From the NCBI RefSeq assembly GCF_003544855.1, contig NZ_CP032101.1, positions 2,604,001 to 2,668,000 of the forward strand: a stretch of 64,000 nucleotides of DNA. The letters run 5' to 3'. The position numbers and the translations under genes were made by a program. The DNA comes from Malaciobacter marinus. Its GTDB lineage: Bacteria; Campylobacterota; Campylobacteria; Campylobacterales; Arcobacteraceae. Within the stretch, counting starts at the first letter, position 1; every line of letters starts with the position of its first letter. The notes under the pieces were generated by a model. The model had not been told where the DNA came from, made no database searches, and was given only the letters and a program-made list of their open reading frames with translations. Shown piece after piece: positions 1 through 64,000 of this stretch.

Positions 1-99
1 ATAAGTCATAATGTAAAAGAAGAGATAAATTTAGAAGATATTTATCAAGCTACAAATGTTCTTGCAAACTCTTTATTAAGTCTTGCAAATGAGAAATAA
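1..99 (+). CDS. C-terminal end of an unidentified protein (cut by window start)
   Basis: An open frame enters at base 1 and ends at a TAA at 97-99, giving 32 residues that end in SLANEK. It is followed within 11 bases by a perfect hairpin, which is what a real gene end looks like. The tail is helical and polar and contains no motif I recognise. The gene converges on pyrC. Family cannot be named from this fragment. Confidence 0.6.
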   Translation: MSHNVKEEINLEDIYQATNVLANSLLSLANEK

Positions 100-109
100 T
101 AGTTAGTTA

Positions 110-144
110 AATTAAAAGTAACAGATTAACTGTTACTTTTAATT
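110..144. terminator. Bidirectional terminator between the convergent first gene and pyrC
   Basis: A perfect 15-bp inverted repeat has arms at 110-124 and 130-144 with a 5-base loop. The outer bases are A- and T-rich on both sides, so it can end transcripts from either strand. The right arm overlaps the pyrC stop codon (143-145). Confidence 0.85.
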
Positions 145-1429
145 ATTTTGTTATGCACTCTGGAAATTTATAAACTACATTCCCATTTTTTATAGTATAA
201 ACAGCAGCACCTTTGAGCTTTTCATATAATAAAGGTGAATTTTTAGATTTTGATTTATTTAAATTATCATCATAAATATATTCTAAATTTGGATCAAGTA
301 TAGCTATATCTGCTAACATACCTTTATCAATTTTCCCTTTGTTTTCTAGTTTTAGTAATTTAGCTGGTTTATAAGATGTTAATTCAACCATTTTATTTAA
401 AGAAATTACATTATCTTCAACTAATTTAAGAGTTAATGGAACTAATGTTTGTAATCCTAAAATACCAAATGGTGCTTTTTCAAACTCTACAAATTTTTCA
501 TCACTATGGTGTGGAGCATGGTCTGTTGCAATAACATCAACAAGTCCATTTTTTAATCCTTCTCTCATAGCTTCCATATCTCTTTGGCTTCTTAGAGGTG
601 GAGACATTTTGTAGTTTGTATCATAAGTAAGTAATTTTTTATCAGTAAATGAGAAGTGGTGTGGAGCAACTTCACAAGTAACATTTATTCCCTCTTTTTT
701 TGCAAGTGCAATCAACTTTAAAGACCACTCTGAACTTACATGTGCAATATGAATATGACCGCCAGTTAATTTTGCTAAAAGCATATCTCTTGCAACCATA
801 ATTTCTTCTTTTTCACTTGGCATACCTTTTAACCCAAGTATTGTTGAAATTTCACCTTCATTCATAACTCCTCTGTGTGCTAAGCAACAATCCTCTGAGT
901 GAGAAATTACAAATGAGTTAAAACTTGAAGCGTACTCTAAAGCACTTCTCATTACTGAACTATCTGTAACAGGTAATCCATCATCTGAGAATGCAACAGC
1001 ACCTGCTTCAATCATATCTCCCATTTCAACAATTGATTCTCCTTTAAATCCTTTAGAGATTGCTCCAATAGGGAGTAAATCAATTAAGCCTATATTTTTA
1101 GATTTTGCTATCATTGCTTCTGTAATAGAACGATTGTCATTTAATGGATTAGTATTTGCCATAGGTAAGCATGTAGTTACACCACCTGCAACAGCAGCTT
1201 TACTTCCTGATTCTAAATCATCTTTATATTCATATCCTGGATCTCTAAAATGAACATGCATATCAATTAATCCAGGAACGATTAGCATACCTTCTGCATT
1301 TATTGTTTCATCAACAGTTACATCTTCATGATTAATAATATCAATAATCTTATCATTTTCAATAAGTACATTTGCTTTTTGCGTATTGTCATTATTTACT
1401 ATTGTTCCATTTTTTATTAGTAAACGCAT
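143..1429 (-). CDS. pyrC: Dihydroorotase
   Basis: Zinc amidohydrolase that closes N-carbamoyl-L-aspartate to dihydroorotate, the third step of pyrimidine synthesis, in the cytoplasm. The 428-residue length fits class I dihydroorotases. The metal-binding HVH is at residues 58-60 within DMHVHFRDPG, the substrate segment MANTNP is at 90-95, conserved Asp149/150 sit in AFSDDGLP, and the catalytic Asp303 sits in ATDHAPH. The start has an AAGGG ribosome site that lies inside the end of pyrB. Only 7 bases separate the two genes, so they form an operon in the order pyrB-pyrC. The family call is secure; the only doubt is that catalytically dead pyrC-like paralogues exist, but here the metal ligands are intact. 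Confidence 0.96.
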   Translation of the reverse strand: MRLLIKNGTIVNNDNTQKANVLIENDKIIDIINHEDVTVDETINAEGMLIVPGLIDMHVHFRDPGYEYKDDLESGSKAAVAGGVTTCLPMANTNPLNDNRSITEAMIAKSKNIGLIDLLPIGAISKGFKGESIVEMGDMIEAGAVAFSDDGLPVTDSSVMRSALEYASSFNSFVISHSEDCCLAHRGVMNEGEISTILGLKGMPSEKEEIMVARDMLLAKLTGGHIHIAHVSSEWSLKLIALAKKEGINVTCEVAPHHFSFTDKKLLTYDTNYKMSPPLRSQRDMEAMREGLKNGLVDVIATDHAPHHSDEKFVEFEKAPFGILGLQTLVPLTLKLVEDNVISLNKMVELTSYKPAKLLKLENKGKIDKGMLADIAILDPNLEYIYDDNLNKSKSKNSPLLYEKLKGAAVYTIKNGNVVYKFPECITK

Positions 1430-1436
1430 ATTTAAA

Positions 1437-2369
1437 TTACCCTTTTCTATTTTGATTCAAAATATTTAATACTGCCATTCTTATAGCAACTCCATTTTCA
1501 ACTTGGTCTAAAATTACTGACCTTTGTGAGTCTGCCACATCTGAATTTATCTCTACTCCCCTATTTATAGGCCCAGGATGCATAATTATTGCATCTTTAT
1601 TTGATAATTTGATACGCTCTTTATTAAGTCCAAAAAACTTTGAATACTCTCTAATTGAAGGAACTAAAGACTCATTTTGTCTTTCTAATTGAATTCTCAT
1701 CATAATAATTACATCACTTCCTTCAACAGCCTCTTCCATAGTTTTACATACTTTACAATTAAATACTTCAGAGTATTTTGGAATCATAGTTGCTGGACCA
1801 AAAATCCTAACATTCATTCCTAACTTGTTCATTGCCCAGATGTTAGATCTAGCAACTCTACTATGTAAAATATCTCCTATAATTGAAACATTTAATCCTT
1901 CTAATGTTCCTTTATGTTCTTTAATAGTAAACAAATCAAGTAATGCTTGAGTTGGATGTTCATTTGCTCCATCGCCTGCATTTACTACTGAGGCATCTAT
2001 ATTATTAGCAACAAAACTTGCGGCACCTGATGCACTATGTCTTAATACGAAAATATCTGTTTTCATTGATTGCATATTTTTAATTGTATCAACTAAAGTT
2101 TCACCTTTAGAGACACTACTTGAAGAAGAACTGAAGTTAATAGCATCTGCAGCTAACCTTTTTGCAGCAGTTTCAAATGACACTCTTGTTCTAGTAGAGT
2201 TTTCAAAAAAAGCATTTATTACTGTTTTTCCATGTAGTAATTTATCTTTTTTTATTTCTGAATTGTTTAAGTCTTTAAACTGCTGTGCTGAATCTAAAAA
2301 ATATAAAATTTCTTCTTTAGACAACTCTCTTAATCCGATAAGATCTTTCTTATTATAAACTATATCCAT
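1437..2369 (-). CDS. pyrB: Aspartate carbamoyltransferase, catalytic subunit
   Basis: Transfers a carbamoyl group from carbamoyl phosphate to aspartate, the committed step of pyrimidine synthesis. The protein is 310 residues. The carbamoyl-phosphate loop STRTR is at 58-62, followed by HPTQALLDL in the middle and the MHPGPINRG segment near the C-terminus, all diagnostic of the family. I place the start at the ATG at 2369, not at a TTG six bases upstream, because the AAGGG ribosome site at 2376-2380 abuts that TTG but is ideally spaced from the ATG. It is the first gene of the pyrB-pyrC operon. No pyrI regulatory subunit is adjacent. Confidence 0.96.
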   Translation of the reverse strand: MDIVYNKKDLIGLRELSKEEILYFLDSAQQFKDLNNSEIKKDKLLHGKTVINAFFENSTRTRVSFETAAKRLAADAINFSSSSSSVSKGETLVDTIKNMQSMKTDIFVLRHSASGAASFVANNIDASVVNAGDGANEHPTQALLDLFTIKEHKGTLEGLNVSIIGDILHSRVARSNIWAMNKLGMNVRIFGPATMIPKYSEVFNCKVCKTMEEAVEGSDVIIMMRIQLERQNESLVPSIREYSKFFGLNKERIKLSNKDAIIMHPGPINRGVEINSDVADSQRSVILDQVENGVAIRMAVLNILNQNRKG

Positions 2370-2688
2370 AAACAACCCTTATTTTTTTGCAAACTGATAA
2401 TTATAACTATTTTAATCTTAATAAAATATTTATTATTTATAATTTTTTATATGAAAATTAGTTTCATTTTAAGTTTAAATAGATAATCTTGCTATACATC
2501 CATTTTACTTTTCTTATAAAAATATATTAATTTATACGTTGTTATTTTATTTGATTTTTCAATTGATACTTGTACTTTAAAAGTATATTCTTTTATATTT
2601 ATAACTTAGCAATATAATTTTAGATTTATGTTTTGTTTAATTTTTATATTTAATTTTCAAAATAGATTTAGAAGAAGCTTTAAATTTC
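2370..2688. other. Gap between pyrB start and glnK1 end; probable pyrB promoter
   Basis: About 320 very AT-rich bases with no convincing gene. On the minus strand a TATAAT hexamer at 2400-2405 lies about 30 bases upstream of the pyrB ATG and is the best -10 candidate; no clear -35 is seen. At the far end, imperfect complementary arms at 2674-2679 and 2695-2700 overlap the glnK1 stop and could be a weak hairpin, but without a U tract. Confidence 0.4.
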
Positions 2689-3069
<381 letters not shown>

Positions 3070-3111
3070 TTAAATTAATATTATCTTAAATTTTAGTATA
3101 CAAAAGAAGCA

Positions 3112-4299
3112 TTAAAATGCTCTTTTAAACTCTGGATATGCTTCAAGACCGCACTCTTCTACATCTAAGCCTTGCATCTCTTCTTCATTATGCGCTCTAA
3201 GAGCTACAATTTTATTTAACATAAATAAAACTACATATGAAACAACAAAAGCAAATATACCAATAACAAGTACACCTTTTAATTGTCCAAAAAATGTAAT
3301 ATCTTGACCATTACTAGCAAATATACCAACAGCTAAAGTACCCCAAATACCATTTACTAAATGAACAGAAAGGGCACCAACTGGATCATCAATTCTTAGT
3401 TTATCAAAAAATGATACTGCAAATACAACTAATGTTCCACCAATTGCACCAATTAATATTGGAGTATAAATATTATATAAATCAGGTCCAGCAGTAATTG
3501 CAACTAATCCACCTAAAGCTCCATTTAATATCATTGTTATATCTAACTTTGAATATTTTATATACATTATAATAGATACCATTATAGCTCCAGCAAGTCC
3601 TGCTGTATTTGTATTTAAAATAGTAAGAGCAACTGCATTTGCACTCTCTTTACTAGCAATTGAGCCAACACTTCCACCATTAAATCCAAACCAACCAATC
3701 CATAATAACATTGCACCTAAAGTAACTAAAGGAATATTTGAAGCTGGAATTACTCTAACTCCTCCAGTTTTAGGATATCTTCCTTTTCTGTTTCCAATAA
3801 TTAAAATTGCAGCTAATAATGCCCAACCTCCTGTACTATGAATTACAGTTGAACCAGCTAAATCATACATACTTAAATTTAATGTTGTATTTTCTAAAAA
3901 GTTTGCACCCCAAGTAACATTTACTACAAGAGGATAAATAACAGATGCCATTAATACTGTAAAAAATGCTAAAGGAATAACCTTTGCTCTTTCACTAACT
4001 CCTCCACTCATAATATTTACTACTTTTCCTACAAATGCCATTTGGAAAAGAAAAGCTGCCCACTTACTCATACTATCACTTCCAAAATCACCAAATGCAA
4101 TTGAGTACCCAAAAAGTAAAAAGGCCAAAGAAGCAACTGCATAAATTAAAGTATTGATTGTTAAGACTGCTGTAACATTTTTTGTTCTTACAAGTCCTGC
4201 TTCAAGCATAGCAAAACCTGGTACCATAAAAATGATTAATACCATTGCAAAAATAGCAAAGAAGGTATCTAGCACATAAGATATTGATTCAATCTCCAT
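3112..4299 (-). CDS. amt: Ammonium transporter (first copy)
   Basis: Inner-membrane ammonium channel of the Amt/Mep/Rh family, 395 residues with about eleven hydrophobic segments. The N-terminus contains the family motif FAMLEAGLVRTKN. Both pore histidines are in place: one in STVIHSTGGW and one in GALSVHLVNGIWGT. The ATG is preceded by GAGGATAA. It is followed by glnK1, the normal Amt-PII pairing. It is shorter and clearly divergent from the second Amt (4776-5990), so this is an old duplication or separate acquisition. It has its own promoter because a terminator precedes it at 4394-4418, and a 17-bp palindrome lies 71 bases upstream of the start. Confidence 0.95.
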   Translation of the reverse strand: MEIESISYVLDTFFAIFAMVLIIFMVPGFAMLEAGLVRTKNVTAVLTINTLIYAVASLAFLLFGYSIAFGDFGSDSMSKWAAFLFQMAFVGKVVNIMSGGVSERAKVIPLAFFTVLMASVIYPLVVNVTWGANFLENTTLNLSMYDLAGSTVIHSTGGWALLAAILIIGNRKGRYPKTGGVRVIPASNIPLVTLGAMLLWIGWFGFNGGSVGSIASKESANAVALTILNTNTAGLAGAIMVSIIMYIKYSKLDITMILNGALGGLVAITAGPDLYNIYTPILIGAIGGTLVVFAVSFFDKLRIDDPVGALSVHLVNGIWGTLAVGIFASNGQDITFFGQLKGVLVIGIFAFVVSYVVLFMLNKIVALRAHNEEEMQGLDVEECGLEAYPEFKRAF

Positions 4300-4369
4300 A
4301 AATTATCCTCTAAATGATTTTTATATAGAATAATTATAATAAGAAATTTAAAAGTAGAACTATTTTTTT

Positions 4370-4386
4370 TGTATATATTTTATACA
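4370..4386. promoter_or_regulatory. Palindromic operator upstream of amt1
   Basis: TGTATA-TATTT-TATACA, a perfect 6-5-6 palindrome. On the minus strand a TATAAT -10 hexamer sits at 4333-4338, so 31 bases separate it from the palindrome. The same palindrome occurs upstream of amt2 with a 32-base separation. The -35 region of this promoter is poor, which would fit an activator-dependent promoter (inference). Confidence 0.6.
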
Positions 4387-4393
4387 TTTGTTT

Positions 4394-4417
4394 AAAAAGA
4401 GGCATCATGCCCCTTTT

Positions 4418-4418
<1 letters not shown>
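4394..4418 (-). terminator. Terminator of the amt2-glnK2 operon
   Basis: Read on the minus strand the sequence folds as AAAAAGGGGC, loop ATGAT, GCCTCTTTTT, a 10-bp stem with one G-U pair that ends in five T. It touches the glnK2 stop codon (4418-4420). It separates this operon from amt1-glnK1. Confidence 0.8.
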
Positions 4419-4759
<341 letters not shown>

Positions 4760-4775
4760 TCAATCCTTTATATAA

Positions 4776-5990
4776 TTATGATCTTTTAAATTCAGGATAA
4801 GCTTCTAAACCTGTTTCATGAATATCAAGACCATTAATTTCTGTCTCCTCATCAACTCTTAATCCAATTACTAAATCAAGAACTTTCCATACAATAAATG
4901 ATGAAACAAATACAAAAATACCAATTACAACTACACCTTTAATCTGTGCAAAAAATGAAACATCTGGATTAAAAATACCAACTGCTAATGTTCCCCAAAT
5001 ACCTGCAACTAAGTGAACAGAAAGTGCACCAACTGGATCATCAATTTTTAATTTATCCCATAAAGGAACTGCAATTACAACTAAAACTCCACCTACAATA
5101 CCTTCAATAAAAGAAATAACCATTCCCAAATCAGGTCCTGCTGTTACAGAAACAAGTCCTGCTAAAGCACCATTTAACACCATTGTTAAATCCACTTTTT
5201 TGTAAATTAATTGTGTTAATATTGCTGCTGCTATTGCACCAGCACAAGCAGCCATATTTGTATCTGCAATAACTAAAGCAATACCATCAATATCTGCTTT
5301 ACTTCCTAAAGCTAATTGTGAACCACCATTAAATCCAAACCAACCCATCCATAAAATAAATGTACCAAGTGTTGCTAATGTTAAGTTTGAACCAGGAATT
5401 GGTCTTACATTACCATTTTTACCATACTTGCCTTTTCTTGCTCCAAGAATTAAAACTCCAGCAAGTGCAGCCCAACCACCAACAGAGTGTACAATTGTAG
5501 AACCAGCAAAGTCAGAAAATCCTGCAAGAATTCCACCTAATTCACTTCCACCCCATGTCCAGTGACCCTGAATTGGATAAATTACACCACTTAATACAAC
5601 TACAAATATAAGAAATGGCCATAGTTTCATTCTTTCTGCAATTGTTCCTGAAATAACAGAAGCTGCTGTTGCTACAAATACAACTTGAAAAAAGAAATCA
5701 GCCATAACTGGATATCCCATAGCTTCATTTGTTTTACCTGAAAGCATTGCTCCACTTCCAATAAATGATGAACCATCTCCATACATAAAGTTATATCCTA
5801 CAAAATAGAACATAATACAAGATATTGCAAAAAGTGCAATATTTTTCGTAAGTACAGTTGCATTATTTTTTGTTCTAGTAAGACCAGCCTCTAACATAGC
5901 AAACCCAGCTGCCATCCACATAACAAGAATTCCTGCAAATACAAACAAGAACCCATCTAAGATATATTTTACATCAGCAAAATTTTCCAT
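4776..5990 (-). CDS. amt: Ammonium transporter (second copy)
   Basis: Amt-family ammonium channel, 404 residues, with the N-terminal FAMLEAGLTRTKN motif and both pore histidines (STIVHSVGGW and GALSVHLVAGIWGT). It ends EAYPEFKRS, nearly the same tail as the first Amt (EAYPEFKRAF); this cytoplasmic tail touches PII proteins in the family. The start has a strong AAAAGGAGACTT ribosome site. It heads the amt2-glnK2 operon. A good promoter lies at 6018-6046 and a 17-bp palindrome at 6056-6072. It diverges from the glnD operon. Confidence 0.95.
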   Translation of the reverse strand: MENFADVKYILDGFLFVFAGILVMWMAAGFAMLEAGLTRTKNNATVLTKNIALFAISCIMFYFVGYNFMYGDGSSFIGSGAMLSGKTNEAMGYPVMADFFFQVVFVATAASVISGTIAERMKLWPFLIFVVVLSGVIYPIQGHWTWGGSELGGILAGFSDFAGSTIVHSVGGWAALAGVLILGARKGKYGKNGNVRPIPGSNLTLATLGTFILWMGWFGFNGGSQLALGSKADIDGIALVIADTNMAACAGAIAAAILTQLIYKKVDLTMVLNGALAGLVSVTAGPDLGMVISFIEGIVGGVLVVIAVPLWDKLKIDDPVGALSVHLVAGIWGTLAVGIFNPDVSFFAQIKGVVVIGIFVFVSSFIVWKVLDLVIGLRVDEETEINGLDIHETGLEAYPEFKRS

Positions 5991-6017
5991 AAGTCTCCTT
6001 TTGGTTTTTATGCTTTC

Positions 6018-6046
6018 AGTATAAAATATAAATTTTAGATTGTAAA
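6018..6046 (-). promoter_or_regulatory. Sigma-70 type promoter of amt2-glnK2
   Basis: On the minus strand a -35 TTTACA (6041-6046) and a -10 TATACT (6018-6023) are separated by exactly 17 bases; each hexamer matches five of six consensus bases. The predicted start of transcription is about 20 bases upstream of the amt2 ATG. Confidence 0.65.
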
Positions 6047-6055
6047 CACATATTA

Positions 6056-6072
6056 TGTATATTTTATATACA
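6056..6072. promoter_or_regulatory. Palindromic operator upstream of amt2
   Basis: TGTATA-TTTTA-TATACA, the same 6-5-6 palindrome as at 4370-4386. It lies just upstream of the amt2 -35 hexamer, centred near -53, a position suited to an activator. It is also 80 bases from the related site in the divergent glnD-operon promoter. Confidence 0.6.
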
Positions 6073-6151
6073 ATATATTATATATTTTTTATTCATTTAG
6101 TTTTAAATCTTTTATTTAACACCTTTACAAATAAAATTAATTTATATACAA

Positions 6152-6180
6152 TTGAATAGTTTTTATACATAATTTATAAT
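6152..6180 (+). promoter_or_regulatory. Promoter of the glnD operon with overlapping operator-like site
   Basis: A -35 TTGAAT (6152-6157) and -10 TATAAT (6175-6180) are 17 bases apart and lie about 50 bases before the first gene at 6230. A TGAATA-GTTTT-TATACA sequence at 6153-6169 matches the amt palindrome with one mismatch and covers the -35 and spacer. A protein bound there would block this promoter, which suggests negative autoregulation (inference). Confidence 0.55.
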
Positions 6181-6229
6181 ATAAATAGGTTTTAATTTTA
6201 GTATTATTAAAGTATTAAAAGGAGTACTA

Positions 6230-7090
6230 ATGAGAGAGTTTTTAGAAGTATATGAAGAGAACCAAGAGAAAGTTGATTATTTTTTACAAGAGAGTTTAAG
6301 AAATATAGGAAAATTATCTTCACATAAAAAAATAAATTTTGCACAACTATTTAATCTTTTTCCTTCACTTGAGTTAGTATATATTGTAGATAAAAATACA
6401 AAACATCAAACTTCAGATGATATTTATAAGAATAAGACTGACAATAGAGGTAAAGATAAAGATAGATCACATTTAATTTCAAAACTTGAATTGAAAAATA
6501 ATCATATAGCTTTTTCAAAACCTTATATAAGTAGTGCCACTAGAAATAATTGTATTACACTATCAATTAAAGAAAATGATGAAATTATATTTTTAGATTT
6601 TAGATTAGATATCTTACTTGAAAAATTAAACTTGATTGAGTTACATAAGCCTTTTCATGCTATGACAAGAAGTTTTTATCTTTTTGTAGGTTTTTCAATG
6701 ATTACCCTAGCAGTAATTACAATCTTATTTTCATTGTATGATTTTATACTATATTTATTCCAAAACCAAGATATTAAATTAGAGTTTATGTTTAAACCAA
6801 TAATAGCACTTACTTTAGGTATGGCTATTTTTGATTTAGCAAAAACCATTTTAGAACAAGAGGTATTTTTCAAATCCTATGCAAAAAGCTCAAGAGTTGA
6901 AACAAAAATGATAACAAAATTTTTGATTACTATTATTATTGCTTTATCAATTGAAGCCCTAATTGTTGTATTTAAAATAGCTATTGATGGATATGAAGAG
7001 ATGATTAATGCATTATATTTAATCTCTGGTGTATCAATAATATTAGTTGCTTTAGCAATATTTGTTTATTTAGATAAAAAGAAAAAATAA
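6230..7090 (+). CDS. Membrane protein with Cache/PDC-like sensor segment, function unknown
   Basis: 286 residues. The first ~145 residues are soluble and contain a LELVYIVDKNTKH strand followed by FSKPYISSATRN and a LDFRLD strand, the pattern of a PDC/Cache-type sensing fold. After it come about four hydrophobic segments (roughly 150-172, 186-204, 225-247, 258-280) ending in a short basic tail. There is no kinase, cyclase or methyl-accepting domain. The start follows a good AAAAGGAG site. It is the first gene of an operon with the NtrC-like gene and glnD, so a role in sensing nitrogen status or regulating its partners is possible, but this rests on position alone. I do not recognise an experimentally characterised homologue. 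Confidence 0.7.
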   Translation: MREFLEVYEENQEKVDYFLQESLRNIGKLSSHKKINFAQLFNLFPSLELVYIVDKNTKHQTSDDIYKNKTDNRGKDKDRSHLISKLELKNNHIAFSKPYISSATRNNCITLSIKENDEIIFLDFRLDILLEKLNLIELHKPFHAMTRSFYLFVGFSMITLAVITILFSLYDFILYLFQNQDIKLEFMFKPIIALTLGMAIFDLAKTILEQEVFFKSYAKSSRVETKMITKFLITIIIALSIEALIVVFKIAIDGYEEMINALYLISGVSIILVALAIFVYLDKKKK

Positions 7091-7100
7091 AGGATAAGAA

Positions 7101-7853
7101 ATGCAAGAGTTTATAGCCGCATCATCAAACTCTAAAGAGATTTTAAATTCAGCCAAACTTTTACAAGCTGTAAATATTCATGCTTTAATATATGGAGAAA
7201 CAGGAGTAGGGAAAAAAACTTTAGCAAAGTTTATTACTCCTGATGCAAAAGTATTTACATGCTATGAACTACAAAAAGATATTTCTCAAAAAGTTTTAGA
7301 TATCAATAAACAAACTATTATTATAGAAAAAATAGAAGAACTAACCAATATTGATCTTCTTTTATCTTGGATAGAAGAGAATGAGATTAGAATAATTGCA
7401 ACAACACAAGCAAAAAAACTAAATCAAAAATTAAATGATTTTTTCTCTATTACCCTTTCAATTCCACCTTTAAACCAAAGAGAAGATGATTTAAAACTAC
7501 TAACTCAAAAGTTTTCAAATGAAGCAAGTAAAGTTTTAAGAACAGAGAAGATACTTCCTTCAAAACTTATGCTAAATACAAATAAAAATGCCCATAGTTT
7601 AAGAAAGTCTATATATTTTTCTTATCTTTTTGAAACAGTAGGCGAAGATGAAATTCTTATGTTTTTAGAAAACTATATGTTTACAAACTTACAAGGAGAG
7701 AACTCTTATAAAGATTTCTTGTATCTTTTTGAAGTACCTTTATTAAAAGCAGCCAAGAAAAAATATAAGTCGCAAGTTCAAATGGCAAAATATTTAGGAT
7801 TAAATAGAATTACCCTAAGAAAAAAACTAGATACACACAAAGAGTTATTATGA
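7101..7853 (+). CDS. Shortened NtrC-like regulator (degenerate AAA+ domain plus Fis-type HTH)
   Basis: 250 residues, far shorter than NtrC (about 470). There is no receiver domain. The AAA+ part has a Walker A GETGVGKK near residues 33-40, a Walker-B-like strand IIIEKIEEL in which the usual DE pair is altered, and an IPPLNQREDDL segment like that of sigma-54 activators. The GAFTGA loop needed to contact sigma-54 is not present; the stretch between Walker A and B is much shortened. The last ~40 residues (KSQVQMAKYLGLNRITLRKKL) form a Fis-type helix-turn-helix. It sits 10 bases after the membrane protein gene and overlaps glnD by four bases (ATGA). Likely a DNA-binding nitrogen regulator acting without sigma-54, by analogy with the GAFTGA-less NtrC of Rhodobacter capsulatus; its target is inferred. 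Confidence 0.75.
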   Translation: MQEFIAASSNSKEILNSAKLLQAVNIHALIYGETGVGKKTLAKFITPDAKVFTCYELQKDISQKVLDINKQTIIIEKIEELTNIDLLLSWIEENEIRIIATTQAKKLNQKLNDFFSITLSIPPLNQREDDLKLLTQKFSNEASKVLRTEKILPSKLMLNTNKNAHSLRKSIYFSYLFETVGEDEILMFLENYMFTNLQGENSYKDFLYLFEVPLLKAAKKKYKSQVQMAKYLGLNRITLRKKLDTHKELL

Positions 7854-10402
7854 TAAATGAATTTAATTTAAATAAAGTAAATCTAAAAGTAGAAGAGTTA
7901 ATATCAAATAATGCAAGTGATTTTGAAATATCAAAAGTATTTAAAAATCACATAAAAGAGTACAAGAAATCAATAGATATTGTACTTGATACTACTGGTG
8001 GAAAAGATTTTTTTGTAAAAAATACAAAACATACAGATAAATTTTTAACTTCTTTATATAAATATATTCTAAGAAAACATTTTGGTTCATATCAACCTAT
8101 GAGTACAGCTATTCCTATTACTTTAGTTGCCCTTGGAAGTTATGGAAGAGAACAACTTTGTATCTATTCTGATATTGATTTGATGATACTTTATGAGGAT
8201 ATTAAAGGTTATAATTTAAAAGAGATTATGGAAGACTTTATTACTCTTGCTTGGGATTGTGGATTAAAATTGGGTTCAAGAGTTCATGAACTAAATGAAA
8301 TAGAAGATGCAGTGAAAGAAGATATTACAATAAAAACTTCAATCATTGAATCAAGAGTAATTTGTGGTTCAAAATATCTTTGGTTTGCTTATGAAAATAC
8401 TTTAAATAATATCAGAAAAACAGATATAGAAGATTTTGTAATTGAAAAACTTGAAGAACATAAACAAAGACTATTAAAATATCCACTAAAAATGGAGCCA
8501 AATATAAAAGATGGATATGGAGGGCTTAGAGAATCAAATATGATTTCTTGGATGTCTTATATTCTTTATGGTACACAAAATACTAAAGATTTAATAGGCA
8601 AAGAGATAACAGAAGAAGAACATAAAATATATAGAAGTTCTTTAGAGTATATTTTTCAAGTTAGAAATGCACTTCATAATATATCAAAAAGAAAATTAGA
8701 TGTTGTAAACTTTGATGTATTACCAGAGCTTAGCTCAAAACTTGGTTTTATAAATAAACCAAGATATACAAAAGAGAGACAATGCATGTCAAAGCTTTTG
8801 TATTCATTGCATAATATTCATTTCTTTTCTACTGTAATGGTAAAAAAGTTTGCAAGAGTTTTATTAAAACAAAATACTGAATTAAAACTATTAAAAAGTA
8901 CAAGACTTAAAAAGAACCTTTATTTATTTGAGGGAAAAGTTTATACATCTTTTCATAGAAAACCTATAAGTTTAAATCTATTTTTAAAAGAATTAATTTC
9001 TTTACCAAAAGAAGTTAAATCTTTTGATAGATCTTATATTTATTATGCAAGTAAAATCAAAGTTCCTACAAAACAAACAAATGAATTAAAGAAAAACATT
9101 AAAACTTTGCTATTAAAAACATCTTTATATCCAATAATAAAACTTTTATATAATTCAAATTTATTTAAAGCAATAATACCTATTACAAAAAAAATAATAA
9201 ATCAACCTCAATTTGATGGATATCATCAACACCCAGTTGATATACACTCAATAAAAACCTTAAAAAAGATTGAAAATATTGAAGATACATTTATCAAAGA
9301 GATTTATGATTCACTAACTCCTAGTGAAAAATCAGTCACAAAACTTGCTGCACTTTTACACGATGTAGGAAAAGGAAGAACTGGAGATCATCATATAGCA
9401 GGAGAAAAACTCTCTAAGAATTTCATGCTTTCTTTAGATTTTGATAGCAAACAAGTGCAAATGGGAAGTCAATTAGTAAGATATCATAATAAAATGAGTG
9501 CTTATGCTAAAAATGAAGATATATACTCTGAAAGAATAATCTTAGCATTTACAGGTATTGTAAAATCAAGACAAATGTTAAAAATGCTTTATATTGTAAC
9601 TTATGCTGATATCTCAGCAGTTGGTAAAAATGTGTTTAATAGCTCAACGGCTTCACTTTTAAAAGAACTCTATTTTCAATCACTTCCAGCTTTTGAGAAT
9701 CTTGAGTTATTAAAAGAAAGCTCAAGAAGGGTTGCAAAAATCAATACAATTAAAAATTTAAAAAGATACAAAGAGTTATCTAATCTTATGAAAAGAAAAA
9801 TAAAGTATATCTCATCAAATCAAATTTTCTTAAGATTAAAAGCTGAAGATATTTTAGATATTGCAATAAAAGCAAAAGATGTAAATAGCTATATATATAA
9901 AATCACAAATAATCAACAATTGGTTATTAGAATAATTAGAAAAATTCCTTTAAATTTAGGTTTTTTACTTGGAAAATTAGAGTTTCTAAATATTTTTAGT
10001 ATGAATATTTTTAAACTTTATGATGAGAAAAAAGCTTTTGAGATTACTTTTAGTGAAAAAGTTGACCAAGGAGATATTGAGCTTGTTAAACAAATAATTG
10101 AAAGTTCATTTGATATGAGCAAGATAACAAAAACTAGAAAACCTGTTATCAAAAAAAATGAAGTTATTGCAAACTGTAACCATAGTCCATATCTAGCTTC
10201 GCTTCAAGTAAAAACAAAAGATCAAAAGGGACTTTTTGCTTATATTGCAAAAATATTTGATGATTTTAATATCGAAATTGAAAGTGCTAAACTTGCTAGT
10301 ACTAAAAATTACACAAGAGATTTAATTTTGATTGAGAAAAATGGAACTTTTTGTGGGAAACAAGATGAAATTATCAATCTTATTTGCTCAAATGAAGATT
10401 AA
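7850..10402 (+). CDS. glnD: [Protein-PII] uridylyltransferase / uridylyl-removing enzyme
   Basis: Bifunctional sensor that uridylylates PII when glutamine is low and removes UMP when it is high. At 850 residues it is near the E. coli length of 890. The nucleotidyltransferase motif GSYGREQ followed by YSDIDLMI lies near residues 95-114. The HD hydrolase motif LLHDVGKGRTGDHH is near 501-514. A clear ACT domain occupies about 775-845 (SLQVKTKDQKGLFAYIAK); a first, more divergent ACT-like region precedes it. Translation is coupled to the NtrC-like gene by a four-base overlap. Its substrates are plausibly the two PII proteins encoded within 8 kb. The stop overlaps that of the convergent aas gene. 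Confidence 0.95.
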   Translation: MINEFNLNKVNLKVEELISNNASDFEISKVFKNHIKEYKKSIDIVLDTTGGKDFFVKNTKHTDKFLTSLYKYILRKHFGSYQPMSTAIPITLVALGSYGREQLCIYSDIDLMILYEDIKGYNLKEIMEDFITLAWDCGLKLGSRVHELNEIEDAVKEDITIKTSIIESRVICGSKYLWFAYENTLNNIRKTDIEDFVIEKLEEHKQRLLKYPLKMEPNIKDGYGGLRESNMISWMSYILYGTQNTKDLIGKEITEEEHKIYRSSLEYIFQVRNALHNISKRKLDVVNFDVLPELSSKLGFINKPRYTKERQCMSKLLYSLHNIHFFSTVMVKKFARVLLKQNTELKLLKSTRLKKNLYLFEGKVYTSFHRKPISLNLFLKELISLPKEVKSFDRSYIYYASKIKVPTKQTNELKKNIKTLLLKTSLYPIIKLLYNSNLFKAIIPITKKIINQPQFDGYHQHPVDIHSIKTLKKIENIEDTFIKEIYDSLTPSEKSVTKLAALLHDVGKGRTGDHHIAGEKLSKNFMLSLDFDSKQVQMGSQLVRYHNKMSAYAKNEDIYSERIILAFTGIVKSRQMLKMLYIVTYADISAVGKNVFNSSTASLLKELYFQSLPAFENLELLKESSRRVAKINTIKNLKRYKELSNLMKRKIKYISSNQIFLRLKAEDILDIAIKAKDVNSYIYKITNNQQLVIRIIRKIPLNLGFLLGKLEFLNIFSMNIFKLYDEKKAFEITFSEKVDQGDIELVKQIIESSFDMSKITKTRKPVIKKNEVIANCNHSPYLASLQVKTKDQKGLFAYIAKIFDDFNIEIESAKLASTKNYTRDLILIEKNGTFCGKQDEIINLICSNED

Positions 10403-10413
10403 TCTTCATTTGA
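10388..10413. terminator. 26-bp perfect palindrome forming both gene ends (glnD and aas)
   Basis: The sequence from 10388 to 10413 is its own reverse complement. It contains the stop codons of both convergent genes, which share TTAA at 10399-10402, and it encodes Ser-Asn-Glu-Asp as the last four residues of each protein. A hairpin of about 11 bp could form in either transcript, so a bidirectional terminator role is likely, although no long U tract follows. Confidence 0.55.
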
Positions 10414-13400
10414 AGCCAATTTAGATACAGCTTTAAAATCCATCTTTCCACTACCAAGTCTTGGTATTTGTTCTACAACTTTATATTCACTTGGAATTAA
10501 AAGTTTATTATCAAAAGAGTTTTTAATTTTTTGCTTTAACTCTTGAAGTTTTAAAGAAGAGATATTACTTAAAAGTAAAACTATTTTCTCTCCTTTTTTT
10601 TCATCTTTCATAACACTTGCCACAATTTCAATATCATCATCAATAAGTTTTTCAATTTTTCTTTCTATAAAAGATAGGCTTATCATCTCTCCACCAAGCT
10701 TTGCAAATCTTGAATATCTATCAACAATGCTCAAAAATCCTTCACTATTTATTTTTCCTTTATCACCTGTGATATACCAAGTTCTACCATCTATTTGTTT
10801 TAATACACTTTTTGTTTTTTCTTTATCATTTAAATAGCCTTTCATAACCTGAATACCACTAATTAAAACCATTCCTTCTTCTTCAACTTCTAAAGGCTCA
10901 AAGGTTTCAGGATTAACTATTTTTATCATAGTTCCAGGTATTGGCATACCAACGCTTCCTTTTAATGTTCCTTTTTGAATACTAAAATCAGAAGCAACAA
11001 TATTAGGTAAATTACAAGCTGCAACAGGTGAAGTTTCAGTTGTCCCATAACCTTCTAAAATCTGCTTATTAAACTTTTTATAAAACTCATTTGCAACTTT
11101 TTCACTTAATTTTTCTGCACCTGCTATTACAAACCTTAAAGATTCAAACATTAAAGGATTTATTTTCCTATTTTTTGTATAAAGTCTAAAAAAAGTAGAA
11201 GTTCCACACATAATAGTAACCTTATACTTACTAACTTGTTTTGCAATAGTCTGGCCATCAGTTGGGTCTGCACTACAAACTGCGAAAACTCCTTCCATTA
11301 AAGGTAAAAAAGTTGTTACAACTGTTCCAAAAGCATGAAAAAGGGGTAATGAACCTAAAATAATATCTTCATCATTTACATTTAATACATTTGCAATTTG
11401 TGAACAGTTTCCAACAATATTATCATGGCTTAATTCAATTGCTTTTGGAGTATCTTCACTTCCACTACTAAACATAATAAGTGCAGTTGAATCTTTTTTT
11501 ATTTTTTTTATATGAAAAGTTTTCAATATAAAACTTGGAAGGGTAACTACACTTAATAAAGTTATTAATCCTTTTAATTTTGATAACTTTTTCTTTTCCT
11601 CTTCTAAAATAATAAGTTCAAAATTATTTTCTAATTCATCAAGATTTATTCCCTTATCTTTTAATTTTTCTAAAAACTTTTTAGAAGTTATTACTCTTTT
11701 TGCTTCTGCTTTTTTAAGTGAATTTACAACTACTTTAAAAGAGCTTGTATAATTTACATTTATTACTTTTTTTCCAAGCATTAATAAAGCTGTATTTATA
11801 AAGCTTCCAGCAGCACTTGCAGGAAGCATAACAGCGATACTACTCTCTTCATACTTTTTTAAAAGATTTTTAAAAAGTATTGAAACAGTTAAAAATTTGT
11901 ATGCACTTAATGTAAGTCCTGTTGAATCTGTAATTATAGTTTTTGTTTTTACTTGCTTTAATCTATCAAAAATTTCACAAGGAACAGTTTGCATATTTTT
12001 TATATGCTCTACCCAAGCTGTAGTAGATAAATCTAAAACCTCATTTTTGATTCTATTTGCATTTGCTTTATCTTTTTTTATTGGTTTTGAAAAGGAAACT
12101 GTAACTAAATTTGTTCTTCTATTTTGAATAAATTTTTTATTTGCTCTTGAGAACATACTCTCCCATAAACCTCTTATATAAAAAGCTACCACATCTACAT
12201 CTTGTGTAGTTAAAGATAAAATTCTTTCAAAACCTTTTTTAAACTCTCCTAAGTGTCCATTTCTTGTAATTGCTCCTTCTGGAAAAATCACTACTACATT
12301 TTTCTTATCAAGTTCATTTGCAATTATTGAAAAGCTTTTTTTGCTTGAATAACTAGAAATAGATATGGCATTAAAAAACTTCAAAAGCCAGTTTAAATAC
12401 CACTTTTCATAAATTGATTTTTCCATTACAAACTTAATATCTCTTGGAGTTGCCATATAAATTATTGCCCAATCAATCCATGAAACATGATTTCCTAAAA
12501 GTAAAACTCCTTTATTTGAATCAATATTATCAACTCCACTAACTTCAAGCTTATACTTTAAACCAACAATAAATTTTAAAAAAAATAGTATCATAGATTG
12601 AGGAATTGATATAACTGTATAAAAAGCACCAATAATAGTAATTGCAAGTAAAATATAAATTGTATATAAAGTATCTAAATTATAATACGAAACAATAGTT
12701 GTCATAACTAAAATTGCAAACATGAAAATTGATTGAAGCCAATTGCTTCCTGCTAAAATAGTCCCAAGTTTTACTCTTTTACTATTAAATTGAATCAATG
12801 AATTTAAAGGAACAATAAACAAGCCTCCAAAGAAACCAAAAAATATAAAATTTATTATTAGTTGTGTTGGCGTTTGTAGTAAAGTAGAAGTGAAAATTGT
12901 TGTTGCCATAAATATGGCTGCAATAGGAATGGTTCCTACTTCAATATAATGTCTTGAATACTTTGAATAAAAAAATGCTCCCAATGCAATTCCTATTCCA
13001 CTTGAGGCTAAAATTATATTTATTATAAATACATCTTGTATATTTAAATACTGTTTTGCATAAGATGGAAATACTGCAAGCATACCTTGTGAAACAGCCC
13101 AAAAAACACTAAGACCTATAATTGATAAAAATATTATATGATTTGATGTAATGTGTTTTATATTTTTTGCAAGTAAGTCACCTTTGATATATCTTTTTAA
13201 ATCAAAAGCATAAGCTTTTCTTTTTTTGTTTATTTTTAATTTTTTCAATACTAAAAATGATACTGTAAGCTCTAAAAAAGCAATAGGAATAATACAAAAA
13301 GCAAGTGGCATTACACTATTTAATAATTCATTTTGATTTGTAAGAATACTTAAATTATATGTAGTATAAAAAGTTTCAAAAATATAAGAAAAAACAGCCA

Positions 13401-13857
13401 TAGTAAATAAAATTGCAATAATAGAAATAGCTTGCAAATGAGAATTTCCTAAAGCAATATTATTTTTACCATAAATATCTATTATTATTCCAAACTTTGC
13501 AGGTGAATAAATAGCACTTTGAATAGCTAAACAAAAAAGAAAAAACATTGCTAAGTAAAAACTTGAAAACATATATGCAAGAAGTATCAATAAGCTTAAA
13601 CTAAAAGAAGAAAATGCTCCATATATTAAAATATCTCGCTTATTAAATCTATCACTTAAGTATCCACTAAAAGAAAACAATAATATAAAAGGGATAATGA
13701 TTAAAAGATTTATTATAGATATCCAAAAAACTTGAGTAGAGCCATCAAAAACCTTAAATGCGATATTTTGAAGAATAATCTTATGGGAAATATCCACGAA
13801 TACATTACAAAAAACAACAAATAAAAATGCCATTTTAATTTTAGAATAATTTTTCAT
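10399..13857 (-). CDS. aas: Fused MFS transporter / acyltransferase / acyl-ACP synthetase (Aas-LplT type)
   Basis: A three-part protein of about 1152 residues. Residues 1 to ~420 form a 12-segment major-facilitator module of the lysophospholipid-flippase (LplT) type. Next is a PlsC-type acyltransferase with LGNHVSWIDW (His-x4-Asp) near 455 and FPEGAITRNG. The C-terminal half is an AMP-forming synthetase with FSSGSEDTPKAIELSH near 795 and GYGTTETSP near 940. Together these import lysophospholipid and reacylate it in the inner membrane. I choose the ATG at 13857, which has TAAGG five bases upstream, over a GTG 18 bases earlier. A separate lplT gene next to aas is common; the single-chain fusion is also known in several bacteria. 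Its last four residues are specified by the palindrome shared with glnD. Confidence 0.9.
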   Translation of the reverse strand: MKNYSKIKMAFLFVVFCNVFVDISHKIILQNIAFKVFDGSTQVFWISIINLLIIIPFILLFSFSGYLSDRFNKRDILIYGAFSSFSLSLLILLAYMFSSFYLAMFFLFCLAIQSAIYSPAKFGIIIDIYGKNNIALGNSHLQAISIIAILFTMAVFSYIFETFYTTYNLSILTNQNELLNSVMPLAFCIIPIAFLELTVSFLVLKKLKINKKRKAYAFDLKRYIKGDLLAKNIKHITSNHIIFLSIIGLSVFWAVSQGMLAVFPSYAKQYLNIQDVFIINIILASSGIGIALGAFFYSKYSRHYIEVGTIPIAAIFMATTIFTSTLLQTPTQLIINFIFFGFFGGLFIVPLNSLIQFNSKRVKLGTILAGSNWLQSIFMFAILVMTTIVSYYNLDTLYTIYILLAITIIGAFYTVISIPQSMILFFLKFIVGLKYKLEVSGVDNIDSNKGVLLLGNHVSWIDWAIIYMATPRDIKFVMEKSIYEKWYLNWLLKFFNAISISSYSSKKSFSIIANELDKKNVVVIFPEGAITRNGHLGEFKKGFERILSLTTQDVDVVAFYIRGLWESMFSRANKKFIQNRRTNLVTVSFSKPIKKDKANANRIKNEVLDLSTTAWVEHIKNMQTVPCEIFDRLKQVKTKTIITDSTGLTLSAYKFLTVSILFKNLLKKYEESSIAVMLPASAAGSFINTALLMLGKKVINVNYTSSFKVVVNSLKKAEAKRVITSKKFLEKLKDKGINLDELENNFELIILEEEKKKLSKLKGLITLLSVVTLPSFILKTFHIKKIKKDSTALIMFSSGSEDTPKAIELSHDNIVGNCSQIANVLNVNDEDIILGSLPLFHAFGTVVTTFLPLMEGVFAVCSADPTDGQTIAKQVSKYKVTIMCGTSTFFRLYTKNRKINPLMFESLRFVIAGAEKLSEKVANEFYKKFNKQILEGYGTTETSPVAACNLPNIVASDFSIQKGTLKGSVGMPIPGTMIKIVNPETFEPLEVEEEGMVLISGIQVMKGYLNDKEKTKSVLKQIDGRTWYITGDKGKINSEGFLSIVDRYSRFAKLGGEMISLSFIERKIEKLIDDDIEIVASVMKDEKKGEKIVLLLSNISSLKLQELKQKIKNSFDNKLLIPSEYKVVEQIPRLGSGKMDFKAVSKLASNED

Positions 13858-13937
13858 ATTTACCTTAATAGTCACAAAATAAACAAGATTTTAATTAAAT
13901 ATTCTTTAATTTTACTAAAACTGTATTTAAAAAATAC

Positions 13938-13977
13938 ATCAACATATCTTGATATATAAATATTAATATGTTATAAT
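13938..13977 (+). promoter_or_regulatory. arsR promoter with overlapping ArsR-type operator
   Basis: The palindrome ATCAA-CATATC-TTGAT occupies 13938-13953. Its right half merges with the -35 TTGATA (13949-13954), which is 17 bases from a perfect -10 TATAAT (13972-13977). A repressor bound here would block RNA polymerase, as expected for ArsR. The arsR ATG follows at 13997 after an AAGGAG site. Confidence 0.8.
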
Positions 13978-13996
13978 TTTGCAAGGAGTCTAAATA

Positions 13997-14326
13997 ATGG
14001 AAACTTTTTTAAAAACAATAAGCGCAGTAAATGATGAGACAAGATTACGAATTTTAAACTTTATTGACATTAATAAACAAGTTTGTGTTTGTGATATAGA
14101 AAACTCTTTTGATATGATTCAATCAAGAGTTTCAAGACACTTAAAAATATTAAAAGAAGCTGGTTTTTTAAGTGTTGAAAGAAAAGGAAGATGGGCTTAT
14201 TATGATATAAGAACTCCAATGGATGAATTTAGACAATCTATTTTAAAAGAGATTAGTTATCTTGAGTTAAATATACCTATACTTAAAAAAAGTTGCTCAA
14301 ATGAAAAAGATGGAGCAACTATATGA
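13997..14326 (+). CDS. arsR: Arsenic-responsive ArsR-family repressor
   Basis: 109-residue winged-helix metalloregulator that leaves its operator when it binds arsenite. The helix that carries the metal site contains QVCVCDIE, with Cys30 and Cys32 matching the CVC motif of classical ArsR proteins, and there is a further Cys in the C-terminal KKSCSNEK. The recognition helix region is [18 protein letters not shown]. It heads the arsenic cluster and overlaps arsB by four bases (ATGA). The operator overlapping its own promoter implies autorepression. A second copy of the operator lies upstream of the permease at 16050. Confidence 0.93.
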
Positions 14327-15576
14327 TATTAGCAAGTGGGATTTTTCTACTAACTCTTATTTTTGTTATTTGGCAACCAAAAGGTTTACAAATAGGAACA
14401 ACAGCAGTAATTGGAGCAATAATTGCTTTAATAGCAGGTGTTGTAAGTTTTAGTGATGTACAAATTGTTACAAGTATAGTATGGGATGCAACTTTAGCAT
14501 TTATAGGTATTATTATTCTTTCTTTAGTACTTGACGAAATTGGTTTTTTTGAGTGGGCTGCACTTAAAATGGCAAGATTTTCAAATGGAAATGGTTTGAA
14601 AATGTTTGTTTACTCTATCTTATTGGGTGCTTTTGTTTCAGCACTTTTTGCAAATGATGGAGCAGCACTTATACTAACTCCTATTTTACTTGCAAAAATG
14701 AGAATATTAAAACTAAATTTAAAAACTATTATTGCATTTTTACTTGCTGGTGGATTTATAAGTGATAGTGCATCTTTACCTTTTGTATTCTCAAATCTTA
14801 CAAATATAGTTACTGCTAATTACTTTAATATAGGATTTGCTCAATATTTCTTTGATATGTTTATTCCTTATATTATAAGTGTAATAGCATCAATATTTTT
14901 CTTATGGCTAATTTTAAGAAAAGATATTCCAAAAAGTGTTGATATATCACTTTTAAAAGAGCCAAAAACTGCTATTAAAGATATGAAACTATTCTATTTT
15001 TCATGGCTATTTTTAGCAGTTTTACTTGTAGGTTATTTTATTGGAGATATTTATGGATTGCCTGTTAGTTTATTTGCTTTAGGTGGAGGTATAATCTTCT
15101 TAATAATTGCAAGTATAGCAAAAACAGTAAATCCAAAAACTATTATAAAAGATGCACCATGGCAAGTTGTATGGTTTAGTATTGGACTTTATATAGTTGT
15201 TTATGGACTTAAAAATGCAGGATTAACTGATTATTTGACAATAGTTTTAAAAGATTTAAGCTTAAGAGGTGATGCAATTGCAGTTATAAGTACAGGTTTT
15301 ATTGCAGCATTTTTAAGTGCTATTATGAATAATATGCCAACAATTATGATTATGGATATAGCTTTAGAAGATATTGGAAATCAAGCTATGATTTACGCAA
15401 ATATAGTAGGATGTAACTTAGGACCAAAAATGACTCCATTTGGTAGTTTAGCCACGCTATTATGGCTTCATGTCTTAGCAAAAAAAGGTGTAAATATCTC
15501 TTTTGCCCAATATAGTAAATTTGGGATGATAATAACACCACCAGTACTATTAATAGTACTACTTACATTAATTTAA
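14323..15576 (+). CDS. arsB: Arsenite efflux pump membrane subunit
   Basis: 417-residue inner-membrane carrier of the ArsB type that exports arsenite or antimonite. The protein is almost entirely hydrophobic, about 11-12 segments. Family motifs are visible: [20 protein letters not shown] in the middle and [10 protein letters not shown] ... [18 protein letters not shown] near the C-terminus. No arsA ATPase is nearby, so the pump would run on the membrane potential. It is translationally coupled to arsR by a four-base overlap and followed by arsC after 11 bases. Confidence 0.93.
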
Positions 15577-15587
15577 AAGGGTAAAAA

Positions 15588-15989
15588 ATGGAAAAAAAAG
15601 TTTTAATTTTATGCACAGGAAACTCTTGTAGAAGTATCATAGCAGAGGCTTTAATAAATGCAAAATGTGATGGTATAAGTGCTGATTCTAGTGGAGTAAA
15701 AGCTAGTGGAAAAGTAAACGCTAATGCTAAAAAAATTCTTGAAGATAAAGGAATTTGGCAAGAGAAATATCATTCAAAAACAATTGATACAGTAATAGAT
15801 AATGAATACGATTTAATAGTAACTGTGTGTGATAATGCAAATGAAACTTGCCCTATGTTTCCCAAAAAGACTAAAGTTATTCATGTGGGATTTGAAGATC
15901 CAGATGGAAAAGATTTTGAAGCATTTAAAAAAACATATATAGAAATAGAAGAAATATTACTTCCTAAAGTAAAACATGCACTTTTATAA
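15588..15989 (+). CDS. arsC: Arsenate reductase, thioredoxin-linked low-molecular-weight phosphatase type
   Basis: 133 residues. Reduces arsenate to arsenite for export by ArsB. The phosphatase P-loop is CTGNSCRS (Cys9 to Ser16), and the two further redox cysteines are Cys81 and Cys88 in VTVCDNANETCP, the pattern of the pI258 ArsC family that uses thioredoxin rather than glutaredoxin. AGGGTAAAA precedes the ATG. It lies third in the arsR-arsB-arsC operon. Confidence 0.94.
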   Translation: MEKKVLILCTGNSCRSIIAEALINAKCDGISADSSGVKASGKVNANAKKILEDKGIWQEKYHSKTIDTVIDNEYDLIVTVCDNANETCPMFPKKTKVIHVGFEDPDGKDFEAFKKTYIEIEEILLPKVKHALL

Positions 15990-16007
15990 AAACTATTATT
16001 TTAATTT

Positions 16008-16023
16008 ATCAATACATCTTGAT
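16008..16023 (+). promoter_or_regulatory. Second ArsR-type operator, before the permease gene
   Basis: ATCAA-TACATC-TTGAT, the same 5-6-5 palindrome as the arsR operator, lies in the 60-base space between arsC and the permease. A TATTAT at 15994-15999 could serve as a -10 just upstream. It suggests that the permease is transcribed separately and also under ArsR control. Confidence 0.7.
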
Positions 16024-16049
16024 AAATAAACTTTACATTAGGAGATTTT

Positions 16050-17003
16050 ATGTTTGATTGGCTCGTAAATTTAAGTGCAATATTTGTATTTGACACTTTA
16101 AATCTTGAAAGAGGTAGCCATTTAGGTGAAGCTTTACATTTTTTTATTTATGACACTATAAAAATTTTTATACTTTTAATTACTATTATTTATATTGTTA
16201 CACTTTTAAGAAGTTATTTTCCTATTGAAAAAGCAAGAGAGTATATTAGTGGTAAAAACAAGATTGTTGGTCATTTTTTAGCTGCAATTTTTGGAGTTAT
16301 CACCCCTTTTTGTTCTTGTAGTGCAATTCCTTTATTTTTAGGTTTTTTACAAGCTAGAATACCTTTAGGAGTTACTTTTTCATATTTAATCTCAGCTCCA
16401 CTTAGTGATGCTGTTGTTATTGCTTTACTGTTTTCACTATTTGGTTGGAAAATTGCTTTACTTTATGTTGGTATTGGAGTACTTATTGCTATTGTAGCTG
16501 GATTAATTATTGGAAGTATGAATTTAGACAAAGAGGTTTTAATTGAAGTAAAGCCTATTGATGCACAATATCAAGAAGAGAAAGAACCTTTTTCTTATAA
16601 ACTTAAAGAAGCATGGATAAATACTGATGATATATTTAGAAAAATATATTTATATGTAATTATAGGTGTTGGTATTGGTGCATTTATACATGGCTATATT
16701 CCAGCTGATTTTATAACAAAATATGCAGGTGGAAATGCTTGGTATGCTCCAATAGTTGGTGTAATTATGGGAATTCCTATGTATAGTAATGCAGCTGGGA
16801 TTTTACCCCTTGTAGAAGTATTAACACAAAAAGGAATGCTTCTAGGAACTGCCTTATCTTTTATGATGGCTGTTGTTGCTTTAAGTCTTCCAGAAGCTAT
16901 GATTTTAAAAAGGGTTTTAAGTATAAAGTTAATATCAATATTTTTTGGTATTGTAGGAAGTGCCATACTTTTAACTGGGTACTTATTTAACGCGATTTTA
17001 TAA
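16050..17003 (+). CDS. Permease of the DUF318/ArsP family
   Basis: 317-residue inner-membrane protein with about eight segments. It contains the family hallmark TPFCSCSAIPLFLGFLQA with a CSC pair, then SAPLSDAVVIALLFSLFGW, and a second-half repeat MGIPMYSNAAGILPLVEVL. In Campylobacter ArsP, a member of this family exports trivalent organoarsenicals; other members occur with metal or redox genes. Here it sits directly after arsC, has its own ArsR-type operator at 16008-16023 and an AGGAG ribosome site, so export of methylated or organic arsenic is the likeliest role. The exact substrate cannot be read from the sequence. Confidence 0.85.
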   Translation: MFDWLVNLSAIFVFDTLNLERGSHLGEALHFFIYDTIKIFILLITIIYIVTLLRSYFPIEKAREYISGKNKIVGHFLAAIFGVITPFCSCSAIPLFLGFLQARIPLGVTFSYLISAPLSDAVVIALLFSLFGWKIALLYVGIGVLIAIVAGLIIGSMNLDKEVLIEVKPIDAQYQEEKEPFSYKLKEAWINTDDIFRKIYLYVIIGVGIGAFIHGYIPADFITKYAGGNAWYAPIVGVIMGIPMYSNAAGILPLVEVLTQKGMLLGTALSFMMAVVALSLPEAMILKRVLSIKLISIFFGIVGSAILLTGYLFNAIL

Positions 17004-17041
17004 AACTTTATTAAAAATTATAAATCAAAAAAGGATAAAAA

Positions 17042-17281
17042 ATGAAATTACAAATACTTGGAACAGGTTGTCCTAAATGCAAAGCTTTAGAAGAAACTGT
17101 AAAAAAAGCAGTTTCAAAAGTTGGTGGTTTTCATGAAGTTGAAAAAGTTGAAGATCTTGTAGAAATTATGAGTTTCAATGTTATGAGTACACCAGCACTT
17201 GTAATTGATGGAAAAGTAAAATCAAATGGTAAACTTTTAAATGAACAAGAAGTTATATCTTTAATGAATAGTTCTTCTTAA
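17042..17281 (+). CDS. Small thioredoxin-like redox protein (CxxC)
   Basis: 79-residue thioredoxin-fold protein of the MTH895/TM0996 'redox-active disulfide' family. The active site is TGCPKC (Cys10 and Cys13) at the end of the first strand, and the cis-proline segment MSTPALVIDG is present. It follows the permease by 38 bases with an AAAGGATAAAAA ribosome site. This small family is very often encoded next to DUF318 permeases, where it may deliver or accept electrons or bind the metalloid via its thiols. Its pairing here supports a role in arsenic handling; the biochemical partner is inferred. Confidence 0.85.
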   Translation: MKLQILGTGCPKCKALEETVKKAVSKVGGFHEVEKVEDLVEIMSFNVMSTPALVIDGKVKSNGKLLNEQEVISLMNSSS

Positions 17282-17356
17282 AATTTATATTCTTAAGTAA
17301 GTATAACTATATTCATTGTAGAATTACTAAAATAAATAGTTCAAAAGGCTTTACTT

Positions 17357-18307
17357 ATGATAAAATTTTATATTAAAGACAAAAGACAGCCATTAGGGAT
17401 TGAAGCCTTATCAGATTTAGAAAACTTAAAAGATGTTTATTGGATTGATATGGTTTCTCCAGCTTTAGATGTATTAAAATTAGTAGAAAATAATTTTGAT
17501 ATAAAATTTCCAACAAAACAAGAGAGTCAAGAAATTGAAATAAGTTCAAGGTATTGGGAAGAAAATGAAAGCATAGAAATAAATAGTTTCTTTTTACTCT
17601 TTAAAGAAGATTATGCAAAAAATGAAACTGTTTCATTTATTTTAAAAAATGAACTTCTAATCTCAATTAGATATACACAATTAAAAACTTTTGATGATAT
17701 TTCTAGGAAAATAGCCTCATCTGGATTTAAGATTTTTAAAAGTGGTGATGATATTTTAAATGCCATACTTGATATAAGAATTGATTCTGTTGCTGATATT
17801 GTAGAAGATCTTTCAAAAGAGATTACAAAACTAAGAAGACTTGTATTAACAGATTATAAAAATAAAGATGAAGATATTTTAGGAAAGATATCAAAACTTG
17901 AAGAACTAAATATGCTAATAATAGAAAACTTAAAAGATAAACAAAGAATTTTAGCTTCACTACTAAAATCTCATCTTTGCAAACAAGATATAAAAGAAGA
18001 TATCTCTATTATGCTTAAAGATATTCGCTCACTTGTTGATTATACTCAATTTAATTTTGAAAGATTAGAATACTTACAAAATGTTTTCGTTGGCGTTTTA
18101 AGTATTGAGCAAACAAAAGTTGTAAAAATTTTTACAATAGTAAATGTTGTCTTTCTTCCTCCTACACTAATAGCAAGTATATATGGTATGAACTTTGCAC
18201 TTATGCCTGAATTAAAATGGGAATATGGATATTTATTTTCCCTTGGATTAATGGCTCTATCAGTTATAACGCCTTTGTATATTTTCAAAAAGAAAGGTTG
18301 GATGTAA
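17357..18307 (+). CDS. corA: CorA-family magnesium/divalent cation channel
   Basis: 316 residues. A long charged N-terminal cytoplasmic domain with coiled-coil helices (about 140-250) is followed by two membrane segments. The YGMN selectivity motif lies near residues 275-278 at the end of the first segment, and the chain ends in the basic tail FKKKGWM typical of the family. It probably transports Mg2+; Co2+ or Zn2+ efflux variants exist and cannot be excluded. It begins 75 bases after the mini-thioredoxin gene and is likely a separate unit. Confidence 0.9.
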   Translation: MIKFYIKDKRQPLGIEALSDLENLKDVYWIDMVSPALDVLKLVENNFDIKFPTKQESQEIEISSRYWEENESIEINSFFLLFKEDYAKNETVSFILKNELLISIRYTQLKTFDDISRKIASSGFKIFKSGDDILNAILDIRIDSVADIVEDLSKEITKLRRLVLTDYKNKDEDILGKISKLEELNMLIIENLKDKQRILASLLKSHLCKQDIKEDISIMLKDIRSLVDYTQFNFERLEYLQNVFVGVLSIEQTKVVKIFTIVNVVFLPPTLIASIYGMNFALMPELKWEYGYLFSLGLMALSVITPLYIFKKKGWM

Positions 18308-18475
18308 AATCTAACCTATATAAAAGTTTTTTTAGATATAATTGCGAAAAATCTTAAGGCTACTTTAAGAACACTCAATTTTAAAATATTTTAATAAAAA
18401 TCCATAATAATATTTATTGCATTACAAATTAGTCTATTTAAACATCAATTTAATAAAACAAAAATAAGGAACTAG

Positions 18476-19972
18476 ATGGTAAAAAGGTACTTTAAAAAAG
18501 AAGAATGGTTTGGAAACATAAAGAATGATTCCTTAGCTGGTATTGTTGTTGCACTTGCACTTATTCCAGAAGCAATTGCATTTTCAATTATTGCAGGTGT
18601 TGATCCAAAAGTAGGACTTTATGCTTCATTTTGTATTGCAGTTGTAATATCTTTTGTTGGTGGACGTCCTGGTATGATTAGTGCAGCAACTGGTGCTATG
18701 GCTTTACTTATGGTTGACTTAGTAAAAGATTACGGTCTTCAATATTTACTTGTTGCGACTTTATTAACAGGATTAATTCAAATTATTGCAGGCTATTTTA
18801 AGCTTGGAAGATTTATGAGTTTTGTTCCAAGAGCTGTTGTTGTAGGGTTTGTAAATGCACTTGCAATTTTAATTTTTATGGCTCAACTTCCAGAACTTAT
18901 AGATGTAACATGGCATGTATATGCATTAACTGCTCTTGGATTAGCAATTATTTATCTATTTCCTTATATTCCTAAAATTGGAACTATTTTACCCTCACCT
19001 TTAGTAACTATTATTATTTTAACATTAATAGTATATTTTATGGGAATTGACATAAGAACTGTTGAGGATATGGGAAAACTACCTGATACTTTACCTATAT
19101 TTTTAATTCCAGATGTACCATTTAACTTTGAAACTTTACAAATAATTTTTCCTTATTCAGTTTCACTAGCTGTAGTTGGTTTACTTGAATCTTTGATGAC
19201 TGCAACTATAGTTGATGATTTAACAGATACTACTAGTGATAAAAATAAAGAGTGTAAGGGACAAGGTATTGCAAATATTGTTTCTGGCTTTTTTGGTGGT
19301 ATGGCAGGTTGTGCTATGATTGGACAATCAGTAATTAACATCAAATCAGGTGGTAGAGGAAGATTATCAACATTTATTGCAGGTTTTTTACTTCTTATTA
19401 TGGTTGTATTTTTAAGTGATATAATATCAATTATACCAATGGCTGCCCTTGTTGCTGTTATGATTATGGTATCAATTGGAACATTTGATTGGGGTTCAAT
19501 TAAAAACTTGAAGACATTACCATTATCTACAAATATTGTTATGATTGTAACTGTAATAGTTACAGTTTATACTCATAACTTAGCCCATGGTGTAGTTGCA
19601 GGTGTACTACTTGCTTCACTATTTTTTGCTAATAAAATCTCGCACTTTATGTATTGTAACACTAGCTACGATGAAAATAAAGAGATTAAAACATATGAGT
19701 TTGTGGGACAAGTATTTTTCAATAGTGCTGATAAGTTCTATGAAACATTTGATTTTAAAGAAGTATTAGATAAAGTTGTAATAGATTTATCAAGAGCTCA
19801 CTTTTGGGATGTATCTGCTGTTTATGCATTAGATAAAGCAGTTATAAAACTAAGACGTGAGGGAACAGAAGTTGTAGTAATAGGACAAAATGAAGCAAGT
19901 AAAACTATTATAGATAGATTTGGTGTACATGATAGACCAGAAGAGATTGATAAAGTAATGGGAGGGCATTAA
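18476..19972 (+). CDS. SulP-family anion transporter with STAS domain
   Basis: 498 residues. The N-terminal signature [32 protein letters not shown] identifies the SulP/SLC26 family; ten or more membrane segments follow. The C-terminal ~95 residues (from about 400) form a STAS domain with [20 protein letters not shown]. Substrates in the family include sulfate and bicarbonate; which applies here cannot be told. The next gene, a universal stress protein, begins one base after the stop, so the two are co-transcribed and probably functionally linked. The ribosome site is AAGGA, 7 bases from the ATG. Confidence 0.9.
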
Positions 19973-19973
19973 G

Positions 19974-20813
19974 ATGGCTTATGTATTATGTTGTGTAGAT
20001 GGTAAAAACTACTCTTATTCTGCTTGTGATTATGCAGTTAAGATTTCAAATAATATGAATCTTCCTTTGAAGTTTTTAAATATAGTTGTTCACAATCACT
20101 ACTCTAGTAAAGTTGATTTATCTGGAAGTATAGTTCTTGGAGAAAGAGATGATATATTACAAGAACTTGCAAAAGAAGAAGAAGAGCAAAGTAAATCTGC
20201 AATTAAATCAGGAAAAGAGATTTTAAATGAACTTAAACAAAGAGCTTCACAAACTTGTAACAATGAAGTAATTATATCTCAAATTCATGGAGAGGTTATT
20301 GATAATATTTTAGAGCTTGAAGATGAAATTGAAGCTTTAGTAATAGGTATTAAAAGCAAAGAAGAGCATGAAATTGGAGATAATGTAAAAGAGATTATTA
20401 GAAATATACATAAACCTGTACTTTTAGTAAATAGTGATTATGTAGAGCCTAAAAAACTCCTTGTAGCATATAATGGTTCAAGTGAATCAAAAAAACTTTT
20501 ACAACAAACATCAAGTAACCCACTATTTAAAGATGTAAAAAGAGATATAGTAAATCTTAATACCAATAAAATAGAATCAGCAACACTTCTACAAGAAGCA
20601 AAAGAGATTTATTCTAAAAAAGATTATGAAGTAGAAACAAAGACTTTAGATGGAACAAGTGAAGATTTACTTATAAACTATTTTAATGAAAATAGTTGTG
20701 ATATTTTAGCAATGGGTGCATTTGGACACTCAAGGGTAAAAGAGTTCATTTTTGGAAGCTTTACATCAAAAGTTCTTTCAAAGATGAAAAAACCTTTGCT
20801 TTTATTTAGATAA
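19974..20813 (+). CDS. Tandem universal stress protein (UspA family)
   Basis: 279 residues made of two Usp domains (about 1-145 and 155-279). The C-terminal domain keeps the nucleotide-binding pattern G-x2-G-x9-GS in GAFGHSRVKEFIFGSFTSK; the first domain is more divergent at this site. It starts one base after the SulP stop. Usp proteins paired with a SulP transporter are a recurring arrangement; a regulatory role on transport is inferred. It ends next to a strong terminator shared with rarD. Confidence 0.87.
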   Translation: MAYVLCCVDGKNYSYSACDYAVKISNNMNLPLKFLNIVVHNHYSSKVDLSGSIVLGERDDILQELAKEEEEQSKSAIKSGKEILNELKQRASQTCNNEVIISQIHGEVIDNILELEDEIEALVIGIKSKEEHEIGDNVKEIIRNIHKPVLLVNSDYVEPKKLLVAYNGSSESKKLLQQTSSNPLFKDVKRDIVNLNTNKIESATLLQEAKEIYSKKDYEVETKTLDGTSEDLLINYFNENSCDILAMGAFGHSRVKEFIFGSFTSKVLSKMKKPLLLFR

Positions 20814-20842
20814 GAAGAAAAGATTAAGCTTTTCTTCTTTTT
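20812..20842. terminator. Bidirectional terminator between usp and rarD
   Basis: An 11-bp perfect stem (20812-20822 with 20829-20839) has a 6-base loop and is followed by T residues to 20842 on the plus strand. It covers the last codons and stop of rarD on the other strand. Confidence 0.85.
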
Positions 20843-21699
20843 AAACCATCAAATGAAAAGATTAATAAAGCTATCCAAATAAGTGTAAATGTAATAAGTT
20901 TGTTTACATTTAAAACCTCATCATAAACAAATACTGCAACTAAAAATGCAACGGTTGGTCCTATATACTGAATAAACCCTAAAGCTGTTAAACTCATTCT
21001 AGTAGCAGCTGCATTGAACCATAAAAGAGGAACTACTGTTACAAGTCCGCTTAAAGATAGTATTGTCATATCATAAGAGCTTAAAGTATTAAATACACTT
21101 TGCTCATTTTGTACTAAAAAGTTTAAGTATATCAAAGCTATTGGTAAAATAACTATTGTTTCTATAAAAAGCCCAGGAATAGATGAAATTGCAATTTTTT
21201 TTCTAACCATTCCATAAAATCCAAATGAAAAGGCTAAAGTCAGTGCAATTATAGGAATTGTTCCTAGTGTTGCAAGCTGATAAACAACTGCAATTATTGC
21301 TAAAACAATTGCAATACCTTGTGCTTTATTTACCCTTTCTTGAAAAATCAAAAATCCTAAAGCAACAGTTACTAAAGGTGTAATAAAATATCCCAAGCTT
21401 GCTTCAACTATTTTATTTACAGAAATTGAATATATAAATGTAAACCAATTAATTGATATTAAAATTGATGCAAAAATCAAATACTTCATCTTTGCAAGAC
21501 TTTTAAAAATCGGCTTTAAAGTATTAAATTGTTTACTAATAAATAGTAAAAATACAAGCACTACAACAGAAAAAACAACCCTATGAGCTAAAATCTCAAA
21601 TGGAGGAACCATAGTAATTTGCTTGTAGTACATTGGAGTTAAACCCCAAAAAAGAAAAGCACAAAGTGCATATAATAATCCTAATTTTTTTTCACTCAC
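20824..21699 (-). CDS. rarD: RarD-type EamA transporter
   Basis: 291 residues with ten hydrophobic segments arranged as two EamA repeats. The N-terminus LGLLYALCAFLFWGLTPMYYK and the APPFEILAHRVVFS-like segment (here VPPFEILAHRVVFS) are characteristic of RarD. Substrate is unknown in most members of the family. The start codon is GTG at 21699 with only a weak ribosome site upstream; no closer in-frame ATG fits. The last residues KRRKA are encoded within the terminator hairpin. Confidence 0.88.
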   Translation of the reverse strand: MSEKKLGLLYALCAFLFWGLTPMYYKQITMVPPFEILAHRVVFSVVVLVFLLFISKQFNTLKPIFKSLAKMKYLIFASILISINWFTFIYSISVNKIVEASLGYFITPLVTVALGFLIFQERVNKAQGIAIVLAIIAVVYQLATLGTIPIIALTLAFSFGFYGMVRKKIAISSIPGLFIETIVILPIALIYLNFLVQNEQSVFNTLSSYDMTILSLSGLVTVVPLLWFNAAATRMSLTALGFIQYIGPTVAFLVAVFVYDEVLNVNKLITFTLIWIALLIFSFDGLKRRKA

Positions 21700-21800
21700 G
21701 ATAATATCTTTTTATAATTTTTTGAAACTATAGCTAAAAGTGAGAAAAAAAGAACTTATTAAAAAATATAGTTTATTCTTTCTATTTTTTCAAATTCTAT

Positions 21801-22148
21801 TTAGTACTCTTCTTCAATTTCATCTTTTAATACATAAATATATGTATCAATATCTAATTCATCATATCTTTCAACAGTTACTTCTTGTCTTATAAATTCA
21901 GCACCCTCAAACTCATCTAAATTATCCCAATGATTTAAAAGATTATTTGAATAAAACAAAAAACCATGAACTGTATCTTCTCCTGATTCAAGTCTTATTC
22001 CAGGATATCCCATTCCTGCACTCCAACCTGCATCTATTAGTTTTCCTTTAACTGTTGCAGGAACAAACTTACCTACAATATTTTCTAGTACATGTGCATT
22101 TGGACAGTTTGGCATTAAGGTTCCATATACAAAAAGTGTTTCACTCAT
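21801..22148 (-). CDS. Gamma-glutamylcyclotransferase-like protein (GGCT/AIG2 fold)
   Basis: 115 residues. The N-terminal FVYGTLMPNCPNA is the substrate-binding signature (VYGTL) of the GGCT/YtfP family, and the acidic LDEFEGAEFIRQEV segment matches the second conserved block. Members act on gamma-glutamyl or related amides; small bacterial ones are often uncharacterised. It overlaps the upstream CBS-domain gene by four bases (ATGA), so the two are coupled. Confidence 0.85.
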   Translation of the reverse strand: MSETLFVYGTLMPNCPNAHVLENIVGKFVPATVKGKLIDAGWSAGMGYPGIRLESGEDTVHGFLFYSNNLLNHWDNLDEFEGAEFIRQEVTVERYDELDIDTYIYVLKDEIEEEY

Positions 22149-23209
22149 GAATTATTTTTCCTTTTTTGAATCATCATTTTGCTTTGAATAATTCTATTTC
22201 TATTTTTTGCAAATATTTGCATATCTTCCACTTCATCTAGTTCATCAACTATTTCTACTCCTAAAAGTGCTTCTATAACATCTTCAAGTGTTACAATACC
22301 GCTTGTTTGTCCATATTGATCAGTTACAACAAAAAGATGTGTTTTTCTCTTTACAAATAGATCAATCAAATTAGAAACAGGGATATTTTCAGATACTTTA
22401 TAAACATTCATAGCAATATCTTTTACTTTTTTGTTATCTCTATTTTCAATACTCTCTTCTAATATTGATTGATTTAAAACTATTCCTACAATATCATCAA
22501 TAGTATCTTTATAAACAGGTATTCTAGAATAAATATAAATTTTATCACTATCAAGAGCTTCTTTAATAGTAGTATTTTCATCAAAAGCAAAAACTACACT
22601 TCTTGGTGTCATAACATCTTTGGCTTTTACATTTTTTAGTTTAAATAAGTTTGCAATAAGAGTACTCTCTTTTGATAAAATTGATCCTTCTTTTTCTCCC
22701 ATTGCAATAATTGTCATAATTTCATCTCTTGAAATATTGTTACTACAATCTTTATTTTTTGAAATATAATTTGTAATAAAAGTTGATATCCAAACTAAAG
22801 GGTAAGACACTTTAATCAAAAAAGAGATTATATAAGCTGATGGAATTAATAGTTTTTTCCAATAAATAGCCCCTATTGTTTTGGGAATAATTTCAGAAAA
22901 ATATAAAATCATTAAAGTTAAAACAAAAGCTATTAATGTTTGCCATTCATCTCCAAAAAGATTTTGTGCTTGAGCTCCAACACCTGCTGCACCCATTGTA
23001 TGGGCAAATGTATTTAAAATCAGAATTGAAGAGATTGGTTTATCAATATCTGATTTTAATTTTTTTAAAATTTTTATTGCTTTTGAATCATCTTTTTTTG
23101 ATAAAGATTCTATATAACTACTCGTACTTGAAAGTAAAACTGCTTCTAAAACAGAACATAAAAATGATACTAATATTGCTATTAGTAAATATACAATAAG
23201 AAGGGTCAT
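22145..23209 (-). CDS. CNNM/CorC-type membrane protein with CBS pair
   Basis: 354 residues. The first ~150 residues form a DUF21 (CNNM) membrane domain with about four hydrophobic segments. Two CBS motifs follow (about 190-310: KAKDVMTPRSVVFAFD and HLFVVTDQYGQTSGIVTLEDVIEALLG), and the C-terminus is a short basic tail without a full CorC_HlyC domain. Relatives export or sense Mg2+ and other divalent cations; old annotations as 'hemolysin' are unsupported. AAAGGGCTAAG precedes the ATG. It leads a two-gene unit with the GGCT gene. Confidence 0.87.
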   Translation of the reverse strand: MTLLIVYLLIAILVSFLCSVLEAVLLSSTSSYIESLSKKDDSKAIKILKKLKSDIDKPISSILILNTFAHTMGAAGVGAQAQNLFGDEWQTLIAFVLTLMILYFSEIIPKTIGAIYWKKLLIPSAYIISFLIKVSYPLVWISTFITNYISKNKDCSNNISRDEIMTIIAMGEKEGSILSKESTLIANLFKLKNVKAKDVMTPRSVVFAFDENTTIKEALDSDKIYIYSRIPVYKDTIDDIVGIVLNQSILEESIENRDNKKVKDIAMNVYKVSENIPVSNLIDLFVKRKTHLFVVTDQYGQTSGIVTLEDVIEALLGVEIVDELDEVEDMQIFAKNRNRIIQSKMMIQKRKNNS

Positions 23210-23317
23210 CTTAGCCCTTTATTTGTACGCTTACGGGTTTGATACATTTTTTTTCCTATGTAAAATCTAATATCAAAGCATACTATATATAGAGTAAAAA
23301 ATTAATTACTTTTATCT

Positions 23318-24031
23318 TTATTTGAAAAAAGAAATAACAATTGGCAAAAAAATTGCTGTAAATATGCCACTAAGACCCATAGCAAGAGCAGAAAATGCAG
23401 CTGCTTTTTGTCCTATTTCTATTGCTCTTGCTGTTCCTATTCCATGTGAAATTAAACCAAGAGCAAAACCTTTTGAAGTTTCATTTTCAATTTTAAGGAC
23501 TTTAAAAATAATTGTCCCTAATAGTGCACCAATAATTCCTGTAATAATAACAAAGCCAACAGCTAAAGAAGGAATTGCTCCTATTTGTTCAGAAGTAATA
23601 ATTGCAATTGGAGCTGTTATTGATTTTGTTGTCATTGATAAAATTGTTGCAAGTTTTGCATCTAAAACCCAAAGTAATCCAACTGCAATTGCAATAGAAA
23701 ATACTCCTGCAATAATAAGTGTGGCAATTATTGGAATAAACAAAGACTTAATATACTTTAAATTATTAAACAAAGGAAGAGCCAAAGCAACAGTAGCAGG
23801 TCCTAAGAAAAAGTGAATAATTTTAACACCTTCAAAATACTCTTTATAAGAAGTATTAGTTAATAAAATCACACTCATAATAATAGCATAGGCTATTATT
23901 ATTGGTTGAAGTAAAGTATTTTTATTAAATTTTTCATAAACAATAATTCCAATTTTAAAAGAAGCCAGTGTCAAAATAAGCCATGTTAGTGGTGTTGTAT
24001 GAATATATTGTATTACTGCATCAAAGTTCAT
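23318..24031 (-). CDS. lrgB: LrgB/CidB-family membrane protein
   Basis: 237 residues, highly hydrophobic, with the LrgB signatures TTKSITAPIAIITSEQIGAIPSLA in the middle and LGLISHGIGTARAIEIG near the C-terminus. It partners LrgA. In Gram-positive bacteria the pair modulates murein hydrolase release; in Gram-negative bacteria and plastids, roles in export of small organic acids such as pyruvate or glycolate are discussed. It overlaps lrgA by 11 bases. The plus-strand frame opposite it is a shadow. Confidence 0.9.
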   Translation of the reverse strand: MNFDAVIQYIHTTPLTWLILTLASFKIGIIVYEKFNKNTLLQPIIIAYAIIMSVILLTNTSYKEYFEGVKIIHFFLGPATVALALPLFNNLKYIKSLFIPIIATLIIAGVFSIAIAVGLLWVLDAKLATILSMTTKSITAPIAIITSEQIGAIPSLAVGFVIITGIIGALLGTIIFKVLKIENETSKGFALGLISHGIGTARAIEIGQKAAAFSALAMGLSGIFTAIFLPIVISFFK

Positions 24032-24374
24032 TTTTTGCTCTTTTTTCTGTCAAATAATCCATAAGTTTTGCACTAAAAGCTAATGCTATAATTGTTCCTA
24101 AAACAAGTGAAATCAATATTGCCCAAAACTCTTTTTGCAAAATATCTGCTTGAGTTATTATTCCCATTGCTGCTGGAATAAAAAGCATTGGAAGATATTT
24201 TAAATGAATAAATACTGCATTATCTAAACTTTTAAAACTACTTTTTCTTATCATTAAAAATAAAAGTAAAAGTATCATTCCTATTACTGGGCCTGGAATA
24301 AGGAGTGAAAATAACTTAGTTATGCACTCACCTAAAAATTGAAATAGAAGTAAAACAATTATTCCTTTTAACAT
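24021..24374 (-). CDS. lrgA: LrgA/CidA-family holin-like membrane protein
   Basis: 117 residues with four hydrophobic segments and the family motif LLIPGPVIGMILLLLFL near the start. It has the AAAGGATGG ribosome site and is the first gene of the lrgA-lrgB pair. A YheO-like regulator is encoded divergently 110 bases away and is a plausible regulator of the pair, though this is inferred from position only. Confidence 0.88.
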   Translation of the reverse strand: MLKGIIVLLLFQFLGECITKLFSLLIPGPVIGMILLLLFLMIRKSSFKSLDNAVFIHLKYLPMLFIPAAMGIITQADILQKEFWAILISLVLGTIIALAFSAKLMDYLTEKRAKNEL

Positions 24375-24484
24375 TTACCATCCTTTAAAAAATAAAATTA
24401 TACTTTTTTATATACATTTTGTCAATTTATAAATATAATATAGACTTTTTGTATTTTAAGTATCTTTTATAGTATTATGCATTT

Positions 24485-25090
24485 ATGAATAAAAAACTAC
24501 AAACACATAAAACAACTTGTGATGCAATTGCAAAACTATTTTATCCAAATGTTGAAGTTGTATTACATGATACAAATGAAGAGAAACTAGTTCATATTAG
24601 CAATGCCTTTTCAAAAAGAGAAGTAGGCGATAAGATGCTAAATGATGTAAAAGATATAAAATCTTTAAAATCAGATATTGTAGGTCCTTATGAAAAAGTA
24701 AATTTAGATGGTAAAAAATTAAAAACAGTTTCTTCTATAATAAGAGATGAAGATAATGAAGTAATTGGAATAATGTGTATAAATTTTGACATTAATACAT
24801 TTGAAAATATATTTCATTCACTAAAGAATTTTTTAAATATAGAAAACAGTGAAGAAAAACCAAATCTATTATTTACACAAGATTGGAAAAGTCACACAAA
24901 TACAATAATAAATAACTATTTAAAAACTAACAATAAAAATTTAAAAAATTTAAAAATAAAAGAAAAAAAAGAGTTGATTTTGTATTTAAATAGTGAAGGT
25001 ATTTTTTCAATTAGAAATGTAATATCATATTTATGCGATATATTAAATATATCAAGAGCCACTATTTATAAATGGTTAAAAGAGAAATAA
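24485..25090 (+). CDS. YheO-like PAS/HTH transcriptional regulator
   Basis: 201 residues. The N-terminal ~115 residues match the YheO-like PAS domain (CDAIAKLFYPNVEVVLHD near 13-30 and IMCINFDINTFENI near 97-110). The C-terminal ~60 residues form the matching helix-turn-helix, ending SYLCDILNISRATIYKWLK. Family members such as DauR regulate D-amino acid or other catabolic genes. No Shine-Dalgarno sequence is visible; a TATAGT/TATTAT -10 candidate ends within 10 bases of the ATG, so the transcript may be nearly leaderless. It diverges from lrgAB. Confidence 0.88.
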   Translation: MNKKLQTHKTTCDAIAKLFYPNVEVVLHDTNEEKLVHISNAFSKREVGDKMLNDVKDIKSLKSDIVGPYEKVNLDGKKLKTVSSIIRDEDNEVIGIMCINFDINTFENIFHSLKNFLNIENSEEKPNLLFTQDWKSHTNTIINNYLKTNNKNLKNLKIKEKKELILYLNSEGIFSIRNVISYLCDILNISRATIYKWLKEK

Positions 25091-25220
25091 TTCACTATTC
25101 CTATCAATAAAAAATAGCTCATCTATAAAAGTCTTAAAAATGTCCTAATCTAGCTGTATAATTATGAATTTATGCAAAAAAAATGTATAATTATAAGCAT
25201 AAAGCCAAAAAGGACTTAAC

Positions 25221-27545
25221 ATGAAAAACATGACAATTAGAACTAAGCTTATACTAATTATAGTTTTTACTATAATTTCAGTAGCAACAATGATTGCAAT
25301 AAAATCTATTCATTCTTTAAATAGTTTAACAAAAGAGAATATAGCAGACTATAGGAAAACTGCTTATAATGTAGAAGAGGAAACTTTAGCTTCTTATACA
25401 AACTTTGCAAAAAATATTCTTGAGAACTATTATAAACAATCTGATGTTGAAAAAATAAAAGAAAATATAAAAAATAACCTTGATAAACAAACAGATTTTT
25501 TATTTAAGATTTTAGAAAAGCTTTATAGTGAATTAAGTGGTAAAGTCCCAGATAAAGAATTAAAGAAAATTTTATTAGATGCTATTGCAGGAGCTAGATA
25601 TGGAGTAAATCAAGATTATTTTTTCGTCTATAATGAAAATGCAATAGTTTTAAAGCATCCAATAAATCCTACAAAAGAGGGGAAAAGATATCCAAAACCT
25701 CATATTCTAAACTTTATTAAATTAGCAATTGAAAATGGCGAAGGTCTAGTTTCATATGAACAAACAGTTCCTAATAAACCACCAAGACAAAAAGTATCTT
25801 ATGTAAGAATGTTCAAACCTTTTAATTGGATAATAGGTACAGGTGCATATATAGATGATATATCTGAATCATTAAAGAAAAAAGCTTTAGAAGAAATATC
25901 TGAATTAAAGTTTGGTGAAAATGGATATTTCTTTATTTATGATTATGAAGGTACTAACTTAATGCATCCAGCAAAACCTGAGTTAGTAGGTAAAAATATA
26001 ATAAATCTAAAAAGTAAAAAAGGTATTTATTTTATAAAAGAGTTAGTAAATGCAGCTAAAGAAGGTGGGTCAATTGTAAGATATGATTTCCCAAAACCAG
26101 GAAGTAATGAAGAGTCAGAAAAATTAGGCTATGCCACAGGTTTTGATCCATGGCAATGGATGATAGGAACAGGAGTATATACAGATAAAATTGAAGGTCA
26201 TATTAAAACAATGGAAGAAGAAGCATCAGATAAAATTTTATCTATTGTTTTTGGGATTGTTTTAATTGCCTTTATTATTTCAGTACTTATAGCCCTATTT
26301 GTTATTTTCTTTATAAATAATCAAATTAATAAACCTTTAAATAAGTTTCAAAATGGCTTATTGGATTTTTTCAAATATATAAATAAAGAAAAAGACAATA
26401 CTGAAAGAATCGATATTATTACAAAAGATGAAATAGGACAAATGGCAACTATTGTAAATGAAAATATCGAAAAAACAAATAAGTTATTAGACCAAGATTA
26501 TAAATTAATCGACAATGTAAAACATATTGTTTCAGAAGTAAATGCAGGGAATTTAGAAAATAGAGTTACTATAAAAACAGAGAATAAAAGTTTAGAGGAC
26601 TTAAAACAAAACCTAAATGAAATGCTTGATTCTATCTCTTCAAAAATAAACAATAACTTTATAGAAATAGATAAATCCTTAGTAGAGTTTAAACAGATGA
26701 ACTTTACACATAGAATTTCAAATCCAAAAGGTGAAGTTGCTATTGCTCTTAACTCTTTAGCTGATACTATAAATGAAATGTTAGTTAAAAATAAAACTAA
26801 TGGTATAAACTTAAGAGAAAACTCTAAAAGTCTTCTAGAAACAGTAACTATTTTAAGTACTTCTTCAAATGAATCTGCTTCAAACTTAGAAGAAACAGCA
26901 GCAGCACTAGAAGAGATAACAAGTACAATAATAAATAACTCAGAAAATGTAGCAAAAATGAGTAATTACGCAAAAGAGTTATCAACTTCTGCAAAAACAG
27001 GACAAAATTTGGCAAATGATACTACAACTGCCATGGATGAGATGAATGAACAAACACAAGCAGTTGCAGAAGCAATAACAGTAATTGATCAAATAGCATT
27101 TCAAACAAATATCTTAAGTTTAAACGCAGCAGTAGAAGCAGCAACAGCAGGTGAAGCTGGAAAAGGTTTTGCAGTTGTAGCAGCAGAAGTAAGAAACCTT
27201 GCAAGTAGAAGTGCAGAAGCTGCAAATGAAATAAAAAGAATAGTAGAAAATGCGACAAGTAAAGCAAATGAAGGTAAAAGCATAAGCTCAGAAATGATTA
27301 AAGGTTATGATAATTTATTGGAAAATATCAGAAAATCAACAGAAATGATTAATGAGATAACAACAGCTAGTAAAGAACAAGAATCAGGAATCACTCAAAT
27401 AAATGATGCAGTAACACAACTAGACCAACAAACACAAAAAAATGCAAGTGTAGCAAGTCAAACAAATGATATAGCTATAGAAACAGAAAAAATTGCAACA
27501 ACAATTTTAGAAGATGTTGAAGAAAAAAGATTTATTGAGAAATAA
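25221..27545 (+). CDS. Methyl-accepting chemotaxis protein with tandem Cache domains
   Basis: 774 residues. A first membrane segment (8-28) and second (about 339-366) enclose a periplasmic region holding two Cache_2 modules, each ending in the hallmark [13 protein letters not shown] or [13 protein letters not shown]. After the membrane comes a HAMP region and a second HAMP-like stretch (about 370-545), then the signalling hairpin with [20 protein letters not shown] near 623 and [18 protein letters not shown]. There is no C-terminal CheR pentapeptide. Ligand unknown; Cache_2 receptors commonly bind small organic acids. Preceded by AAAAGGAC and followed by a strong terminator. Confidence 0.93.
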
Positions 27546-27547
27546 TA

Positions 27548-27578
27548 ATTTCCTAGCACTATAAAAGTGCTAGGAAAT
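27548..27578. terminator. Bidirectional terminator between the chemoreceptor and a response regulator
   Basis: A perfect 13-bp stem (27548-27560 with 27566-27578) closes a 5-base loop. It sits 3 bases after the chemoreceptor stop and 5 bases from the stop of the convergent response regulator. Confidence 0.88.
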
Positions 27579-27583
27579 AAACT

Positions 27584-28255
27584 TTAATCTAACTTTTGTA
27601 CTATTTTAACTTCATTTGGATCTAAAGAATAACCTAATCCTTTTACTATTTTTATAGATCCTTCTGGGATTTTTTTTCTTAATCTTTTAACTAAGGCTCT
27701 AATATTTGTTAAAGTAGTTGGTTCCCCTTCCCATACATACTCTTCAATTTCATCAAAACTAAATACTCTATTTATATCTTTTCCTAAAAGTTCTAAAAAT
27801 AAAATCTCTTTTTTTGCTAATTTTATATCTTCATCATCTCTTACTAAAGAGTGTTTTATATAATCAAATACTGCATTATCTTTAAATTTTAATAGTTTTG
27901 CTTCATTATGGCAAAGTTTTTTAATTTTATGAATTAATTCATACATAAAAAAAGGCTTCTTTAAATAATCATCACATCCCATCTCATAAGAAGTTTGAAT
28001 CTTATCAAGTTCATAGTTTGAACTAATAATTATAACAGGAACTGTTAAATTATATAATCTAAAAGATTCCAAAACAGAAATTCCATCAAGTGATGGAACA
28101 TTTATATCCAAAATTAAGCATTGATAACCATTTGTACAATTATCAAGTGCTTCCTCCCCATCTGTAAATATATCAACAATATAATTTTCACTTTTTAAGG
28201 CATTGGCTACTAATGTAGCAAGCCTTTCATTATCTTCTAATAGTAGTATTTTCAT
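27584..28255 (-). CDS. Response regulator, OmpR-like
   Basis: 223 residues. The receiver domain has the acidic pocket LLLEDNE at the start, phosphoacceptor Asp50 in LILDINVPSLDG, and the conserved lysine in DYLKKPF. The C-terminal ~90 residues form a winged helix (TNIRALVKRLRKKI, IVKGLGYSLD). It overlaps the upstream kinase gene by 26 bases, so the pair is one transcription and translation unit. Targets are unknown; the nearest unlinked candidates are the asparaginase and DcuA genes upstream on the same strand. Confidence 0.92.
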   Translation of the reverse strand: MKILLLEDNERLATLVANALKSENYIVDIFTDGEEALDNCTNGYQCLILDINVPSLDGISVLESFRLYNLTVPVIIISSNYELDKIQTSYEMGCDDYLKKPFFMYELIHKIKKLCHNEAKLLKFKDNAVFDYIKHSLVRDDEDIKLAKKEILFLELLGKDINRVFSFDEIEEYVWEGEPTTLTNIRALVKRLRKKIPEGSIKIVKGLGYSLDPNEVKIVQKLD

Positions 28256-30470
28256 AATTTGCTCCTAACTTAATACTAAACATAGCTCCATTATTAGTAT
28301 TTTCAACTTCAATTGTGCCATCCATTTTATCTTCAATTATAAGTTTTGCCATATATAGCCCTATACCATGTCCATTCTCCTTTGTTGTATAGTAAGGTTT
28401 AAATATATTATTAATATGTTCTTTTGGTATTCCTCCGCCATTATCTTCTATTTGAATTAATACATCATTTTGGATATTTTTTATATCTATATTTATTATT
28501 CCTTCTTTTATTCTTTTCTCTTTTCTTCTTTTTACTATTGAATCTTTTGCATTATTTACTATATTTAACAGTATTTGCATAAGTTCATTTTTATAACCTA
28601 AAATATTTAAATTTGCATCTTCTTGTACTTGTACATTTGTCTTTATATAATTATATTTTATATTATGATTTATTATTTCTAACATCTTTGTAACTGCTTC
28701 TGATATATTAAATGTGACTTTTCTTGTTGAGGGCATTATAAAGTTTTGAAAATCACTTATTGTTTCACCCATATATCTAACTTGTACCATGATATCATTT
28801 ACAAATGCATTATTCTCTTCATCTATTATCTTTTTATCTGTTGAATATATTTGTTCTTGTGCTATTGTTGTTATCTCTAAAAGTGGTGTCTTCCATTGGT
28901 GCGCAATTGATGAAAATATCTCTCCTATCTCTGCTAACTTTGATTGTTGTATCATAAACTCTTGATTCTTTATTTTCTCTCTTAATGCAAGTTTTTCTTT
29001 TGTAACATCAGTAAATACAACTACTGTACCACTTGTTCTATAAATATCTTCTGTATAATCTGTTTGATCAATCATATAAATATGTTCTTTATTATCTTTT
29101 GATTTTAAAACTATTGCATTACTTTCAAAACAGTTTTTATCTACAAATGTTTTTAATAAATTTAAAAGTTTTTTAACATTTCTATTTTCTATAAAATCTT
29201 TTAATTGTTTTCCTTCAATTATATTTGTACTCATTTCTAAAAGTTCGTCAAATTTTGCATTTGAATCAACAATAAATCCCTTATCATCTTCCCATACAAT
29301 AGGACTTTTTATTGAGTCTAATAAAACCTTATCAAATTGCATTCTTTGTTTTAACTTTTTTGAACTTTTTATTCTTAAGTATAAGTTATGAATTAAGCCT
29401 AAGATTAGAAAAACTAAAAAAGGAGAGATTATAAAAACAAAATCAATAAAAAGCCGATTTTTTTCAAAAAAAGACAAAGGTTCATTTACATATTTGATTT
29501 TTTCATTTAGCAAATTTGGATTTATATTAAACTCTTTTACTTTTTCATAATCAAAAATATAGTTATAACTATCATCAGTTTTAATACTTACAATATTATT
29601 TTTATTTTCCATAATCTTTTTTATCTCTTTTGCAGAGTTTCTTCCTAGTTGTTTTATATCAACTAGTTTACCTCCAATTGCACCTTTTTTTATAAACAAA
29701 TCATCAGTGATAAATACTGGAATCTTTGCATTTTTTATAAATGAAGCAATTTCATAATTTGGATATAATTTTCCAGTACTATCATTGTAAAATCTTACAA
29801 AAAATAGTGCTTCATTCTCTTTATATTTTGAAAATTTATTTATTAAAGCATCAAACTCGATTTTTCTAATATATTCAATTTCAAACTTACCTTTTATTTC
29901 TTTTATGGCTTCTTTAATGAATTTATTTGAATCATCACCATTTGCACTTTGATCGTTTAAGATATATAATTTTTTTAAAGAAGGGTATACTCTTTTTATA
30001 ATTTTTATGTTTGTTTTAATCTCTCTTTTTTCAAGCATTCCACTAACTTGTTTTTCAAGATTATAATCTTTTATTTCTTTTTTTGAGTATTGTTCTAATC
30101 CTATAAAATATATAGGTTGAGTAATATCTAATTCTTTAATATTTTGCAAGATAAAAGCATATGCAAATTTATCAACTGCAACAACTAAGTCATATTTGTG
30201 TTTTTTTAATTGAAGATCGTAAAGTTCTGTTAGTTTGTCAAAGTAATTTTCTGAGGCGATTCTTTTTGAATCCATATACAAAACATTTGCATCAATATTT
30301 GTAGTATAAAAAAAGTCTTCCATACCCATAATTACTCTATCACTCCATTCAAAGCCTTTGTGATAAGAATTTATTATCAAAACATTTTTAATCTCTTTTG
30401 CAAATAATGTAGTAGTTAAAGTATTTAGTAGTAGAAAAGTACTTAGTAGTATAAATATAGATTTTCTCAA
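28230..30470 (-). CDS. Sensor histidine kinase with periplasmic substrate-binding-like domain
   Basis: 746 residues. A signal/anchor peptide (1-24) is followed by an ABC_sub_bind-like periplasmic domain (about 27-300: NVLIINSYHKGFEWSDRV, YFIGLEQYSKKEI, PVFITDDLFIKKGAIGG), a membrane segment near 347-368, a PAS domain (about 385-495), the phosphorylation box SSIAHQWKTPL with His near 522, and an ATPase domain with NNAKDS, DNGGGIP and GHGIGLYMAK. The start is TTG at 30470 with AAAGG upstream; the first in-frame ATG would remove the signal peptide. Ligand unknown. It drives the response regulator that overlaps its 3' end. Confidence 0.9.
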   Translation of the reverse strand: MRKSIFILLSTFLLLNTLTTTLFAKEIKNVLIINSYHKGFEWSDRVIMGMEDFFYTTNIDANVLYMDSKRIASENYFDKLTELYDLQLKKHKYDLVVAVDKFAYAFILQNIKELDITQPIYFIGLEQYSKKEIKDYNLEKQVSGMLEKREIKTNIKIIKRVYPSLKKLYILNDQSANGDDSNKFIKEAIKEIKGKFEIEYIRKIEFDALINKFSKYKENEALFFVRFYNDSTGKLYPNYEIASFIKNAKIPVFITDDLFIKKGAIGGKLVDIKQLGRNSAKEIKKIMENKNNIVSIKTDDSYNYIFDYEKVKEFNINPNLLNEKIKYVNEPLSFFEKNRLFIDFVFIISPFLVFLILGLIHNLYLRIKSSKKLKQRMQFDKVLLDSIKSPIVWEDDKGFIVDSNAKFDELLEMSTNIIEGKQLKDFIENRNVKKLLNLLKTFVDKNCFESNAIVLKSKDNKEHIYMIDQTDYTEDIYRTSGTVVVFTDVTKEKLALREKIKNQEFMIQQSKLAEIGEIFSSIAHQWKTPLLEITTIAQEQIYSTDKKIIDEENNAFVNDIMVQVRYMGETISDFQNFIMPSTRKVTFNISEAVTKMLEIINHNIKYNYIKTNVQVQEDANLNILGYKNELMQILLNIVNNAKDSIVKRRKEKRIKEGIINIDIKNIQNDVLIQIEDNGGGIPKEHINNIFKPYYTTKENGHGIGLYMAKLIIEDKMDGTIEVENTNNGAMFSIKLGANYENTTIRR

Positions 30471-30526
30471 TATTAAGCCTTTTTTTTAATATTTTAAATT
30501 ATAACATTAAAATATTATCATGACAG

Positions 30527-30554
30527 TAAACAAAGAGAAAAATCTCTTTGTTTA
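30527..30554 (-). terminator. Hairpin after the asparaginase gene
   Basis: A perfect 12-bp stem (30527-30538 with 30543-30554) and a 4-base loop start 3 bases after the asparaginase stop. The T tract after it on the minus strand is poor, so termination may be partial. Confidence 0.6.
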
Positions 30555-30556
30555 TC

Positions 30557-31618
<1,062 letters not shown>

Positions 31619-31668
31619 TTATTTGATTGTAATTGGATAATAAACTTTAAAAAGTTAACATGATACTT

Positions 31669-31704
31669 AAAAAAAATGCATACAAGAACCGATCTTGTAT
31701 GCAT
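31669..31704 (-). terminator. Rho-independent terminator after dcuA
   Basis: A perfect 12-bp stem (31676-31687 with 31693-31704) and a 5-base loop are followed on the minus strand by an uninterrupted run of T at 31669-31675. It starts 15 bases after the dcuA stop. This is the clearest terminator in the window. Confidence 0.93.
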
Positions 31705-31718
31705 TGAAGATATTTTGC

Positions 31719-33020
31719 TTAGATAATTATTCCAGCGAAGATAAATCCAAATATAACACTAAGAGCAATAGCTACAACTCCTGGTATCATAAATGGGTGG
31801 TTGAATACTAAATTACCAATTCTAGTTGAACCTGTGTCATCCATCTCAACAGCTGCAAGTAGCGTTGGATAAGTTGGTAATACAAATAATGCACTAACTG
31901 CTGCAAATGATGCAATTGCAGTAACAGGATCAACACCTAAAGCTAATGCTGCTGGCATTAATGCTTTTGTTGTTGCACCTTGAGAATATAAAAGCATACT
32001 TGCGAAGAATAAAGTAATTGCTAACATCCAAGGATAATTATTTAATAAATTACCTGCAAAACCTTTAATCTCATCAATATGAGCTCCTACAAATGTAGTC
32101 CCTAACCAAGCAACACCAAGTACACAAATACAAGCACTCATACCTGATTGGAATGTTGATGCAGTAATAACTTTTCCAGAATCAACTTTACAAGCCATTG
32201 TAATAATAGCAGCACAAGTTAACATAAATACCATAATAGCGGCATTTCTTGGAAGTGATGGATCTTGAATAATTCCAACTTTATTACTAATTAAAGTAGC
32301 ATAAGTTACAACAGAGATAATTGTAAGAATAAAGATACCAACTGATAGTTTTGCACCTTTTTTAATCTCTACTTTTGTTTCACCTCTTAATTTAACTAAA
32401 CCTTTTTTCATTCTATCTTGATAAACAGGATCGTCTTTTAAGTCTTTTCCTAAAAAGTTACTTACAAAAGCTGTAATCATACAAGCTGCAAATGTTGTAG
32501 GAATAACAATCGCTAATAACTCAATATATCCAACTCCTAAAGGCTCAATAATTCCACTAAAAAATACTACTGCTGCTGAAATTGGAGAAGCAGTAATCGC
32601 AATTTGTGATGCCACAACTGCAATACCTAAAGGTCTTGATGGTCTGATACCTTGTTCTTTTGCAACTTCTGCAATTACAGGAAGCGTTGAATATGCTGTA
32701 TGTCCTGTACCTGCAAGTAATGTCATAAAATAAGTAACTGCTGGCGCTAAATAAGTAATATGCTTAGGATTTTTTCTCAAAATATCCTCTGCAATTTTTA
32801 CCATATAATCTAACCCACCTGCAATTTGCATTGCTGCAATTGCTGCAATAACTGACATGATAATTAAAATAACATCGATTGGTATACTACCTGGTTCTAA
32901 ACCAAAGAAAAGACAAAGGATTAATACTCCAAGTCCACCTGCATACCCAATTCCAATTCCACCTATTCTAGCCCCCATATAAATAGCGCCTAACACTACT
33001 AATATTTCTAAAAATAACAT
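31719..33020 (-). CDS. dcuA: Anaerobic C4-dicarboxylate transporter
   Basis: 433-residue inner-membrane carrier with about ten to twelve hydrophobic segments, of the DcuA/DcuB family, which exchanges fumarate, aspartate or malate for succinate. Recognisable segments are LAPAVTYFMTLLAGTGHTAYSTLPVIAEVAKE-type motif (residues near 87-120) and PTYPTLLAAVEMDDTGSTRIGN near the end. A strong AAGGAGGAC site precedes the ATG. It follows aspA by 37 bases, the conserved aspA-dcuA operon. Confidence 0.94.
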   Translation of the reverse strand: MLFLEILVVLGAIYMGARIGGIGIGYAGGLGVLILCLFFGLEPGSIPIDVILIIMSVIAAIAAMQIAGGLDYMVKIAEDILRKNPKHITYLAPAVTYFMTLLAGTGHTAYSTLPVIAEVAKEQGIRPSRPLGIAVVASQIAITASPISAAVVFFSGIIEPLGVGYIELLAIVIPTTFAACMITAFVSNFLGKDLKDDPVYQDRMKKGLVKLRGETKVEIKKGAKLSVGIFILTIISVVTYATLISNKVGIIQDPSLPRNAAIMVFMLTCAAIITMACKVDSGKVITASTFQSGMSACICVLGVAWLGTTFVGAHIDEIKGFAGNLLNNYPWMLAITLFFASMLLYSQGATTKALMPAALALGVDPVTAIASFAAVSALFVLPTYPTLLAAVEMDDTGSTRIGNLVFNHPFMIPGVVAIALSVIFGFIFAGIII

Positions 33021-33057
33021 AACGTCCTCCTTGTGAGTTATTTGATACTGTAAATAA

Positions 33058-34455
33058 TTATTTAATTCTTGGTTTAATCATATTTTCTGGTCTAATAATC
33101 TCTTCAAGTTCACTTTGCGTTAAAAGTTGTTTTTCTAATACAATATCATAAACTGATCTTCCAGATTCTAAAGCTTCTTTTGCAACATTTGTTGAATTTT
33201 CATATCCAATATAAGGATTAAGTGCAGTTACTAAACCAATACTATTTAGAACTAAATTTTTGCAATGCTCTTCATTTGCAGTAATTCCATCAACACATTT
33301 TTCTGATAATGTTTCAAATGCATTTTTCATCATATTAATTGAATTAAATAAGTTATATGCGATTACAGGTTCAAATACATTAAGTTGTAGTTGTCCACCC
33401 TCACTTGCCATTGTAATAGTAACATCTGCTCCAATTACTTGGAATGCAACTTGATTTACAACTTCAGGGATAACTGGATTTACTTTACCTGGCATAATTG
33501 ATGAACCAGGTTGCATTGCAGGAAGGTTAATCTCATTAATTCCAGTTCTTGGTCCACTACTTAAAAGTCTTAAATCGTTACAAATTTTAGAAATTTTAAT
33601 AGCAACTCTTTTTAATACTCCAGAGATTTGTACATAAGCACCTGTATCTTGTGTTGCTTCAACTAAATCTTTTGCTGTTACAAATGGTCTTCCAGTTACT
33701 TCTTGTAATCTTTGTTCTACTTCATGTGCATATTCTGGGTGAGAGTTAATACCAGTACCAATTGCAGTTGCACCTAAATTCATCTCTCTTACAAGTTGTT
33801 GTGCTCCAATTAATCTTTCAATATCTTCATCAATCATAGTTACATATGTATGAAACTCTTGTCCTAATGTCATAGGAACAGCATCTTGAAGTTGTGTTCT
33901 TCCCATTTTAATAACATCTTTAAATTCATCTGCTTTTTTCATGCAAGATTTTCTTAAAACTTTCATTGAATCTACTAGTTCATATAGTTTTTCAAAAAGT
34001 GCAATTCTAAAAGCTGTTGGATAAGCATCATTTGTTGATTGTGATTTATTTACATCATTATTTGGATGTAAGAAATCATATTCACCTTTTTCATGTCCTA
34101 AAATTTCTAAAGCTCTATTTGCAATTACTTCATTTGCATTCATATTAGTAGAAGTTCCCGCTCCACCTTGAATAACATCAACAACAAAGTGTTCATGTAA
34201 AGAACCATTTATAATCTCATCGCAAGCTTCACATATTGCATTTTTTTTGTTCTCTTCTAATAGTTTTAAATTATAGTTTGCTAATGCGCAAGCTTTTTTC
34301 ACTTGTGCAAGTGAAATAATAAATGTAGGGAATTGAGATAATGTTACACCTGTAATATGAAAGTTATCTTGAGCTCTTGCTGTTTGTACTCCATAATAAA
34401 ACTCATTATCTATTTCTCGTTCACCGATTAAATCGTGCTCCATTCTTTTACTCAT
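33058..34455 (-). CDS. aspA: Aspartate ammonia-lyase
   Basis: 465 residues. Splits L-aspartate into fumarate and ammonium in the cytoplasm. It belongs to the fumarase/aspartase superfamily with the catalytic loop GSSIMPGKVNPVIPE near residue 320, and the N-terminal ERE-DNEFYYGVQTARA segment characteristic of aspartase. AAAGGACAT precedes the ATG. First gene of aspA-dcuA. Fumarate made here can be used by the fumarate reductase encoded immediately upstream on the same strand. Confidence 0.95.
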   Translation of the reverse strand: MSKRMEHDLIGEREIDNEFYYGVQTARAQDNFHITGVTLSQFPTFIISLAQVKKACALANYNLKLLEENKKNAICEACDEIINGSLHEHFVVDVIQGGAGTSTNMNANEVIANRALEILGHEKGEYDFLHPNNDVNKSQSTNDAYPTAFRIALFEKLYELVDSMKVLRKSCMKKADEFKDVIKMGRTQLQDAVPMTLGQEFHTYVTMIDEDIERLIGAQQLVREMNLGATAIGTGINSHPEYAHEVEQRLQEVTGRPFVTAKDLVEATQDTGAYVQISGVLKRVAIKISKICNDLRLLSSGPRTGINEINLPAMQPGSSIMPGKVNPVIPEVVNQVAFQVIGADVTITMASEGGQLQLNVFEPVIAYNLFNSINMMKNAFETLSEKCVDGITANEEHCKNLVLNSIGLVTALNPYIGYENSTNVAKEALESGRSVYDIVLEKQLLTQSELEEIIRPENMIKPRIK

Positions 34456-34842
34456 AATATGTCCTTTAAATTAATTTGAAAATTAAAGTCTGTCATCATA
34501 TACTTTAAAATAGGCTTTAATTTTTTACTTAATGTAATTCTATAAGTCCAAAATGAACTAAAAGTGATTTTTTATGAATAAGCATTCATTTTATTTACTT
34601 TTTTTTTACTTTTTTTAAATATAAGGATAAAAAATGAGAGTCTGGGCTGTTTTGTGCTTTTTTATAGTAAATGAATGAGCATTATTATTTAAGGTCTAGT
34701 ATTATTAGAGCGTTATACTAGTTAATATTACTACTACGTTAATTAAACATTAGTTTTTATAAGTTCAGGATGGCGACTATTTTATAAAAATAGTCATTTT
34801 ACTAATAAACCTATCATTTCCCGTAAAAATATCAAGGTTACT

Positions 34843-34884
34843 ATTGGATAAGCAAACTCACAGCCAGGAGCTATACATCCAAAA
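34843..34884 (-). pseudogene. Short decayed copy of the frdB cysteine-rich tail
   Basis: On the minus strand this stretch reads FGCIAPGCEFAYP, close to [14 protein letters not shown] in FrdB (nucleotides about 35000-35046). By eye most of about 42 aligned bases are identical, with one three-base gap, including an 11-base run at the FGC codons. It begins about 50 bases beyond the frdB stop. The third cluster cysteine is lost and stop codons flank it. Most simply a remnant of a local duplication; chance similarity is less likely but not excluded. Confidence 0.4.
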
Positions 34885-34893
34885 TTATTAAAA

Positions 34894-34923
34894 TAGAAAA
34901 GCTTGATGGGATAAGCTTTTCTA
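34894..34923 (-). terminator. Terminator of the frdCAB operon
   Basis: A perfect 11-bp stem (34894-34904 with 34913-34923) and an 8-base loop lie 13 bases after the frdB stop. On the minus strand it is followed by TTTTAATAATTTT. Confidence 0.8.
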
Positions 34924-34936
34924 TGCTGGTTGTCTT

Positions 34937-35656
34937 CTACTCTTTTATAGTAGCTAGCTTTCTTCTCATATATGCTATTTTATTTTGTAAAGGAAGATGT
35001 TTTGGACAAGTATCCTCACAACCAAGAAGAGTCATACATCCAAATATTCCATTATCATCACCAACTAATTCATAATAATCATCAATTGTTCTTTCATCAT
35101 GAGGGTCACATTCAAATCTTGCAACTCTATTAAGACCAACTGCACCAACAAAATCTTCTTTAATAAGTTTTGTTCCACAACCTGCAACACAACATCCGCA
35201 CTCAATACATCTATCAAGTTCAAATACTTCATCTGCAACATCTGGTTCAATTCTCTCTTCAAGATTAGAGATATCAAACTCTTTTGATGTATGAATCCAA
35301 GATTCTACTCTTTTACTCATACCATCCATCCACTCACCTGTATTTACAGATAAATCTTTGATTAGTTTAAATGTAGGAAGAGGTAAAAGAGTAATTACAT
35401 CTTCAAAATCTTTTGTTAATGATCTACACCCTAATTTTGGTCTTCCATTGATCATCATGGCACAACTACCACAAATACCAGCACGACAAACAAAATCAAA
35501 ACTCAAACCTGCATCCATATTTTCTCTTATATATGTTAAAGCTAAATAAATAGTCATACTATCTGTTTCTTCAATCTTATAATCTTTGAAATATGGTTTA
35601 CTATCTCCACTTTGTGGGTCATATCTTAATACCCTAATTGTTAATTGCCGTGCCAT
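34937..35656 (-). CDS. frdB: Fumarate reductase iron-sulfur subunit
   Basis: 239 residues. Carries electrons from the cytochrome b subunit to the flavoprotein. The [2Fe-2S] ligands are in [21 protein letters not shown]-type spacing (residues about 60-80), the [4Fe-4S] site is [12 protein letters not shown], and the [3Fe-4S] site with the last cluster ligand is [16 protein letters not shown] near the C-terminus. Its start overlaps the frdA stop by one base (TAATG). The cysteine pattern and the C-A-B order match the Wolinella/Campylobacter quinol:fumarate reductase. Confidence 0.95.
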
Positions 35657-37638
35657 TACTTAACTCCTAATCTTTTATTTTTTCTTTTATACTCTTCTTG
35701 TAAAGGAAAAGGCATAAGAGCATCTTGAATTTGATATCTATCTTTACCATCAGATTCTAATTTGTCAGTTAACTCATCAACTTGTGCTTGTCTTACTGCT
35801 GATAATTCATTTTCTATAATCATACCCTTAGCACCATACCCTCTAAATCCAGGAGGTATTTCCATTTTCATAATATCTAACTCTTCATATTCAACAGTTG
35901 GCATTGTATTACCCTCTTCCCATGAAGTTAGAGTTCTTTTTAACCAATTTGCATCATCTCTTTTTGGATAATCTTCTCTTGTATGTGCCCCTCTACTTTC
36001 AGTTCTATCAAGTGCACCTTTTGCTACACAAAGTGCAACTTTAAGCATCATTGGAACTCTATATGCTTCTTCTAACTCAGGGTTTGCAGTTAGTTGTTTA
36101 TTTTCAACAGAGATATTTCTTGATTTAATATAAAGCTCTTCTAACTCTTTAACTGCTTTTTCTAAACCATTTCCATCTCTAAAAATACCAACATAATCTT
36201 GCATTATTTTCTTCATTCTATTTTTAATTTTAAAAATATTTTCTGTTCCATTTAAAGATACTAATTGTTTAATATAGTTCTCTTTTTTAGCAACTGCATC
36301 TTCAATAGTTTTTGTATCAATATCTATCTCATTATCTTTACAAAAATCTGCAAAGTAGTTACCTACAATCATACCTGCAACAACAGTTTCAGATACAGAG
36401 TTTCCTCCAAGTCTATTAAATCCATGCATATCCCAACATGCTGCTTCACCTGCACTAAAAAGACCTTTTAATGTAGGAGATTCTCCTGTTGGTTTTGTTC
36501 TAATACCACCCATTGAGTAGTGTTGCATTGGATGAACTGGTGCCCAACCTTTTTGTCCCTCATCAGCTGGATCAATTCCTGCAAAATATTCACAAATTTC
36601 TTGTACATCTCTTAGGTTTCTTTCAATATGATCTCTTCCTAAAATAGAGATATCTAACCATAAGTGTTTTCCATAAGGTGAATCAACACCTTTTCCTTTT
36701 CTAATGTGTTCCATCATTCTTCTAGAAACAACATCTCTACTTGCAAGATCTTTTTTCTCAGGTTCATAATCTGGCATAAATCTGTGTCCATCAACATCTC
36801 TTAGAACACCTCCATCACCTCTACAACCTTCAGTTAATAAAATACCTGATGGGAATAATGGTGTTGGGTGAAATTGTACAGCTTCCATATTTCCAAGTTT
36901 TGCAACTCCAGTTTCTAGTGCAATAGCAGTACCAATCCCTTCACAGATTACTGCATTAGTAGTAATTTCATAAACTCTACCATATCCACCTGTTGCTATT
37001 AATGTTCCTTTTGAAACATATGCTACAACATCACCTGTAATTAAATCTCTAACAATTGCTCCATAACATCTATTATTTTTATGAATAAGTCCAATTGCTT
37101 CTTTTCTATCTTCAATATTAACATCATTTTTTAAAGCTTCATTTGCAACAGCAAAAAGCATTGTATGCCCAGTTGCATCAGCTGTATAACATGTTCTCCA
37201 TTTTTTTGTTCCACCAAAGTCTCTTGAGTTAATTAAACCATGTTTATTATCATCTTCAAAAATGTTTGTTTTTTTAGTATTAATAACTGCTTCATGGTTA
37301 CCTTTTCTAATTCTTGTCCAAGGCACACCCCAAGATGCTAATTCTCTAATTGCTTTTGGTGCAGTTGTTACAAACATTCTTGCAACTTCTTGATCACATC
37401 CCCAGTCACTACCTTTTACAGTATCAGAAAAGTGAACATCTTCATTATCACCTTCACTCATTTTTGCATTACCTAAACTAGCTTGCATACCACCTTGTGC
37501 AGCAGCACTATGAGATCTTTTTACAGGAACTAAACTTAATACTGTCGTACTTAATCCCTTATCAGCAGCAGCAACAGCAGCCCTAAGACCTGCTAAACCT
37601 CCACCAACTACTAATGCATCACAATATTTAATCTTCAT
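35656..37638 (-). CDS. frdA: Fumarate reductase flavoprotein subunit
   Basis: 660 residues. Reduces fumarate to succinate on the cytoplasmic side. The FAD-binding [10 protein letters not shown] motif lies at 12-21, and the histidine that carries covalent FAD is His43 in [10 protein letters not shown], the same position as in Wolinella succinogenes. Substrate-site segments [21 protein letters not shown] and [10 protein letters not shown]-like ([12 protein letters not shown]) are present. It follows frdC by 10 bases with an AAAGGTTAG site. The enzyme could also act as succinate dehydrogenase; gene order and subunit type favour fumarate reduction. Confidence 0.96.
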
Positions 37639-37648
37639 AATCTAACCT

Positions 37649-38416
37649 TTAATTGTTTATAATTTTTGAACTATTTGTTGGTTGATACTTTTGTCCTGGT
37701 GCAATATCATTTTCTAATCCAATTTTAATATATGCAAGTAAAGTTACAACTCCTAAAGTTAAAAATACAACACTTAATAATTTTTTAACTTTTAACATTT
37801 TAGCTCTTGTTGCTTTTGGGTTTTCGCCATCAAACCAACCCCATTTCATAGCAGCTCTGTATAATCCAACAGAACCATGAATCTCAACACAGATTAATAA
37901 AACAACATAAAGTAACCACATATGATCTTCAACAACTCTATATGCTGATCCAAATGGACCAATATTTTGAGGTTGAGTAAACATAATAAATAAGTGAATC
38001 ATTGCTGCAAACATCATGATTAATCCACTTACCCATTGAAACATCCACATTGATGTATCATTGTGTTTCATCATTTTTGCATGTTCTTTTATTTTGATAT
38101 ATGTTTTATAACTAGTAGGAAATTTTCTTAACCCTAAAATTGCATGTATTATAAATACAATTGTTATAGCTAATACAAAAAAACTTACAACAGCAGGAAT
38201 TCCACCTTCAAATATAAAATCTAACTCGAAAGCCTTTGTTACTGCGTGCATTACATCTTTTCCAAGAAGTATTGTTGATACAAACAACATATGCCCCATC
38301 ATAAAAAGTGCTAAAACTACACCAGTAGCAGTCAACCACACATCCATTTTTGCAGGAGTTCTACTCTTTTTACCTTGAGTAGTTACACCTGTATATGCTT
38401 CAATTACCTTTTCCAT
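37649..38416 (-). CDS. frdC: Fumarate reductase di-heme cytochrome b subunit
   Basis: 255 residues, almost identical in length to Wolinella FrdC (256). Five membrane segments carry histidines for two hemes (for example His42 in FMMGHMLFVST, and those in IHAILGLRKF, MIHLFIMF and EIHGSVGLYR). It oxidises menaquinol and anchors FrdA and FrdB. I start at the ATG at 38416, which has a GGAGG site 5 bases upstream; a TTG 12 bases earlier lies on that ribosome site and is rejected. First gene of frdCAB. Confidence 0.94.
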   Translation of the reverse strand: MEKVIEAYTGVTTQGKKSRTPAKMDVWLTATGVVLALFMMGHMLFVSTILLGKDVMHAVTKAFELDFIFEGGIPAVVSFFVLAITIVFIIHAILGLRKFPTSYKTYIKIKEHAKMMKHNDTSMWMFQWVSGLIMMFAAMIHLFIMFTQPQNIGPFGSAYRVVEDHMWLLYVVLLICVEIHGSVGLYRAAMKWGWFDGENPKATRAKMLKVKKLLSVVFLTLGVVTLLAYIKIGLENDIAPGQKYQPTNSSKIINN

Positions 38417-38598
38417 AATTACCTCCAAGTAACCTTATAAAGTACTTATTTTTTTAAATTAAGTAATTTTATAAGAAAAGTATGACATAAAAGGTATTTT
38501 TTGCGTTTTTTTGTAAGTTTTTTTAAAAATTTTAATTAATTTTGATATTTTAGAGTAAAAAGTGGAAAAAAGTAGAAATAAGTCTGTTTAATTTAAAT

Positions 38599-38629
38599 TA
38601 AGGTAGTAAAAAGATTTTTTACTACCTTA
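38599..38629 (-). terminator. Terminator after transketolase
   Basis: A perfect 14-bp stem (38599-38612 with 38616-38629) and 3-base loop begin 8 bases after the tkt stop; the stem itself contains five A and five T next to the loop. It lies between tkt and the promoter side of frdC. Confidence 0.78.
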
Positions 38630-38636
38630 TATTATT

Positions 38637-40547
38637 TTATAAGTCTTTTTTAATCTTTTGTGTTAATGAATCAATTGTAAAACCAAAATCTTCAAATAAC
38701 TTATTTGCAGGAGCACTTGCACCAAATGTATCCATGCCATAAACTACATCTGCATATTTGTAGTATTCTAAGCCTCTTGCTGCTTCTACGGCAAATACTT
38801 TTGTATTTTTATCAATAATATTTGAAATATACTCTTTATCTTGCTCAAGAAGTAAATCAAAACAAGGAACAGAAACAATATTTGCTAAAATACCATCTTT
38901 TTCTAAAGCACAACCTGTTTTAAGAGCAAGCATTACTTCACTACCACTAGCCATAATAGTAACAGTTGCACCTTCTCTTTTTTTAAGTAAGTATCCACCG
39001 TTTGATACATCACCAAACTCTTTTTTTGATTTTAATACTTCTAAATTTTGTCTTGAACAAACAAAAGCACTTGGTGCTTTTAATTTCAATGCTATTTTCC
39101 AACAATCAATATTTTCATTAGCATCAGCAGGTCTAAATACATAAAAATTTGGTAAAGCTCTAAATTGTGATAAATGTTCAATTGGTTGATGTGTTGGACC
39201 ATCTTCACCAACTCCAATAGAATCATGTGTCCAAATAAAATGTTGAGGAATACTTGCAAGTGCAGCAATTCTTGCAGCTGGTTTTAAATAATCAGAAAAT
39301 ACAAAAAATGTTGCACTGTAAACTCTAAATAAACCATATAAGTTCATTGCATTACAAATTGATGCCATGGCATGCTCTTTTATTCCAAAATGTATATTTC
39401 TTCCAGTTGGAAAATCACCCATATCTAAAAGTTCAGTTTTATTTGATGGAGCTAAATCTGCACTTCCACCTAAAAATCCTGGAATTGCTTTTGCAATTGC
39501 ATTTAAAATTTTATGATTTGAACCTCTTGTCGCTACACTTGAACCCTCTTCAAACTTTGGATACTCAATATTATCAAAATTTGGATTTTTAAGCTCTTCT
39601 ATTTTTGTTTTTATCTCTTCACTTAAAGACTCATTCCAAGCATTTTCAGCTTCAACACCTTTGATTAATTTATCAAATGCACCTTTAATATCATAAGGAA
39701 CAACAAATTTTTCATCTGGATTAAATCCTGCTTTTTCTTTAGAAGCTCTTATCTCATCTTCACCTAAAGGTGCCCCATGTGTATGGTGACTTCCCTCTAA
39801 AGTTGCAGCACCTTTTCCAATAGCAGTTTTTGCAATAATTAGAACAGGTTTAGTTGCTTCTTTTGCTTTTGTTATTGCATTGTCAATTTGAGTAAAGTTA
39901 TGTCCATCAATCTCAATTACATCAAAATTAATAGCATCAAATCTTTTTTTAACATTTTCACTCCATGAAATAGAAGTATCTCCCTCAATTGTAATAGAGT
40001 TTGAGTCATAAATAACTACTAAGTTATCTAAGTTTAAATGCCCAGCAGTTGCACATGCTTCATAAGAAATACCCTCTTGTAAATCCCCATCTCCACATAA
40101 GCAATAAACTTTATGATTTATAACATCTTTTCCTAAAATATTTTGTGCATATTTTGAAGCCATAGAAAAACCAACAGCATTTGCAATACCTTGACCTAAA
40201 GGACCAGTTGTAATCTCAATACCATGTGTATGTCCATACTCTGGATGACCTGGTGTTTTAGAGTTATGCTGTCTAAAATTCTTAATATCTGAAATACTTA
40301 CATCAAATCCCCATAAGTGAAGAAGTGAATACACAAGTCCTGTTGCATGACCACCACTAAATACTAATCTATCTCTATTTAACCATTTGTCATTTGAAGG
40401 ATTAATATTTAAGTGATTACTTAATACTGTTGCAATATCAGCAAGTCCCATTGGTGCACCTGGATGCCCTGAGTTTGCTTGCTGAACCATATCAGCAGCT
40501 AGAAATCTAATTGTATTAGCTTGTTTTTGGAGTAGTTCTTTCGACAT
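38637..40547 (-). CDS. tkt: Transketolase
   Basis: 636 residues. Thiamine-diphosphate enzyme moving two-carbon units between sugar phosphates in the pentose phosphate pathway. The cofactor-binding GDGDLQEG segment is present near residue 152, the N-terminal NSGHPGAPMGLADIA is typical, and DSIGVGEDGPTHQPIEHLSQFRALP in the C-terminal half marks the pyrimidine domain. Length is standard. AGGAAAATT precedes the ATG. Stands alone between two terminators. Confidence 0.96.
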   Translation of the reverse strand: MSKELLQKQANTIRFLAADMVQQANSGHPGAPMGLADIATVLSNHLNINPSNDKWLNRDRLVFSGGHATGLVYSLLHLWGFDVSISDIKNFRQHNSKTPGHPEYGHTHGIEITTGPLGQGIANAVGFSMASKYAQNILGKDVINHKVYCLCGDGDLQEGISYEACATAGHLNLDNLVVIYDSNSITIEGDTSISWSENVKKRFDAINFDVIEIDGHNFTQIDNAITKAKEATKPVLIIAKTAIGKGAATLEGSHHTHGAPLGEDEIRASKEKAGFNPDEKFVVPYDIKGAFDKLIKGVEAENAWNESLSEEIKTKIEELKNPNFDNIEYPKFEEGSSVATRGSNHKILNAIAKAIPGFLGGSADLAPSNKTELLDMGDFPTGRNIHFGIKEHAMASICNAMNLYGLFRVYSATFFVFSDYLKPAARIAALASIPQHFIWTHDSIGVGEDGPTHQPIEHLSQFRALPNFYVFRPADANENIDCWKIALKLKAPSAFVCSRQNLEVLKSKKEFGDVSNGGYLLKKREGATVTIMASGSEVMLALKTGCALEKDGILANIVSVPCFDLLLEQDKEYISNIIDKNTKVFAVEAARGLEYYKYADVVYGMDTFGASAPANKLFEDFGFTIDSLTQKIKKDL

Positions 40548-40640
40548 AATTTTCCTATATTGTTGGAGTTTTTTTAAAGTAGTGCCAATTATATCTAAAA
40601 AGCTTTAAAAAAAATATGAAGCAATTAAACTTAAAAAATC

Positions 40641-40668
40641 AAAAGAAGAAGTTTAAACTTCTTCTTTT
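40641..40668 (-). terminator. Terminator of the giant adhesin gene
   Basis: A 28-bp perfect palindrome with arms 40641-40654 and 40655-40668 directly abuts the adhesin stop codon (40669-40671). On the minus strand it is followed by GATTTTTTAAG. Confidence 0.8.
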
Positions 40669-43600
40669 TTAAATATCAGGATCAACTGAAACATCCTCAT
40701 CAATTAGAATTTTGATATTTGAAGTTCCACTTGTAGTTCCCTCATAAACATTGAATGTATTACCATCATCATCTGAAATTTGCCCATCTGATTTTGTCCA
40801 ATTCCCCTCAAGCCTAACACTATCTTCACCAGACTCATCACCAAATATTTTCAAGATATTTTCATCATCAGTTAAATCTTCAATACTTTGTTCATCAACA
40901 ATAATATGATTTGCTAAATCATTTGTTAAATCAATGGCTTCAATATTATCAACTTTTGGTGCTATATTTGAAAGATCTATATCTTCATCAGTTAGTACTT
41001 TTAAAGTATCTTCACCCTCACCTGCATCAATAATATCACCCTCATGATAAACAATTTCATCATCTCCTGCGCCTGCATTAATATTTGCATTTGAACCATG
41101 AGAATCAAATTTTTCATCCGCATCAGTTCCAATCATATTTGAAGACTCTTCTACTTCAAGTTTTGCAGTTGTTGAAGTAGTTTTTTCTTCGCCATCAAAA
41201 GACTCTGTTGAAGTTACACTTGCTTTCATTGAATTAATTTCTGTACTAGATAATTCTGTTGATGATACAACCGTGTATTCTTGTTGTGTACCTTCATTTG
41301 ATGGTAAAGATACTGTTCCATTAGAAACAGTATACTCATTTCCACTACTATCTTTTATACTAGTAATTGATGAAGGTAAATTTTCAATTGTAATATTTGA
41401 CAATGTTTCACTTCCATCTTTGTCAGCTAATACAGCTGCTAATACAATAGTATAATTATAAATAGTTGTACTCATTGGTGAACTATTAAATGCATTTGAA
41501 TCACCTATGATATGACCATCTTTAAATTTAATGTTTTCAAAATCTTTAATATGATTTTGAATATAATCTTTATTGTAATAATAATCACTATATGTATAAT
41601 CTTTTAAATATATTGAATCATTACCTTCTCCACCAAATACATAACCAGAAACTTTATCTTCAACTGTAATAAAGTCATCTCCATTACCTAGATATATAGC
41701 ACCTCTACTTTTAATGTCATCTCCAACATAAACAACATCATCTCCACCAAATGTTTGAACTGTACCTTTTACATCATCATTATATTTTATATACTCAGCC
41801 TCATTTGTATATCTTTCTCCATAATAATCACTATTATCTTTTGTAACATCATAATCATGACTAATTACTTGACTACCATTATCTTCTACACTAAAATCTA
41901 ATCTTGGAGTAGTTACAGTATCATCAATATTATTTTCAATATTAATGTTTACTTTTACACTTGCTTTATCTCCATCTTCATCTTGAGTATTTACTACAAA
42001 GCTTTCTGTAAACTCTTTTATATCATTAAATTTTCCACCAAAGCTATAATCCCCTGTTTGAAAATTAAAATCTAAAGTAGCTCCTGAACTAGTTAAAATT
42101 GTAACAATATTATTTGATGCATCATCTATTGTATAGCTATTTCCATCTACAACAATTGACTCAACAGAAATTTCACCATCACCTCCAGATATATTATCTA
42201 AAATATTTCCTTCAATTTTTTTATAAACATTCTCAACAAGTCTATCTTTTAAATCATTTTCATCTTCTATGATTGTCACATTTGTTTTTACATTACCAAC
42301 ATCTTGTGCAACTTTATCTAAATAAGTAGTATCTGTAATACCTTTACCTATTCCTATTACATTTAACTCTTTAGCATTGTTTTCTAAAAAGTCTTTCCAG
42401 TTTTCTAAGTATTTACTATCAATAATTCCATATTCATCATACCAACCATCATTATTTTCAACACTTGGTTTACCATCAGAGATGAAATAAACTGTTGCTT
42501 TTTCTCCATTTGTAGGAGGAGTATAGTTTGAATATGTCTCTTCTAGTGCATCTTCATAGTTTGTACCACCACCTGCATCAAATTTATTTATAACTTTTAA
42601 TGCATCTTCTGGACTATACCAACCATCAATAGGAGATACCCACTCACCATCTACATATGTTGAATCATCTAAATCATCTGCAGTTCTTGCAAAAGAAGTT
42701 AAATTAATTTTTACATTAGAGAACTCTTTATATGTATCTATCATATTTTGTAAAGCATCTTTTGCTAATTGTAATCTAGTTATCCATGAACCGTCTTCTT
42801 GTTGAACATAATCATCCATACTTCCTGAAATATCTAAAACAATTACAATATTTTCATCTGTTTTACTATATGTATCTCCAAAATCCAATACTTGTGATTC
42901 ATCTTGTGCAAAAGGAACTGCATCACTGTTTGTTGTTTCTTTATAGTTTGTTCCATCTTCATTATCATTTGATTCACTTGCTCTTGCTGTAATAGTTAGA
43001 TTAAAATCACCTGCACTATCTTCAGGAACTTTTAATTTTAAATTGTCACTTATAGATGTTGAATCTGCTGGAACTTCTACACTATATGAACCATCACTAT
43101 TTTTTGTAATAGTATAAGTATCATCTATACTTTCAAGTGTTGCACCCTCAGGAACTCCATCAATTTTTACACTTAATGTTTCACTTCCATCTGTATCAGT
43201 TAATGCAGCACTAATATCTACATCATACTCAAATGTTTTTGTTCCCTCTTTTACAAGTTCTCCATCAATAACATCATAAACACCATCTTTAAATACTAAT
43301 TTTTCAATACTATATAAATTATCACCCATTTCATAAGTATCTAAACCTTGATTGTCAGGATGAGACCAACCTTTTGATGCATCATATCTAGTATCAATTA
43401 CATTTATTCTAACATTTGAACCCTCAGTAATAAATGTAATATTATAATCATCAAAATTACCTCTATATATTACAGTATCTGTTCCATCTGAAACAGAAGG
43501 TAATGCTCCTTCATGTCCTCCATAAATAGAGTCATCTCCTTCTTGTCCTAAGAATACATCATCCCCATCATAACCTATCATATTATCAGATAAGTCTTTT

Positions 43601-46600
43601 CCATCAATAAAATCATCAGTATTGTTAAATCTACCTGCTGATAAATTATCACCATGTGATTCAGTACCTTCAATATATGTATCAGAATTATCTTTCAACT
43701 CTTGTACATAATTGTCATAATCAAAGTCTGAATTATCAATTATTACAGTTGCATTACTAACATTGATTGAAGCAGTTGGCGCATCTGCTACTGCTTTTAC
43801 TTCAACTGATGTTGTGTACTCTTCATCATGCCATGTAGTTCCATCTGAAACTTCAAATTTAAAACTACCATCTTCATCACTATTTGAATCAGGTTCAAAA
43901 ATAACTTTTCCAGAAGCAATATCAGCTAGAGAGATAACTTGATTTTCTGCAATTTCAATAGTTGTATCTTCTGTAACCACATAAGTATTACCCTCTTTAT
44001 CTATTACAGTTTGTCCACTTGTTACTTTATAGTATAAAGTTCCATTTTCAGGAACTTGTGTTATTTTAAACTCTCTTACATCTTTTCCAAGCTCACCAAA
44101 ATCTGTCTCTGTTAATACATATGTTGTATCTTCTGTTACAACAATATTATCATTTGTTGAACTTAAATCATCTTTGAAAGAGTCACTTAAATCAAATGAA
44201 CTATCAGTTCCATTTACTTTTTCATAATTTCCACCAACAATCTCTTTTACAACAATATTAATATCAGATAAATCATCAAAATCTTTTGCATCAACAGTTA
44301 AAGCACCTCTTCCAGTAGCATTTAAATCAACCTCATACTCTTGACCATTTACTTCAACAATAGCTTTTGCTTGTCCTTGAGGTGGATAGTTTTCATCTAC
44401 TTGAATATTAAATGTAACTTTACCTTCAGATGTATTAATATCTGTAATTTCAGGATCAATAACTTCTGTATATGAAATTTCATTTATTAAATAATCATCA
44501 TCATGTCCTGGTGCACTAAACTCAACTTTATCAAATGCTGTTGGTTCACCATTTGCATCTGGAAATTCAAAAGTATAAGATAAATCAACTCTATCAGTTC
44601 CACCTTGAGCTTGAACAGATTTAATCAAGTTACCATTTACATCATAATAATTAACAGTCGCATCTGTACTAGAACCACCTCCAGTAACTTCTGCATACCC
44701 TAACTCTTCTGTATCATTAAAAAATGTAACTTTAGCAGTTTCACCGTTATGTCTCCAAGCAAAAGCTACATCTAATGAATCAGCATCATTAGTAAAATCA
44801 AAAACTATTTTTTCACTAACTCCATTATATCCATGACCTAACTCTGAACTTGCTCCTGAACCTGATGTATTTCCTTGAACACCAAAACCATCATGGTTTG
44901 TTCCTTTAACAATTGCTAAGTTCCCTTCATTGCCATATACATCATAAGCAGTTACATTAATACCCGTAGCTTCACCAAACTCAGTATCAACATCAATAAC
45001 TTTTGGAGCAGTTGCAACTGCTGTTACTGTCACGTCAATAGGTGTAATTGTATCAGCTATATTTGCTGTTACTGTATCTGTAGATGGTGTTAATTGTTCA
45101 AAGTTTCCACCCTCTACACTTGTAATTGAATTATCTAATGTACTTGCATCATTATATACATCTTCTGTATTTGGGTTTGTTACTTCTAGTGTTCCTGTTG
45201 TTCCACTTGTAATTGTGATATCACCTAACTCTGTATGTACTATAACTGGATCATCACCTGCTAATACTGGGTTTGATAATGTAGCTGTAAATGTTACTGT
45301 TCCTGCTGCCTCATTTGTATCTGTTGCACTTAAACTTACTGTTGTCTCATCAGCTGTTGGCTCTGTTACAGTTGTTGTTGCTGTATCACTTGTATCTAGG
45401 CTTTCATAATTTCCACCAGTAGTTCCTGTGATTGATACGTTCTCTGTTGTTCCATCTGTTTGTCCATATACATCATCAGAACTTGCTACTGTTACACTTC
45501 CAGTAGTTTTTCCAGCTTCGATTGTAATCTCTGCTCCATTACTTAATGTGATTACTAAATCTGTCTCTGGTGTATTATCTACACTTGCAGTATATGTTAT
45601 ATCTTCACCTGCTTCTACACTGTCTGTTGCTGTAAGTGTTACTTTTGTAGCATCTATTGTATCAGCTATATTTGCTGTTACTGTATCTGTAGATGGTGTT
45701 AATTGTTCAAAGTTTCCACCCTCTACACTTGTAATTGAATTATCTAATGTACTTGCATCATTATATACATCTTCTGTATTTGGGTTTGTTACTTCTAGTG
45801 TTCCTGTTGTTCCACTTGTAATTGTGATATCACCTAACTCTGTATGTACTATAACTGGATCATCACCTGCTAATACTGGGTTTGATAATGTAGCTGTAAA
45901 TGTTACTGTTCCTGCTGCCTCATTTGTATCTGTTGCACTTAAACTTACTGTTGTCTCATCAGCTGTTGGCTCTGTTACAGTTGTTGTTGCTGTATCACTT
46001 GTATCTAGGCTTTCATAATTTCCACCAGTAGTTCCTGTGATTGATACGTTCTCTGTTGTTCCATCTGTTTGTCCATATACATCATCAGAACTTGCTACTG
46101 TTACACTTCCAGTAGTTTTTCCAGCTTCGATTGTAATCTCTGCTCCATTACTTAATGTGATTACTAAATCTGTCTCTGGTGTATTATCTACACTTGCAGT
46201 ATATGTTATATCTTCACCTGCTTCTACACTGTCTGTTGCTGTAAGTGTTACTTTTGTAGCATCTATTGTATCAGCTATATTTGCTGTTACTGTATCTGTA
46301 GATGGTGTTAATTGTTCAAAGTTTCCACCCTCTACACTTGTAATTGAATTATCTAATGTACTTGCATCATTATATACATCTTCTGTATTTGGGTTTGTTA
46401 CTTCTAGTGTTCCTGTTGTTCCACTTGTAATTGTGATATCACCTAACTCTGTATGTACTATAACTGGATCATCACCTGCTAATACTGGGTTTGATAATGT
46501 AGCTGTAAATGTTACTGTTCCTGCTGCCTCATTTGTATCTGTTGCACTTAAACTTACTGTTGTCTCATCAGCTGTTGGCTCTGTTACAGTTGTTGTTGCT

Positions 46601-49600
46601 GTATCACTTGTATCTAGGCTTTCATAATTTCCACCAGTAGTTCCTGTGATTGATACGTTCTCTGTTGTTCCATCTGTTTGTCCATATACATCATCAGAAC
46701 TTGCTACTGTTACACTTCCAGTAGTTTTTCCAGCTTCGATTGTAATCTCTGCTCCATTACTTAATGTGATTACTAAATCTGTCTCTGGTGTATTATCTAC
46801 ACTTGCAGTATATGTTATATCTTCACCTGCTTCTACACTGTCTGTTGCTGTAAGTGTTACTTTTGTAGCATCTATTGTATCAGCTATATTTGCTGTTACT
46901 GTATCTGTAGATGGTGTTAATTGTTCAAAGTTTCCACCCTCTACACTTGTAATTGAATTATCTAATGTACTTGCATCATTATATACATCTTCTGTATTTG
47001 GGTTTGTTACTTCTAGTGTTCCTGTTGTTCCACTTGTAATTGTGATATCACCTAACTCTGTATGTACTATAACTGGATCATCACCTGCTAATACTGGGTT
47101 TGATAATGTAGCTGTAAATGTTACTGTTCCTGCTGCCTCATTTGTATCTGTTGCACTTAAACTTACTGTTGTCTCATCAGCTGTTGGCTCTGTTACAGTT
47201 GTTGTTGCTGTATCACTTGTATCTAGGCTTTCATAATTTCCACCAGTAGTTCCTGTGATTGATACGTTCTCTGTTGTTCCATCTGTTTGTCCATATACAT
47301 CATCAGAACTTGCTACTGTTACACTTCCAGTAGTTTTTCCAGCTTCGATTGTAATCTCTGCTCCATTACTTAATGTGATTACTAAATCTGTCTCTGGTGT
47401 ATTATCTACACTTGCAGTATATGTTATATCTTCACCTGCTTCTACACTGTCTGTTGCTGTAAGTGTTACTTTTGTAGCATCTATTGTATCAGCTATATTT
47501 GCTGTTACTGTATCTGTAGATGGTGTTAATTGTTCAAAGTTTCCACCCTCTACACTTGTAATTGAATTATCTAATGTACTTGCATCATTATATACATCTT
47601 CTGTATTTGGGTTTGTTACTTCTAGTGTTCCTGTTGTTCCACTTGTAATTGTGATATCACCTAACTCTGTATGTACTATAACTGGATCATCACCTGCTAA
47701 TACTGGGTTTGATAATGTAGCTGTAAATGTTACTGTTCCTGCTGCCTCATTTGTATCTGTTGCACTTAAACTTACTGTTGTCTCATCAGCTGTTGGCTCT
47801 GTTACAGTTGTTGTTGCTGTATCACTTGTATCTAGGCTTTCATAATTTCCACCAGTAGTTCCTGTGATTGATACGTTCTCTGTTGTTCCATCTGTTTGTC
47901 CATATACATCATCAGAACTTGCTACTGTTACACTTCCAGTAGTTTTTCCAGCTTCGATTGTAATCTCTGCTCCATTACTTAATGTGATTACTAAATCTGT
48001 CTCTGGTGTATTATCTACACTTGCAGTATATGTTATATCTTCACCTGCTTCTACACTGTCTGTTGCTGTAAGTGTTACTTTTGTAGCATCTATTGTATCA
48101 GCTATATTTGCTGTTACTGTATCTGTAGATGGTGTTAATTGTTCAAAGTTTCCACCCTCTACACTTGTAATTGAATTATCTAATGTACTTGCATCATTAT
48201 ATACATCTTCTGTATTTGGGTTTGTTACTTCTAGTGTTCCTGTTGTTCCACTTGTAATTGTGATATCACCTAACTCTGTATGTACTATAACTGGATCATC
48301 ACCTGCTAATACTGGGTTTGATAATGTAGCTGTAAATGTTACTGTTCCTGCTGCCTCATTTGTATCTGTTGCACTTAAACTTACTGTTGTCTCATCAGCT
48401 GTTGGCTCTGTTACAGTTGTTGTTGCTGTATCACTTGTATCTAGGCTTTCATAATTTCCACCAGTAGTTCCTGTGATTGATACGTTCTCTGTTGTTCCAT
48501 CTGTTTGTCCATATACATCATCAGAACTTGCTACTGTTACACTTCCAGTAGTTTTTCCAGCTTCGATTGTAATCTCTGCTCCATTACTTAATGTGATTAC
48601 TAAATCTGTCTCTGGTGTATTATCTACACTTGCAGTATATGTTATATCTTCACCTGCTTCTACACTGTCTGTTGCTGTAAGTGTTACTTTTGTAGCATCT
48701 ATTGTATCAGCTATATTTGCTGTTACTGTATCTGTAGATGGTGTTAATTGTTCAAAGTTTCCACCCTCTACACTTGTAATTGAATTATCTAATGTACTTG
48801 CATCATTATATACATCTTCTGTATTTGGGTTTGTTACTTCTAGTGTTCCTGTTGTTCCACTTGTAATTGTGATATCACCTAACTCTGTATGTACTATAAC
48901 TGGATCATCACCTGCTAATACTGGGTTTGATAATGTAGCTGTAAATGTTACTGTTCCTGCTGCCTCATTTGTATCTGTTGCACTTAAACTTACTGTTGTC
49001 TCATCAGCTGTTGGCTCTGTTACAGTTGTTGTTGCTGTATCACTTGTATCTAGGCTTTCATAATTTCCACCAGTAGTTCCTGTGATTGATACGTTCTCTG
49101 TTGTTCCATCTGTTTGTCCATATACATCATCAGAACTTGCTACTGTTACACTTCCAGTAGTTTTTCCAGCTTCGATTGTAATCTCTGCTCCATTACTTAA
49201 TGTGATTACTAAATCTGTCTCTGGTGTATTATCTACACTTGCAGTATATGTTATATCTTCACCTGCTTCTACACTGTCTGTTGCTGTAAGTGTTACTTTT
49301 GTAGCATCTATTGTATCAGCTATATTTGCTGTTACTGTATCTGTAGATGGTGTTAATTGTTCAAAGTTTCCACCCTCTACACTTGTAATTGAATTATCTA
49401 ATGTACTTGCATCATTATATACATCTTCTGTATTTGGGTTTGTTACTTCTAGTGTTCCTGTTGTTCCACTTGTAATTGTGATATCACCTAACTCTGTATG
49501 TACTATAACTGGATCATCACCTGCTAATACTGGGTTTGATAATGTAGCTGTAAATGTTACTGTTCCTGCTGCCTCATTTGTATCTGTTGCACTTAAACTT

Positions 49601-52600
49601 ACTGTTGTCTCATCAGCTGTTGGCTCTGTTACAGTTGTTGTTGCTGTATCACTTGTATCTAGGCTTTCATAATTTCCACCAGTAGTTCCTGTGATTGATA
49701 CGTTCTCTGTTGTTCCATCTGTTTGTCCATATACATCATCAGAACTTGCTACTGTTACACTTCCAGTAGTTTTTCCAGCTTCGATTGTAATCTCTGCTCC
49801 ATTACTTAATGTGATTACTAAATCTGTCTCTGGTGTATTATCTACACTTGCAGTATATGTTATATCTTCACCTGCTTCTACACTGTCTGTTGCTGTAAGT
49901 GTTACTTTTGTAGCATCTATTGTATCAGCTATATTTGCTGTTACTGTATCTGTAGATGGTGTTAATTGTTCAAAGTTTCCACCCTCTACACTTGTAATTG
50001 AATTATCTAATGTACTTGCATCATTATATACATCTTCTGTATTTGGGTTTGTTACTTCTAGTGTTCCTGTTGTTCCACTTGTAATTGTGATATCACCTAA
50101 CTCTGTATGTACTATAACTGGATCATCACCTGCTAATACTGGGTTTGATAATGTAGCTGTAAATGTTACTGTTCCTGCTGCCTCATTTGTATCTGTTGCA
50201 CTTAAACTTACTGTTGTCTCATCAGCTGTTGGCTCTGTTACAGTTGTTGTTGCTGTATCACTTGTATCTAGGCTTTCATAATTTCCACCAGTAGTTCCTG
50301 TGATTGATACGTTCTCTGTTGTTCCATCTGTTTGTCCATATACATCATCAGAACTTGCTACTGTTACACTTCCAGTAGTTTTTCCAGCTTCGATTGTAAT
50401 CTCTGCTCCATTACTTAATGTGATTACTAAATCTGTCTCTGGTGTATTATCTACACTTGCAGTATATGTTATATCTTCACCTGCTTCTACACTGTCTGTT
50501 GCTGTAAGTGTTACTTTTGTAGCATCTATTGTATCAGCTATATTTGCTGTTACTGTATCTGTAGATGGTGTTAATTGTTCAAAGTTTCCACCCTCTACAC
50601 TTGTAATTGAATTATCTAATGTACTTGCATCATTATATACATCTTCTGTATTTGGGTTTGTTACTTCTAGTGTTCCTGTTGTTCCACTTGTAATTGTGAT
50701 ATCACCTAACTCTGTATGTACTATAACTGGATCATCACCTGCTAATACTGGGTTTGATAATGTAGCTGTAAATGTTACTGTTCCTGCTGCCTCATTTGTA
50801 TCTGTTGCACTTAAACTTACTGTTGTCTCATCAGCTGTTGGCTCTGTTACAGTTGTTGTTGCTGTATCACTTGTATCTAGGCTTTCATAATTTCCACCAG
50901 TAGTTCCTGTGATTGATACGTTCTCTGTTGTTCCATCTGTTTGTCCATATACATCATCAGAACTTGCTACTGTTACACTTCCAGTAGTTTTTCCAGCTTC
51001 GATTGTAATCTCTGCTCCATTACTTAATGTGATTACTAAATCTGTCTCTGGTGTATTATCTACACTTGCAGTATATGTTATATCTTCACCTGCTTCTACA
51101 CTGTCTGTTGCTGTAAGTGTTACTTTTGTAGCATCTATTGTATCAGCTATATTTGCTGTTACTGTATCTGTAGATGGTGTTAATTGTTCAAAGTTTCCAC
51201 CCTCTACACTTGTAATTGAATTATCTAATGTACTTGCATCATTATATACATCTTCTGTATTTGGGTTTGTTACTTCTAGTGTTCCTGTTGTTCCACTTGT
51301 AATTGTGATATCACCTAACTCTGTATGTACTATAACTGGATCATCACCTGCTAATACTGGGTTTGATAATGTAGCTGTAAATGTTACTGTTCCTGCTGCC
51401 TCATTTGTATCTGTTGCACTTAAACTTACTGTTGTCTCATCTATTGTATCTGTGATATTTATTGTTTTACTTGCTCCATCTACACTTACATCTTCGAAGT
51501 TTCCACCATTGATTGCTGTTACTTCTGCTGTTAATGTTGAAGCATCATTATATACATCTGAATCTTTTGTATCTATTGTTAATGTACCTTCACCATTTGC
51601 ATCTAATGTTACTGTATGTTCTACTCCACCAACTACTACTGTTGCTGTTGCACTTGTCCCTGCATCTGGTGCATTTGATGTTTGGATTGTAAATGTTACT
51701 GAATCGGCATCTTCATTTACATCATTTCCACTTATACTTACTGTTGTTGTATCTATTGTATCAATTACTGTTGTACTAGCTGTTGTATCACTATTTACAA
51801 TGTCAAAGCCTCCGCCATCTGTTCCAGAAACTGTTGCTTCAATTGTGATATCTTCTTCTTTATACACATCAGGATCTGGAGTAATACTTGCAACTACACT
51901 TCCTGTAGTTGATCCAGCAGGAATATTAATTATTGCACCATTACTTAATGTAATAGTCATATCTGTTAATGCAGGAGTAGAAAGATTGGCTGTATATGTT
52001 ATTGAGTTATCATCTTCTGTAATTTGTGATGTTGCACTTAATGTTATAGTTACTTCTGTATCCCCTGCACCATCTCCAGGAGTACCGTCTCTATCAGGAA
52101 TATTTGAGTCTAATCCATCTAATTGAGTATCAAGTCTACTTCTTCCACCTAATATATTTACATCATCTGCATCATTAAAGTTAATAGGTCTAAAAGTTGA
52201 AGTATCACCTTCAGCCCCACCAGCAGCTGCAGCATCAAGCATACTTGTTAAAGAACCAAAGTCATCTATTATAACTCCATTTGTTTCTTCTGGATTTATA
52301 GATGATTGAGCCAATAAGTCTTTTAAAGATTTAATTACATCATCACCTTTAAAATCATTATTTAATACTGTTTGATTTAATTCTTCAAGGCCTTCTTCAT
52401 CTTTAATAATACCTAAAATATTTTTATCTTCTACATTTTCTTCAAGGATTAAATCTACTATGTTTTTAAATACAATTTTTACTTTTGTTGTTCCTAAATC
52501 CATATTTAAAACAACCGATTTTTCAGAATCTTGAAGATTCATTGTGTATTTATGCCCATCAAGATTATTAAAATAGAACTGTTGACCAGCTTTTGGAGTA

Positions 52601-52671
52601 ATTACTAAATTCTCAGTAACATCTAAACTTTTAACTTCACCATTTAACTCTTTAATCATTAACTTTAACAT
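40669..52671 (-). CDS. Giant type I secreted RTX adhesin with retention module, Ig-like repeats and vWA domain
   Basis: 4000 residues. Residues 1-~165 form a retention-like module ending in LDAAAAGGAEGD, with the poly-Ala/Gly stretch at 147-152 resembling the LapG cleavage region of LapA-type adhesins. Two divergent Ig-like domains (about 208-410) precede an array of 203-residue units, each of two Ig-like subdomains (411-~2541). The unique part holds RTX glycine/aspartate repeats near 3030 (GYDGDDVFLG), 3640-3685 (GGDDVVYVGDD, GGEGNDSIYL) and 3865-3890 (INAGAGDDEIV), and a von Willebrand A domain near 3275-3470 with the metal site DISGSMDD. No N-terminal signal peptide, as expected for type I export. 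TAGGAG precedes the ATG. The matching exporter is encoded at 55615-60729. A cell-surface attachment role is strongly suggested; the ligand is unknown. Confidence 0.92.
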   Translation of the reverse strand: MLKLMIKELNGEVKSLDVTENLVITPKAGQQFYFNNLDGHKYTMNLQDSEKSVVLNMDLGTTKVKIVFKNIVDLILEENVEDKNILGIIKDEEGLEELNQTVLNNDFKGDDVIKSLKDLLAQSSINPEETNGVIIDDFGSLTSMLDAAAAGGAEGDTSTFRPINFNDADDVNILGGRSRLDTQLDGLDSNIPDRDGTPGDGAGDTEVTITLSATSQITEDDNSITYTANLSTPALTDMTITLSNGAIINIPAGSTTGSVVASITPDPDVYKEEDITIEATVSGTDGGGFDIVNSDTTASTTVIDTIDTTTVSISGNDVNEDADSVTFTIQTSNAPDAGTSATATVVVGGVEHTVTLDANGEGTLTIDTKDSDVYNDASTLTAEVTAINGGNFEDVSVDGASKTINITDTIDETTVSLSATDTNEAAGTVTFTATLSNPVLAGDDPVIVHTELGDITITSGTTGTLEVTNPNTEDVYNDASTLDNSITSVEGGNFEQLTPSTDTVTANIADTIDATKVTLTATDSVEAGEDITYTASVDNTPETDLVITLSNGAEITIEAGKTTGSVTVASSDDVYGQTDGTTENVSITGTTGGNYESLDTSDTATTTVTEPTADETTVSLSATDTNEAAGTVTFTATLSNPVLAGDDPVIVHTELGDITITSGTTGTLEVTNPNTEDVYNDASTLDNSITSVEGGNFEQLTPSTDTVTANIADTIDATKVTLTATDSVEAGEDITYTASVDNTPETDLVITLSNGAEITIEAGKTTGSVTVASSDDVYGQTDGTTENVSITGTTGGNYESLDTSDTATTTVTEPTADETTVSLSATDTNEAAGTVTFTATLSNPVLAGDDPVIVHTELGDITITSGTTGTLEVTNPNTEDVYNDASTLDNSITSVEGGNFEQLTPSTDTVTANIADTIDATKVTLTATDSVEAGEDITYTASVDNTPETDLVITLSNGAEITIEAGKTTGSVTVASSDDVYGQTDGTTENVSITGTTGGNYESLDTSDTATTTVTEPTADETTVSLSATDTNEAAGTVTFTATLSNPVLAGDDPVIVHTELGDITITSGTTGTLEVTNPNTEDVYNDASTLDNSITSVEGGNFEQLTPSTDTVTANIADTIDATKVTLTATDSVEAGEDITYTASVDNTPETDLVITLSNGAEITIEAGKTTGSVTVASSDDVYGQTDGTTENVSITGTTGGNYESLDTSDTATTTVTEPTADETTVSLSATDTNEAAGTVTFTATLSNPVLAGDDPVIVHTELGDITITSGTTGTLEVTNPNTEDVYNDASTLDNSITSVEGGNFEQLTPSTDTVTANIADTIDATKVTLTATDSVEAGEDITYTASVDNTPETDLVITLSNGAEITIEAGKTTGSVTVASSDDVYGQTDGTTENVSITGTTGGNYESLDTSDTATTTVTEPTADETTVSLSATDTNEAAGTVTFTATLSNPVLAGDDPVIVHTELGDITITSGTTGTLEVTNPNTEDVYNDASTLDNSITSVEGGNFEQLTPSTDTVTANIADTIDATKVTLTATDSVEAGEDITYTASVDNTPETDLVITLSNGAEITIEAGKTTGSVTVASSDDVYGQTDGTTENVSITGTTGGNYESLDTSDTATTTVTEPTADETTVSLSATDTNEAAGTVTFTATLSNPVLAGDDPVIVHTELGDITITSGTTGTLEVTNPNTEDVYNDASTLDNSITSVEGGNFEQLTPSTDTVTANIADTIDATKVTLTATDSVEAGEDITYTASVDNTPETDLVITLSNGAEITIEAGKTTGSVTVASSDDVYGQTDGTTENVSITGTTGGNYESLDTSDTATTTVTEPTADETTVSLSATDTNEAAGTVTFTATLSNPVLAGDDPVIVHTELGDITITSGTTGTLEVTNPNTEDVYNDASTLDNSITSVEGGNFEQLTPSTDTVTANIADTIDATKVTLTATDSVEAGEDITYTASVDNTPETDLVITLSNGAEITIEAGKTTGSVTVASSDDVYGQTDGTTENVSITGTTGGNYESLDTSDTATTTVTEPTADETTVSLSATDTNEAAGTVTFTATLSNPVLAGDDPVIVHTELGDITITSGTTGTLEVTNPNTEDVYNDASTLDNSITSVEGGNFEQLTPSTDTVTANIADTIDATKVTLTATDSVEAGEDITYTASVDNTPETDLVITLSNGAEITIEAGKTTGSVTVASSDDVYGQTDGTTENVSITGTTGGNYESLDTSDTATTTVTEPTADETTVSLSATDTNEAAGTVTFTATLSNPVLAGDDPVIVHTELGDITITSGTTGTLEVTNPNTEDVYNDASTLDNSITSVEGGNFEQLTPSTDTVTANIADTIDATKVTLTATDSVEAGEDITYTASVDNTPETDLVITLSNGAEITIEAGKTTGSVTVASSDDVYGQTDGTTENVSITGTTGGNYESLDTSDTATTTVTEPTADETTVSLSATDTNEAAGTVTFTATLSNPVLAGDDPVIVHTELGDITITSGTTGTLEVTNPNTEDVYNDASTLDNSITSVEGGNFEQLTPSTDTVTANIADTITPIDVTVTAVATAPKVIDVDTEFGEATGINVTAYDVYGNEGNLAIVKGTNHDGFGVQGNTSGSGASSELGHGYNGVSEKIVFDFTNDADSLDVAFAWRHNGETAKVTFFNDTEELGYAEVTGGGSSTDATVNYYDVNGNLIKSVQAQGGTDRVDLSYTFEFPDANGEPTAFDKVEFSAPGHDDDYLINEISYTEVIDPEITDINTSEGKVTFNIQVDENYPPQGQAKAIVEVNGQEYEVDLNATGRGALTVDAKDFDDLSDINIVVKEIVGGNYEKVNGTDSSFDLSDSFKDDLSSTNDNIVVTEDTTYVLTETDFGELGKDVREFKITQVPENGTLYYKVTSGQTVIDKEGNTYVVTEDTTIEIAENQVISLADIASGKVIFEPDSNSDEDGSFKFEVSDGTTWHDEEYTTSVEVKAVADAPTASINVSNATVIIDNSDFDYDNYVQELKDNSDTYIEGTESHGDNLSAGRFNNTDDFIDGKDLSDNMIGYDGDDVFLGQEGDDSIYGGHEGALPSVSDGTDTVIYRGNFDDYNITFITEGSNVRINVIDTRYDASKGWSHPDNQGLDTYEMGDNLYSIEKLVFKDGVYDVIDGELVKEGTKTFEYDVDISAALTDTDGSETLSVKIDGVPEGATLESIDDTYTITKNSDGSYSVEVPADSTSISDNLKLKVPEDSAGDFNLTITARASESNDNEDGTNYKETTNSDAVPFAQDESQVLDFGDTYSKTDENIVIVLDISGSMDDYVQQEDGSWITRLQLAKDALQNMIDTYKEFSNVKINLTSFARTADDLDDSTYVDGEWVSPIDGWYSPEDALKVINKFDAGGGTNYEDALEETYSNYTPPTNGEKATVYFISDGKPSVENNDGWYDEYGIIDSKYLENWKDFLENNAKELNVIGIGKGITDTTYLDKVAQDVGNVKTNVTIIEDENDLKDRLVENVYKKIEGNILDNISGGDGEISVESIVVDGNSYTIDDASNNIVTILTSSGATLDFNFQTGDYSFGGKFNDIKEFTESFVVNTQDEDGDKASVKVNINIENNIDDTVTTPRLDFSVEDNGSQVISHDYDVTKDNSDYYGERYTNEAEYIKYNDDVKGTVQTFGGDDVVYVGDDIKSRGAIYLGNGDDFITVEDKVSGYVFGGEGNDSIYLKDYTYSDYYYNKDYIQNHIKDFENIKFKDGHIIGDSNAFNSSPMSTTIYNYTIVLAAVLADKDGSETLSNITIENLPSSITSIKDSSGNEYTVSNGTVSLPSNEGTQQEYTVVSSTELSSTEINSMKASVTSTESFDGEEKTTSTTAKLEVEESSNMIGTDADEKFDSHGSNANINAGAGDDEIVYHEGDIIDAGEGEDTLKVLTDEDIDLSNIAPKVDNIEAIDLTNDLANHIIVDEQSIEDLTDDENILKIFGDESGEDSVRLEGNWTKSDGQISDDDGNTFNVYEGTTSGTSNIKILIDEDVSVDPDI
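45050..51441 (-). repeat. Tandem array of 609-bp units inside the adhesin gene (10.5 copies)
   Basis: Units start (reading the gene) at 51441, 50832 and every 609 bases to 45351; the last is a half unit ending near 45050. Each unit encodes 203 residues: subdomain A beginning DETTVSLSAT (11 copies) and subdomain B beginning TKVTLTATDSVEAGED (10 copies). By eye the copies are identical at base level. 609 is divisible by three, so gain or loss of units keeps the frame. The array is visibly less AT-rich than its surroundings. Confidence 0.95.
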
Positions 52672-52759
52672 AATAGACTCCTATAATTTTCTACTATAAT
52701 CATAATAGTAAAAAAAAGTCTCTATAAAGTTTCTTTTTATAAAAAAATTAAGAAATTAT

Positions 52760-53569
52760 TTATTTTATGATATTTTGTGGTGTTTGTATTGTAAAAAGTG
52801 CTCCATTATTTGTATTATCAGCACTTAGCATTCCTGCCATGTTTTTTTCTATAATAAGTTTCGACATAAAAAGTCCTATTCCTGAGCCATCTTTTTTTTC
52901 ATTTGTATAAAAAGGTTTAAACACATCATCAATATTTTTAAGTTTTATTCCGCCTGCATTATCTTCTATTTTAATAATTGCAATATCTTCTTTTTTATCA
53001 ATTGTTATTTTTATTAGTGGATTTTTTATTTTTCTATAGATTAACATCTCTTTGGCATTGTTAATTATATTAATTAATACTTGTGAATATTCACTTTTTA
53101 CTCCAAAAACTTCTGGATTTTTTTTCACAATAATCTCAAGATTAATATTATTATCTTTTAAACTTGTACTTAAAATATTGATTGCAGAGTTTATTTGTGT
53201 TGAAAGACTAAATTTCACAGACTGTTTATTTGTGGAAAAAAAATTCTTAAAATCATTTATTGTATTTGACATATATTTAGTAATTTCATTTAATTTAGAA
53301 ATCGCTTCTAAAACCTCATCATTATCAATACTCTTATTACCTCTTAATTTAATTTCAATTGGTAAAAATAAAGAGTTTATTTCCATAAGTGGTTGTCTCC
53401 ATTGATGAGAGATTGAAGATAGCATCTCTCCCATTGAAGCTAATTTACTTTGATGAAAAAGTATTTGTTCCTTTTGTCTATTTTTTTCTATTTCTTTTTG
53501 AATTTTTTCTTCTAACTCTCTATTTTGTTCTTCAAGTTCTATGAACTCATCAAGCTTTGTTTGTCTCAT
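52760..53569 (-). CDS. Soluble histidine kinase without sensor domain
   Basis: 269 residues with no membrane segment. Residues 5-40 are a charged coiled coil (ELEEQNRELEEKIQKEIEKN). The phosphorylation box is SSISHQWRQPL with His55, followed by the ATPase domain with NNAKEM, EDNAGGI and GSGIGLFMSK. It lacks any input domain, so a signal must come from a partner protein. It starts 7 bases after the WG-repeat lipoprotein gene and ends 88 bases before the adhesin, in the secretion operon. The response regulator at 60849, divergent from this operon, is the obvious candidate partner (inference). Confidence 0.9.
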   Translation of the reverse strand: MRQTKLDEFIELEEQNRELEEKIQKEIEKNRQKEQILFHQSKLASMGEMLSSISHQWRQPLMEINSLFLPIEIKLRGNKSIDNDEVLEAISKLNEITKYMSNTINDFKNFFSTNKQSVKFSLSTQINSAINILSTSLKDNNINLEIIVKKNPEVFGVKSEYSQVLINIINNAKEMLIYRKIKNPLIKITIDKKEDIAIIKIEDNAGGIKLKNIDDVFKPFYTNEKKDGSGIGLFMSKLIIEKNMAGMLSADNTNNGALFTIQTPQNIIK

Positions 53570-53576
53570 TTTATGC

Positions 53577-54242
53577 CTACTTTAAATTATCTTGTTTTAA
53601 AAAATATATTTTTTCACCATCAATAACTTTAGCTACCCCATCAATAAAATCATACACAAAATCATATTTTGCTAAAACAACTTCTTCGCATTTTCTATTT
53701 AAAAAACCCCATTTATTATCTTTTTTAAATCTTACAAAACCATTACTAAAAGAGTATATTTCATCATATGAAAAATCTGTTATTAAATTCATATTTTTAT
53801 CTATACAAGCATATTTATTATTTGAAAAAGACTGAACAAAACTAACATCAAATAAAAAGTCTCTTGCATCCTTAAAAATAGGTTTTTGAACTAAATTTAA
53901 CTTTTCATCAATATAACCAAATTTTTCATTTTCTTGAACAACAGCAAATTTATTATAAAACTTCGAAACTTTTTTAAAAACAGGTTTAAAAATCACTTTA
54001 TCTAAAGAAATAATCCCAAAATAGTTATTATACTCATATAATAAATATTCATTTGCATTATTAGTATTTATACCATCAATAAAAGATAGTTGATTAAAAA
54101 TTGGTTTTATTATAAACTTGTTTTCTTTACTACTAAAAACTCCATATTTTTCATTTTTACTTGTTATTATCAAATTATCTTTTGAGCTACAAGCAAGAAA
54201 AAATATAGAAATAAAAATAGATATAATTAGACTTCTTTTCAT
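53577..54242 (-). CDS. WG-repeat lipoprotein
   Basis: 221 residues. A lipoprotein signal ends in FFLACSS with the lipidated Cys18. The mature part consists of WG-type repeats (KYGVFSSKENKFIIKPIFN, YFGIISLDKVIFKPVFKK, KFGYIDEKLNLVQKPIFKD, KWGFLNRKCEEVV), each a short beta unit. Such repeats mediate protein contacts; no enzyme activity is expected. It lies between the ankyrin-OmpA lipoprotein and the soluble kinase, 14 bases from the former. It may anchor or monitor the adhesin or transmit its state to the kinase; both ideas are inference. Confidence 0.8.
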   Translation of the reverse strand: MKRSLIISIFISIFFLACSSKDNLIITSKNEKYGVFSSKENKFIIKPIFNQLSFIDGINTNNANEYLLYEYNNYFGIISLDKVIFKPVFKKVSKFYNKFAVVQENEKFGYIDEKLNLVQKPIFKDARDFLFDVSFVQSFSNNKYACIDKNMNLITDFSYDEIYSFSNGFVRFKKDNKWGFLNRKCEEVVLAKYDFVYDFIDGVAKVIDGEKIYFLKQDNLK

Positions 54243-54256
54243 ATAAAGTTTCCTTA

Positions 54257-55609
54257 TTATTTTGGTACAGTTTGTATTTTGAACTCTACTCTTCTTGATA
54301 ATTCTGAGTTTTCTAAGCCATCTTTATTTTTAATAGTTTCTAAAGAAGACTTTCCTTCTGGAAAAAAGTTCTTTTCTATCCAAATCATATTATCCTTAAC
54401 TCTTTTATCATCAATACTTTTTATAAAACTATAAACATTTTGTGCTCTTTTTTGGGATAATTGCATATTTTTTTCAAACTTTTCTTCTTCACTTTTTGCA
54501 CTACTATATTCTGATGATGTGTGCCCTTGAATTAAAACATTTACTATTTGATCTTTGTATTTATATAAAGTTTCAATATACCTTGGTATAAAAGATTCTA
54601 AGATTCCTTTATACTTTTCATTTAAGTCTAAACTTCCATATGAAAACATTGCTTGTGGATTTAGAAATCTAAATGTTAAAGTTTGTTTATCAAGTTGTGC
54701 ATTCCAATTTTCTAAATCATCTTCAAACTCTTCATAAAGTGCTTCATAAAGTGAATTTAAAACATGAATAGAAAAAGTACTACTTTTTTCATCTATAAAA
54801 TTTTCATTTTTTCCTACTACTTTTATTTTATAATCACCATTTTTTAAATATTTATCAATGTTTACACACCATGTATCATTTTTAACTTTGCCTTTAAACT
54901 CCATATCATTTAGATATAAATTAACTTCATCAATTTGATTTCCCAATATTTTCCCACAAATTTTTGGAGTACTGTCATTGATAATATAATACTCATTTAT
55001 TTTAATTAAACTTTTTGGAAGCAATAAGTTTTCAACAAGACTTACAGTATCAATATCATTTATATTTTTATCTACATCATTAGCTTTAGCTTTATTTTCA
55101 CAAAAGCTATTTATATTTTCACTCTCTAACATTTTTATTATTAATTGATCATTTGTTTTAACAGCATAATCAAAAGCTTTAAAGCCATACTTATCTTTAA
55201 TATCACTTTTTGCTTTATTGCATAGTAATAATTTTGACATTTTTGTATAAGCATTTCTAGTAGAATCTAACAATGGAGTATCACCAAATTTATCAATACT
55301 ATTAACTAAAGCTCCATTTTCAATTAATATGTTTGCAATTTCTAAATGATTAAATCTAGATGCCAAGTGAAGTGGGGTATATCCATATCTATCTTTTTTG
55401 TTTATGTCTAACTTATTTTGTAACAATAAAAAGTTCAATAATTCTATATCATTGATTCTTGCTGCATCATATATACTCATTTCTTTTAAAACACCCAGTT
55501 CATCAGTTTTTAAAAGATTATCTTTAAGTGTCAATTGTTTGTTTTTTTCAACATTCATACAACCATTAAAAAATATCCCTATAATAAAAATTGCCACAAA
55601 TATTTTCAT
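54257..55609 (-). CDS. Lipoprotein combining ankyrin repeats and an OmpA-like peptidoglycan-binding domain
   Basis: 450 residues. The lipobox FNGC puts lipidation on Cys17. Ankyrin repeats occupy about 45-165 (DRYGYTPLHLASRFNHLEIANILIENGA, FGDTPLLDSTRN, KYGFKAFDYAVKTND). A beta-rich middle part (about 205-285) is followed by an OmpA-type domain (about 325-450) with VLIQGHTSSEYSS, the LSQKRAQNVYSFI helix and the SELSRRVEFKI ending that binds murein. It starts 5 bases after the HlyD stop. OmpA-domain proteins are common next to LapBCE-type exporters; the ankyrin fusion is unusual and suggests a protein-docking arm in the periplasm (inference). Confidence 0.85.
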   Translation of the reverse strand: MKIFVAIFIIGIFFNGCMNVEKNKQLTLKDNLLKTDELGVLKEMSIYDAARINDIELLNFLLLQNKLDINKKDRYGYTPLHLASRFNHLEIANILIENGALVNSIDKFGDTPLLDSTRNAYTKMSKLLLCNKAKSDIKDKYGFKAFDYAVKTNDQLIIKMLESENINSFCENKAKANDVDKNINDIDTVSLVENLLLPKSLIKINEYYIINDSTPKICGKILGNQIDEVNLYLNDMEFKGKVKNDTWCVNIDKYLKNGDYKIKVVGKNENFIDEKSSTFSIHVLNSLYEALYEEFEDDLENWNAQLDKQTLTFRFLNPQAMFSYGSLDLNEKYKGILESFIPRYIETLYKYKDQIVNVLIQGHTSSEYSSAKSEEEKFEKNMQLSQKRAQNVYSFIKSIDDKRVKDNMIWIEKNFFPEGKSSLETIKNKDGLENSELSRRVEFKIQTVPK

Positions 55610-55614
55610 AAACT

Positions 55615-57096
55615 CTACCTCTCTGTTAATGCATTTTGTTTAACTTTTAATATTGGTTTTAAAATAAAATCCAAAATAGTTTTTTTACCAGTTACAATAT
55701 CTACAGTTGCTACCATCCCAGGAATAATTGGAAGTTTTTCTCCATTTCTTTCTAAAAAGTTTTTATCCGTTCTTACAACAACCCTATAATAACTTTTTTC
55801 ATCTTTTGATTCTTTATCCATTATACTGTCAGCTGAAATATCTACAATTTTTCCATCTAAACCACCATATATAGAAAAATCATAAGCTGTAATTTTTACA
55901 ATAACTTTTAATTTTGGATGAATAAAAGCAATATCTTTTGGATCTATTTTTGCTTCTACAAGTAATGCTTCACTACTTGGAACAATCTCAATTAAATCCA
56001 TCCCTGATTGTACAACTCCACCTATTGTATTAAGATATATTTGTTTTACAGTTCCATCTACAGGTGATGTTAAAACTGTTTTTGCAACTTTATCTCTATC
56101 TGAAACTAGCTTTGCTTTAAATTTATTTAATTCACCTAAAGTTTTTTGTAATAAATCAGAAGCTTCACTTTTAAAAATATTTATTTTTTCATCAATTTTA
56201 AAATTAATCTCTTCAATTGCTGATTTTGAACGAGGAATTGATAATAATGCAGCTTCTAAATCACCACTTACTTTATTGTACTCTTTCTCAATATCCAATA
56301 CATCATAAGTAGACTTTGCACCTCTTTGTGCAAGTCTTTGTATTGTCTTTCTTTGCTCTTTTATAATTCTATAACTTTTCTTTAAATTTGTAACTGTATT
56401 TTCAATCTCTTTTAATTCTTGTTTTTTTTGTTCTAATTGATTTTGCAATACTTTAACAGATGATTTTAGTTCTCTTACTCTACTTTTAAAAAGTTGCCTT
56501 TCAGAAGCTGCGTATTCAGGTGCAATTTCTAAAATTTCTTCTGGAAAATTTAATTTTGGAATTTTTTTTGTTATATCTAATTTAGATTCAACTTCAAGTC
56601 TAACCCTAACTGCTAAAAGACCTAAATATGCTTGTTTATTCTCTTCAAAAGAAGCTTGAAACCTAGTTGTATCAATTTTTATTAAAGGGTCACCTTTTTG
56701 AACCATTTGACCTTGTTTAATTAAAATATCAGAAATAACACCACCATCAAATGATTGTACTTGTTGAATCTTGTCTGATGGGATAACTTTACCCTCACCT
56801 CTTGCTAATTCATCAATTTGTGAAAAGGAAGCCCAAATAACAAAAGCTGTAAAAATTAATGTAATCATTATAAATACTATTTTTGAGATATTTGTAGGTT
56901 CTTCATTTGCATAACTATAGCTTGTATATACAAAGTTCATATCATCATTAGATGAATCTTCTAATCCAAATATAGATTTGAATCTATTTTTTAAACTATC
57001 ATTTTTTTTATTTTCAAAATTCTCTTTTTTAGATTGAGGGATTGAACTATTTTGCCCCTCATTAATAATCTTTTTAATATCTTCTTGTTCTTCCAT
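55615..57096 (-). CDS. Type I secretion periplasmic adaptor (HlyD/LapC type)
   Basis: 493 residues. A cytoplasmic N-terminal stretch of about 70 residues precedes a single membrane segment (KIVFIMITLIFTAFVIWASF), then GEGKVIPSDKIQQVQSFDGG, the HlyD family signature. A long coiled-coil hairpin covers about 180-340 and the C-terminal half is the beta-barrel/lipoyl region, with TSPVDGTVKQIYLNTIGGVV. It connects the inner-membrane ABC exporter to TolC. It begins 2 bases after the ABC transporter stop. With its neighbours it should export the adhesin at 40669-52671. Confidence 0.93.
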   Translation of the reverse strand: MEEQEDIKKIINEGQNSSIPQSKKENFENKKNDSLKNRFKSIFGLEDSSNDDMNFVYTSYSYANEEPTNISKIVFIMITLIFTAFVIWASFSQIDELARGEGKVIPSDKIQQVQSFDGGVISDILIKQGQMVQKGDPLIKIDTTRFQASFEENKQAYLGLLAVRVRLEVESKLDITKKIPKLNFPEEILEIAPEYAASERQLFKSRVRELKSSVKVLQNQLEQKKQELKEIENTVTNLKKSYRIIKEQRKTIQRLAQRGAKSTYDVLDIEKEYNKVSGDLEAALLSIPRSKSAIEEINFKIDEKINIFKSEASDLLQKTLGELNKFKAKLVSDRDKVAKTVLTSPVDGTVKQIYLNTIGGVVQSGMDLIEIVPSSEALLVEAKIDPKDIAFIHPKLKVIVKITAYDFSIYGGLDGKIVDISADSIMDKESKDEKSYYRVVVRTDKNFLERNGEKLPIIPGMVATVDIVTGKKTILDFILKPILKVKQNALTER

Positions 57097-57098
57097 GA

Positions 57099-59258
57099 TT
57101 ATTTACCTAACTTATTAAATACTTCTTCTTTTGGTCCATCAAGTATTATTTTACCATCTTCTACAATTATCACCCTATCAACTAATTGCAACAATGAAGT
57201 TTTATGAGTAACTACTATTAAAGTTTTATCTTCAATAATATTTTTTATTCTATCTATAAACATTTTTTCTGTTTGCCTATCCATAGAGTTTGTAGGTTCA
57301 TCTAGCATTAAAATATTTGGATTAGAAATAAGTGCCCTTGCAAGTGTAACAGCTTGTCTTTCACCACCACTTAAGCCCTCACCTCTTTCTCCTACAATTA
57401 AATCATATCCAGCTTCATGTTTACCTAAAAACTCATTTAAACCAGCAACTTTTGAAGCTCTTAATAGCTCTTCATCAGAAACATACTGCTCTCCAATTGT
57501 AATATTATCTTTAATTGTACCCATAAATAAAAATGGTTCTTGAGGAACTGCACCTATTGCTTGCCTTAAATCAACTGGATCTATTTGTCTAATATCTACA
57601 CTATCAATTAAAACGGAACCTTTATTTGGTTCATATAAACTCATAATTAATTTTAACAGTGTTGATTTACCTGAACCAATTTTTCCTAAAACAGCTACTC
57701 TTTCGCCTTGTTTTATTTTTAGATTTATATCTTTTAAGGTTTGATGATTTTGATCTTTATAGGCAAACTGAACATCTTTAAACTCAATAGTTCCTGATAA
57801 ATTTGGTCTGCTTATATAAGTTTTATTCTCTTTTTCAACTGGCATTTTCATAACTTCATCAAGATTTTCTAAAGAAAGCATTGTTTTGTCATATTTTATT
57901 ATCATTCCAACAAGTTGTGAAACAGGTGAGATAACTCTACCATTTAATATCATTGCTGCAATAATAGCACCCATTGTCATCTCTCCCTCACTTGCAAGAT
58001 AAACACCAGCTGCTACAATTAATATATTTGAAAACTGTGAAATAAAAGCAGTGAAAAAAGTAATCGTTTGAGATAAAAATTGTCCCTTGTCTGCATAATG
58101 GATTGTTTTATTAACTGATTGATCCCAATGTGTTCTCATTCTATTTTGGGCTCTAATACTTTTTATAATCTCTAAACCTGTTACAGTTTCAATTAAAGTT
58201 GTATGTTTTATTTGTTCTTCTTTTACTGACTTTTCAATTATCTCTTTTAAAGGTCTTTGCATATACCAAGAAACCAACATAGAAATTACAACTGTAGCAA
58301 TTGTAATATAACCTAAGGGTCCACCAATATAAAAAATCACTATGATAAAAATAATAACAAAAGGGAGATCAACAGCAGCAGCAATAGTAGCGCTTGTAAA
58401 AAACTCTCTTACACTTTCAAAAGATTGTAATCTACTTACAAATTGTCCTGTAGAAGCTGGTTTTGCATTGATTTTGATATTTAGTAGTTGATTAAATATT
58501 CTATTTGAAATAACAGTATCTGCTCTTTTACTTGCAACTCCTAAAAAGTATGACCTTAACATTTTTAAAATAAAATCAAAAAGCATTACTAAAGATATTC
58601 CAATAAATAAAACCCAAAGTGTTTCTAATGCATTATTTGGCAAAACTCTATCATAAACATTCATAGTAAATAAAGGTGTTGCAAGAATAAAAAGATTTAT
58701 AAAAAGAGATACAATAATTACTTGCTTATAAATTCCCCTATTACGCTTTAATGTTCCCCAAAACCAATCTTTGGGTTGATCAATAACAACCTCTTTTTCA
58801 ACTTTGTTATTAAAAGAGAATTCAGGTTTAATAATAATCAAACTTCCAGTATATTCAGACTGTAACTTCTCCATACTCATAGTTGTTACACCCTTACTAA
58901 GTCCTGGTAAGATAACTTGTGCTTCACCATTGTTTATATCATAATCAAGTAAAACACAAGATCTATCTTTTTCAAGTAATAAAACAGAAGGCAATGCTAA
59001 TTTTGTAATATTTGGAATATCCCTTTTTACAACTTTTGTTGTAAAGCCTATTCTTTGGGAAGCTTGTAAAAACATATCAACATTCATTGAAGATTTATGA
59101 ATAGGTAGTCCAAAAGTTAAAGATTCAGCTGATGTTTCTCTTTTGTGATATTTTGATAAAAAAATCAAACACTCAAGTAAACTATCAACTTCTCTTCTAT
59201 CTTTTAAATTTTTTAAGCTTTGCTCATCTTGATTTGTATTAATATCTGGTGTACTCAA
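57099..59258 (-). CDS. Type I secretion ABC transporter (LapB type)
   Basis: 719 residues. Residues 25-150 form a C39-like domain without the catalytic DCG motif, which in this family holds the substrate instead of cutting it. Five to six membrane segments lie between about 175 and 450. The ATPase has Walker A GKIGSGKSTLL, signature LSGGERQAVTLARAL and Walker B ILMLDEPTNSMD. The start is a TTG at 59258 preceded by AAAAAGGTAGG; the first ATG would truncate the C39-like domain. A degenerate C39 domain plus a retention-module adhesin is the expected pairing for LapA-type systems. Confidence 0.93.
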   Translation of the reverse strand: MSTPDINTNQDEQSLKNLKDRREVDSLLECLIFLSKYHKRETSAESLTFGLPIHKSSMNVDMFLQASQRIGFTTKVVKRDIPNITKLALPSVLLLEKDRSCVLLDYDINNGEAQVILPGLSKGVTTMSMEKLQSEYTGSLIIIKPEFSFNNKVEKEVVIDQPKDWFWGTLKRNRGIYKQVIIVSLFINLFILATPLFTMNVYDRVLPNNALETLWVLFIGISLVMLFDFILKMLRSYFLGVASKRADTVISNRIFNQLLNIKINAKPASTGQFVSRLQSFESVREFFTSATIAAAVDLPFVIIFIIVIFYIGGPLGYITIATVVISMLVSWYMQRPLKEIIEKSVKEEQIKHTTLIETVTGLEIIKSIRAQNRMRTHWDQSVNKTIHYADKGQFLSQTITFFTAFISQFSNILIVAAGVYLASEGEMTMGAIIAAMILNGRVISPVSQLVGMIIKYDKTMLSLENLDEVMKMPVEKENKTYISRPNLSGTIEFKDVQFAYKDQNHQTLKDINLKIKQGERVAVLGKIGSGKSTLLKLIMSLYEPNKGSVLIDSVDIRQIDPVDLRQAIGAVPQEPFLFMGTIKDNITIGEQYVSDEELLRASKVAGLNEFLGKHEAGYDLIVGERGEGLSGGERQAVTLARALISNPNILMLDEPTNSMDRQTEKMFIDRIKNIIEDKTLIVVTHKTSLLQLVDRVIIVEDGKIILDGPKEEVFNKLGK

Positions 59259-59343
59259 AAGCCTACCTTTTTAAATTTAAATTAAATTTATTATACAATT
59301 AAATTTATAAAGGTATAATTTCATCTCTTTTATAAGACCCAAA

Positions 59344-60729
59344 TTATGATTCAAGAAGTTCTTTTAACTCATCAGAAAACTCTTCTTTTTTCCTATCAGG
59401 TGAAATTTTATAAACTTTTGCTTTTATATTTTTACAGTTTTGATTTTTTGATTTTAAAACTGTATCTCCTAATATTGACAAATTATAAAGTAAGTCATAA
59501 TAGTTATCATATAAAGCATATTCTCTTTGAATTAAACTTTGAATTGATTGATAAAGTTCTGTTTGAGCATTTAAAATATCAACAAATGTTCTAGTTCCTG
59601 CTTCAAACTCATTTTTATATACTTCAACTATATTTGCATTTGCATCAATATATTTTTTAAGTGTATCAACTCTTTTTTTATTATTTTGATATTTTAAATA
59701 CTGGTTCTTTATCTCTTCTACAATTTTATCTGTTATTACATCTAAACTCTTTTTTTGCTCTTGTAAAAAAACTCTTTCTTGCTTATCTTTTATATTATTT
59801 ACACCACCATTGTATAAATTCCAATCAAAATTAAGCCTTGCATATGTTTCATCTTCTCTACCATTTTCATCTAATTCTAAATCATCATCAATACTTGTTC
59901 GAAGTTCAAAACTAATTGTTGGTAAAAAAGAGGCTTTATTTTGTGCTATTTTTTCCCTTTGAACTTTTATTTTTTCAATTTGCTCTTTAATTTGATAATT
60001 ACTAAGAACTGCTTTTTTTAGTAAAGTTTCCATATTTGAAGGAAGTACACTTTCATCAATAGCTGGTCTACAAACTTTTTGAGTTATATCAACCCCAACA
60101 TACTTTTTCAAAGCATTTAATTGATCTTGTCTGTTACTTTGCTCTTCATAAAACTTATCTGTTGCAAAATGCAATTTTGATGAAACTTGATATGTTTCAA
60201 GAACCTCTCCACTTATTTGTTCTTTCTCTTTTGCAATAGTTAAGTTATTTTGATTTGTTTTAATCATACCATCTGATAATGCAATTAATTCATCATATTT
60301 TACTAAAGTAGTATAGGCTTTTGTAGTTTCTAAAACTATATTTTCTATTGCATTTAAACTTCTATATTTATTTGCCAAATCTTGATGTTTCATCTCACTT
60401 ATTTCACTAGGGGTTAAGCCACCATCATAAATAAGTTGTCTTAAAACAAGTGCTGCATTATATCCATCTTTCCTATTATCAGTGTGTTCTCTATCATCAT
60501 ATTTATCTTTGACTCTTGACTTTTCTAAATATGCATTAAAATCTAAAGTTGGTAAATATTTGCTTTGTTTTTCATCAACATAATATCTATAAGCTTCTTG
60601 GTTTTTTCTCTCAGCTATTACATCAGGATTAGAAACCAAAGTTTTTTGAACTGAATCTTTTAAACTAAAGCCATAAGATGATGTACCTAATAAGATAAAA
60701 ATACAGTAAGTTAATAATAATTTTTTCAT
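59344..60729 (-). CDS. TolC-family outer-membrane channel of the adhesin exporter
   Basis: 461 residues with a signal peptide (1-20, LLGTSSYGFS). The mature chain shows the TolC repeat pattern: SLKDSVQKTLVSNPDVIAERKNQ at the start, long helices, and the second-half repeat with TISFELRTSIDDD and FDWNLYNGGVNN. It forms the outer-membrane tunnel of the type I system. AAAGGTAAG precedes the ATG, and a 19-bp palindrome lies at 60746-60764 just upstream. First gene of the secretion operon. Confidence 0.92.
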   Translation of the reverse strand: MKKLLLTYCIFILLGTSSYGFSLKDSVQKTLVSNPDVIAERKNQEAYRYYVDEKQSKYLPTLDFNAYLEKSRVKDKYDDREHTDNRKDGYNAALVLRQLIYDGGLTPSEISEMKHQDLANKYRSLNAIENIVLETTKAYTTLVKYDELIALSDGMIKTNQNNLTIAKEKEQISGEVLETYQVSSKLHFATDKFYEEQSNRQDQLNALKKYVGVDITQKVCRPAIDESVLPSNMETLLKKAVLSNYQIKEQIEKIKVQREKIAQNKASFLPTISFELRTSIDDDLELDENGREDETYARLNFDWNLYNGGVNNIKDKQERVFLQEQKKSLDVITDKIVEEIKNQYLKYQNNKKRVDTLKKYIDANANIVEVYKNEFEAGTRTFVDILNAQTELYQSIQSLIQREYALYDNYYDLLYNLSILGDTVLKSKNQNCKNIKAKVYKISPDRKKEEFSDELKELLES

Positions 60730-60745
60730 GTCTTACCTTTATATT

Positions 60746-60764
60746 TTTTGAATAATATTCAAAA
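60746..60764. promoter_or_regulatory. 19-bp palindrome upstream of tolC
   Basis: TTTTGAATA-A-TATTCAAAA, perfect 9-bp arms around one base. It lies 16 bases upstream of the tolC ATG in the 119-base divergent space with the response regulator gene. It may be the regulator's operator or part of a 5' hairpin. On the other side a TATAAT at 60809-60814 is a -10 candidate for the regulator. Confidence 0.45.
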
Positions 60765-60848
60765 TTATTTCAGATTTTGTATTTAAACTAACTTAAATTA
60801 ATATATTATATAATAAAAAACGTTATTCTATGAAGATAAAGGATATGC

Positions 60849-61553
60849 TTGAAAAATCAAGAAATTAATGAAATTCTCAATAGCCTTACTATTGCATACG
60901 TAGAAGATGAAAAAAATATTAGAGAAAATATGAGCAAAACACTAAATCTTCTTTGTAATAACTGTATAGATTTCCAATCTGCTGAGGAATTACTTAATTA
61001 TTATGAAAAAAATTCTGTGCATATAATAATCACAGATATCAATCTTCCCAACATGAATGGAATTGAATTAATAAAAAAAATAAGAGAAAAAGATGAAAAA
61101 ATACCTATCATTTTGCTTACAGCTTATATTGAAACACAATATTTATTTGATGCAATAAAATATAAAGTTGTTGAATATTTACCAAAACCTATTGATTATG
61201 AAACATTGATTCAAGCACTTTTAAAAGCTACAAAAGATTTGATAAATAACGGTAATTATATGATAAAAATAAATGAAAAATTATTTTTTAATGTATTAAA
61301 TAAAGAGTTACTAACTATTGATAAGGAAAAAATACCATTAACACCAAAAGAGTTAAAATTACTAAATCTTTTTATAAAGAATAAAAATAAAATAGTTACT
61401 TATGAAGAGATAAAAAATCAAATTTGGGAAAACTCTTATGAAGTAACAGAGTCTGCTTTTAAAAACTTAATAAATAAATTAAGAAATAAAATAAGCAAAG
61501 ACTCTATTGTAAATATTTCTAAAATAGGATATAGATTAAATATCAAAGATTAA
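60849..61553 (+). CDS. Response regulator, OmpR-like, divergent from the adhesin secretion operon
   Basis: 234 residues. The receiver has AYVEDEKN at the start, phosphoacceptor Asp63 in ITDINLPNMNG and the lysine in YLPKPID. The winged helix covers about 145-234 (PLTPKELKLLNLF, SAFKNLINKLRNKI, ISKIGYRL). The start must be TTG at 60849, five bases from AAAGGA; the ATG at 60845 is in another frame and stops after seven codons, and no later ATG keeps the receiver intact. Its position suggests it controls the tolC operon and adhesin in answer to the soluble kinase at 52760-53569. Confidence 0.9.
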   Translation: MKNQEINEILNSLTIAYVEDEKNIRENMSKTLNLLCNNCIDFQSAEELLNYYEKNSVHIIITDINLPNMNGIELIKKIREKDEKIPIILLTAYIETQYLFDAIKYKVVEYLPKPIDYETLIQALLKATKDLINNGNYMIKINEKLFFNVLNKELLTIDKEKIPLTPKELKLLNLFIKNKNKIVTYEEIKNQIWENSYEVTESAFKNLINKLRNKISKDSIVNISKIGYRLNIKD

Positions 61554-62587
61554 ATTCTAGAATTTCTTCTACTTAAATCTGAGAGTAATACTCCAATCCA
61601 TCTTGTATTATTAGCTGATTCAAAGGCAATTTTTAAAGTCATAGTAATTGGAACAGCTAAAAACATTCCTACAATTCCCAGTATCCACCCCCAAAAAATA
61701 AGAGAAAAGAAGATTATCATAGGAGAAAGACCAAGTTCTTTACCCATAAATTTAGGCTCTAAAACATTACTAATTGTTATATTTACAATCATATAAATAA
61801 CAATTAACCAAATAGTAACTTCAAAATCTCCTGCAACAAGTGATAATAAAACAGCTGGAATTGCTGCAACTATTGAGCCTACAACAGGAATAAAGTTAAA
61901 CAAAAAGGCAACAACTGCCCAAAGTATTGGATAATCAATATTAAAGAAAAATAATGTGATAAAAATAAAACTACCCGTCAAAAAACTAGTAAAAGTTTTA
62001 ACAGTAAAATATTTTTGAAGATTTTGAGAGAATAATCTAAAATTTAATAATCTTGTTTTATCTTTATTAAATATAACTTTTAACTTTTTTTCAAAAACTT
62101 TTGTTTCTGATAAAATAAAAGCAACTCCTATGAAAACCAATAAAGCTTTTGAAAAAATAGAGCCTATATTTCCAATTATATCTGTAGTAAATTTAAAAAA
62201 ATAACTGAAATTTATAGCTTTTAAAATTTCATCTTTATTTACTGTAAAGCCAAACTCTTGAGCATAGTTTATCAGTAAAACAATTGAATCTTTTATTTTT
62301 TGTTCATAATCGGGTAGATTGGTTGCAAAATTTGTTAAAGAAGAATTCAACATATAAGTTAAAAGTAATATTAATACTGCTAATACAGAGATCAAAATCA
62401 TATATGCTAAAAGTTTTGGAATTTTTTTTGCAGTTAAAAAATTTAAAAAAGCTGATAAAATTGAAGCAATAAATATTGCTAATAAAAGTATAATAATAAC
62501 TTCTGATGCAGCTTTAAATCCAGCTACTATAATAACCGAAGTTGCTATATAAAAAAAATAATATTTCAAATTTGTTTTTTCTAACAT
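61550..62587 (-). CDS. AI-2E/PerM-family membrane protein
   Basis: 345 residues with about eight membrane segments. The family signatures are in the C-terminal half: FNFIPVVGSIVAAIPAVLL, EPKFMGKELGLSPMIIFFSLIFWGWILGIVGMFLAVP. Members have been linked to autoinducer-2 export, Na+/H+ exchange or remain unknown; the specific role cannot be assigned. TAGGACAAAA precedes the ATG. The stop overlaps that of the convergent response regulator: both use the shared TTAA at 61550-61553, followed by a 14-bp palindrome at 61552-61565. Confidence 0.88.
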   Translation of the reverse strand: MLEKTNLKYYFFYIATSVIIVAGFKAASEVIIILLLAIFIASILSAFLNFLTAKKIPKLLAYMILISVLAVLILLLTYMLNSSLTNFATNLPDYEQKIKDSIVLLINYAQEFGFTVNKDEILKAINFSYFFKFTTDIIGNIGSIFSKALLVFIGVAFILSETKVFEKKLKVIFNKDKTRLLNFRLFSQNLQKYFTVKTFTSFLTGSFIFITLFFFNIDYPILWAVVAFLFNFIPVVGSIVAAIPAVLLSLVAGDFEVTIWLIVIYMIVNITISNVLEPKFMGKELGLSPMIIFFSLIFWGWILGIVGMFLAVPITMTLKIAFESANNTRWIGVLLSDLSRRNSRI

Positions 62588-62599
62588 TTTTGTCCTAAA

Positions 62600-64000
62600 T
62601 TAATAAATTGGTATTTGTATTGTAAACTTTGCACCTTTATACAGTTCATCTTTATACTCATACTTAGTATTTTCTGCTGTTAATGTACCATGTAAATGCT
62701 TAGAAATTATTTCATGACTCATATAAAGACCTATTCCTGTTCCAATACTTTTATCTTTTGTTGAAAAATATGGTTCAAATACTTTTGAAATAAACTTTTT
62801 ATTAATTCCACCAGCATTATCGTAAATTTCTATATTAAGATTTTCTTCTATTTTTTTTGCATTTATAAATATATATCTTTCATGCTCATATTTTATAAGT
62901 TCATCTCTTGCATTATTTAAAATATTTATCAATACTTGTAAAAATTCGTTTTCTAAAGTTTTAAAATTTATATCTTCAATATCTTGTATTATATAAATAC
63001 TTTTTGTTTTAAACTGTGCTTCTAAAAGTTTAAAAGTTTTATTAAATAACTCTTTTATATTTGAATCTACTTCTGTTTTTGTAGGACTAAAAAAGTTTTT
63101 AAAATCATCAATTGTTTTAGATAGATATTGTGCTGAATCATTTATCTTTGCTGTTGCTTCATAAAACTCTTTATCCGTTAAATTATCTAATTCTTTTTGA
63201 AAACTAATTCCTGTTGCTGCTGTTGAAATAATAGATAAAGGTTGTCTCCATTGATGTGCTATATTAGCAATCATCTCTCCCATACTTGCCATTTTTGATT
63301 GTTGAGCTAAAACATTTTGTTGATTTTCAATCTCTTTTTTATATGATTTAAATTTATCTTCTAAAAGTTTAGATATATATATTGAAATTACTAAAAACAG
63401 TAAAGACAATGCACTTGAAACAATGATTACATTAGTAATATATGAAAAAAACTTCTCATTTAATTCTTCTTCTTTTTTCATTAAACTTTGTTCTATATCA
63501 TCTTGATAAAACCCTGTTCCAATCATCCAATCCCAATTATTCAAACCTTTAACAAAGCTAATTTTTCTAGTTGGTAGATTTGTTTTTGGCTTTTTATATT
63601 GAATATAAGAGTAATATCCCTCACCATTTTGAGCAATAATCTTCATATCTTTGAGTACTCTATGGATATTTTTTCCATCTTCAATATTTAATACATTTTC
63701 TCCTATGTTATCTTTTCTAATATGGCTCAAATAATTAAAATCATAATCAATTATAAATATATATCCAAAATCTGAATATCTTACTAAATTAACATACTCT
63801 AAAACTCTTTTTTTTACTTCTTTCTCAAAATCTTTTATATACTCACCTGTACCAATAACAACATCATAAGGTTCAAAATATTTATAAAAGCTTATTTTTT
63901 TGTATGGTTTTTTATCATTGGGTTTATACCAATAATATGTATCAAATCTTTCACTTTTTTCTTTTATTGTTTTTATTATTGTTTTTACAAACTTATAACC
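62600..64000 (-). CDS. Cache-domain sensor histidine kinase (N-terminus beyond window)
   Basis: The frame stays open from the window edge at 64000 to the stop at 62600, giving 467 residues; an in-frame TTG at 63730 is internal, not the start. The visible part holds the end of one Cache_2 module (YDVVIGTGEYIKDF), a complete second (YIFIIDYDFNYLSH ... WDWMIGTGFYQDDI), a membrane segment at about 184-209 of the fragment, a short coiled coil, the H-box NIAHQWRQPL (His249 of the fragment) and an ATPase domain (NNARDEL, DNAGGI, GTGIGLYMSH). The sensor is of the same type as the chemoreceptor at 25221. It is 12 bases upstream of the AI-2E gene, probably co-transcribed. Ligand unknown. Confidence 0.92.
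   Translation of the reverse strand, partial: GYKFVKTIIKTIKEKSERFDTYYWYKPNDKKPYKKISFYKYFEPYDVVIGTGEYIKDFEKEVKKRVLEYVNLVRYSDFGYIFIIDYDFNYLSHIRKDNIGENVLNIEDGKNIHRVLKDMKIIAQNGEGYYSYIQYKKPKTNLPTRKISFVKGLNNWDWMIGTGFYQDDIEQSLMKKEEELNEKFFSYITNVIIVSSALSLLFLVISIYISKLLEDKFKSYKKEIENQQNVLAQQSKMASMGEMIANIAHQWRQPLSIISTAATGISFQKELDNLTDKEFYEATAKINDSAQYLSKTIDDFKNFFSPTKTEVDSNIKELFNKTFKLLEAQFKTKSIYIIQDIEDINFKTLENEFLQVLINILNNARDELIKYEHERYIFINAKKIEENLNIEIYDNAGGINKKFISKVFEPYFSTKDKSIGTGIGLYMSHEIISKHLHGTLTAENTKYEYKDELYKGAKFTIQIPIY

Follow-up and report, generated by a model that had tools for sequence, protein, structure and literature searches.

The protein of 250 amino acids encoded at positions 7101-7853 (forward strand, ATG start) of the window, i.e. 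the whole 64 kb stretch of DNA analysed, is best read as the DNA-binding member of an order-wide, phosphorylation-free nitrogen switch, derived from NtrB and NtrC and operating at sigma-70 promoters of the Campylobacterales. This reading, in which the protein is referred to as mini-NtrC, is considered likely, with a probability of about 0.78; activation and the input from PII are inferred, and no binding, expression or interaction data are available. Support at the sequence level covers the anatomy of the protein, its conservation, its target sites, their promoter type, the joint loss of protein and sites, their covariation, and the co-inheritance of mini-NtrC with a second protein, a remnant of NtrB.

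Mini-NtrC is made up of an AAA+ core, devoid of GAFTGA and of the Walker B acids, followed by an NtrC-type HTH. Pfam matches were found above cut-off for Sigma54_activ_2 (29 bits) and Sigma54_activat, and weakly for HTH_8. The Walker A motif reads GETGVGKK, the Walker B position is occupied by IIIEK, where the acid pair is lost, and GAFTGA does not occur anywhere in the 250-aa sequence. A receiver domain with its phospho-accepting Asp is likewise absent: the AAA+ region begins at residue 5, and the orthologues collected are all 241-271 aa long. A confident AlphaFold model (pLDDT 92.5) shows an AAA+ core with its strands and helices, after which the chain is helical up to the HTH at its end; the closest solved folds are the AAA+ domains of the sigma-54 activators ZraR, NtrC1, NtrX, FlrC and PspF. 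The preliminary description had claimed a Walker A motif and a Fis-type HTH, without receiver domain, Walker B acid pair or GAFTGA. This held for both sequence and Pfam matches, and the structure prediction confirmed the AAA+ core. As to the origin of the protein, comparison with a set of NtrC sequences by hhalign gave an E-value of 2.3e-36, the NCBIfam ntrC model TIGR01818 was matched by 26/26 members, all far below the equivalog cut-off, and the recognition helix NRNTLRKK is common to some mini-NtrCs and to full-length NtrC-type controls. Mini-NtrC is thus described as an NtrC-derived AAA+/Fis-HTH protein, an ancestry which rests on profile scores.

The same anatomy is found in 110 distinct orthologues from across the Campylobacterales. 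None of them contains GAFTGA or the Walker B DE pair, the Walker A pattern GxxxxGK is retained in 106, and the NtrC-type recognition helix NRxTLxKK in all 110; full-length NtrC-type controls from other lineages carry both GAFTGA and NRNTLRKK in 11/11 cases. Reading frames stay open at about 250 aa order-wide, and 19 to 24 positions are invariant, depending on the alignment. Finding GAFTGA in orthologues would have meant that its loss was a local decay; its absence from 110/110 rules this out. Orthologues were found in 81 of the 104 Arcobacteraceae genomes and are spread over the order, except for the lineages without the gene, namely two families (f10 and f13) and part of one genus (g2).

The genome which contains the window is, judging by its named relatives, of Arcobacteraceae type, within the Campylobacterales, and consists of one contig of 2.92 Mb. 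Here the mini-NtrC gene is located between memX (6230-7090, forward strand), coding for a predicted membrane protein without any Pfam family above cut-off, and glnD (7850-10402, forward strand), coding for the PII uridylyltransferase and overlapping the mini-NtrC stop codon. The memX-mini-NtrC-glnD genes are divergent from amt1-glnK1-amt2-glnK2. The location between a sensor-like membrane protein and glnD, near NtrC-shaped palindromes at sigma-70-like promoters, had been noted previously and is confirmed. Linkage to memX and glnD is mostly an Arcobacteraceae trait. In several other families mini-NtrC is flanked by a slyD-like isomerase gene and by fabD, near tol-pal genes and not near nitrogen genes, and its separation from glnD in the deeper branches rules out glnD linkage as the defining context. 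Two earlier proposals are corrected accordingly: the reduced form in a GlnD operon belongs to a regulator type which is order-wide and not restricted to such an operon, and the conserved partner is neither the membrane protein nor glnD, being instead another degenerate protein, of NtrB descent.

Exactly two perfect TGTATA-N5-TATACA palindromes are present in the window, each of them before an amt gene. The first, TGTATATTTTATATACA at 6056-6072, is the predicted mini-NtrC site for the ammonium transporter gene amt1 (4776-5990, reverse strand) and the PII gene glnK1 (4418-4756, reverse strand), and its position is conserved in nearly all relatives carrying mini-NtrC. It is followed, on the reverse strand, by a -35-like hexamer, TTTACA (6041-6046), and, after a spacer of 17 bp, by a -10-like hexamer, TATACT (6018-6023). 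The second, TGTATATATTTTATACA at 4370-4386, is the predicted site for amt2 (3112-4299) and glnK2 (2689-3027), also encoding an ammonium transporter and a PII protein on the reverse strand; all four genes are predicted targets. A near-palindrome with one mismatch, TGAATAGTTTTTATACA at 6153-6169, is the predicted autoregulatory site of the memX-mini-NtrC-glnD operon, and has a counterpart, in which 5 or all 6 of the arm positions match, in most of the congeners aligned. Genome-wide, the one-mismatch pattern is no commoner than a reversed control (32 vs 41 in the window's genome) and is uninformative, so that only exact copies can be used. Five of these occur in the genome: before amt1, amt2, glnA and one ORF of unknown function, plus one within a gene. 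As a separate observation, the copy before the 476-aa ORF of unknown function (C1:958406-958422) lies 87 bp upstream of it, a distance as at amt and glnA, and may mark an extra target.

The promoters next to these sites are of the sigma-70 type. In 55 anchored promoters the palindrome is followed by a gap, commonly of 8-9 bp, a -35-like element (best TTTACA), about 17 bp, and a TATAAT-like -10; many amt2 promoters combine a good -10 with a poor -35. No convincing -24/-12 elements, as used by sigma-54, were detected in any of the 55, and no PF04552 match, diagnostic here of rpoN, was found in the window's genome. A sigma-54 function of mini-NtrC is ruled out on these two grounds, rpoN missing from the window's genome and target promoters lacking -24/-12. 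Within the Arcobacteraceae, rpoN is present in 33/104 genomes, and mini-NtrC occurs both with and without it. The location of the predicted sites at -35/-10 promoters of amt is shown at the sequence level; activation together with RpoD is an inference.

In the loci of Arcobacteraceae carrying mini-NtrC, the region upstream of amt contains a perfect 17-bp palindrome (TGnnnn-N5-nnnnCA) in 58 of 81 cases, where Markov shuffles would predict 0.34. Relatives have further copies upstream of glnA, gltB, nirB, nifA and the mini-NtrC gene itself; glnA, gltB, nirB and nifA were recognised from the starts of their proteins, glnA with an additional check by PF00120. In some lineages the autoregulatory sites are located 28-42 bp before the listed mini-NtrC start codon.

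Joint loss of protein and sites could be followed within genus g2, some members of which have no mini-NtrC gene and yet retain glnA, most of these having also glnK-amt and glnD. The palindrome was found at 0/12 glnA and 0/7 amt upstream regions of these relatives, whereas it is present at 5/5 glnA upstream regions of g2 genomes carrying mini-NtrC (Fisher p 1.6e-4 for glnA). Exact palindromes average 5.41 per g2 genome in the presence of mini-NtrC and 0.07 in its absence (Mann-Whitney p 1e-6); shared ancestry is ignored in both tests. The reversed control pattern is flat within the genus, at 0.47 vs 0.36 per genome, and the compared regions are similar in base composition. Some of the comparison genomes are incomplete.

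The sequence of the half-site changes with that of the recognition helix. Proteins with the helix NRNTLRKK, found in Sulfurovum and in genomes of families f6, f16, f18 and f20, are accompanied by the amt-upstream palindrome TGATTA-N5-TAATCA, at about the same distance, and those with NR[I/V/A]TL by palindromes with the half-site TGTATA. This covariation is partly phylogenetic; it is not merely the product of one deep split, because both states are found inside f6 and inside f18. In the absence of binding data, it speaks for mini-NtrC itself as the protein recognising the palindrome, and for control of amt also by the homologues of other families whose neighbours are slyD-like and fabD-like genes. 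In some members of the order carrying mini-NtrC no perfect palindrome was found upstream of the amt gene examined, so that site recognition outside the Arcobacteraceae is only partly covered. The DNA targets of mini-NtrC are, on the whole, strongly supported by comparative genomics, without binding or expression data. The preliminary proposal that a reduced, GAFTGA-less NtrC is a sigma-70 nitrogen regulator is similarly supported by comparative and not by experimental evidence, the choice between activation and repression being untested; beyond the initial observations it is backed by the lack of rpoN, the sigma-70-type promoters at amt, the loss of the sites along with the protein, and the covariation of half-site and helix.

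Two observations on variant forms are reported separately. The glnA gene of one genome of genus g20 (G102) is preceded, at -85, by TGGTTA-N5-TAACCA, and the helix there reads NRVTLRKK, possibly a further half-site variant. A divergent second mini-NtrC type, with helix NRNTLRKK, was seen in genome G043 and in an Arcobacter MAG contig; TGATTA-N5-TAATCA sites of its own precede both the regulator gene and an amt gene. G043, which is 7% contaminated, has both the second and the ordinary type.

In several branches mini-NtrC is directly followed by a gene for a protein of about 229 aa, the ends of the two often overlapping. Pfam gave no credible family for this protein. NCBIfam matches were to PAS and, in 7/20 members, to NR(II)/NtrB NF008293, with a best E-value of 4e-4, below the equivalog cut-off. 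Profile comparison gave P 8.8e-7 against a 12-member NtrB set, 0.033 against NtrY and 0.3 against three histidine kinases of the window; with single sequences, the hhalign comparison to E. coli NtrB is weak (P 0.0034), the relationship being clear only with the 12-member set. In the global profile alignment PAS is aligned to PAS, the DHp region, with its phospho-accepting His, is missing and skipped, and the linker and CA regions follow. The AlphaFold model (pLDDT 87.6) is matched by the solved catalytic domain of NtrB (1r62, TMt 0.62), and the NifL-NifA complex 9qq6 is also among the fold matches. On the basis of profile comparison and fold, the protein is interpreted as an NtrB-derived one, composed of PAS and a degenerate ATPase domain, from which the domain for His phosphorylation is gone.

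In a phylum-wide sample of 121 genomes, mini-NtrC and the NtrB remnant are present in the identical 32 genomes. The gene order in Sulfurovum is mini-NtrC, NtrB remnant, amt, glnK. Where it is unlinked, the gene for the remnant comes immediately after an rpoD-like gene in almost all of the loci of this kind that were examined; in the window's genome it lies outside the window (C1:1135341-1136027), on the strand of rpoD and separated by only 3 bp from this gene, which precedes it, and the sigma-70 regions of this rpoD were confirmed by Pfam. A nitrogen role of the remnant is less certain, because it is usually encoded beside rpoD and not beside nitrogen genes. In one genome of family f15 (G117:C1:543771-544394) the remnant contains an in-frame TAA, perhaps the onset of partner loss.

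In the proposed mechanism, mini-NtrC would still bind DNA and retain an AAA+ scaffold of nucleotide-binding type, and would have given up everything required for phospho-signalling and for the remodelling of sigma-54. Probably in dimeric form, which is an inference, it would bind TGTATA-N5-TATACA, or TGATTA-N5-TAATCA where the helix has Asn, just upstream of the amt-glnK -35, with the site centred near -50 if standard spacing to the transcription start is assumed. Further predicted targets are located upstream of glnA and of its own operon and, in relatives, of gltB, nirB and nifA. Most likely the targets would be activated under nitrogen limitation through contact with sigma-70 RNA polymerase; this step is inferred, and is possible because the NtrC of Rhodobacter capsulatus acts together with RpoD (PMC6925177, citing Bowman and Kranz 1998). 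The activity of mini-NtrC would probably be set by contact with the NtrB remnant and not by phosphorylation, an inference for which only co-occurrence and gene adjacency have been shown. The remnant, in turn, may be informed of the nitrogen status by GlnK/PII, which GlnD modifies, in a NifL-NifA-like manner, for which there is no evidence of PII binding. In a bolder reading, the NtrB/NtrC system has been rebuilt into a switch free of both phosphorylation and ATP hydrolysis, in which remnant and mini-NtrC together govern sigma-70 promoters through protein contact and signals from PII, and whose DNA site later switched between TGTATA and TGATTA with one residue of the recognition helix; this is a close call, tipping slightly against it.

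Four alternatives were considered. In the first, the sites are the same, and mini-NtrC mainly represses amt, glnA and related genes, or regulates them in both directions, like TyrR. Repressors are included among GAFTGA-defective relatives such as TyrR and its paralogue PhhR (PMC3162934), and the autoregulatory sites close to the mini-NtrC start in some lineages are placed where binding could block transcription. The amt site is however located upstream of the -35 at a fixed gap of about 8-9 bp, an activator-like place, and the poor -35 next to a good -10 in many amt2 promoters is typical of activator dependence, making repression unlikely. In the second, also unlikely, the signal partner is memX and not the NtrB remnant: memX adjoins mini-NtrC in most Arcobacteraceae loci and in locus L153, and the remnant is usually encoded with rpoD instead. 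With the exception of L153, however, memX does not adjoin mini-NtrC in the other families examined, while the remnant accompanies it in 32/32 genomes and is clustered with it, amt and glnK in Sulfurovum. In the third, the palindromes are recognised by a different transcription factor, mini-NtrC being merely a co-inherited accessory; no binding assay excludes this, and co-loss could mean that a whole nitrogen network was lost. Nonetheless the half-site tracks the mini-NtrC helix residue even between lineages of one family (f6, f18), the geometry of the palindrome (17 bp, N5) is that of NtrC sites, palindromes precede the mini-NtrC gene itself, and glnA, mostly with glnK, amt and glnD, is retained where gene and sites are lost; this alternative appears very unlikely. 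Finally, a decaying, functionless NtrC pseudogene, as the loss of receiver domain, GAFTGA and Walker B might suggest, is practically excluded by uninterrupted frames of about 250 aa order-wide, the invariant positions and a helix kept in 110/110.

The preferred reading, a phosphorylation-free switch at sigma-70 promoters, has partial parallels among known systems. The NtrC of R. capsulatus lacks GAFTGA and, as a full-length protein, includes the receiver domain and is paired with a kinase. It resembles mini-NtrC in being a GAFTGA-less nitrogen regulator of the NtrC family, which uses the housekeeping sigma factor and has nifA-type targets; it differs in that mini-NtrC has no receiver, GAFTGA region or Walker B acids, and a partner without the His domain. 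TyrR, DhaR and HupR, which are GAFTGA-defective and are reported to depend on sigma-70 (PMC3162934), similarly place the fold of sigma-54 activators at sigma-70 promoters, but are larger, with N-terminal input domains and other targets, and none consists of a 250-aa AAA+ core plus HTH. The enterobacterial NtrB/NtrC pair (glnL/glnG) shares with both Campylobacterales proteins the family, as judged by profile, the 17-bp palindromes and the amt-glnK and glnA targets, whereas the Campylobacterales pair has neither phosphorylation chemistry nor sigma-54 promoters. NifL, a PAS plus histidine-kinase-like protein, controls the sigma-54-type activator NifA by contact, with PII input. The NtrB remnant and mini-NtrC would be a comparable pair, but NifA keeps GAFTGA and uses sigma-54, and contact between remnant and mini-NtrC is only inferred.

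The paper describing the A. butzleri genome reported an apparent lack of proteins of the NtrC/NtrB family and of RpoN (PMC2147049), and no description of a nitrogen regulator for Campylobacterales, or of the pair formed by mini-NtrC and the NtrB remnant, was found in the open-licence PMC literature searched. Mini-NtrC is a candidate for this role in most lineages of the order which are not of Campylobacter or Helicobacter type, with concrete sites, targets and partner, and could explain nitrogen control without the textbook system in many free-living relatives of Campylobacter. The pair would also provide a case of a two-component system outliving the loss of phosphotransfer and, probably, of ATPase activity, and an instance of a switch in DNA recognition that can be traced from family to family.

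Other features of the window were noted in passing. An arsenic-resistance-like cluster (ArsR-like regulator, ArsB-like transporter, ArsC-like reductase) is located at 13997-15989, as judged by sequence reading only. A single ORF of 4000 aa at 40669-52671 contains about a dozen near-identical repeats of about 203 aa and looks like a giant, repeat-rich surface protein; it lies upstream, in map order, of genes at 55615-60729 resembling parts of a type I secretion system.
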